Shown here piece by piece: positions 1 to 33,788 of a DNA stretch of 33,788 nt (position 1 is the first letter of the stretch; each line of letters begins with the position of its first letter). The notes beneath the pieces were generated by a model, which did not search any database, was not told the DNA's origin, and saw nothing but the letters and a program-made list of their open reading frames with translations. The DNA comes from Spirochaetaceae bacterium (lineage in GTDB: Bacteria; Spirochaetota; Spirochaetia; DSM-27196; Alkalispirochaetaceae). A program made the translations under genes and the position numbers. The stretch is from contig REEH01000154.1 in the NCBI GenBank assembly GCA_007695175.1, positions 1 through 33,788 of the forward strand, in the 5' to 3' direction.

Positions 1-2
1 GG

Positions 3-182
3 GTGGCCATCGCCACGCGAGAACGCCTGACCGTTATGAATCAGAGCGATCTCCAGACGCCGATCCTGCAGCTGCCCATGCGCGCCATTGCGCTGGGGCG
101 ACCGCAGAATATCTTTCTCGATCCCTCCGGCTGGCTCTACGTGGCGGCGGAAGAGGGGTTGACGGCAATCAAGCTCAAGTAG
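3..182 (+). CDS. C-terminal fragment of a beta-propeller-like (NHL-type) protein, 5' end outside window
   Basis: An open frame enters from the left edge and ends at a TAG at 180-182, giving 59 residues. The visible tail contains an NHL/propeller-style blade signature: a Gly-Arg-Pro-Gln-Asn stretch, then FLDPSGWLYVAAEEGLTAI, i.e. 'the location, strand, turn, strand' of a last blade. Such proteins are usually periplasmic or surface-exposed and act in binding or assembly. The frame is followed 42 nt later by a strong rho-independent terminator, which supports this as the true end of a transcription unit. Nothing upstream is visible, so length, signal peptide and partner genes are unknown. The family assignment is weak because only one blade is seen. 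Confidence 0.55.
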   Translation: MAIATRERLTVMNQSDLQTPILQLPMRAIALGRPQNIFLDPSGWLYVAAEEGLTAIKLK

Positions 183-223
183 CTGAATGGCGCGCTCTCT
201 GAAAGCGCGAACGGAAACAAATG

Positions 224-258
224 GCCCTCCCCGGAAAACCGGAGAGGGCTGTTTTTTT
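224..258 (+). terminator. Rho-independent terminator of the leftmost gene
   Basis: An 11-position stem (224-234 with 239-249, one C/A mismatch) closes on an AAAA loop and is followed by TG and seven T residues (252-258). It sits 42 nt after the stop codon of the propeller-like gene on the same strand. It also lies inside the reading frame that runs into the PIN remnant, so it marks the left boundary of that broken gene. Confidence 0.85.
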
Positions 259-591
259 GTGCGCCCGGCGGAGCAGGTCTCCCGGTGGATCACCGATCAC
301 CGGCCGCTGGCAACGTCGGCGATCTGCTGGTACGAGTTCCTGACGGGGCCCGTTGAGGAGGAGGCGATCGCACTGGTGACGGCGCTGCTTGCCGGACGGA
401 TCCTACCGTTTACGGAGGCGAACAGCCGCGAAGCTGCACGTCTGTACAATGCTACCGGACGCGGGCGCGCGATGCGTATTGACGCAATGGTCGCGGCTGC
501 CGCAATCGCCACGCAGGCCGAGCTCGCCACCGAGAACACCGACGACTTCGCCCCCTTCGTTCCGCTCGGATTACGCCTGGTGCATGGGTGA
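259..591 (+). pseudogene. 5'-truncated PIN-domain (VapC-type) toxin remnant
   Basis: From about 262 the frame reads like the middle and end of a VapC-type PIN ribonuclease: the second acidic site in CWYEFLTG, the third in RIDAMVAAAA and the last in ENTDDFAPF are all present. The N-terminal strand with the first catalytic Asp (usually within the first ten residues, in a LDTN-like motif) is missing. Upstream the same frame runs through the terminator of the previous gene, so no normal start region exists; a GTG at 259 is the only nearby candidate. No antitoxin gene lies upstream or downstream. PIN toxins cleave RNA using four acidic residues, so this copy is probably inactive. The alternative, a genuinely shortened protein, is less likely given the terminator junction. 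Its stop lies 5 bp from the convergent outer-membrane gene. Confidence 0.7.
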
Positions 592-596
592 TGGGA

Positions 597-1652
597 TCAG
601 AACTGTAGTCTCATCCCGACGATCGCTCCGGGTGCTCGCGTGGAGAGAGCGTAGTTGCCGTGCAGAAAGAGGTTCACGATGGCCAGTTTGATATCAAAGC
701 CGGTGTTGAGTACCACGTTGAAGTTGCGGAACTGCTGGTCCGTGAAGGGCTGGATCGCGGGTGTAACGGAGGTGCCCTGACCCCGCACGGGATCGTCTCC
801 CTCGATTATCTCGCCGGTAAAGCCCTTCACCCCCATCTCAAAGTCCGTCACCTGGAAGTAGGCGCTCATGCCCACAAAGGGGTAGAGGACCCGTATCACC
901 TGCTGCGAGGCGCGGACGTCAAATCCAAAGGAGTGGGTTATCGATTTGAGAACGATTTCCCCGTCGATGGCGAGACTCTGGCCGCCGCCGATGTCCAGGG
1001 GGTCAGTGGTGCCTACAGGAAACCCGAAGTCGATCCCGCTGTAGACGTAACCGACGCCGACGGATATGGCGGGAACGCCGCGCTCCGGCTTGACCACCAC
1101 ACGGCGCAATCGCGTCCCCACGGTGGTTATGCTCGCCCGGATATCCTGCAGATCCTCGTCGTCCGTGGCGGAACGGATAGCGGAATCGGTGGTTGCCTGC
1201 CGCATCATCGCCACCTGGAAGGAAAGCTCCATATCGTACCACAAACCTACTCCGAAGCCGGCGCGCAGACTCGGCAGGGGCAGGTAGTTATCGGTGATGT
1301 CCCGCGTGTCCTTATCGTTGAGGTTGATCTCGTCAAAGAGGTTGTTGAAGAGGGAGTAGTTCTGATAGCGATCGGAGAACTCGGGCTTGGTGAACTTCAG
1401 GATTCCGCTCTGGTCCAGCGTCCCTCCGGCGGAGAGCGAGAAGTACATCCGGGGAAACTCGCCCAGATACGCGCTGCCCAGCTCGTGGTTCATGACCGAG
1501 ACGGTCTGCAGGTTGGGTACCAGCTCCTTGCCCAGCTCCTGAAACATGTATTCCAGATCCGCCGACAACTGGTCGATTGCACTCTGGGCAAAGAGGACCG
1601 CCGGACCGGCCACAAGCACGAGCACCATGATTACTATAACTTTCCTACGCAT
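597..1652 (-). CDS. Putative outer-membrane beta-barrel protein
   Basis: The 351-residue product starts with a classic signal peptide (MRRKVIVIMVLVLVAGPAVL, then FAQ as cleavage site) and ends in LQF, the C-terminal aromatic typical of outer-membrane barrels. Alternating hydrophobic strands with Gly-rich turns fill the rest (for example RAGFGVGLWYDMELSFQVAM). I chose the ATG at 1652 because GAGGGAG lies 4 nt upstream of it; an in-frame GTG at 1664 is possible but overlaps that ribosome binding site. I do not recognise a specific family. It resembles the uncharacterised barrel proteins common in spirochaetes and probably serves as a porin or structural outer-membrane protein. It is monocistronic, convergent with the PIN remnant and divergent from the lipoprotein gene at 1766. 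Confidence 0.7.
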   Translation of the reverse strand: MRRKVIVIMVLVLVAGPAVLFAQSAIDQLSADLEYMFQELGKELVPNLQTVSVMNHELGSAYLGEFPRMYFSLSAGGTLDQSGILKFTKPEFSDRYQNYSLFNNLFDEINLNDKDTRDITDNYLPLPSLRAGFGVGLWYDMELSFQVAMMRQATTDSAIRSATDDEDLQDIRASITTVGTRLRRVVVKPERGVPAISVGVGYVYSGIDFGFPVGTTDPLDIGGGQSLAIDGEIVLKSITHSFGFDVRASQQVIRVLYPFVGMSAYFQVTDFEMGVKGFTGEIIEGDDPVRGQGTSVTPAIQPFTDQQFRNFNVVLNTGFDIKLAIVNLFLHGNYALSTRAPGAIVGMRLQF

Positions 1653-1718
1653 CGTCTCCCTCACAAGGCAGTATATGATACAGTCTAATTCCTTGGCCCA
1701 AGAAGTTCCAGTGGCTAT

Positions 1719-1747
1719 TTGCGCTGTTCCGTCGGGAACGTTAGAAT
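1719..1747 (+). promoter_or_regulatory. Sigma-70-type promoter with a palindrome in the spacer, for the DUF1566 lipoprotein
   Basis: A -35 TTGCGC (1719-1724), a 17-nt spacer and a -10 TAGAAT (1742-1747) precede the lipoprotein start at 1766. The spacer contains an inverted repeat GTTCC-GTCG-GGAAC (1726-1739), placed where a repressor would block RNA polymerase. Both elements are read by eye; no start site is known. Confidence 0.5.
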
Positions 1748-1765
1748 ATCGGTAGCGAGGATAGG

Positions 1766-2233
1766 ATGATAAAACCGTTGTTCGTCATGATAATAGTTTC
1801 GGTTGCTCTTTCCGGCGGATGCGCCATGCTGCCCACGCGGCAGGGGGAGCCCTCCGCTCCGGCGTACCAGGTGGGCGACCGGGGTCCCTCCGGTGGGACG
1901 GTGATCCACGACAAGGGCGTCCTGAGCGACCAGTGGCGGTACATAGAAGCGGCTCCGCTGGATCTCGATTACTCAATGAACTGGTTCTTCGCCCGGGAGG
2001 AAGCGCTCCAGTGGGAACACGGCGGCTACGAGGACTGGCGCCTGCCCACGCTGGAGGAGCTGCGGGGGATGTACGAGCTCCGGGAGACCATCGGTGCCTT
2101 TTCCCGCCACGGCTACTGGAGCGCCTCCGAGGACGGTGTAACCCGAGCGTGGGAGATCCGCTTTGACGCAGGGCAGGAGACGAGCGCGTACAAGTACACC
2201 TATTCCAGGGTACGGGCGGTCCGGGCGTTCTGA
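1766..2233 (+). CDS. DUF1566-domain lipoprotein
   Basis: The 155-residue product has a lipoprotein signal peptide ending in LSGGC (Cys19); the Ser at -3 is a loose lipobox of the sort spirochaetes accept. The mature part matches the DUF1566 (Lcl-like C-type-lectin) pattern: VGDRGPSGGTVIHDKG, then WRYIEAAPLD, EDWRLPTLEEL, a GYWSASE segment, and VRAVRAF at the very end. This fold occurs in surface proteins with binding or adhesion roles; no catalytic activity is known. GAGG lies 5 nt before ATG 1766, and a good promoter sits at 1719-1747. The gene is monocistronic, ending 1 bp before the convergent stop of the DUF1667 gene. Its ligand cannot be inferred. Confidence 0.8.
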   Translation: MIKPLFVMIIVSVALSGGCAMLPTRQGEPSAPAYQVGDRGPSGGTVIHDKGVLSDQWRYIEAAPLDLDYSMNWFFAREEALQWEHGGYEDWRLPTLEELRGMYELRETIGAFSRHGYWSASEDGVTRAWEIRFDAGQETSAYKYTYSRVRAVRAF

Positions 2234-2234
2234 A

Positions 2235-2621
2235 CTACCCTTCCTCGAGGCTCATGGTGGCGATCACGTCCACGCCGGTGCCGCGAAAGTCCCGTACCAG
2301 AATGTCGCCCCGCGTGACCGGCAGGGGTACCCTCGTGCGGTAGAGCTCCTGCAGGAGCTCATCGATCAGTTCTCTGGGAATCGCTTCCACTGTCCGCACC
2401 GGTACGCGGGGAAAGCGCTCCGATCCGGTAGGGCACGTACAGGTGACCATCCGTTTCGGGGCGAGGTATTCCTCCCGGCCGTACTCTTTGCCCCGGGCGC
2501 ACTTGTTTCCTGTGACGGAGATTTCCTCCTCCTTCTCCTGCCGGACCGTGAGATGGCACCCCAGAGGACAGGCTATGCAGATCATTTCCCGCGCGGCCGT
2601 AGAATTGCTCTGACTCTTCAT
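2235..2621 (-). CDS. DUF1667 cysteine-rich protein, partner of the GlpA-like dehydrogenase
   Basis: The 128-residue product carries the DUF1667 cysteine pattern: C15, C18 and C22 in ICIACPLGCHLTV, C41 in GNKCARGKEYG, and a C61-x-C63 pair in VTCTCPTG. The clustered cysteines suggest metal or iron-sulfur binding. DUF1667 genes regularly follow an FAD oxidoreductase and a GlpA-type dehydrogenase, and here the three genes are coupled: this ATG overlaps the preceding stop as ATGA, with GGAGG 10 nt upstream. It probably acts as a small electron-transfer subunit of the complex in the cytoplasm or at the inner membrane. That role is inferred from context; the biochemistry of DUF1667 is poorly known. 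It is the last gene of the operon. Confidence 0.85.
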   Translation of the reverse strand: MKSQSNSTAAREMICIACPLGCHLTVRQEKEEEISVTGNKCARGKEYGREEYLAPKRMVTCTCPTGSERFPRVPVRTVEAIPRELIDELLQELYRTRVPLPVTRGDILVRDFRGTGVDVIATMSLEEG

Positions 2622-3874
2622 TGCACGCTTACCTCCAGGACGGAATCCTCCGAGACCTTCCAGCTCTCCACGTCTTTTGGCTGAAGCTTCAGGCTCACCA
2701 TTTCCGAGGGTTGAAGGTGACTCACTTTCTTCTCCTTCACCACCTGGTTGTCCAGCTTGATGACGAGCCGGGCGTTGTTCTTCACGATGAGCGTGCGCAG
2801 GTAGAGCTTGTCCGGCCGTTCCGGGTTGAACCGGCCGGGGCTGACGTACCGGACATTCGCACCAGCCCGGATGGGTATCTGCAGGGAGGGGCGCTCATTG
2901 TCGAGCCATGCCGCGACGTATGCTCCGGTACGACGCGCTTCCTCCGCCACGTAGTCCGCCAGGTCGTGCACGTGCAGCACGTTGCCGCAGGAGAAGACGC
3001 CCGGCACGGAGGTCATCATGGTGGAATCCACTACCGCTCCGTTTGTCTGGGGGTTCAATTGCACCCCGGCGTTCTCGGAGAGTTCATTTTCCGGTACGAG
3101 CCCCACCGAGAGGAGCAATGTATCGCAGGGAACATGGAAGGTCTTCTCCTCGTTGGGAATTCCGTTTTCCAGCGGTGTGATCGCCACGCGTTCCACGCGG
3201 TCTCTGCCCTCGATGCGGGAGACCACGTGAGAGAGGTAGAGGGGGATCTCGAAATCGTTGAGGCACTGCACGATGTTCCGCGTAAGGCCCGAGGGGTAGG
3301 GCTGAATTTCCACCACCGCGTGCACGCGGGCTCCCACCCAGGTCATGCGTCGGGCCATGATCAGGCCTATGTCCCCGGAGCCCACGATGACCACGTTCCT
3401 GCCGGGGATGAATCCCTCCACGTTGACCAGGCGCTGTGCCAGTCCCGCCGTGAAGACTCCGGCGGGACGCGTCCCGGGGGTGCCGATATTGCCGCGGTTC
3501 CGTTCCCGGCAGCCCATGGCGAGGATGACGGCCCGGACGTTCAGCTTCACGATGCCCCGTTCCCGGGAGTAGCAGTACACTTCCTTGCCCGTTTCCGTAT
3601 CCTCCATGCTGTCCACGGTGGTGTCCAGGAAGAGAGCGGTATCCGTTTCCTTTACCTGCCGGATCTGCTCCTCCGCGAACTCCGGGCCGGTGAGCTCCTG
3701 CTTGAACTCCTGCAGACCAAAGCCGTTGTGGATGCACTGCAGCAGAATGCCTCCGAGATAGCTTACCCGCTCCACGATCGCGCAGGAAAGGTTGTGGCGA
3801 CACACTTCCACCGCCGCGGCCATACCGGCCGCACCGCCGCCGATGACGGCCACGTCAAATGACTGCTCATGCAT
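2618..3874 (-). CDS. FAD/NAD(P)-binding oxidoreductase, second subunit of the GlpA-like operon
   Basis: The N-terminus has a Rossmann FAD motif (VAVIGGGAAGMAAA) and a second dinucleotide site appears mid-protein (NVVIVGSGDIGLIMARRM), followed by the typical GVFSCGNVLHVHDLADYV segment that closes the FAD site. About 80 C-terminal residues (after roughly 335) form an extra small domain. This is the architecture of the NAD(P)/FAD oxidoreductases found beside GlpA-like dehydrogenases. It likely moves electrons from the dehydrogenase to NAD or another carrier. I start it at ATG 3874, 9 nt after GGGAGG; an in-frame TTG at 3883 abuts that site and is unlikely. It overlaps the upstream gene by 8 nt and the downstream gene by 4 nt, so the three are translationally coupled. 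Confidence 0.85.
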   Translation of the reverse strand: MHEQSFDVAVIGGGAAGMAAAVEVCRHNLSCAIVERVSYLGGILLQCIHNGFGLQEFKQELTGPEFAEEQIRQVKETDTALFLDTTVDSMEDTETGKEVYCYSRERGIVKLNVRAVILAMGCRERNRGNIGTPGTRPAGVFTAGLAQRLVNVEGFIPGRNVVIVGSGDIGLIMARRMTWVGARVHAVVEIQPYPSGLTRNIVQCLNDFEIPLYLSHVVSRIEGRDRVERVAITPLENGIPNEEKTFHVPCDTLLLSVGLVPENELSENAGVQLNPQTNGAVVDSTMMTSVPGVFSCGNVLHVHDLADYVAEEARRTGAYVAAWLDNERPSLQIPIRAGANVRYVSPGRFNPERPDKLYLRTLIVKNNARLVIKLDNQVVKEKKVSHLQPSEMVSLKLQPKDVESWKVSEDSVLEVSVQ

Positions 3875-5336
3875 GGTGGGCAACCTCCCGGGGGTTTTCC
3901 TCGAGACTTCCCGTGAGAATCTCGCTACCGGGCCCGCGCTTGGTGATCCGGTCGTACCGGAGCCCCGTTTCGCGCATGATCAGCTTGATGATCTTGTAGG
4001 AGCAGAACCCGCCCTGGCAACGGCCCATCTGCGCCCGGGTGAAGTACTTGATCCCGTCCAGTGTGGTGTGCCCCCGCCGGATCGCTTCCACGATCTCCGC
4101 CTCGGAGATTTTCTCACAGCGGCACACCAGGTTTCCGTAGGCGGGGTTGGACGCCAGCAGTTCTTCCGCTTCAAAGGGAGTGTAGTCCCTGATACGGGGC
4201 ATTTTGGTCACGTACGGATCGTAGTCCGCTTTTTCCGTGAGGCGGCACCCGGCCTTCTTGAGCAGGTCCTTCACGTACTCTCCGATCGCCGGAGAGGCGG
4301 TCAGCCCGGGAGACTGGATACCGGCCACCTGGATCAGGTTGGGAGCCTTTCCGGATATATCGATGTAGAAGTCCGGGTCCTCCAGAGCGGGACGCAGTCC
4401 GGAGAAGGCGGCAATTATGTCCGTCCGGGAGACTCCGGGAACCATCTTGCGCGCCTGGTCAAGAATCTGGGAGAGCTGATCCTCGTTGGTGGAGAGGTCC
4501 TCCTTGTCCTCGATATCGACCGCCGTGGGCCCGATGAGAACGGTGCCCTCCGCGGTGGGGATCACCAGCATTCCCTTGGACACCCGGGTGGGGACAGGGA
4601 AGAGCACCCGTTGCGGGCAGACCTTTGTCTTCCTGTCCAGGAGGTAGTACTCGCCTTTGCGGGGATGAACCGTGAAATCCTCTCCCCCGAAAATGCGGGA
4701 AACGGTGTCGGCCTGGAGCCCCGCCGCGTTTACGACCCACCTCGCTTCCACCACCCGTCCGTCCACGGCGTGGATGCGGTGCTTGTCTCCGGTCCATTCC
4801 GCCGAGGTAACGTTGAAACCGGTCATCAGTTTCACACCGTTCTTCCGGGCCGACTCGACAAGGGAAAAGACAAAACGGTACGGCTCTATCACGCCGCCCC
4901 CCGGCGCGTGGAGTCCACCCACGCAGTCGGAATCAAGCTTGGGTTCAAGCTCGAACATGCGTTCCCGGGAGCACATTTCAATTCCGATCGCCCCGTTCTC
5001 CACGCCCTGCGTATAGAGATGGGAGATGTACTTCATCTCCTCCTCGTTCATGGCCACCACCAGGATACCGCAGCGGGAAAAGGGGAAGTCCAGTTCCCTC
5101 TGGAGGCGGTCGAACATGAGGTTTCCCTGGATCTCCAGGCGCGTCTTGAGGTACCTGGGGCTGTGGTGGAATCCGCCGTGGATGATCCCGGAATTGGCCT
5201 TGGAAACACCAAAGGAAACGTCCACTTCCTTCTCCAGCAGCGTCACGTCGGTCTCGTAGGCCGAGAGCTGTCGCGCGATGCACGCGCCGCTCACGCCGGC
5301 GCCGATGATCGCGATATCGGTTGTGAGTGGTTCCAT
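3867..5336 (-). CDS. glpA: GlpA-like FAD-dependent glycerol-3-phosphate dehydrogenase with C-terminal [2Fe-2S] domain
   Basis: The 489-residue-class product begins with an FAD-binding DAO fold (IAIIGAGVSGACIARQL), then GIIHGGFHHSP and the substrate-domain pattern ending in GIQSPGLTASPAIGEYV. A BFD-like [2Fe-2S] domain follows, with cysteines near 404, 406, 439 and 444 (VCRCEKIS and GRCQGGFC). This is the layout of anaerobic GlpA-type dehydrogenases of Clostridia, Thermotogae and spirochaetes, oxidising sn-glycerol 3-phosphate to dihydroxyacetone phosphate. The start at 5336 is supported by GGAGGG 4 nt upstream; an ATG 42 nt further upstream has no such site. It leads the operon with the FAD/NAD oxidoreductase and DUF1667. 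No glycerol kinase or facilitator is in the window, so a related 2-hydroxy-acid substrate cannot be excluded. Confidence 0.82.
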   Translation of the reverse strand: MEPLTTDIAIIGAGVSGACIARQLSAYETDVTLLEKEVDVSFGVSKANSGIIHGGFHHSPRYLKTRLEIQGNLMFDRLQRELDFPFSRCGILVVAMNEEEMKYISHLYTQGVENGAIGIEMCSRERMFELEPKLDSDCVGGLHAPGGGVIEPYRFVFSLVESARKNGVKLMTGFNVTSAEWTGDKHRIHAVDGRVVEARWVVNAAGLQADTVSRIFGGEDFTVHPRKGEYYLLDRKTKVCPQRVLFPVPTRVSKGMLVIPTAEGTVLIGPTAVDIEDKEDLSTNEDQLSQILDQARKMVPGVSRTDIIAAFSGLRPALEDPDFYIDISGKAPNLIQVAGIQSPGLTASPAIGEYVKDLLKKAGCRLTEKADYDPYVTKMPRIRDYTPFEAEELLASNPAYGNLVCRCEKISEAEIVEAIRRGHTTLDGIKYFTRAQMGRCQGGFCSYKIIKLIMRETGLRYDRITKRGPGSEILTGSLEENPREVAHHA

Positions 5337-5394
5337 CGCACCCTCCATAGCGGACGTTTGTCCAAACGAGAATAACACTATTTCAGTTCGGCTC

Positions 5395-5424
5395 AGTTTA
5401 TCACCGAAATGAAGGCGTTGCCAA
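5395..5424 (-). promoter_or_regulatory. Possible promoter of the GlpA-like operon
   Basis: Reading the minus strand, TTGGCA (5419-5424), an 18-nt spacer and TAAACT (5395-5400) precede the operon by about 60 nt. The rest of the 143-bp gap to the aldehyde dehydrogenase (5337-5479) shows no clear terminator or riboswitch. The boxes are weak matches. Confidence 0.35.
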
Positions 5425-5479
5425 GGGATTTTTCTCCTCTTTTACACCGGAATGGTGCGGCCCGTTGGGGCAGGGTTTG

Positions 5480-6883
5480 CTACCCCAGTATCCGCCGGAT
5501 AAGCGATAAGGCGGGTGTTTTTCCGGGATAGGCGATCGGGACTTCCAGCCGGCCTGTCTGGAAAAGGATCCCCTTCCAGTGCGTGAAGGCGTCAAAACTC
5601 GCGCGGCCATGGTACGATCCCGTCCCGCTCGGTCCGACACCGCCGAAGGGGAGATGCACCGAAGCGACCTGCAGCACCACCGTATTGATCCCGCCCCCAC
5701 CGCAGGGCACCTCCGCGAGAAAGCGTTTCCGGTTTGTCCGCGATTCCGAGAAAAGGTACGCCGCCAGGGGCTTGGGCTTCTCCAGCACCGCCTCAAAGGC
5801 CTGGTCCAGCGTCTCCACGGGAATGACCGGCAGGATGGGGCCGAATATCTCGTCCTCCATCAGGCGATCCTCCGGCCGGGCGGGGTAGAGGATCGTCGGG
5901 GCGATGCGGCATGAGGTGCGGTCTCTCTCACCGCCGAGGAGGCGTCCTGCCGCCTCGTCACCGGCATCCGCGTCGAGAAGCGTCGTGAGACGTTCAAAAT
6001 GACGTTCGTTTACGATCCGTGAATAGCGGGTACTCTCCAGCGGAGCGGGACCATAAAACTCCCGCAGCGCCTCCCGCAGAAGCTGCACCAGCCGGTCCGC
6101 GCGCCTGGGGTCCTCCACCAGCAGGTAATCCGGGGCGACACAGGTCTGGCCCGCGTTGAGATACTTGCCCCAGGCGATCTTGCGCGCCGCGTACTCCAGG
6201 TTGGCCGTGCCGTCCACGATCACCGGGCTCTTGCCGCCCAGTTCCAGCGTGATCGGCGTGAGGTGTCGCGCAGCCTTCTCCATCACGATGCGGCCCACCG
6301 GGACGGACCCGGTAAAGAAGATCTTGTCCCAGCGCTCCTCCAGCAGGAGGGAAGCGATACCGGAATCGCCCTGTACCACGGCGAGGGCATGCTTCTCAAA
6401 GGCTTCCTCCAGCATCGCCTGGATCGCCAGAGCCGTGGCCGGAGCCATCTCCGAGGGTTTGACCACTACCGTGTTGCCCCCGGCAAGCGCTCCCACGAGA
6501 GGACTCAGGAGAAGCTGGACGGGGTAGTTCCAGGGAGCGATGATCAGGGTCACGCCGTAGGGGTCGGGGTACATCCTGCTCCAGCCGGGGAGGTTGTGCA
6601 GGTCCGTCCGGACGCGACGGGGCCGCATCCACCGGCGCAGGTGGCGCCGGGCATGACGGATTTCCTTGTAGACCAGGCCGATCTCGGTGGTATAGGTCTC
6701 AAAGGCATTCTTGCCCAGATCCTGACGTACCGCCTCGGTGAGGGCATCCTCGTGGGCGCGCATGGCCCTGTCCAGCCGGTCCAGGGCGTCCCGGCGTGAC
6801 TCCAGCGGGCGGGTAGCGCCTCCGCGGAAGTACCGGCGCTGGCTTTCCAGAAGGACTCTGATCTCACTCTCCCTCGTGTTCAT
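5480..6883 (-). CDS. NAD(P)-dependent aldehyde dehydrogenase (class 3-like)
   Basis: The 467-residue product is a full-length class-3 type aldehyde dehydrogenase, oxidising aldehydes to carboxylates. Key features are the APWNYPVQL oxyanion Asn (about 119), [16 protein letters not shown], the general base Glu214 in LELGGKSP, the nucleophile Cys248 in GQTCVAPDY, and IFGPILPV near the C-terminus. The chosen start ([10 protein letters not shown]) matches the family N-terminus; the frame stays open for 124 codons further upstream but those overlap the divergent gene and look non-coding. No Shine-Dalgarno is visible. Instead an extended -10 (TGG-TATATT) ends 8 nt before the ATG, so the mRNA may be leaderless. 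It is divergent from an alcohol dehydrogenase, so the pair may handle an alcohol-aldehyde-acid route. Confidence 0.9.
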
Positions 6884-6891
6884 AGCCGGAT

Positions 6892-6900
6892 AATATACCA
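6892..6900 (-). promoter_or_regulatory. Extended -10 promoter of the aldehyde dehydrogenase
   Basis: On the minus strand, TGG followed directly by TATATT (6892-6897) lies 8 nt before ATG 6883. No -35 is convincing, as is usual for extended -10 promoters. The position predicts transcription starting at or within 1-2 nt of the start codon. Confidence 0.45.
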
Positions 6901-6902
6901 CT

Positions 6903-6930
6903 TTGCGCCGGCCCGGGGAGCGGGTACAAT
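6903..6930 (+). promoter_or_regulatory. Promoter of the zinc alcohol dehydrogenase
   Basis: TTGCGC (6903-6908), a 16-nt spacer and TACAAT (6925-6930) precede ATG 6938, with only 7 nt between the -10 box and the start codon. The -10 box overlaps the alternative ATG at 6929, which therefore cannot be the start if this promoter is used. Confidence 0.5.
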
Positions 6931-6937
6931 GGGGATC

Positions 6938-7990
6938 ATGAAAGCTGTTCACTTTTCCGCCTTCGGCGGGCCGATGGGGATTCTGGATGTACCGGACCCG
7001 GCACCCCCGCCACAGGGCGTCGTACTGGCGGTGGAGGCCACAGGACTGTGCCGCAGCGACTGGCACGGGTGGATGGGCCATGATCCGGATATAACGCTCC
7101 CCCATGTTCCGGGACACGAGCTTGCCGGAACGATCGTGGCCCGGGGGGCCGGGGTGCGTCGGTGGAAGGAGGGTGAACGGGTGACGCTCCCTTTTGTATG
7201 CGGGTGCGGCACGTGCCCGCAGTGCAACGCGGGGCATCAGCAGGTGTGCGATCACCAGTTTCAGCCCGGTTTCACCGGGTGGGGATCCTTTGCGGAATAC
7301 GTGGCGATAGACTACGCCGACGGTAATCTGGTGGCGCTCTCCCCGGAGGTGAGTTCAGTCACCGCCGCCGCGCTGGGATGCCGCTTTGTCACGGCCTACC
7401 GTGCCCTGATCGATCAGGGGCGGCTCACGGCGGGGGAATGGGTTGCGGTACACGGGTGCGGCGGGGTGGGGCTCTCGGCGGTGATGATTGCCGCTGCGGC
7501 GGGTGCCCGGGTGATCGCCGTGGACGTCAACGCCCGGGCCCTGGAGCTGGCCCGGGAGTTTGGCGCGGTGGCCCTGGTGCATGCGGAGGCGTCGGCGGCC
7601 GGGGCGTCGGCGGCTGAGGCGGTGCGGGAGCTCTCCGGCGGGGGCGTCGATCTTTCCCTGGATGCTCTGGGTCACCCGGAAACGTGTGTACAGTCGGTAC
7701 TCTCCCTGAGAAAACGGGGGCGCCACGTACAGGTGGGGCTGCTCCTGGCGGATCAGAGCCGTCCCGCAATTCCCATGGATCGCGTCGTCGCCTGGGAACT
7801 GGAGATCCTGGGAAGCCACGGTATTCAGGCGCACCGCTACCCCGCGCTCCTGGCCATGATGGAATCGGGCGCGGTGGACCCCTCCCGGCTGGTGAGCCGA
7901 ACGATCTCCCTGGAGGAGGCGCCGGCGGCGCTTGCCTCCATGGACCGTTTTGAACAGGAGGGGATTACTGTAATCGACCGATTCAGTTGA
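6938..7990 (+). CDS. Zinc-dependent alcohol dehydrogenase (MDR family)
   Basis: The 350-residue product is a full-length medium-chain zinc dehydrogenase. Catalytic zinc ligands are Cys38 ([11 protein letters not shown]), His60 with Glu61 (VPGHELAG) and probably Cys148. The structural zinc loop has Cys90, 93, 96 and 104 ([17 protein letters not shown]). The Rossmann motif GCGGVGLS (173-180) followed by Asp196 (VDVNAR) suggests NAD over NADP. The start MKAVHF at 6938 matches the family; an in-frame ATG at 6929 overlaps the -10 box. Alanine-rich residues 218-228 ([11 protein letters not shown]) are a small low-complexity insertion. It is divergent from an aldehyde dehydrogenase, a sensible partner. 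Its last 8 bases overlap the convergent lipoprotein gene. Confidence 0.9.
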
Positions 7991-8570
7991 GGGGCCGGAT
8001 GCTCCCGATGGCCGATTCAACCTGGCGCATCGTCTGCTCCTGGACCGCTTCAGTGGCCAGCACGAACTGGATCATAACGGTCCCGGCGGGCGTCGCCGTG
8101 GCGAGGACGAAGAGCACCGCTTCCTCGGTCATCACCCGCGCCTGGTGAAACTCCAGCCCCTCGTGCCGGAAGTGATCCCGGCTTCCCGGGTCCTCCGTCA
8201 CCCTGCTCGCCACTGCCTCCGGCGAAACGTCCTCCCGGTAGGTACCCGCGATCATGGCGGCGCCCTCGTCGGAGAGGGCCAGGAGGTCCAGCTCAAAACC
8301 CTCCGCTCCGGCCGGCTGAAACTGCTGGAAGAGGGGAGACCCCGGTTCCTGGACGATCCATCCCCGGGGGACGCGCAGGGCGATGCCGCCGGGCAGAATC
8401 TCTTCCTCCTGCAGGAGGGATGGGTCCACGGAGAAGGTGTACACGGGGATTTCCTCATCCTGGAGAGCGGGGCTCACGGGCGGGGAATCGTCCCGGGCGC
8501 ACGCGGCGAGGGTCAAAAAAAGAGCCGCCGTCACAACGGCGGCGACTCGGCTGGTTGGAAAAACCGGCAC
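7983..8570 (-). CDS. Lipoprotein of unknown function
   Basis: The 195-residue product has a lipoprotein signal peptide ([13 protein letters not shown], lipidated Cys24) followed by an acidic linker. The rest resembles small DcrB/PsbP-like lipoproteins: [17 protein letters not shown], a middle segment with a FEL-x-LL strand, and a C-terminal helix ([14 protein letters not shown]). This similarity is an impression only. The GTG start at 8570 lies 1 nt after the stop of the upstream lipoprotein gene, so the two should be co-transcribed. However, a terminator hairpin and T-tract lie within its own signal-peptide codons (8515-8543), which should limit expression. It overlaps the alcohol dehydrogenase end by 8 nt, tail to tail. 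Confidence 0.7.
8515..8543 (-). terminator. Intrinsic terminator/attenuator inside a signal-peptide coding sequence
   Basis: On the minus strand a perfect 8-bp stem GCCGCCGT / ACGGCGGC with a TGTG loop (8524-8543) is followed by TC and seven T residues (8515-8521). It lies 29 nt after the stop of the Bor-like lipoprotein gene but within codons 10-19 of the next lipoprotein, where it encodes part of the hydrophobic signal peptide. It would end most transcripts before the second gene. Confidence 0.8.
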
Positions 8571-8571
8571 G

Positions 8572-8874
8572 CTATTTGGTTACCGTGACGGTCCGGATCC
8601 GGAGGGTAACGTACCCCAGGAACATGTTGGCCAGAATATCGATGAACCCGTCTTCCGTGGTTATCGTGTAGTCCTGGGCTCCCGCGGCCATCTCCGCTGT
8701 GTCGGCGCCACCACCGATTCCGATCGGAATCAGACCCCACACGGCATACCACTGTTTTGCCGTTACTTCCTGGCCCGTCTGGGCACCGCTTCCCACGACG
8801 TGGGTGTGACTGACGCATCCAGCCAGCAGGAATACCGCGATAAGCGCGATTGCCACAATCCTGAAACCTTTCAT
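8572..8874 (-). CDS. Bor-like small lipoprotein
   Basis: The 100-residue product has a signal peptide ending in LLAGC (Cys18 or so) and a mature part reading HVVGSGAQTGQEV, KQWYAVWGLIPIG, DTAEMAAGAQDYTI, LANMFLGYVTLRIRTVTV. That order fits the Bor family of small outer-membrane lipoproteins (named after the lambda serum-resistance protein), with a conserved Trp-Gly-Leu turn and a late hydrophobic strand. The start at 8874 has GAGGAGG 6 nt upstream; an in-frame ATG 27 nt earlier lacks one. A good promoter lies at 8906-8935. It is followed after 1 nt by another lipoprotein gene, with a terminator in between functionally. Confidence 0.75.
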   Translation of the reverse strand: MKGFRIVAIALIAVFLLAGCVSHTHVVGSGAQTGQEVTAKQWYAVWGLIPIGIGGGADTAEMAAGAQDYTITTEDGFIDILANMFLGYVTLRIRTVTVTK

Positions 8875-8905
8875 TCTGACCTCCTCAAAGAGTTGATACA
8901 TTCAT

Positions 8906-8935
8906 ATCATAAATCAGGCGGGCACGACCGTGCAA
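8906..8935 (-). promoter_or_regulatory. Sigma-70-type promoter of the Bor-like lipoprotein gene
   Basis: On the minus strand TTGCAC (8930-8935), an 18-nt spacer and TATGAT (8906-8911) precede a 30-nt leader with a strong GAGGAGG site. It lies in the 91-bp gap after the CotH gene, so the lipoprotein pair has its own promoter. Confidence 0.6.
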
Positions 8936-8965
8936 GGCCGCGGAAGAAAATGACAAATAAAATAG

Positions 8966-11900
8966 TCAATATGCCGTAAAGCGGGGAGTCACCGTCCGGT
9001 CCCGCTCCAGGACCAACCGCTTCAGCGAGTCGTCCTCGGTGCCCGCCTCCCACCCCCCGAAGCGGTACCCTTTCGCGGGGATCGCCTCCAGCTCCAGGGG
9101 GATACCGGTGAAGTAGATCCCCTCCCACAGGCCGGCGGCGTCCGTGTTGCTTCCCGGCATGTCTCCCTCAAGAAGCACCGAGTTCACCCGCACCGTGCCG
9201 CCGGCCCCCCGCAGGTCCACGGTCAGGCGGGCGGTACCGTTGATCTCTCCGCCCCGCTCCGCGAAGTATTCGAGAATGTGCTCGCGCTGTACCGCCGGGC
9301 GCCGGCGGGCAAACTCCATATTGGCGTCCACCTGGGCCCGCCAGTACGCCGGGGAGGCGGGATACCCCCATCGGCGGATGTGCCGTTCCATCTCCGGCTC
9401 CAGGAGCGCTGCTGCCTCCCCGATCGCCTCGGCGTGAATCTCCGGCCGGTAGAGCGTGTTCATCAGGTCGGCGAAGCGGTTGATGAAACGGACCCTGAAA
9501 TCGCGGTTGCCCAGGAGTCCCGCCAGGAGGGCGGTGTAGCGCGGGTCCCGGGTGCGGATGCCCGCGGCGGAGCGGAGGACGGCCTCATCTCCCAGCAGCT
9601 CGCTGTCGATCTCCTCCGAGCGGTAGACCTCGCCCAGCTCGTCCAGGTGCGCTTCCAGATGCTCCTGGTCGGTACGATCGTTCCCGTAGAAGGTCATGGT
9701 CCTGTTCTCCAGAAACATGAAGGCATTGTCAAAATCCCAGGTGTGCCATCGCCAGCGCCCGTCCAGGCCCGGGGGCGCCTCCGGGTCGTAGTCCCGGCGC
9801 ACGCGCCACATGGCCACGTGCTTGGTTACACCGTCGGCGTCGCCCGAGAATATGCGCAGGATGTTGTAGTCGATGAAGCTGTCCACGTCCATGACCGACC
9901 TGACCCGGCGGTAGTTTTCCTCCGATTCCATGTCGGCCCTTTCCACGAAGGACAGCAGCTCCCGGAAGGGGCGATTCTCCCCGGGGCGGCCCGTGTCGAG
10001 CTGAACGTCAAAGGCCAGGGGGCCGTCGATGATGATCACCTCCTCCGGGTCCACGCCGTAGAGAGCCTCCAGGTAGAAGCGGTCGAAGCGCTCGCGCATA
10101 TTCTTGATTCCCCAGTACTCGCCGTTGATGAAGTGTATTACGGGGCGGTACTCCAGAAGGTCCACCTCCACGTAGGGGCGCACGTGGGAGTGAGCCACCG
10201 CGTCCTGCAGGTGACTGCGAAAGAGGCTCTGTCCGCTGCGCAGCATGAGCCGCTTGTACCGCGTTGCCGTTCCGGCGGCTCCGGGAAAGAGGTGATACTC
10301 GAAATAGTTGCGCCGATCGTGATCCTTGCGCGCGTAGAGTCGGAGGGACTTGAGAGGGTGCGATCGCGACCACCCCCCGTGTATCCGGACTCCCCCGTCG
10401 AGAGCGAGGCCGCGGTACCCGTCGGGTTCGTAAAACTCTATATGAGCGGGCACCTCCCAGCGCTCGCGATAGTTGGCGGGGCGCCGCATCCAGAGCTCTT
10501 CCTCTTCCCGGTATTCCTCGTAGATCCGTCCCGGGACATAGATTCCCTCATCGTACCCGAAGAGCGCTTCCGGGTCAGCCATGATGGACACGACGCCCAG
10601 GGGAAAGAGCTGCTCCACCCGGGGTTCCACGAAGTAGGCAGCGCTGTACACGTTGCCGCGCTCCTTGCCGTCCCAGGTGACGGCACGGATTACGGTGGCG
10701 CGAAACCCGGGATGCTCCGGGGGCTGCCACTGCCAGAACTCCGCCTCCGGTACGGTAGTGGAGAGTTCCGCCAGGGAGTGACCCGGTGCGTCCCCCTCGA
10801 TTATCGAGGAGGATGACTCCACCCGCACCGGCCCCGTATAGCGCAGGGTGCGACTGCTCCGCTCCACGTATTCATCCCTCTCGTGGTCCCGGTATCGCCA
10901 GGGCCGCTCGCCCTCGTCCCGTCCCGCCTCGACGGAGGCGGGGTCAGGGCGGGAACCGTCCAGGGTGTAGTAGATCGCAAGGGAAGGGTCCGCGTCGGGG
11001 TCCGCCAGGGAGAGTTCCAGCTCAAAGGCGTCCCGGTAAAACCCGCCGGGCCTGGAAAAGGTGATTCCCTGGTAGGTGCGGGCCTCCCGGTTGGACTCGC
11101 CCGGCGTGGGATCAAGGAAGTTTGTCCAGCCGGCGGCCGGTGATTCTCCGGCTCTCCGGCCCCAGCTGGTATCCCGGGGAATCGCCGGTACCTCCACCCG
11201 GTCCAGGAGCGTCCGTCCGTAATCACGGGTCAGGACGATCTCCGTCCCCCCGGAGGCGAGGGTGAAGGAGGCGTGCAACTCCGGCGGGGGCGCATCCTCC
11301 GGGGAGGCCCCGGAGGCCGGGGAGGCCCCGGAGGCGAAAAGCAGGAGGTGGCTCCCGGGGGCGATGGAGGTGCCCGCCGGAAAGGTCCACCCCCGGTGGC
11401 GCTCCGCCCAGCCCTCCCCGAGACTTACCGTGACACCCTCAAGGGAAACGGGCTCCTCCCCGGGGTTGTGGAGTTCCATCCAGTCGGGGTGGTTGCCGGC
11501 CGAATCGGCGAGAGTGGAACCGTTGGAGGTCATCACCTCGTTGATGAGAACCTCCCCCGTGGGAATGCGGGGCAGCCGTGCAGGGTATCGTCGCGCGATG
11601 GTATCCCAGTAGGGCAGGAGTACATCGTATCCGTAGGGGCCCCGGTCGGCGCTTCCCCGGACGGGGTTGTCCCGGATGTCGACCTCCTCCCGCAGCGCCC
11701 CGCGACCGAGGAGCTCCGCCAGGACGTCCAGGTCCCTGACCCCGGTATTGCGGATGTTCAGGCGCTGCAGGGAGCGCATCCCCGCGATGAGATCGATCTC
11801 ATCCCCCAAGGGAACGTTTCGCAGAATGAGCGTATGAAGGCGCGTGAGACTCCGCAACGCTTCCAGACCGGTAATGTCCCGGCTGGAGTGGAGGTTCAGG

Positions 11901-12589
11901 TAGCGCAGGGAGGGAAGGTGAGCCAGAACCCCGATATCGGTGACGCCGCTTTCGCGGAGGTTCAGATGCTCCAGCGCCACCATCAGGCGCAACGGTTCCA
12001 GATCGCCTCCGGCCAGGTCCGTCTCCCGCAGGTCCAGAAGGCGCAACCCCGTGAGACCGGCCAGTGGTTCCAGGTCCCGGATCGCGGTATTGCGCAGGGA
12101 GAGCTCCCGCAGGAGCGTAAACGTGGCGAGCCCGCCCGCGTCACGGAAGGTGGTATTGCCCTCCAGATCAAGCCGATGCAGCGTGACCGATTCAGCAAGT
12201 ACCTCCAGGTCCAAGTCGGATGCGCTTTGCAGTCCGCACGCACGCAGGCGCAGTTCCTCGAGCCGAGGGAGCTCGCCCAGAGGGGCGAGGGAGGTGGGCG
12301 TCGTCCCGGACAGGTCGAGGGTAATCACGTTGGGAAGGAGGGAGATGTCCCGGAGATCGGTTATAGCGTACCCTGACGCATCCAGGTGGGTTATACGGTC
12401 GAGCTGCTGTTGCCGGAGGGCGCCCCGCGGTTGCTGGAGCGTGGCTCGTATCGCCTCCTCCAGGGCGGGATCTGATATCCTCACCTCGCCTCCCACGAGA
12501 CTGAGCGCCCCATAGGCCACGAGAAAGATCGCCAGCGCGACCGCGGCGGTAATGGCCATGCGGCGTACCCGCAGGAGGGGATCGGTCAT
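8966..12589 (-). CDS. CotH-kinase-family protein with leucine-rich repeats and lamin-tail domain
   Basis: The 1207-residue product has one N-terminal membrane anchor (about 12-33), leucine-rich repeats (about 60-310, in the style LRELSLRNTAIRDLEPLAGL), a lamin-tail domain (about 345-465: LINEVMTSNGSTLADS, PDWMELHNPGEEPVSLEG), a chitobiase/Fn3-like segment (IYYTLDGSRPDP, about 538) and the CotH kinase domain (about 660-980). CotH hallmarks are VRIHGGWSRSHPLKSLRLY, GIKNMRERFDRFYLE and WRWHTWDFDNAF with the metal-binding Asp952/Asp954. A C-terminal InlB-repeat-like piece ends the protein. CotH proteins are atypical kinases that phosphorylate secreted proteins. The anchor places the domains outside the inner membrane. 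It is coupled by a 4-nt overlap to the VTC gene, with GGAG upstream. Residues 420-430 come from a tandem DNA repeat. Confidence 0.88.
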   Translation of the reverse strand: MTDPLLRVRRMAITAAVALAIFLVAYGALSLVGGEVRISDPALEEAIRATLQQPRGALRQQQLDRITHLDASGYAITDLRDISLLPNVITLDLSGTTPTSLAPLGELPRLEELRLRACGLQSASDLDLEVLAESVTLHRLDLEGNTTFRDAGGLATFTLLRELSLRNTAIRDLEPLAGLTGLRLLDLRETDLAGGDLEPLRLMVALEHLNLRESGVTDIGVLAHLPSLRYLNLHSSRDITGLEALRSLTRLHTLILRNVPLGDEIDLIAGMRSLQRLNIRNTGVRDLDVLAELLGRGALREEVDIRDNPVRGSADRGPYGYDVLLPYWDTIARRYPARLPRIPTGEVLINEVMTSNGSTLADSAGNHPDWMELHNPGEEPVSLEGVTVSLGEGWAERHRGWTFPAGTSIAPGSHLLLFASGASPASGASPEDAPPPELHASFTLASGGTEIVLTRDYGRTLLDRVEVPAIPRDTSWGRRAGESPAAGWTNFLDPTPGESNREARTYQGITFSRPGGFYRDAFELELSLADPDADPSLAIYYTLDGSRPDPASVEAGRDEGERPWRYRDHERDEYVERSSRTLRYTGPVRVESSSSIIEGDAPGHSLAELSTTVPEAEFWQWQPPEHPGFRATVIRAVTWDGKERGNVYSAAYFVEPRVEQLFPLGVVSIMADPEALFGYDEGIYVPGRIYEEYREEEELWMRRPANYRERWEVPAHIEFYEPDGYRGLALDGGVRIHGGWSRSHPLKSLRLYARKDHDRRNYFEYHLFPGAAGTATRYKRLMLRSGQSLFRSHLQDAVAHSHVRPYVEVDLLEYRPVIHFINGEYWGIKNMRERFDRFYLEALYGVDPEEVIIIDGPLAFDVQLDTGRPGENRPFRELLSFVERADMESEENYRRVRSVMDVDSFIDYNILRIFSGDADGVTKHVAMWRVRRDYDPEAPPGLDGRWRWHTWDFDNAFMFLENRTMTFYGNDRTDQEHLEAHLDELGEVYRSEEIDSELLGDEAVLRSAAGIRTRDPRYTALLAGLLGNRDFRVRFINRFADLMNTLYRPEIHAEAIGEAAALLEPEMERHIRRWGYPASPAYWRAQVDANMEFARRRPAVQREHILEYFAERGGEINGTARLTVDLRGAGGTVRVNSVLLEGDMPGSNTDAAGLWEGIYFTGIPLELEAIPAKGYRFGGWEAGTEDDSLKRLVLERDRTVTPRFTAY
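11301..11335. repeat. 18-bp tandem repeat inside the CotH gene
   Basis: Two adjacent copies of GGGGAGGCCCCGGAGGCC (the second lacking its last base) encode a duplicated Ser-Gly-Ala-Ser-Pro-Ala stretch in the lamin-tail domain. The unit is a multiple of three, so copy change would keep the frame. Confidence 0.8.
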
Positions 12590-13362
12590 ACCACACTCCG
12601 GGGCGTGACCATGTAGGGCCGGACGATTTCGATCCCCTGAACGTACTTGCTGTTGGATACCACTTTCAGCACCTGATTGCGTACGATATGGCGAAGCCAG
12701 TCGGGCTCGAACCGGGAGTTCGTCTTGATCTCCAGGACGATGCTGCGCGGCCGGTGCGGTTTGAGCAGCGGATCCCGGGGAAAGAGCTCCCGGGCGCGAC
12801 AGCTGTGGACATTGTGATCCAGCGTGAGTCGTACCGGGAGACCGTCCCGGGAGCGGTACCCCTCGCGCAGGTACTGTACCAGGAGCGTCGGAACGAGTCC
12901 CCGTACGTGGTACAGCCTCTGAAACTCCTCCAGGACCGGGTCCGGGGGAGCGCTCTCGCCGGCGCAGCCCCGGGAGCGGCCCCAGGAGCGGCTCACCAGA
13001 AAGTGCTCGTACTCCCGGTAGTCGGCAAAAGAGCTGTACTTGGTCATGGAGTTGCCCTTTTTCGTCTTCAGCTCAACCCGCACCGGCGGCGACGCTCCCG
13101 GATTGTCTCCGTACACGCGGAACCGCAGCTTGATCCGGCCGTAGTTGCCCTCGTTGCGTTCGTGAAAGGCGGAGAAATCCCGCGTATCGTAGTAGAGACT
13201 GCGGACGAGGTAGCGGCCACCGGCGCGGATGGTATACGTGTCGGGCACCATGAAAGCGCGCACGATGTTACGCACCGATTGATACTGTCCCGGCGTGAGG
13301 TGGTATTTCCGTTCAAAACGCTCGGATGTGCTCAAAACAGACTCTCCCGGCGGACGCCTCAC
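12586..13362 (-). CDS. VTC-domain (polyphosphate-polymerase-like) protein
   Basis: The 258-residue product matches the VTC/CYTH-like tunnel fold: FERKYHLTPGQY at the start, YLVRSLYYDTRDFSAFHE, KLRFRVYGDN, VELKTKKGNSMTKYSS, and a late LEIKTNSRFEPDWL. In yeast Vtc4 this fold makes polyphosphate from ATP using basic residues lining the tunnel; the bacterial proteins near CotH are not well characterised, so polymerase activity is inferred. The GTG at 13362 overlaps the upstream stop (GTGA). An in-frame TTG at codon 10 has GGGAGAG before it and is an equally good start. It sits between DUF4956 and CotH in a coupled operon, a grouping that recurs in bacteria. Confidence 0.85.
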   Translation of the reverse strand: MRRPPGESVLSTSERFERKYHLTPGQYQSVRNIVRAFMVPDTYTIRAGGRYLVRSLYYDTRDFSAFHERNEGNYGRIKLRFRVYGDNPGASPPVRVELKTKKGNSMTKYSSFADYREYEHFLVSRSWGRSRGCAGESAPPDPVLEEFQRLYHVRGLVPTLLVQYLREGYRSRDGLPVRLTLDHNVHSCRARELFPRDPLLKPHRPRSIVLEIKTNSRFEPDWLRHIVRNQVLKVVSNSKYVQGIEIVRPYMVTPRSVV

Positions 13363-14069
13363 ATGGGGAGCGTCAGCTGTGGCGTGAGGAGCGAGACCTT
13401 GCCGACGCCCGGGACCTCCCGGATCACCTCCACGATCTGCTGGATACGCCGCTCCAGCTTCCGGTCAAATCGGAACTCCCAGGTGAGTTCCCAGGAGTCT
13501 CCATCGATCTCGTGACTGCGCAGCTGAACCTGCGCTCCCGTCCCGGTAACGATCTCCTCCAGCGCGCCGTAATCATAGGGCATGCCCCCCGCCACGATGA
13601 GGATATACTCCACGTGCAGCTGCCGGCCGTACTTCACCAGGTAGAAAAGCGTCAGCAGCAGGGCGATGAGGATCGCCGCCAGAACGGTAAAAGTCCAGTT
13701 GAGCGTGCCCGCACCGAGGCCCGTAGCGATCGCCCAGAAGAGAAAGACCATGTCCCGCGTATCCTTGATGGGCGTACGAAAGCGGATGATCGAGAGCGAT
13801 CCCACCAGTCCCAGGGAGAGAACAAGATCGCCCTGGATAAAGAACATCACCACCGTCACGATCGGCGTCAGCAGGACCAGCGTCGTCAGGAAGCCCGCGT
13901 CGTAATTGAGCCCGCGATGCGTATAGCGATACACCGTGGCGATGGCAACCCCGAGAACGACCGCAATAAGGATGGAAATCCCGAAGTTGATCAGTTGATC
14001 CGGTGGGATGAGGATGATTCCTGTTATTCGGTTCAAGATGGCCCCCGGAGAACGATTATAACGGAACAT
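13359..14069 (-). CDS. DUF4956 membrane protein
   Basis: The product (236 residues from ATG 14069) has about four membrane helices in its first 150 residues, including FGISILIAVVLGVAIATV, then VLSLGLVGSLSIIRFRTPIKDTRDMVFLFWAIATG, the signature of DUF4956. A soluble ferredoxin-like tail follows (about 165-236). The family accompanies VTC and CotH genes and probably forms a membrane platform for them; its chemistry is unknown. ATG 14069 has no ribosome binding site and a TATAAT box lies just inside it (14055-14060), so the TTG at 14036, preceded by GGGGG, may be the real start and fits the family N-terminus. The frame remains open to 14615 but that part is antisense to the patatin gene and is not credible. 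It leads the operon. Confidence 0.85.
   Translation of the reverse strand: MFRYNRSPGAILNRITGIILIPPDQLINFGISILIAVVLGVAIATVYRYTHRGLNYDAGFLTTLVLLTPIVTVVMFFIQGDLVLSLGLVGSLSIIRFRTPIKDTRDMVFLFWAIATGLGAGTLNWTFTVLAAILIALLLTLFYLVKYGRQLHVEYILIVAGGMPYDYGALEEIVTGTGAQVQLRSHEIDGDSWELTWEFRFDRKLERRIQQIVEVIREVPGVGKVSLLTPQLTLPM
14055..14060 (-). promoter_or_regulatory. Consensus -10 box of the DUF4956-VTC-CotH operon
   Basis: A perfect TATAAT on the minus strand. A TGTCAA/CTGTCA element 17-18 nt upstream is a weak -35. If used, transcription starts near 14048, downstream of ATG 14069, which favours the TTG start at 14036. Confidence 0.45.
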
Positions 14070-14182
14070 TACCGAGTTTGACAGATTTTTTTCATCTTCC
14101 GCGGTGCCCGATACGGAACCGGCCAGTATGGTGTCGACCATGCTCCGAAGCCGCTCGTGGTGCTCTTTGACGAGGTGGACGT

Positions 14183-14216
14183 GTTGCGGGACGATTTTTA
14201 TCCGCCGGTTTGAAAA
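14183..14216 (+). repeat. Left copy of the islet-flanking direct repeat
   Basis: This 34-nt sequence matches 16213-16247 at 32 positions with two mismatches and one indel (five versus six T). It starts with a 17-nt identical block, GTTGCGGGACGATTTTT. The two copies lie in the same orientation and enclose the AT-richer patatin/toxin-antitoxin islet. Confidence 0.85.
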
Positions 14217-14265
14217 GCCGCAGGCCACGTAATACTTTCCGGCGATCGGCATCGGGGCGGAATAC

Positions 14266-15423
14266 CTACATAACCGAATAGTGCTCCACCACCGCATCCC
14301 ATCCCGCTCTGTATAAACGGGTGAAATCGGGATCCGCACCGCGAAGTGCGTTCTGGAGATCGATCGCTTCCAATACGGGAATCCGGATCTCTTCCACCTC
14401 GCAGGTGACACGATCGCTATAGATCGCAGGTGATCCTGTGGCGTTGATCGCGATGATCCGGTCCGGTCTGAAGGCCGAAAATGCTTCTTCGATCGGAACC
14501 GCCGACATTCTGTCCGATCCCGGATCGACATAGGATAGATCAGTGCCCTTGAAGATATAGGGATTGTTGATGCTCCGCGACACGGCTTCCGCCAGGTTGC
14601 CCCTCGTCGAAACAACGAGTTCGATTCCTTCTCCTTCCTTGCGCATATAGGATGTTCCGAACTCTATCTCCGTATCCTCCATCATCGTATGGTCGAGGTA
14701 CACATCAAGTGTCCGACTGAAACGCTCATGACTGATCAAGGGCTCCGCCCGGTTGCCCACTATCCAGCCGGCAGCGGCGGCCGCCACCGCGACCAGGCCG
14801 ATTCCCCCGGTGGCTATCGCCGCGGCAACGCTTCCCAGTATTACACCGGTCGATATTGACCTCGTTCTGTCTCTTCTTGTTGTCTCTTCATAATCGCTCA
14901 GCAGAGTCCGATATCGGCCCGAGAGCGATTCGTCCGGCGCCGTCACATACAGACTGCCGACTAAGGCGCCCATGCTGTTTCCGTATACGTAATCAGGCTG
15001 CCGGCGACGATGCCCAATGAGCGCATCCAATGCGCCCATATGTGAAAGGCCGTTAACGCCCCCGACGGAGAGGACCAGACAAACGCGTTCCCGACGGAAC
15101 GATACGTCAACGTTTCGGTCGCTATTAATTACCTCAAGAGTAATGATATTCGATGATGCAACCTGGACTCCATCAATGGTAACGGAGTCGACGAGGTACC
15201 CATCATCGGGTGTTATTATGATCCGTTGCGTATTACCTTCCGTGATTTGAAAGCGACCATCAGGATCGGTGGTACCCCCGTTGGAACTTTGAATTGAGAT
15301 CCAGAATTTCTGTTGTACCGTGGGAATTGGCTGGTCATAGGTAATAGTGGTACAACCGACCAGTGACACAATAATTATAATCAAAACTACTTTTTTTGAT
15401 ATCGCTAATAATTCACGGAGCAT
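14266..15423 (-). CDS. Divergent patatin-like lipoprotein
   Basis: The 385-residue product has a lipoprotein signal peptide (VVLIIIIVSLVGC, lipidated Cys24), an InlB-repeat-like domain (about 38-110: DDGYLVDSVTIDG) and a patatin-like domain (about 113-385). The latter shows VLSVGGVNGLSHMGALDAL as oxyanion-hole glycines, then YGNSMGALVGS with nucleophile Ser150. The partner Asp is probably Asp300 in YVDPGSDRMSAVPIEEA, where patatins normally read Asp-Gly-Gly/Ala. A hydrophobic Ala/Gly-rich segment (192-224) interrupts the domain. Patatins hydrolyse lipid acyl esters; placement on the cell surface or periplasm follows from the lipobox. Base composition and codon use are clearly more AT-rich than neighbours, suggesting transfer. 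It is divergent from the AbrB-Doc pair. A -10 box ends 9 nt before the ATG. Confidence 0.75.
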   Translation of the reverse strand: MLRELLAISKKVVLIIIIVSLVGCTTITYDQPIPTVQQKFWISIQSSNGGTTDPDGRFQITEGNTQRIIITPDDGYLVDSVTIDGVQVASSNIITLEVINSDRNVDVSFRRERVCLVLSVGGVNGLSHMGALDALIGHRRRQPDYVYGNSMGALVGSLYVTAPDESLSGRYRTLLSDYEETTRRDRTRSISTGVILGSVAAAIATGGIGLVAVAAAAAGWIVGNRAEPLISHERFSRTLDVYLDHTMMEDTEIEFGTSYMRKEGEGIELVVSTRGNLAEAVSRSINNPYIFKGTDLSYVDPGSDRMSAVPIEEAFSAFRPDRIIAINATGSPAIYSDRVTCEVEEIRIPVLEAIDLQNALRGADPDFTRLYRAGWDAVVEHYSVM

Positions 15424-15432
15424 TTGCTGAGA

Positions 15433-15461
15433 ATACTATTCCCGACCGGGTATTTCGGCAA
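15433..15461 (-). promoter_or_regulatory. Promoter of the patatin-like gene
   Basis: On the minus strand TTGCCG (15456-15461), a 17-nt spacer and TAGTAT (15433-15438) precede ATG 15423 by 9 nt. No Shine-Dalgarno is visible, so the leader would be two or three bases or none. Confidence 0.55.
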
Positions 15462-15533
15462 GCACCGGATAATGCTTTCCGTGAGCAAACGGTAAAAGAC
15501 AGAATCAGAGCCGCATTACAGGATTTCTGATTC

Positions 15534-15562
15534 TTGACTCGGATACACATCGTGTTTACCAT
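15534..15562 (+). promoter_or_regulatory. Promoter of the AbrB-Doc toxin-antitoxin operon
   Basis: TTGACT (15534-15539), a 17-nt spacer and TACCAT (15557-15562) are followed after just 6 nt by ATG 15569. No Shine-Dalgarno is present, so the antitoxin mRNA is probably leaderless. The antitoxin would be expected to bind here and repress its own promoter, as in related systems. Confidence 0.6.
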
Positions 15563-15568
15563 TTCAAT

Positions 15569-15793
15569 ATGATCAAGAAACTTGTCCAGCATGGCAATAG
15601 CGCCGCCCTCATTCTCGACAAACCAATACTCGAGCTACTGAACGTGACGATGGACACGCCTCTCGAGATCACGACGGACGGTAGGAGTATCGTTATTTCA
15701 CCGGCCAGGTCGAACTCGGAGTCCGAATTCTCAGCGTCCCTCGACAAGATAAACCGTCGCTTTTCCAGGACGCTGCAAAGACTCGGCGAATAG
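15569..15793 (+). CDS. AbrB/MazE-type antitoxin
   Basis: The 74-residue product begins with a swapped-hairpin AbrB DNA-binding domain: KKLVQHGNSAALILDKPILELL, then PLEITTDGRSIVISPAR. The C-terminal 25 residues are charged and likely disordered, as expected for the part that wraps the toxin. It lies 3 nt before a Doc toxin gene on the same strand, the standard antitoxin-first order of a type II module. Doc in phage P1 is paired with Phd, but AbrB-type partners are also known. The gene belongs to the AT-richer islet. Its start at 15569 matches both the family N-terminus and a promoter 6 nt upstream. Confidence 0.85.
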   Translation: MIKKLVQHGNSAALILDKPILELLNVTMDTPLEITTDGRSIVISPARSNSESEFSASLDKINRRFSRTLQRLGE

Positions 15794-15796
15794 CGA

Positions 15797-16186
15797 ATGG
15801 AATCGAATCCACGATTTCTCACCCTGTCAGAAGTACTTACCATCCTTCACGACCAGATCACGAGATATGGAGGTGAATTTGGCGTTCGCGATCTCGGACT
15901 GCTCAGCTCGGCTATCGCTGTCCCGCAGGCGGCTTTCGGAGGCCAGACGCTTCACTCCGATTTGTATGAAATGGCGGCGGCGTACGCGTTTCACATCTGT
16001 CAGAATCACCCATTCCTCGACGGAAACAAACGAGTAGCACTCGCCTCGGCACTGATTTTTCTGGACCTGAACGGTATCACGATTCTTGATCCCGAGGGAA
16101 AACTATACGAGATGATGATGGCTGTCGCACAGAGCAATCTCGGCAAACCGGAAATCGCTGCTGCTTTTCAAAGGCTCACCGAATAA
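15797..16186 (+). CDS. doc: Doc-family (Fic fold) toxin
   Basis: The 129-residue product is a full-length Doc protein. It has FLTLSEVLTIHD-like start, the YGGEFGVRDLGLLSSAIAVP segment, and the catalytic motif His71-Pro-Phe-Leu-Asp-Gly-Asn-Lys-Arg79. Doc toxins phosphorylate elongation factor Tu and stop translation; canonical Fic enzymes with a similar motif transfer AMP, and the Gly in DGNKR is Fic-like where P1 Doc has Ala, so either activity is possible. All catalytic residues are intact. It follows the AbrB antitoxin by 3 nt and ends the islet 26 nt before the right direct repeat. The module could stabilise the islet or defend against phage. Confidence 0.9.
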   Translation: MESNPRFLTLSEVLTILHDQITRYGGEFGVRDLGLLSSAIAVPQAAFGGQTLHSDLYEMAAAYAFHICQNHPFLDGNKRVALASALIFLDLNGITILDPEGKLYEMMMAVAQSNLGKPEIAAAFQRLTE

Positions 16187-16212
16187 TGAAGCCCCACTGT
16201 GCGTTGGTCTCG

Positions 16213-16247
16213 GTTGCGGGACGATTTTTTATCCGCTGGTTCGAAAA
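16213..16247 (+). repeat. Right copy of the islet-flanking direct repeat
   Basis: A 35-nt partner of 14183-14216, with the same leading 17-nt block. It lies 27 nt after the Doc stop, and its right side runs into the extended -10 (TGG-TAAAAT) that appears to drive the symporter genes. Whether it is an attachment site or a dispersed repeat cannot be told from one window. Confidence 0.85.
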
Positions 16248-16251
16248 CCTG

Positions 16252-16260
16252 TGGTAAAAT
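16252..16260 (+). promoter_or_regulatory. Extended -10 promoter of the DUF485-symporter operon
   Basis: TGG followed directly by TAAAAT (16255-16260) lies 48 nt before ATG 16309. The leader contains GAGGAGG. The box abuts the right direct repeat, so the islet junction sits at the operon promoter. Confidence 0.4.
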
Positions 16261-16308
16261 CGGAGAGAATCATAGGAAAATACGATACACATTGCGAGGA
16301 GGCTCGGT

Positions 16309-16572
16309 ATGTCTGAACAACCGGATGCTGCGGAACTGGCCTTTGAACGGTACAAGTCACGCCTCGGCATACGCATGACGGTCCTGTACTCCCTGGTGTA
16401 CGCGGGCTTTGTGGTGCTCAGCGTTTTCACTCCCGCCACGATGGGCGTGCGCGCTGTTCTGGGGCTCAACCTGGCCGTGGCGTACGGACTCGGTCTCATT
16501 GTCATCGCGATCATTTTCGCGGTTGTGTATAACCGCATGTGCCTGAACGGCAACGGGAAGGGGTGCGTATGA
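16309..16572 (+). CDS. DUF485 small membrane subunit of the symporter
   Basis: The 87-residue product has two membrane helices (MTVLYSLVYAGFVVLSVF and LGLNLAVAYGLGLIVIAIIF) after a short charged N-terminus, the layout of DUF485 proteins such as the one upstream of the E. coli acetate permease. The start has GAGGAGG 8 nt upstream. Its stop overlaps the symporter start by 4 nt (ATGA), so both are made together. DUF485 proteins are thought to assist or regulate the partner symporter in the inner membrane; direct function is not established. Confidence 0.85.
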   Translation: MSEQPDAAELAFERYKSRLGIRMTVLYSLVYAGFVVLSVFTPATMGVRAVLGLNLAVAYGLGLIVIAIIFAVVYNRMCLNGNGKGCV

Positions 16573-18635
16573 TGGCGATCATCGTATTCGTCCTTTTCGT
16601 TGGCCTGGTCCTGGCGGTCTCAACCTACACGAGCCGGCGCGCCGCCGGGGTGGGGGGCTACTTCGTGGCCAACAACTCCGTGCACTGGGGCGTGAACGGG
16701 ATCGCTTTTGCCGGGGGCTACCTCTCGGTGGCGAGTTTTCTCGGAATCGCCGGCCTGATCGCCTTTTTCGGCTATGACGGATTTCTCTACTCCATTGGTT
16801 TTCTCGCGGGCTGGATCGTAGCGCTCTTCGTGATAGCCGAGCCGATGAAACGGATGGGTACGTTCACCTTTTCCGACGCGCTCAACCGCAACTTCAGCCA
16901 CCCCGGGATCCAGCTTGCGGCGGGATTGAGTGTGCTGGTGGTCTCGCTCTTTTACCTGGTTCCGCAGATGGTGGGCGCCGGTGTTCTGGTGGAACCGCTC
17001 CTGGGCATCCCCCACTACTGGGGCGTGATCATCGTGGGCTCCGTGGTGATCGTGATCGTCGCCGGGGGCGGCATGACCTCCACCACCTACGTGCAGTTTT
17101 TTAACGGGGGACTGCTGCTTTCCTTCGCCTTCATCCTTACCGTTCTCGTCCTCTTTCGCGGTGTGAGTACTGCCGACAGACCCCTGGAGGAGGGCGCCGC
17201 CGGGCTCGAAAGCTACCGGTATGAGCGCGTGGCCGTCGTTATGAGCGGGGGAACGCCGCGTCCGGACATTCCCGGTGCCACCGTGACGGGGCGGCACGCC
17301 GTGCGCGACGTGTACACCGGTGAGGAGACGCTGGTGCTGTACCGGGTCGCCCGCCCTGTCCCGGCGACGTCCCTTCCCGAGGGCGGGTATACCGCCTCGA
17401 TAAAGGGACGCGCCCTGCGCTTTGATGCGACCGCCGTGGAGCGCCTTGCGGGCGACCCGGTGGTGATGATCCAGGACTGGTGGTGGCTCGACGACCGGCC
17501 GGGGCAGGCTCCGGCCCTGGTGGAGGCGCAGTCACGGACGGTGATCCCCGGGAGAGGATCCCTGGTGAACGGCGCCCCCGAGAGTTTGGCCAACCGCCTG
17601 CGCCAGATGGGGGCCGTGACGGAGCTGCCCGGTGAGTACGAGGGGCGTACCGGCTCGGTGGGGCCCCTGCGCCTGCTCTCGATTCTCTCGGACCGGGAAA
17701 CGGTGGTGCAGCGACCCAAACAGGTATCCTTTGTCACCGATGCGGGAGAAAGCGTGACCGTCCACTACGAGGAGCCCACCGGCGGCGATGTTTTCATGCG
17801 GCCCGGTCTGATGTTTCCCCTGGAAGCGCGCGAGGGTGCTCCCGGGATGACGACGCTCCTCTATCGGCTCAACTTCATCTCCCTCATGCTGGCGCTCTTC
17901 CTGGGCACCTCCGCACTGCCCCACATCCTGATACGCTATTACACCGTCCCCAGCGCCGAGGCGGCGCGCAAGTCCACGATCGTGGCAATCGCGGGGATCG
18001 GGCTCTTCTACATCCTGACGATGTACCTGGGCGTGGGATCCGTCGTGGCGGGGGCTCTCAATCCGGAGTCCAACAATATGAGCGCGCCCCTGCTGGCGCG
18101 CAGCTTCGGCGAGGTGCTCTTTGCCATGATATCGGGGATCGCCTTCACCACCGTGCTCGCTACCGTCTCGGGCCTGATCATGGCCGCGTCCGGAGCGGTC
18201 GCGCACGACCTGATGGGTAATCTCCTGCGCCGCGAGGTTTCCGACACGGCCAAGGTTCTGGCGGGACGCGTCGTGGCGGTGGTGGTGGGGCTGATCGGTA
18301 TCGTCCTGGGTATTCTCTTCCGGGGTATGAACGTTTCCTTCCTCGTGGGGTGGGCCTTTGCCGTGGCGGCCTCGGCAAATCTGCCGGCTCTGGTGCTGAT
18401 GCTCTTCTGGAAGAAGACCACCGCCCAGGGAATCATCGCCTCGATCCTGGTGGGCATCGTCGCCTCGGTGGTACTGATCATGCTCAGCCCCGATATGTGG
18501 GGGCAGTACGGATTTGATCCCGCCACCGCCCCGATGCCCTTGAACCAGCCGGGGATCTTTTCAATACCCCTGAGCTTTATCGTTCTCGTGACGGTATCCC
18601 TGGCCACGGGAAAGAAGGAGATCGCCTCGGCGTGA
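16569..18635 (+). CDS. Sodium:solute symporter (ActP-like) with a large loop insertion
   Basis: The 688-residue product is a member of the SSS transporter family closest to acetate permease ActP: GVNGIAFAGGYLSVASFLGIAG, FTFSDALNRNF, LVPQMVGAGVLVEPLLG, GMTSTTYVQFFNG and FLGTSALPHILIRYYTVPSAEAARKS. About 13 membrane helices are seen. ActP proteins are about 550 residues; here residues about 198-432 form a hydrophilic insertion of some 200 extra residues between two helices, with beta-rich stretches (ETLVLYRVARPVP, QVSFVTDAGESVTVHYEEP). Substrate is probably a short organic acid such as acetate or pyruvate, moved with sodium. The start at 16569 overlaps the DUF485 stop. It is convergent with the PHP-CBS-DUF294 fusion gene, whose DUF294 relatives often neighbour such symporters. 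Confidence 0.88.
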   Translation: MMAIIVFVLFVGLVLAVSTYTSRRAAGVGGYFVANNSVHWGVNGIAFAGGYLSVASFLGIAGLIAFFGYDGFLYSIGFLAGWIVALFVIAEPMKRMGTFTFSDALNRNFSHPGIQLAAGLSVLVVSLFYLVPQMVGAGVLVEPLLGIPHYWGVIIVGSVVIVIVAGGGMTSTTYVQFFNGGLLLSFAFILTVLVLFRGVSTADRPLEEGAAGLESYRYERVAVVMSGGTPRPDIPGATVTGRHAVRDVYTGEETLVLYRVARPVPATSLPEGGYTASIKGRALRFDATAVERLAGDPVVMIQDWWWLDDRPGQAPALVEAQSRTVIPGRGSLVNGAPESLANRLRQMGAVTELPGEYEGRTGSVGPLRLLSILSDRETVVQRPKQVSFVTDAGESVTVHYEEPTGGDVFMRPGLMFPLEAREGAPGMTTLLYRLNFISLMLALFLGTSALPHILIRYYTVPSAEAARKSTIVAIAGIGLFYILTMYLGVGSVVAGALNPESNNMSAPLLARSFGEVLFAMISGIAFTTVLATVSGLIMAASGAVAHDLMGNLLRREVSDTAKVLAGRVVAVVVGLIGIVLGILFRGMNVSFLVGWAFAVAASANLPALVLMLFWKKTTAQGIIASILVGIVASVVLIMLSPDMWGQYGFDPATAPMPLNQPGIFSIPLSFIVLVTVSLATGKKEIASA

Positions 18636-18669
18636 GAGGGGGACCCGGGGAGGGGCCGCCCCCTCACGC
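18630..18669. terminator. Shared hairpin between convergent symporter and PHP-DUF294 genes
   Basis: GCGTGAG followed by G-rich bases (18630-18642) pairs with the complementary C-rich stretch ending CTCACGC (about 18658-18669). Both genes end with GCG TGA, and both stop codons lie in the stem. There is no T-tract, so termination strength is uncertain; it may serve both strands or protect 3' ends. Confidence 0.5.
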
Positions 18670-21600
18670 GGTACCGCGAAAGTCGTAACTCACCTTCTTC
18701 TGGATCGCGTGGATCCGGGAGAGGGTGTTCTTCACCGTACCCGATTCGATCTGCGTCAGCGCCCTCGGATCGACCAGATTGTTCGGCTCCTTTCCCTCCC
18801 GGATGAGTCCGACCTGGTGACGGTAGCGGAGCCGCATCAGGTAGTCGTAGGCCTGTAGCGTTCCACGAAAACTTTCCTCCTTCAGGACACCCAGCGCGTG
18901 GAGCTGCTCCAACCGGTCAAAGGTATTGGTCTCGGAGAGATGGTTCCGGAGCGCGTAGAGCCGGGCAAAGTTGACGATCGGCAGCATCGCTCCCTTGATA
19001 TCAAAGGTGTTCGCCCCTTCTCCGGAGGAGGTCGTCACGATCTGTCCGAAGAGCCCGATGGGGGGCTTGTAGTGCAGCGTATTGAGCGCCATGTGGGAGA
19101 AGAAGGCGGGGTTCTGCTCCAGCTGCCGGTCCACGTGCTGCCAGAGCTCCCGCACCAGGGATCGATCTCCATGAATGCATCGCAGATCGAAGAAGACGTT
19201 GCAGTGCGCCAGGGCGGTACCGTCCGGTTCCACGATCCAACCGGTAAAAGAACGTTTCCAGTCTTCCAGGGTGCGGTTCCACCGCGCGTCCCGCGCCATG
19301 GCCTCACCCTCACAGAGGGGATACCCCACCTGCTCCAGGCCCCGGCAGACCAGTTCACCCAGGCGCAGGAAGTAGGCGGCGCAGACCTCGGAGGCGTCGC
19401 CGCTACCGTCGGCGGCGCCGGTACCGCCGCCGGCGTGAGCGTTGTCGCCGGGAGCGTCGCAGCCGCTACCGCCGCCGCGGGGCTGATAGATTATGGCATT
19501 GTCCTGGTCGGTCACCAGGGTCTGTTCCTCCCGCGCTTCGCTGCCCAGAGCAACGAACGCGAAGGGCGCCGGCGGCGGACCCAGCTCCTCGGTGGCCAGG
19601 ACGATTACCCGCTGGGCTATCGCGTCGGACACCGCCGTGGTGACGTGACAGATGTTCTCCGAGGATGCGCCTGAATCCACCAGGGAGCCCACGAGCACGG
19701 GCAGCTTCTCGTGGCAGTCCGCCAGATCGTCCACGGAGGCGGCGTTGGCGATCAGCTTGAGCAGCACCACCGGCGAGTATTCGTCCAGCCGGACGGTGCG
19801 GTTGCTGCGGATGATTCCGGTGAGAACACCGGCGGAATCGGTTACGACCAGGTGATCCACGTCGTGGTTTCTCTCCAGCAGAAAGGCCTCGAAAACGGGC
19901 GAGGTTTCACTGATCGTGATGACCGGGGCGCTCATGATCCGTGAAACGGGTATGCGCGCGTCCAGCTCCGCCGCCACCACGCGCCGGCGAATATCGTGAT
20001 CGGTCACGATGCCGATGGGCTCTCCTCCGCTGCCGGTCACGACCACCGCCTCCGCGCCGTGGCGGCCCATGAGACGAACAGCTTTGGTTACGGGTGTGTC
20101 CAGGGAACAGGAAACGGCTTCGTTCATGCTGTTACGCACCTGCTCGGTGAGAAAGAGCAGCGAGGTCTGGAGCTGGGAAATAAGCGTCTCCCGCTGCGCC
20201 TCGGTTCTGCGGCGTTCGGAGATATCCTCCATGATGGCGTCACAGACCGGGGAAGATTCTCCGTCACTCTCAGCGAGAACCGCCGAGAGGCGCACCGTCC
20301 GGAGTTTTCCCGAACCGCTTCGGACCTGGACGATCATGTCCCGGACCGCTCCGTCCGTACGGAGACGCTGCAGAAACTGCCGGCTGCTTTCCTCGGTAGC
20401 CATGAGGTCCTGAAAGGAGAGGGGACCGCTCCATCCATCCTGGAGGCCAAAGATACGCTCCGCCGCGGGGTTCATCTCGATGAGGGGCATCTCGTCCTCA
20501 AGCACCATCCGGAAGACTCCGCTGGAGATATTGCGCGCCAGCGCCTCGTACTTGGCGCGGCTCTCGCCCAGGGCGGTGCGCATCGCCCGGTGATGGGAAA
20601 TATCCTGAACGCTGAGGATGACGCCGCCCCGGCCGGAGAAGAAGACGGCCGTGGAGGATATGAGTACCGTCTCCGGCGGTGCGTCCCTCGGTTTCAGCTG
20701 TACTTCAAAGGGTTCCCGGATCTCCTCTCCCGCCGCGATGCGGCGGAGCTTCTCCGCGGCCTTCCTGCGTTCCTCCTCGTCGTGATCGGCCGCGTCGGGG
20801 GTGATGATATCGGAGAGATCGAGCAGGGCCAGCTCCGCCACGGTATACCCCAGCATCTCCAGCATGGGCCGGTTTGCGTAGGAACAGTGTCCGTCCACCA
20901 GGAGAAGCGTCCCCGCGACGGAGGACTCCACCAGGAGGCGATAGCGCTCGTGGGACAGCTGCAGGTCCCGCTCCGCTTCACTGCGGCGCCGCTCCAGTTT
21001 GAGGCTCTGCTGCGTGATAAGAACGAGCAGCGCTCCCGCGAGGATCGTCACGATGAAGGACGCGTCGATCATGCGGCTGGTGATCGCCGCGATTTCCCGC
21101 TTCACATCGTCCTCGTAGAGACCGGTGCCGATGATCCAGCCCCAGGGCTCAAAGCCCCGCACGTAGGAGTCTTTTGCCTCCAGCCGCTCCGGATCATCCT
21201 GCCACTGCCACACGTAGCGCACGTAACCGGAGGAGCGGTCCCGCACGGCCTGGACAAACTCCACGAAGGGCCGCACCCCGTCGGGATCGGTAAATCCGGT
21301 CAGGTCCGAGCCCTCCAGATCCGGCCGGTAGGGGTGCATGACCATGCGGGGATGCATGTCGGTGATCCAGAAGTAGTCCAGCTCGTCCGGTCCGTAGCGC
21401 AGGCGCCGGATCCGTTCGACCGCTGCCGCCTGGGCCTCTTCCAGGGAGAGGTTTCCCTCCCGGACCTCCCGATCGTAGTCGGAGAGAATGCTCCAGGCGG
21501 AGTTGGTCAGTTCCGCGGTCATTTCCCTTTTCCGCTGCAGCAGCAGTTCTTCCACGGTGGGGATGAGCACCGCAAAGAGAAGCGTCACGAAGAATCCGAT

Positions 21601-22338
21601 AACCAGGAGTGAGGGAAGGACTATGCGCGGGAGGAGCCACCGCCAGTCTATCCGCGCCTGAGGTGGGTGGATCGTCGCCGTCTCCCCGGCGGGAGGAGCG
21701 GTGTTCCGGGAGTTGCCGAGACTGCGGCGAAACTCTTTCCAGCGCTCCTCCGGGATAGCTTCTCCCGGCTCGCCTCCATCGGAGTTCCCGGTGCCGTGAA
21801 AATCGCTCCCGCCGGTGGTGAGGAGGTTGTGCCGGTCCGCCAGGCCGAGCAGGTATTGCCGCTCTTCCTCCGAGTATGGTTTGTAGAATACCTCCAGCCC
21901 GTCCAGGCCGCGCTCCACCAGTTGCTCCAGGACCGGTTCCAGCTCGGACCGGTCCGGTACGGTGTGGAGGGGGTGAGCCAGCACGACGACACCGTGCGCC
22001 TCGTGGACGGCGGCGATCGTTTCCGCCGCACTGACGGTGCGGCTGAACAGACGCTGCATGATCTCGTCGGCCGGGTCAAAACCGTAGGCGAGCAGGTGTA
22101 CCTCCCGGCTCTCCAGCCGGGCGAAGAGTTCAGCGCCGGTAATGCTCACCACTCCCCGCCGCGCCGCTTCCTCCCGGAAGAGGGCCGAGCCCGCCGCGGT
22201 CTGATGATCCGTGAGCGCCGCGAAGGAGACGCCCCGGCGCGCCAGGAGCTCCGCCACCACCTCCGGGGTGTAGTAGCCGTCACTCCGGTCGGAGTGACAG
22301 TGCAGGTCCACTTTCACGAACGAGTCATGACGCGTCAT
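18664..22338 (-). CDS. PHP - Cache - PAS - PAS - CBS - DUF294 nucleotidyltransferase fusion sensor
   Basis: The 1224-residue product joins seven parts. A PHP phosphoesterase (1-205) has all metal motifs: DLHCHSDRSDG (D11/H13/H15), LTDH (D44/H45), GAE (E70), AHP (H122) and GGSDFHG (D179/H181). Helix one (237-262), a periplasmic single-Cache domain (265-415, YFWITDMHPRMVMHPYRPDLEG) and helix two (423-443) follow. Then come PAS domains (465-585, 595-710), a CBS pair (745-850), and a DUF294 GlnD-like nucleotidyltransferase with GSEAREEQTLVTDQDNA (932-947) plus its C-terminal helical domain (to 1224). A Gly-rich stretch (954-983) interrupts the transferase. Known DUF294 proteins have CBS and cyclic-nucleotide domains; a PHP at the N-terminus is unusual. 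A TATAAT ends 6 nt before ATG 22338. It is convergent with the symporter. Confidence 0.85.
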   Translation of the reverse strand: MTRHDSFVKVDLHCHSDRSDGYYTPEVVAELLARRGVSFAALTDHQTAAGSALFREEAARRGVVSITGAELFARLESREVHLLAYGFDPADEIMQRLFSRTVSAAETIAAVHEAHGVVVLAHPLHTVPDRSELEPVLEQLVERGLDGLEVFYKPYSEEERQYLLGLADRHNLLTTGGSDFHGTGNSDGGEPGEAIPEERWKEFRRSLGNSRNTAPPAGETATIHPPQARIDWRWLLPRIVLPSLLVIGFFVTLLFAVLIPTVEELLLQRKREMTAELTNSAWSILSDYDREVREGNLSLEEAQAAAVERIRRLRYGPDELDYFWITDMHPRMVMHPYRPDLEGSDLTGFTDPDGVRPFVEFVQAVRDRSSGYVRYVWQWQDDPERLEAKDSYVRGFEPWGWIIGTGLYEDDVKREIAAITSRMIDASFIVTILAGALLVLITQQSLKLERRRSEAERDLQLSHERYRLLVESSVAGTLLLVDGHCSYANRPMLEMLGYTVAELALLDLSDIITPDAADHDEEERRKAAEKLRRIAAGEEIREPFEVQLKPRDAPPETVLISSTAVFFSGRGGVILSVQDISHHRAMRTALGESRAKYEALARNISSGVFRMVLEDEMPLIEMNPAAERIFGLQDGWSGPLSFQDLMATEESSRQFLQRLRTDGAVRDMIVQVRSGSGKLRTVRLSAVLAESDGESSPVCDAIMEDISERRRTEAQRETLISQLQTSLLFLTEQVRNSMNEAVSCSLDTPVTKAVRLMGRHGAEAVVVTGSGGEPIGIVTDHDIRRRVVAAELDARIPVSRIMSAPVITISETSPVFEAFLLERNHDVDHLVVTDSAGVLTGIIRSNRTVRLDEYSPVVLLKLIANAASVDDLADCHEKLPVLVGSLVDSGASSENICHVTTAVSDAIAQRVIVLATEELGPPPAPFAFVALGSEAREEQTLVTDQDNAIIYQPRGGGSGCDAPGDNAHAGGGTGAADGSGDASEVCAAYFLRLGELVCRGLEQVGYPLCEGEAMARDARWNRTLEDWKRSFTGWIVEPDGTALAHCNVFFDLRCIHGDRSLVRELWQHVDRQLEQNPAFFSHMALNTLHYKPPIGLFGQIVTTSSGEGANTFDIKGAMLPIVNFARLYALRNHLSETNTFDRLEQLHALGVLKEESFRGTLQAYDYLMRLRYRHQVGLIREGKEPNNLVDPRALTQIESGTVKNTLSRIHAIQKKVSYDFRGTA

Positions 22339-22344
22339 GAGCCG

Positions 22345-22353
22345 ATTATACCA
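22345..22353 (-). promoter_or_regulatory. Extended -10 promoter of the PHP-DUF294 fusion gene
   Basis: On the minus strand TGG is followed directly by a perfect TATAAT (22345-22350), which ends 6 nt before ATG 22338. No Shine-Dalgarno and no -35 are visible. The predicted transcript starts at or next to the A of the start codon. Confidence 0.6.
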
Positions 22354-22357
22354 CCAG

Positions 22358-22386
22358 TTGCGAATTTGCGCGGTGCCGGGTAAGCT
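22358..22386 (+). promoter_or_regulatory. Possible promoter of the SEC-C gene
   Basis: TTGCGA (22358-22363), a 17-nt spacer and TAAGCT (22381-22386) precede a 20-nt leader with GGGGAG before ATG 22407. The -10 box is a poor match. Confidence 0.35.
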
Positions 22387-22406
22387 TACAGTCAGGGGAG
22401 TACATC

Positions 22407-22760
22407 ATGAAACTGGGAAGAAACGATCCGTGTCACTGCGGCAGCGGTCGCAAATACAAGCATTGCCACTACGAAGAGGACCGCGCCGCCGAGGCCGCGG
22501 CCCTCAAGGAAGCGGAGGAGGCTCGCGCCCGGGAAGCCGAGGCGGAAGCTGCCGCGGAAGCGGCGGATGAGAAAGAGGGTGCCCAGGACGAGCGCGCCGC
22601 CGCCCGCGCGGAAAGCACGGGGCGCCCCAAGCCGGGGGGATCCCGTTTCTTCCGCGAGTCGGGTCCCGGGGGGCGCGGCGGAGGGGGTGGACGCAGTCAG
22701 ACCGGCACCTCCGGCAGTCCCACGAGCAGAACGACCCGGGGTGCCCAGCGGGGCTCCTGA
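22407..22760 (+). CDS. SEC-C zinc-motif protein with disordered tail
   Basis: The 117-residue product opens with a SEC-C zinc-binding motif: GRNDPCHCGSGRKYKHCH, ligands Cys9, Cys11, Cys20 and His21. In SecA the same motif at the C-terminus binds SecB and ribosomes; stand-alone versions are common and their roles mostly unknown. The motif is followed by an Ala/Glu-rich, helix-prone stretch (about 25-68) and a Gly/Ser/Arg-rich tail likely to be disordered and possibly RNA-binding. GGGGAG sits 6 nt before ATG 22407. It is a single gene, divergent from the PHP fusion and convergent with ribokinase. Confidence 0.85.
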   Translation: MKLGRNDPCHCGSGRKYKHCHYEEDRAAEAAALKEAEEARAREAEAEAAAEAADEKEGAQDERAAARAESTGRPKPGGSRFFRESGPGGRGGGGGRSQTGTSGSPTSRTTRGAQRGS

Positions 22761-22798
22761 GGCGATATGCGGACCGGTGGTTCCGGTTCGCTTCAGGA
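22755..22798. terminator. Shared hairpin between convergent SEC-C and ribokinase genes
   Basis: TCCTGAGGCG (22755-22764) pairs with CGCTTCAGGA (22789-22798) over ten positions with one G-T wobble, and ACCGG / CCGGT form an inner helix. Both convergent stop codons (TGA at 22758-22760 and, on the minus strand, 22793-22795) lie in the stem. No T-tract follows. Confidence 0.45.
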
Positions 22799-23749
22799 CC
22801 GGTCGTACCGTCCCTTCGCCAGGAAATGCTCCAGGTCGCTCCGCCGGGGCATGGCCGTCTGAGCTCCCATTCCGGTGACACTCAGGGCCGCGACGGCATT
22901 GGCGGTGCGGACCGCTTCATCCGGAGCCTGTCCACGGGATAGCGCCCAGGCGAGTCCCCCGTTGAAGGCATCTCCCGCGGCGGTGGTGTCCACCGCGTCC
23001 ACGGTAAAGCCCGGTATGTGGCGCGGTTCCGGGTCGTCCCGGGTCGCGAGAAAGGCACCGCGGGAGCCCGCTTTCACGATCGCCCCGGCGCACCCTTTTT
23101 CCAGGAGCAGACGCGCCGCACCGCCAAGTCCATCCTCGCCGCCAGGTCCTTCCTGGCCGCCCGGCTCCCGGCCGGCGGCGATGGACGCTTCGTGTTCGTT
23201 GGGAGTAATCCACCCGATCCGGGACATGACCTCCTCAGGTATTCTCGCGGCCGGCGCCGGGTCCATGATCACCGTGGCCCCCCTTTCGTGAACAAAGGCG
23301 ATAACCGCCCAGATCGTTTCAAAGGGGATCTCCAGCTGCATCAGCACCAGATCGCCGGCGCGTACCGCTTCCAGGTCCGCCAGGGCCGATTCCCTGTCCA
23401 GGGCCCCGTTGGCGCCGGGAACGACCACGATCCGGTTCTGCCCCGTGGATTCGACCTCGATGAATGCCGTTCCGGTGGTAAACCCCTCAACCTGCCGTAC
23501 CCCCCGGGTGTCCACATTCTCCCGGCGGAGCGCCTCCAGGTAACGGGTGCCGAACTGGTCGGCCCCGACGCGTCCCACCATGCGGGGCGCGGCTTCCAGC
23601 CTCGCCAGAGCCACGGCCTGATTTCCGCCCTTTCCGCCGAGAAAGGTCTCGAAGCTTTCCCCGATCAGGGATTCGCCCGCTTCAGGAAAGCGGTCAACTT
23701 TCATCACCAGGTCCACGTTCAGACTTCCCACGATCCAGATCGAACTCAC
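22793..23749 (-). CDS. rbsK: Ribokinase
   Basis: The 318-residue product is a PfkB-family sugar kinase: an N-terminal GSLNVDLVMKVDRFPEAGES substrate segment, FLGGKGGNQAVALARL (PfkB signature 1), and DTTAAGDAFNGGLAWAL (signature 2 with the catalytic Asp and the anion hole). It phosphorylates ribose, or a similar pentose, at O5 with ATP in the cytoplasm. The region GREPGGQEGPGGEDGLGG (about 195-212) is a Gly-rich insertion. The GTG start at 23749 has AGGAGG 6 nt upstream and overlaps the CheW stop by 4 nt, so it is translated with the chemotaxis operon. No ribose transporter is in the window. Confidence 0.92.
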   Translation of the reverse strand: MSSIWIVGSLNVDLVMKVDRFPEAGESLIGESFETFLGGKGGNQAVALARLEAAPRMVGRVGADQFGTRYLEALRRENVDTRGVRQVEGFTTGTAFIEVESTGQNRIVVVPGANGALDRESALADLEAVRAGDLVLMQLEIPFETIWAVIAFVHERGATVIMDPAPAARIPEEVMSRIGWITPNEHEASIAAGREPGGQEGPGGEDGLGGAARLLLEKGCAGAIVKAGSRGAFLATRDDPEPRHIPGFTVDAVDTTAAGDAFNGGLAWALSRGQAPDEAVRTANAVAALSVTGMGAQTAMPRRSDLEHFLAKGRYDRS

Positions 23750-24231
23750 TGCGTACCTCCTGAAACGGTCGCGAAATCACGGTGGAGAGTGTCGCCGGGG
23801 AGAATGCGGTCCACTTCCAGCACCATGTAAATGGAGTCGTTGTGCCGGGCGGTGCCTCTCAGAAACGAGTTGTCTCCCCGGTTCTTCCCCAGCGTGGGTG
23901 GGGCGGTGATCAGATCCTCTTCAAAATCGATGACCCCTTCCACGGTGTCAACGAGCAACCCCAGGGGCACCGCCTCACCCTCCCAGTCAAGATTCAGAAC
24001 GACGAAGCGACTGTTCACCGTTATCTCACCGGGGGGCAGGCCAAAGCGGCGCCGCAGGTCCAGGATCGGTATCAGGCGCCCCCGGACGTTCACGATACCC
24101 AACAGGTACTCCGGCGACCGGGGGATGCAGGTGGGTTCCTCGTATTCCAGAACTTCCTCGACCCGTTGTACCGGGACGGAAAAGGGCTCACCCTCCAGGC
24201 AGAACAGAAGATACGTTTCCCCTTTACTCAT
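23746..24231 (-). CDS. cheW: CheW chemotaxis coupling protein
   Basis: The 161-residue product is a single CheW domain: YLLFCLEGEPFSVPVQRVEEVLEY, IPRSPEYLLGIVNVRGRLIPILDLRRRFGLP, and a C-terminal DNDSIYMVLEVDRILP-like strand. CheW links chemoreceptors to the CheA kinase at the inner-membrane array. It follows cheA by 5 nt and overlaps ribokinase by 4 nt. The sequence around its start is nearly identical to that around the cheA start (both CATGAGTAGA then ATGAG), though no strong Shine-Dalgarno is seen. Length is normal. Confidence 0.93.
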   Translation of the reverse strand: MSKGETYLLFCLEGEPFSVPVQRVEEVLEYEEPTCIPRSPEYLLGIVNVRGRLIPILDLRRRFGLPPGEITVNSRFVVLNLDWEGEAVPLGLLVDTVEGVIDFEEDLITAPPTLGKNRGDNSFLRGTARHNDSIYMVLEVDRILPGDTLHRDFATVSGGTQ

Positions 24232-24236
24232 GGCTT

Positions 24237-26321
24237 CTACTCATGGCCTTTCTCTCGTGCCGCGAGGCGCACCAGGCGGTCCACATCCAGTACCAGCGCC
24301 GGTGTGCCGTTGCCCAGCATGATGGCGCCGGATATACCTTCCACCTTCTCGTAGATACGTCCGAGCGACTTGATCACCGACTGGTACGTGTCCTGGATCT
24401 CATCCACCACCAGGCCGACGCGCTTGTCATCCACCGAGACGACGATAAGCTGCTGCCCCCCGTTTTTCTCCGCTGTGCCCTTGATCCGGAAGTAGCGCCG
24501 CATATCCACGAAGGGCACGATACCACCGCGGTATGACGCGTATCCCCGGCGGTTTTCGTGATCCATCGTATCGAAATCGAGGCACTCCTCGATGTAGGAG
24601 AGATTGACCAGGTACCAGTTACGGTCCACCCGGGCGAGCAGACCCTCCACGATCGCCAGCGTCAGGGGGATGCGGATCGTTACCGTGCTGCCTTCACCTG
24701 TTCGGGACGCGATACGGACGCTCCCTCCCAGCTGTTCAATGTTGCGCTGCACCACGTCCATGCCCACGCCGCGACCGGAGACGGCGGTTGTCTGCTCGGC
24801 GGTGGAGAAACCGGGTGCAAAGATGTACTGCAGGATTTCTTCCTCGCTGCGGTCGCTCTCGGCGGAGAGAACGCCCCGTTCGATCGCTTTGGCCCGGATG
24901 CGTTCCACGTTCATCCCGGCACCGTCGTCACTCACGCGTATGACCACGTGGGCGCCCGCGTAGGATGCTGCGAGCTTGAGCGTACCGGTGGGACTCTTGC
25001 CGGCGCCGGTGCGAATTTCCGGAGTCTCGATCCCGTGATCGACGCTGTTCCGGACGATGTGCATGAGCGGGTCCTTGAGCAGATCGATCACGTTCTTGTC
25101 CAGCTCCGTCTCGCTACCCTCGGTGATGAGGCGCACTTCCTTGCCCAGATTGGAGGCCAGGTCACGGACCAGGCGCCGGTACCCGTTGAAGAGGCCGCTC
25201 ACCGGCACCATGTGCATCTCGATGGATAGGTCGCGCAGTTCCCGGATGAGCCGGTCCATCTGCTCGCCCACGGCAATAAAGTCGCGATCATCCTTCTGCT
25301 GGGCGGTAAAGACCACATTGGCGTGCATGGAAACAAACTCGCCCACCAGATTGACCAGGCTGCTCAGTTTATCCGTCCCGACCCGGATCGCATTGGAGGA
25401 TTCCGCCGTCTGGCGGGACTCGCGCATGGATCGAACGTAGCGCTGCTCTTCCAGCGCGGCGTGGACGCGCTCGCTCGAGACGAAGCCCTTCTCCACCAGG
25501 GTCTGGCCGAGAAAGGCGCGTTCATTGACCGACTGCTCCAGCGCCTCCGCGGTTATGTCGCCCCGTTCCAGCAGAATCTCCCCCAGGCGTTTGTAGGGCA
25601 GGTCACTGTCGGCAACCTCGTCCACCAGGGAGATTTCCAGGTCCGCGTCGTCCTCCACGAACATGAATACGTCCCGGATCGCCTGTTCATCCGCCGTGGT
25701 GGTAAGGAGCACCTCCCAGGCGAGGTAGCACTCCGTGGGATCGATAGAGGACAGCTCCGGAATACCGTCGGAAAACCCGAGTACCAGGATGGTGCCCAGC
25801 TCCTCCATCTCCCGGATCAGCAGCAGGGGGTTGGCTCCATGCCGGAAGAGGATCGGTTTCGGACGGAACAGTATCCGCCACGTTCTCTCCGATTGCGCCT
25901 CCGCCGATTGTCCGGCGGCGGGTGAGGCGGCGCCGTCTCCCTTCTCCGGCAGGTAGGCGAGGAAGGCCTGCTCCAGAAGAGCACCCTCGCTCTGGAGCTC
26001 CGGATCATCCCCGTGCTCCAGGAGAGCGAGAAGGTGGTCCCGGGCCTGAAGACCCAGGGAGATAATCCTGGATTCAACGTGAAGGGTGCCGTTCCTCATC
26101 AGATCAAAGACCGATTCCACCACGTGGGCAAAGTGCACGAGCGATCCCAGATCGAACATACCCCCGGAACCCTTGATCGTATGGAGGCTGCGGAAAGCGG
26201 CGGCGATCATCTCCTGGTCCGCGGGATCTTCCTCCAGGGCCAGAAGGCTTTCCTCGAGCACCACGAGCTGTTCTTTTGCTTCCTCCCGGAATGTCTCCAG
26301 CGGATCGGCGTGTATGCTCAT
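24237..26321 (-). CDS. cheA: CheA chemotaxis histidine kinase with a tandem MshEN-like motif
   Basis: The 694-residue product has the HPt domain (1-125) with phospho-accepting His47 in SLHTIKGSGGMF. Next is a P2-like region (145-235), then a helical module reading RLGEILLERGDITAEALEQ and FLGQTLVEKGFVSSERVHAALEEQ (245-293). Dimerisation (about 308-370), ATPase (375-555; N box HIVRNSVDHGIE, G1 DDGAGMN, G2 GRGVGMDVV) and a CheW-like domain (555-690) complete it. CheA phosphorylates CheY in response to receptors. The 245-293 pair resembles the MshEN/GspE-N motif (RLGxxLxxxG repeated), which in other proteins binds c-di-GMP. Length and order are otherwise standard. It lies between the STAS gene (10-nt gap) and cheW (5-nt gap). 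Confidence 0.93.
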   Translation of the reverse strand: MSIHADPLETFREEAKEQLVVLEESLLALEEDPADQEMIAAAFRSLHTIKGSGGMFDLGSLVHFAHVVESVFDLMRNGTLHVESRIISLGLQARDHLLALLEHGDDPELQSEGALLEQAFLAYLPEKGDGAASPAAGQSAEAQSERTWRILFRPKPILFRHGANPLLLIREMEELGTILVLGFSDGIPELSSIDPTECYLAWEVLLTTTADEQAIRDVFMFVEDDADLEISLVDEVADSDLPYKRLGEILLERGDITAEALEQSVNERAFLGQTLVEKGFVSSERVHAALEEQRYVRSMRESRQTAESSNAIRVGTDKLSSLVNLVGEFVSMHANVVFTAQQKDDRDFIAVGEQMDRLIRELRDLSIEMHMVPVSGLFNGYRRLVRDLASNLGKEVRLITEGSETELDKNVIDLLKDPLMHIVRNSVDHGIETPEIRTGAGKSPTGTLKLAASYAGAHVVIRVSDDGAGMNVERIRAKAIERGVLSAESDRSEEEILQYIFAPGFSTAEQTTAVSGRGVGMDVVQRNIEQLGGSVRIASRTGEGSTVTIRIPLTLAIVEGLLARVDRNWYLVNLSYIEECLDFDTMDHENRRGYASYRGGIVPFVDMRRYFRIKGTAEKNGGQQLIVVSVDDKRVGLVVDEIQDTYQSVIKSLGRIYEKVEGISGAIMLGNGTPALVLDVDRLVRLAAREKGHE

Positions 26322-26331
26322 GGGCGTCTAC

Positions 26332-26655
26332 TCATGATTGTATACAGGAGATCGGGGCGAGCCCGGCGAAGCGCAGCATCTTCTCTATTCGTGGCGCAGC
26401 TTCACCAGGGTCGATCTCGATCGTGACGGTTCCGGACTCGCCGGAACGGCAGAGTGAGTACAGAAGCTGGACGCCGGGCAGATCGAACTCCCCGATATCC
26501 GTCAGTACGAGTCTGAAGGTGCCCTTCCGGGGCATAGTCTTGAGCAGCTTTTCCCGCAGCTCCTCTACGGTGCCGAAGGTCAGATCACCTGAGACACGCA
26601 CCCGGACCGGATCGCGCTTCCGTTCCACCTGGAAATCAATCATTCCTGCCGTCAC
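26332..26655 (-). CDS. STAS-domain protein in the chemotaxis operon
   Basis: The 107-residue product is a single STAS fold (anti-sigma-antagonist type): VRVSGDLTFGTVEELREKLL, then FRLVLTDIGEFDLPGVQLLYSLC. In SpoIIAA-like members a Ser/Thr sits at the start of the helix after the Asp; here that place reads Asp-Leu-Pro-Gly, so phosphorylation is unlikely. It may instead be a structural or binding partner in the CheA-CheW array. The start is GTG 26655 or ATG 26643; neither has a good ribosome binding site. It lies between cheY (19-nt gap) and cheA (10-nt gap). Confidence 0.8.
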   Translation of the reverse strand: MTAGMIDFQVERKRDPVRVRVSGDLTFGTVEELREKLLKTMPRKGTFRLVLTDIGEFDLPGVQLLYSLCRSGESGTVTIEIDPGEAAPRIEKMLRFAGLAPISCIQS

Positions 26656-26674
26656 CCAGTTCCATTGTTCGTGA

Positions 26675-27049
26675 TCAGAAATCGAGCGTGGCGGTCACTT
26701 TCCGTAAAACCCCCACCAGGTTGTCCCGGTTTACCGGCTTGGTGATCCATGCCGTCGCGCCGGCCTGTTTCCCGGCCTGCTTTTTCTCATCCTCACTCTC
26801 CGTGGTGAGCATTATGATCGGTACCGCTCGGTTTACCAAGCCATTCCGCACGGCGGAGATAAACTCGACGCCGTTCATGTTGGGCATGTTGTAGTCGGAG
26901 ATAACCACGTCGGTATCGTCGGTGAGTTTTTCCAGGCCCTCCCGGCCGTCCACCGCCTGAGTAACCTCGTACCCGGCCGTCTTGAGGATTATCTCCACCA
27001 TCTGCCGCATGGACACGGAGTCGTCCACGATCATGACTTTCGTCGCCAT
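26675..27049 (-). CDS. cheY: CheY response regulator
   Basis: The 124-residue product is a single receiver domain: acidic pair Asp9-Asp10 (VMIVDDSVSMRQ), phosphorylation site Asp52 in ISDYNMPNMNG, Thr82/Thr83 (MLTTES) and Lys104 (WITKPVN). No output domain is present, as in CheY, which carries the CheA signal to the flagellar motor switch. It is the first gene of the operon CheY-STAS-CheA-CheW-RbsK and has its own promoter at 27086-27114. Confidence 0.93.
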   Translation of the reverse strand: MATKVMIVDDSVSMRQMVEIILKTAGYEVTQAVDGREGLEKLTDDTDVVISDYNMPNMNGVEFISAVRNGLVNRAVPIIMLTTESEDEKKQAGKQAGATAWITKPVNRDNLVGVLRKVTATLDF

Positions 27050-27085
27050 TACACCTAACCTTAGCTTCAGAATCTGGGTACCGCT

Positions 27086-27114
27086 ACTTTAGGGTTTGCA
27101 GCGGGTGCGGTCAA
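27086..27114 (-). promoter_or_regulatory. Promoter of the chemotaxis operon
   Basis: On the minus strand TTGACC (27109-27114), a 17-nt spacer and TAAAGT (27086-27091) precede ATG 27049 with a 36-nt gap that includes an AGG-rich ribosome binding site. The -35 is strong and the -10 moderate. Confidence 0.5.
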
Positions 27115-27186
27115 GAGCAGGTGCCGCGAGGGACTTGCGGTCAAAGGCCGGCATGGTTTCGAATACCTCCCGGCGAATACGGGGCG

Positions 27187-27329
27187 GACCGAATCGAAGT
27201 TCTCCCCGTCGAAGATAACCGTGCGGGCCTCCGCCTGATGGAGCGCATCATCGAGTACAACGCCGGGCGATCGTCCCGTGGTTCTCAATCCGCCGGGAAT
27301 GGACGGCTATGATGTGCCTGATCACGGCC
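27187..27329 (+). pseudogene. Decayed response-regulator receiver fragment
   Basis: This stretch lies in the 395-bp gap between cheY and the next lipoprotein gene. One frame reads RIEVLPVEDNRAGLRLMERI then IEYNAG, the start of a receiver domain (strand, acidic Glu-Asp pair, helix 1). From 27278 a second frame reads VVLNPPGMDGYDV, matching the phosphorylation-site segment normally written as LDLNLPGMDGYEV, but with the phospho-acceptor position lost (LN where a VLDLxLP pattern is expected). About 20 residues between them are missing and the frame changes, so this is a remnant. It is on the opposite strand to cheY. The rest of the gap holds the cheY promoter and a terminator. Confidence 0.6.
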
Positions 27330-27343
27330 GTTCTCCCTGCACG

Positions 27344-27380
27344 AAAAAAAGGAGCGCTCCCCCGGGGGGAGGGAGCGCTC
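27344..27380 (-). terminator. Rho-independent terminator of the lipoprotein gene
   Basis: On the minus strand a 10-bp perfect stem GAGCGCTCCC / GGGAGCGCTC with a C/G-rich loop is followed by C and seven T residues (27344-27350). It lies 65 nt after the stop of the lipoprotein gene at 27445. Confidence 0.88.
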
Positions 27381-27444
27381 AGGGTCTGGTGCGGCCGGAG
27401 GGTCCCGGGGTCCAGCGACCCCGCGGCCCCGCGGCGTGTAATCG

Positions 27445-28332
27445 TCAGTAGGTTATGACGATCGGCTGCGCCAGGTTTCTGTGCGTGAGGGTGTACTGGA
27501 TATCCTGCTCGACCAACTCCCGGTCGACGATCCGTAGCGTGATTTTGCCTTCCACGTCGGTGTTGCCCCGGTAGATGCGGCCGTTCCAGTTCATATTGGT
27601 AATCCGGCCCGTCTCGGTAACCACGATTCGCTCCTCGCTACCGTCTACGTCGTAGTACTCCCGGGTGCCGGTGAGGTTGAGAAAACCGAAGGCCTCGTTG
27701 CGGTTGCTCACCTCGTACTCCACGCGGCTGCTGAATCTATAACCATACGCCTCGACATCTTCTGGGGCCGGAGAGAAATCCCAGACGATCTCCTCGTCGC
27801 GACTGTAGATGGAGTAGTCACCGCTGTAGGTTGTGGAGTACTGCTCGCGGTACAGGGAGTTCTCGACACCTTCACTGTCGGAGAATACGTAGCGCCAGCT
27901 CAGCGGTTCTGCGTGCGTATCCTTGAGAAAGTAGATCTCCGTCGTGTTGTCTATGTGGGGGTTGAAGGGATAGGTTGTGACCGAGACAACGCGGAAGAGA
28001 TCCGGCTGGCCCTCGGGTTCGGGTACGGATACGGAGTAACTGGTCACCTGCCCCCTCATGGGGTAGTTGTTCAGCCTTCCGCTCGCCCCGTTCGCGATCG
28101 TTATGCCCGCATCAGGGTCCCAGTGCGGTACCGCCGCGGAGGCGCCGAAGCTGGAGGTGCCCGCCGCACCGGCGCCGCTCACATCTCCCGCCTCGATATC
28201 GATGGAGGAGAGGAAAAAGCCGCTCGGTGTGCCGTTGTCGGTGTCCGTGTCGATTTCCGGCCCGGTTCCAAAGGAGCAGCTCCCGAGAACGATTACCGTA
28301 TATAGCATCAGGGTCATCTTTATCGCTTTCAT
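27445..28332 (-). CDS. Lipoprotein of unknown function
   Basis: The 295-residue product has a lipoprotein signal peptide ending in VLGSC (Cys19), an acidic linker (GPEIDTDTDNGTPSG), an Ala/Ser/Gly-rich stretch (about 48-70), and a beta-rich remainder with many Tyr (SLYREQYSTTYSGDYSIYS, SRVEYEVSNRNEAFGF). I do not recognise a family. The repeated strands suggest a periplasmic or surface beta-sandwich or barrel-like domain. It has its own promoter (28350-28378), AGAGGA 6 nt before the start, and its own terminator, so it is a single-gene unit. It is downstream of the TPR/barrel gene on the same strand, possibly with no functional link. Confidence 0.7.
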   Translation of the reverse strand: MKAIKMTLMLYTVIVLGSCSFGTGPEIDTDTDNGTPSGFFLSSIDIEAGDVSGAGAAGTSSFGASAAVPHWDPDAGITIANGASGRLNNYPMRGQVTSYSVSVPEPEGQPDLFRVVSVTTYPFNPHIDNTTEIYFLKDTHAEPLSWRYVFSDSEGVENSLYREQYSTTYSGDYSIYSRDEEIVWDFSPAPEDVEAYGYRFSSRVEYEVSNRNEAFGFLNLTGTREYYDVDGSEERIVVTETGRITNMNWNGRIYRGNTDVEGKITLRIVDRELVEQDIQYTLTHRNLAQPIVITY

Positions 28333-28349
28333 TTCAATTCCTCTTATCT

Positions 28350-28378
28350 ATAGTAAGCAATTATCGTGCCAAAGACAA
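28350..28378 (-). promoter_or_regulatory. Sigma-70-type promoter of the lipoprotein gene
   Basis: On the minus strand TTGTCT (28373-28378), a 17-nt spacer and TACTAT (28350-28355) precede ATG 28332 by 17 nt, with an AGAGGA ribosome binding site between. Confidence 0.6.
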
Positions 28379-28480
28379 GGACGACCCCCTGCCAGTTGAT
28401 CCGTATCGTAACGCGTTTCACCGCAATGATTTACAGGGTGCGATGCAGCTCGCGCCGGCGACGCCCGGAAAGGGATCGCG

Positions 28481-28498
28481 AAAAAACGGGGCCGCCCG
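28481..28498 (-). terminator. Probable terminator of the TPR/barrel gene
   Basis: On the minus strand CGGG-CGGC-CCCG (28487-28498) is followed by six T residues (28481-28486), about 40 nt after the stop of the TPR/barrel gene. The stem is only 4 bp, so it may need the upstream palindrome ATGCAA-A-TTGCAT for strength. Confidence 0.5.
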
Positions 28499-28541
28499 AT
28501 GCAATTTGCATTGAAATACGCATTGCCATGCATTCTGCATC
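28498..28541. repeat. Cluster of ATGCA/TGCAT motifs
   Basis: Within 44 nt, five ATGC-type pentamers occur, including the 13-nt palindrome ATGCAAATTGCAT (minus strand) and an outer dyad GATGCA...TGCATC. It overlaps the stop codon of the TPR/barrel gene and abuts the terminator. It may fold as an RNA 3' structure or bind a protein. Confidence 0.45.
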
Positions 28542-31500
28542 ACCTGGTGAGGAGGCTGAAATTGCGTCCCACCACCGCAAAGGTTACGCCAATGTCGTAG
28601 TACCCGCCGTCGTCGGGAAAGGATCCGATGTCGCCGGAGCCGAGGACGCGGCTCCCCGAGAGGCCCAGCTGGAAGGCAACATTGCGCCGTGTCAGTTCAC
28701 CGGTGAGCCGCCCCACGGCGCGTATGGCCGGGTCATCCTCACCCTCACCGATTCGCGTCTGGTAGTACCCGCCGTAGAGGGAGCCTGTGACGCCCCAGCT
28801 TGTGTCGGTGGCGATGGGCCGATAGGCCTGCCAGTCAAGGCGGAGTCCCGTGTCGAATACCTTGTCCGGCCGGTAGTACCACCGGCTTTCCTCCCCCTGG
28901 TAGTCCTCGAATTCCGTGGTCACGGCGAGTCCGATCCGCGTCAGGGGTTCCGGCCGCCGGAGGATTGCGTAACGGAACTCCTGGGCCAGGCGATACCGTA
29001 CGCCCTCCACGGAACCATCCGCGGTGATCGCCTCCGCGACGCCGCCGGTGCGCTGGCTGTAGCGCGTCCAGACCGGGTCCGGTCGGCCCCGGAGATCCCA
29101 GGAGAGATCGCTGCGGAGCATGTGGGAACGGAAGATGGGGCGTTCCAGCTGCGATGTTTCCGGCGGTATATCCAGGTTGGCCGTGTAGACGCCAAAGCGG
29201 TAACTGCCCGCCAGGTAGAGCTCCCGCGTGCTGAACTCCCACCGCAGCCCCGGTTCCGGTTCCAGCTGGTACGTTCCGAAGAGGTCCGCCCCGTCCCAGA
29301 TCTCGATGGGTGACTCCGGCCGGGAGCCGTAGTAGAGGTTGTGAGCTACCAGGCGTGCCCCGAGGACAGGCTCCAGTGTAAAGCGGTCCGGCCGGAGGTG
29401 GAAGGGCACTCCCACGCGCACCGCGTAATCCTGGTATACGGAGCGGCGGACATAGGCGACGGCGATCGTCTCGTCCTGGAAGAAGTCCGGTATTCTCGTT
29501 CGTACCGTTCCCGATTCCAGCGATCCCCGGATGCCGTACCGGGAGTTGACGCGCCAGAGATACTCCATGGTCGTCCGCGTTTCCTGCCGCTGCGGCTCGG
29601 TTATCACGGTGGTGCTGCCCCAGAATTCGTCCGCGTACTGACGGGCGATCTGGTTGTGCAGGGCGATCGTATTGCGAAAGGTGCTGTCGCGCCGGTGTAT
29701 CGAGGCGAAGAGGTCCTGCGCACGCCGCCACTGGCCCTGTCGCCGGTAGGCCTGGGCCAGAATGTAGAGCGTCGCCAGGTTGTCCGGGTCTACCGCCCGC
29801 ACCAGTTCCAGCTGCTCCACCGCGCCGGCCAGGTCATCCTCCTCGATCAGCAGTTCTCCCAGACGGTTGCGTTCCGGGGCGGTGTTGGTCTGCAGGTAAA
29901 AGAGGGCGAGCTCCGTGGTTTTGCCCAGTATGTCCCGGAAAAGAAGGTCATGCTGCTCCAGCGTGCGCAGCGTGAGGGCCAGCTCACCGGAAAGGCGTGC
30001 GCCCTCTTCCGCGAGCGTTGTCGCCGCGTCCAGGTCGAAGATCCACTCCGGCGCCGGTTCCCCGTCGGCCCCGGGCGTGCCCAGGCGTCGGCCCGCCGCG
30101 CCGCGCATGAGTTCCGAGAAGACCAGCAGGGAAGCGGGTATTGATTCCGCCGCCCGGACCTCCTCCTCGAGATCGTACCAGAGGCGTACCGCTGCTGCCC
30201 GGCCCAGATGTCGTGCGGTCAGGGCAAGCAGAACGGGGGCTTCCTTCCGGAGGGCGCGCCGCTCATTCTCATCCTCCGATGCGGCGACCTGTGCGATCTC
30301 CGCGGGAGCGGGGGGATCCGGTGAGGGACCGGCCAGGGTGGCAAGTATTCTGGCGGTGCGCCGGTTGTTGCGGATGTCCGAGGCACGGTTGAGTTCCTCC
30401 ACCAGGATTTCCAGGGGCGGTTTCCAGTTCAGGCGCTCCCGGAGCGCCTCCAGCTCCGAGGTGCGCGCGTCCCGGTATTCCCCGGCGGATTCCACCACGG
30501 GTTCTATCGCGCCGGTGTAGAGGTCCCGAACGGTTGTGGCGATCCGGATCGCCTCGCTCAGGCGCGCAGCGGTAGTAGTGATTGTTGCACGGGTGGGAGC
30601 CAGGTCCGCTCCCTCCTGCTGCTGCAGGGTGCGGTAGGTCTGCACCGCCGCGACGAGCGCCGCCGAATCGGCGGCTATCTCGCCCGGAAGGGGGCGCATC
30701 AGGTACTGGGCGAGGGTATTGTACACGCCCTTCCAGGTGTGTTCCTCCACGTCCGCCCATTCCGCGTGCAGCGTCCGCTGCGTCTGGGCTGCCAGCAGGT
30801 TGCGATATACCCGGATTCCCTCCGCCCTCCGGCCGATCCAGAAGTAGGTCTGGGCCAGTTCCGCCCGGGCGACAAGATCGTCCGGGTCTTCCAGAACGGC
30901 TGCCTCAAACCCTGCGATGACCTCCTCCCGGAGGCTGAAGCGACTCTCGATGCGGGCCATCGCCTCCGCCGCGGGGGGAAGGCGCTGTTCCACGGTCCGG
31001 CGGTGCTCTCGCGCATCCTCGGTCTTGCCCTGCCGGAGCAGCACGGAGTAGAGCTGTTCGGCTATTTCCAGAGAATCGGGGAAGGTACGCAATCCCTCCC
31101 GGTAGAGCGCCTCCTCCCGCTGCGGTGCCTCGTTGATGCGATACTCCGCTCCCAGGGCCAGGACGGCGGCGGGGGAGTCAACCCGGCGTTCCGCCCGGGC
31201 AAAATACTCCCGGGCCTGCTCCTCCCGGTCCCACCAGAGATAGGTGAATCCGAGGTTCACCAGGAGGCGCGGATCATTGCTGTGATGGGAGAGCCCCGCC
31301 AGGAAGTACTGCTCGGAGGCACCGAGAAAACCGCTCCAGGCGGCGATCTTTCCCGCCTCGAGAAAGGTATCGATCCGATCGGGAGCGGCGGACACGAGGT
31401 CCCAGTACGCGCCGAGTCCCCCCTCCAGGTCGCCGCGCCAGATCGTGTTTCGCGCGATTGCCTGCAGGAGCGCCGGATTGCGCGCCTCCAGGATCTGGGC

Positions 31501-32292
31501 CCTGCCCAGGTAGCGCAGCGCGTTGATATGATCTCCCACGAGGGTGTAGAGGTGAGCAAGCTGCAGGTAGGCCTGGATGTTGGTCGGTTCGTCCCTGAGA
31601 AGGATCAGCAGATCCTCGATACTCTCCGGTTCGTCCAGGAGATCTTCCTCCGCCGGAAGAAGGGGGGTGGTGACTCCCTCCGGGACGAGTACAAATCGAT
31701 CCAGGTACAGAAAAAACCTGGAATCATAGCGGCGACGCTGATCCACCGTTACACGGAGGCGCTGTTCCCCGGCGTCCAGGTTGACGCTGCCCGCCCGGAT
31801 CCATCGGTAGGGGGTGGAGTAGACGGGGCCGGAGCGGATACCCTCCGCGGTGATCGTGATCGGCTCCTCTTCGTTGATCGTTATGTTGAAGGGTGATCCA
31901 TAGGACGCGAGCAGAGGATCGGCCGCCCCCGGGAGGGACCCGCCGTACCACAGCTCGTACTCACCGGCCTCATCGGCCACGAAAACGAAGTCGGCGTAAT
32001 AGGGCGCATCGCTGAGGAGGGACGTCTCGTTGAGCTGAAGCGCCAGGTTGCCCCCGGCGCCGAAGAGCTGCACCGGTTCCGGCGCGAAATTGGTCGATAC
32101 CGCGTCCTGGCCCTCTATCACGATTGCCGCACGCGTCGGCTGCTCATCCGCAGCGTCAACGGCATCCACCGGGTCAACGGCATCCACCGGGTCCGCCGCG
32201 TCCACTGCCTCCTGTGCGAAGAGCGGCGAGGCCACGGCCAGAAGGAAGATCGCAACCGACGCCATCACTATTCTGCGAATACGCTTGCTCAT
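28540..32292 (-). CDS. TPR and outer-membrane beta-barrel protein, PelB-like, with N-terminal CBM-like domain
   Basis: The 1250-residue product has a signal peptide (SVAIFLLAVASPLFAQ), an Ala/Asp/Val repeat linker, a carbohydrate-binding-like beta-sandwich (about 55-205: YYADFVFVADEAGEYELWYGG, IRAGSVNLDAGEQRLRVTVD), many TPR-type helices (about 220-890, e.g. AYLQLAHLYTLVGDHINALRY, PRLLVNLGFTYLWWDREEQAR), and a C-terminal beta-barrel of roughly 350 residues ending in FSLLTR. TPR scaffold plus barrel is the plan of exopolysaccharide export porins PelB, PgaA and BcsC; length is close to PelB (about 1190). It would guide a polysaccharide across the periplasm and outer membrane. The divergent GAF gene resembles PelD, supporting Pel. 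The CBM-like domain is an addition. Alternatively it could be a generic TPR outer-membrane protein. Confidence 0.78.
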   Translation of the reverse strand: MSKRIRRIVMASVAIFLLAVASPLFAQEAVDAADPVDAVDPVDAVDAADEQPTRAAIVIEGQDAVSTNFAPEPVQLFGAGGNLALQLNETSLLSDAPYYADFVFVADEAGEYELWYGGSLPGAADPLLASYGSPFNITINEEEPITITAEGIRSGPVYSTPYRWIRAGSVNLDAGEQRLRVTVDQRRRYDSRFFLYLDRFVLVPEGVTTPLLPAEEDLLDEPESIEDLLILLRDEPTNIQAYLQLAHLYTLVGDHINALRYLGRAQILEARNPALLQAIARNTIWRGDLEGGLGAYWDLVSAAPDRIDTFLEAGKIAAWSGFLGASEQYFLAGLSHHSNDPRLLVNLGFTYLWWDREEQAREYFARAERRVDSPAAVLALGAEYRINEAPQREEALYREGLRTFPDSLEIAEQLYSVLLRQGKTEDAREHRRTVEQRLPPAAEAMARIESRFSLREEVIAGFEAAVLEDPDDLVARAELAQTYFWIGRRAEGIRVYRNLLAAQTQRTLHAEWADVEEHTWKGVYNTLAQYLMRPLPGEIAADSAALVAAVQTYRTLQQQEGADLAPTRATITTTAARLSEAIRIATTVRDLYTGAIEPVVESAGEYRDARTSELEALRERLNWKPPLEILVEELNRASDIRNNRRTARILATLAGPSPDPPAPAEIAQVAASEDENERRALRKEAPVLLALTARHLGRAAAVRLWYDLEEEVRAAESIPASLLVFSELMRGAAGRRLGTPGADGEPAPEWIFDLDAATTLAEEGARLSGELALTLRTLEQHDLLFRDILGKTTELALFYLQTNTAPERNRLGELLIEEDDLAGAVEQLELVRAVDPDNLATLYILAQAYRRQGQWRRAQDLFASIHRRDSTFRNTIALHNQIARQYADEFWGSTTVITEPQRQETRTTMEYLWRVNSRYGIRGSLESGTVRTRIPDFFQDETIAVAYVRRSVYQDYAVRVGVPFHLRPDRFTLEPVLGARLVAHNLYYGSRPESPIEIWDGADLFGTYQLEPEPGLRWEFSTRELYLAGSYRFGVYTANLDIPPETSQLERPIFRSHMLRSDLSWDLRGRPDPVWTRYSQRTGGVAEAITADGSVEGVRYRLAQEFRYAILRRPEPLTRIGLAVTTEFEDYQGEESRWYYRPDKVFDTGLRLDWQAYRPIATDTSWGVTGSLYGGYYQTRIGEGEDDPAIRAVGRLTGELTRRNVAFQLGLSGSRVLGSGDIGSFPDDGGYYDIGVTFAVVGRNFSLLTR
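32155..32208. repeat. 18-bp tandem repeat inside the TPR/barrel gene
   Basis: Two perfect copies (32155-32172, 32173-32190) of GTCAACGGCATCCACCGG are followed by a degenerate third copy. On the coding strand this gives Pro-Val-Asp-Ala-Val-Asp repeats in the linker after the signal peptide. The unit is a multiple of three, so copy change alters linker length only. Confidence 0.85.
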
Positions 32293-32401
32293 ATACCTTA
32301 GATGTACGGTAGATAGTTGGAATTATCAATAGTACCGCGGGAAGAGTATTCCCCCCGAAACGGTCAGGAAGACGCAGAAAAATGTCGATATTCTCCGTAT
32401 T

Positions 32402-33781
32402 GTGAGTGTTCTACCTGTCCCGATCCTGGTGCTGCTCTTTCTCCTTGACCTGCTCCTCCCGCACGCAGTCGGTTTTGTCGAACTCGCCGCCGTCCCCTAC
32501 GTCGGGATCGTCCTCGCCACCGTTGCTTTCTCCGGCGGCGTGGTGGCTCTCACGGTTGCGGCGGGATCGGTGCTCTGGATCATAGCCGCCGGTCCCATCC
32601 TCGCGGGGATAGGGCCCTTTTCCAGCTACGCGATTCCACTCTCCGCCGTGCCCATGGGAGCCCGTTACGGCGCGCTCCTCCTGGCGGCGGCGGGACTCTT
32701 CCTGGTGGATCGTGTGCGGAAGATGCGCCTCGAGCTGCGGGCGGGGGCGGAAACAATGCGCGACCTGGAATCGACGGCGGAGATGTTTCGAGCGGAAGCG
32801 CACGCCCTGAAGCTGATCCACACCCGGACGAGGAACCGCCTCGCCACGGAACGCTCGAGCATAACGATACTGCACGAACAGATTCAGCGCCTGCAGTCCT
32901 TTGACCGCACGCAGGTACTGGATGCGACGCTCACGGCCGTCAGGCTGATGACCGGAGCCACAAGCTGCGCGCTCTATCGCTTCCATGAGGAGACGCTGGA
33001 ACTGGAGCGTATGGCCCTGTGGCCCGCCCGGCATGACTCACGGTACCCCCAGATGAAAGCGGTGGCTTCCTCCATTGAGGGATACGTGGTGCGAACGGGG
33101 CAACCCTTCTCCCTGCGCAACCTGATCGACAACCCGGAACTGCGGGAACTGGAGGCGAGGAACGCGGTCATCTGCGTGCCGATCGTGACGAGGAATCAGA
33201 TATGGGGCGTGCTTACGGTGGGGCGAATTCCTTTTCTCTACTACAACGAACACGCTGAAAAGGCGCTGCAGGTGACCGCCGCTATCGTCGCGCCCGCCCT
33301 TGACCAGGCCCTCCCGCTGGTGTCCATGGAGGGGGCGGCGCAGCCGGCGCTCTTCTCCTACGACATGCTGCACGAGGCGCTCCAGGAGCGGCTGCACGCG
33401 GCCGGAGAACTGGGTTTCCACGTGATGGTCCTTCTGGTGGAGCTGCAGACATCGCTGGAGTTCAACGAGCAGATGGAACTCTCCCGCGCGGTGGGGGAGG
33501 ACATCGCCGGCCGGCTGGGGCAGGGCGTGGCGGTCTTTCAGTACCAGCAGGCGCACCAGCTTGCACTCGTTTCCGTGAGCACCCGGAGCGAGGCGGCGGG
33601 GTACCTGCTTCTACGCGTGACCGATCTGGTCAGCAGCAAAGCCTGGACTGTGGAGGACGAGACGGTCCTCCCCCGGACGATCATCGGGTTCGGCACGTCC
33701 GCTCAAAGCGGATATGACGTGACGGCCCTGCTGAACCAGGCGGAAACGATGCTGACGATCTACCGGAGAGCGCAAGGGTGA
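32402..33781 (+). CDS. Membrane GAF protein with degenerate GGDEF-like tail, PelD-like
   Basis: The 459-residue product has about four N-terminal membrane helices (1-102), a coiled-coil (105-168), a GAF domain (168-300: ATSCALYRFHEETLELERMALWP, VICVPIVTRNQIWGVLTVGR) and a C-terminal domain (315-459) that looks like a degenerate GGDEF fold. This is the architecture of PelD, the inner-membrane c-di-GMP receptor of Pel polysaccharide export. The region aligned with GGDEF reads YQQAHQLALV, and the expected I-site RxxD reads RLGQ (371-374), so c-di-GMP binding is doubtful; another RVTD occurs at 405-408. The start is GTG 32402; no upstream start exists in frame. It is divergent from the PelB-like gene; a further gene may begin at 33778. 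Confidence 0.75.
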   Translation: MSVLPVPILVLLFLLDLLLPHAVGFVELAAVPYVGIVLATVAFSGGVVALTVAAGSVLWIIAAGPILAGIGPFSSYAIPLSAVPMGARYGALLLAAAGLFLVDRVRKMRLELRAGAETMRDLESTAEMFRAEAHALKLIHTRTRNRLATERSSITILHEQIQRLQSFDRTQVLDATLTAVRLMTGATSCALYRFHEETLELERMALWPARHDSRYPQMKAVASSIEGYVVRTGQPFSLRNLIDNPELRELEARNAVICVPIVTRNQIWGVLTVGRIPFLYYNEHAEKALQVTAAIVAPALDQALPLVSMEGAAQPALFSYDMLHEALQERLHAAGELGFHVMVLLVELQTSLEFNEQMELSRAVGEDIAGRLGQGVAVFQYQQAHQLALVSVSTRSEAAGYLLLRVTDLVSSKAWTVEDETVLPRTIIGFGTSAQSGYDVTALLNQAETMLTIYRRAQG

Positions 33782-33788
33782 AACTGGT
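33778..33788 (+). CDS. Start of a possible downstream gene, truncated by the window edge
   Basis: GTGAAACTGGT overlaps the stop codon of the PelD-like gene as GTGA, the same coupling used elsewhere in this window. Only three codons are visible, so neither product nor reality can be judged. A Pel-like locus would place a PelE-, PelA- or PelF-like gene here. Confidence 0.3.

What the first reader, a model, noticed from the sequence alone, without database searches (positions are those of the whole stretch)
28540..33781. Divergent Pel-like exopolysaccharide export pair
A TPR/barrel protein of PelB size and plan is divergent, by 109 bp, from a protein with PelD architecture (four helices, coiled-coil, GAF, degenerate GGDEF). 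A third gene may start at the window edge. The added CBM-like domain on the PelB-like protein and the altered I-site (RLGQ instead of RxxD) suggest a variant system with different control.
Basis: partly seen in the sequence, partly recalled or inferred. Interest (0 to 1): 0.65.

Follow-up and report, generated by a model that had tools for sequence, protein, structure and literature searches.

The report
Spirochaete variant of Pel polysaccharide export
Two back-to-back genes at the end of this DNA piece belong to a spirochaete version of the Pel biofilm-sugar machine, in which the outer-membrane exit channel carries an extra sugar-binding-type domain and the usual c-di-GMP switch residues are missing.

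Summary
The window is a whole contig of a Spirochaetota genome. A 1250-aa protein (28540-32292, -) and a 459-aa protein (32402-33781, +) are divergent by 109 bp. The contig ends 7 bp after the second gene, but another contig of the same genome carries the end of a pelE-like gene, then pelF and pelG, both above curated cut-offs. Relatives show the intact order pelB<- | ->pelD-pelE-pelF-pelG. The large protein predicts as a CBM6/35-type sandwich, TPRs, and a barrel of about 16 strands whose best structural matches are PgaA, PelB and BcsC. The CBM-like domain is the most conserved part and is present in all homologues examined, essentially all Spirochaetota. None of 41 spirochaete PelD proteins has the RxxD I-site that all four reference PelDs have, although this genome has 14 GGDEF genes. 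No PelC was found in the genome or in any locus. PelA (DUF2194 type) follows pelB in a minority of loci, nearly all non-divergent, and is not found in this genome. Verdict: a new, lineage-wide variant of a known machine. Polymer identity and the role of the CBM-like domain are untested.

The parts
28540..32292 (-). PelB-like outer-membrane exporter, 1250 aa: signal peptide (...SPLFA|QE by eye), CBM6/35-like domain, TPR superhelix, barrel of about 16 strands
   Evidence: present next to pelDEFG in relatives
31636..32148 (-). CBM6/CBM35-like beta-sandwich domain (about residues 49-219), most conserved segment of the protein
   Evidence: AlphaFold2 pLDDT 92.7; Foldseek and VIA-align best matches CBM35/CBM6, Z 12-13.6; conservation 0.56-0.65 against about 0.27-0.39 in the barrel
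28543..29868 (-). last TPRs plus C-terminal beta-barrel
   Evidence: AlphaFold2 pLDDT 88.3; PgaA 4y25 Z 26.2, PelB 9h80 Z 22.9, BcsC 6tzk Z 22.2, next unrelated porin Z 18.8
32293..32401 (.). 109-bp divergent intergenic region, presumably holding both promoters; no sigma-70-like site found
   Evidence: gaps of 26-251 bp in most divergent relatives
32402..33781 (+). PelD-like protein, 459 aa: hydrophobic N-terminus, coiled coil, GAF (168-300), degenerate GGDEF without RxxD I-site
33778..33788 (+). likely start of pelE (GTG overlapping the pelD stop), cut by the contig end; the remainder of pelE, pelF and pelG are on contig C148 (L002)
   Evidence: order by synteny with L036, L037, L040
27445..28332 (-). 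Pel-associated lipoprotein (lipobox VLGSC), downstream of pelB
   Evidence: family recurs near pel clusters in many relatives, some copies with a C-terminal Laminin_G_3 lectin-like domain

Best explanation
This is the exporter/regulator end of a synthase-dependent Pel-type exopolysaccharide system of spirochaetes, with the cluster order pelB <- | -> pelD-pelE-pelF-pelG. By homology, PelF polymerises a sugar-nucleotide into a polysaccharide in the cytoplasm and PelD-PelE-PelG form the inner-membrane complex that passes it to the periplasm. The CBM6/35-like domain at the N-terminus of PelB catches the emerging chain and feeds it along the acidic TPR groove into the barrel and out (inferred). Pseudomonas PelB instead carries an N-terminal hydrophobic segment thought to stay in the inner membrane, so the CBM-like domain may replace that tether as the receiving end (inferred). 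PelD has lost the RxxD I-site, so control by c-di-GMP at that site is unlikely; the GAF domain, another ligand or a protein partner would have to switch it (inferred). Shown here: gene content and order, predicted folds, I-site loss, and no detectable PelC or PelA in this genome. Inferred: polymer type, CBM ligand, handover mechanism and regulation.
For: PelF and PelG in the same genome above curated cut-offs. Conserved divergent pelB|pelDEFG order: 30 of 54 loci divergent, 7 with pelB directly after pelG, most others cut by contig ends (a few loci are the same contig fetched twice). PelD profile match. Barrel matches the three exopolysaccharide secretins above all other barrels. CBM fold, best conserved region, present in every homologue examined. 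No RxxD in 41 spirochaete PelD against 4 of 4 references. 14 GGDEF genes in the genome.
Against: Spirochaete PelB aligns with reference PelB only over generic TPRs (80%, E 1e-5); PgaA scores higher than PelB structurally, so 'PelB' rests on fold plus gene context. Pfam's PelD_GGDEF does not ring in any of 11 spirochaete PelD. The pelD and pelEFG contigs are joined by synteny only. Without PelA, the polymer need not be deacetylated Pel.
Confidence: 0.82

Rival explanations
1. Another synthase-dependent system (PgaA- or BcsC-type) whose secretin merely neighbours the pel genes.
For: PgaA has the highest structural Z (26.2 against 22.9 for PelB) and BcsC is tied with PelB; the TPR-barrel layout is shared by all three.
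Against: Partner genes are PelF and PelG by curated models; pelB is adjacent to pelD or pelG in 38 of 54 loci. No PgaA or BcsC model reaches its cut-off.
Confidence: 0.07
2. An ordinary c-di-GMP-controlled Pel system: PelD binds c-di-GMP by another route and PelA and PelC functions are supplied by unrecognised proteins, for example the associated lipoprotein.
For: 14 GGDEF genes; a Pel-linked lipoprotein family recurs; the PelB conduit stays acidic, as expected for a cationic, deacetylated polymer; an arginine near the second I-site arginine is kept in close relatives.
Against: RxxD absent from 41 of 41. A PelA profile rings on spirochaete DUF2194 proteins but not in this genome; the PelC profile rings only at E 0.6. 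The single CE4-type protein found looks catalytically dead by eye.
Confidence: 0.3
3. A decayed or non-functional pel remnant.
For: Cluster is split over two contigs; PelA and PelC not found.
Against: All frames are open and conserved across many genera, and the same gene set recurs.
Confidence: 0.03

Closest known systems
pelABCDEFG of Pseudomonas aeruginosa
   Same: PelF, PelG, PelE-like and PelD-like genes in order; TPR-barrel exporter of the same size class
   Different: exporter gene divergent; CBM-like domain plus cleavable-looking signal peptide instead of the N-terminal hydrophobic segment (PMC12141448); no RxxD; no PelA or PelC detected
pelDEA(DA)FG of Gram-positives and Fusobacteriota (PMC7112168; L112 here)
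   Same: core pelDEFG; streptococcal PelD also lacks the c-di-GMP-binding part; DUF2194 protein as PelA deacetylase candidate in some spirochaetes
   Different: has an outer-membrane exporter; GGDEF domain kept but I-site lost; DUF2194 absent in this genome
PgaA and BcsC exopolysaccharide secretins
   Same: TPR superhelix and barrel fold
   Different: partners are PelF/PelG, and no CBM-like domain is described for them (own knowledge)
CBM6/CBM35 carbohydrate-binding modules
   Same: fold, Z about 13
   Different: found at the periplasmic end of an exporter, not on a secreted enzyme; ligand residues not tested

Membership tests
Pel biosynthetic system | PelF GT4 glycosyltransferase | tested here: met
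   NF038011 338 bits, cut-off 100, on C148
Pel biosynthetic system | PelG transporter | tested here: met
   PF16933 195.6 bits, cut-off 29, on C148
Pel biosynthetic system | gene order pelD-pelE-pelF-pelG | tested here: met
   intact in relatives L037, L040, L041, L045; in this genome split over two contigs
Pel biosynthetic system | PelA deacetylase/hydrolase | tested here: not met
   PF09960, PF03537 and a PelA profile find nothing in this 97%-complete genome; present beside pelB in about 13 spirochaete loci
Pel biosynthetic system | PelC lipoprotein | tested here: not met
   best E 0.6 in genome; none in any locus, while reference loci ring
PelD | TM helices, coiled coil, GAF, degenerate GGDEF | tested here: met
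   exact number of TM helices not resolved
PelD | RxxD I-site for c-di-GMP | tested here: not met
   0 of 41 spirochaete PelD, 4 of 4 references
PelD | Pfam PelD_GGDEF match | tested here: not met
   0 of 11, against 3 of 4 references
PelB | TPR superhelix and exopolysaccharide-type barrel | tested here: met
PelB | sequence orthology to proteobacterial PelB | tested here: inconclusive
   hhalign 80% over TPRs only
CBM6/CBM35 | beta-sandwich fold | tested here: met
   predicted model:
CBM6/CBM35 | glycan binding | not testable with these tools
   needs a binding assay; sequence profiles give only weak CBM_6 hits in 3 of 47
Pel polysaccharide | partially deacetylated alpha-1,4-GalNAc product | not testable with these tools
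   needs chemistry

The most novel reading that the evidence does not exclude
Spirochaetota carry a distinct class of Pel-type export in which a carbohydrate-binding domain built into the exporter receives the nascent chain, PelC is dispensed with, PelA is often absent, and PelD is switched by something other than c-di-GMP at the I-site.
Probability: 0.4. Interest if true: 0.65.

Novelty: new variant of a known kind. Interest (0 to 1): 0.5.

Why it matters
Searching the held literature found no description of Pel in spirochaetes. The variant separates features thought to go together in Pel: an exporter without PelC, synthesis without PelA, PelD without its c-di-GMP site. How the polymer passes from the inner-membrane complex to the exporter is an open question, and a CBM-like domain fixed at the receiving end of the TPR path is a directly testable answer.

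Tried and rejected
CotH-VTC-DUF4956 cassette in the window (8966-14615), the accessory set reported beside Gram-positive pel (PMC7112168): rejected as part of this system, since it lies 13 kb away and VTC occurs in 3 of 12 PelD-positive against 17 of 49 PelD-negative relatives. The CBM-like domain as a stand-in for PelA: rejected, because DUF2194-bearing loci have it too. Charge of the exporter as a test of PelA presence: acidic in both classes, not informative. Promoter scan of the 109-bp gap: nothing; the intergenic DNA alignment gave no convincing motif. CE4-type protein on C61 as PelA: by eye it lacks the catalytic Asp and His motifs. One genome search was wasted on a wrong accession.

Full report
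What is there. The window is the entire contig C26 of a 3.7-Mb, 97%-complete genome in 256 contigs. Close relatives are named Spirochaeta/Spirochaetales MAGs. The contig ends 7 bp after the pelD-like stop, so the claim could not be settled from the window.

The missing genes. A search of the same genome with curated models finds PelG (PF16933, 195.6 bits) and PelF (NF038011, 338 bits) side by side on the 3.5-kb contig C148. The rest of C148 is the 3' part of a pelE-like gene, starting about 28 codons in, judged by the relative L036. Relatives L036, L037, L039, L040, L041 and L045 carry the contiguous order pelB <- | -> pelD pelE pelF, with pelG where the contig is long enough and a lipoprotein gene nearby in most. 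So C26 and C148 are almost certainly neighbours, but that join is by synteny.

How widespread. A scan of GTDB genomes with the PelB alignment gave 55 loci, in Spirochaetota where the record title names a group; a few titles say only 'bacterium'. Of 54 loci analysed, 30 are divergent pelD|pelB (one more has overlapping gene calls), 7 have pelB directly after pelG on the same strand, and most of the rest are cut by contig ends. In an even draw of 393 Spirochaetota genomes, 25 have the CBM-like domain. The scan patterns came from this family, so absence from other phyla is only suggested.

The exporter. N-terminus: signal peptide by eye, then a domain that AlphaFold2 predicts as a beta-sandwich (pLDDT 92.7), matching CBM35 and CBM6 structures at Z 12-13.6. 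Sequence profiles alone barely see this. It is the most conserved stretch of the protein over 49 homologues and every homologue examined has it. C-terminus: TPRs and a barrel of about 16 strands; the five best structural matches are PgaA, PelB and BcsC entries, Z 21.5-26.2, with the next barrel at 18.8. Sequence comparison with proteobacterial PelB is weak outside the TPRs, so the name PelB rests on fold plus gene context.

The regulator. Profile-profile comparison with four reference PelDs, fetched from annotated plasmids, aligns 374 columns at 97%. All four references have RxxD; none of 41 spirochaete proteins does. The exact residues facing the I-site depend on the alignment: by hand, RLGQ in this protein falls on RGAD of Pseudoalteromonas. 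The genome has 14 GGDEF genes, so c-di-GMP is probably made, but PelD is unlikely to read it by the known site. In B. cereus that site is required for c-di-GMP binding and biofilm formation, as in P. aeruginosa (PMC7112168).

PelA and PelC. A DUF2194 gene sits in the deacetylase position of a Fusobacteriota pel operon (L112), and a proteobacterial PelA profile rings on spirochaete DUF2194 proteins, which follow pelB in about 13 loci, almost all not divergent in the stretch held. This genome has no DUF2194, GH114 or PelA-profile match; the PelA-profile genome search had no positive control genome of its own, the two Pfam searches did. PelC was not found in the genome or in any spirochaete locus.

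How it most likely works. PelF makes the chain, PelD-E-G passes it across the inner membrane (from the known system), the CBM-like domain receives it and the TPR groove and barrel lead it out (inferred). A lipoprotein family next to many clusters, some with a lectin-like domain, may help at the outer membrane or anchor the polymer (inferred).

Verdict. Novelty: new variant of a known kind.

Noticed in passing
window 8966-15423 (-): CotH (with LRR and LTD), VTC and DUF4956 genes in a row, then a patatin-like gene: the accessory cassette known beside Gram-positive pel, here 13 kb from pelB and not correlated with PelD in relatives.
   Followed up: yes
window 24237-26321 (-): CheA with an MshE-type c-di-GMP-binding motif at residues 245-293 (NF053729, 39.3 bits, cut-off 38), in a chemotaxis/STAS gene group near the pel genes.
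   Followed up: no
window 18664-22338 (-): 1224-aa fusion of PHP, single Cache, PAS, CBS and DUF294 domains, an unusual combination.
   Followed up: no
L098 10007-14920; L099 9668-14581: 1637-aa relatives with the CBM-like domain and TPRs but with FlgD_ig and OmpA domains towards the C-terminus, next to a DUF2194 gene and downstream of flagellar-type genes; no pelDEFG in view. About ten more genomes have 1.6-kaa versions.
   Followed up: partly
L044 8007-11444: pelD-pelE followed by a 455-aa gene with no Pfam match (GT-like by eye), without PelB or PelG, in a genome that also has a full cluster (L045).
   Followed up: partly
L066, L071, L078, L081, L082, L087, L088, L090-L093, L100-L102 and others: An HDOD-domain gene of about 284 aa sits beside pelB or pelD in roughly 20 loci, a candidate regulator of the I-site-less PelD.
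   Followed up: partly
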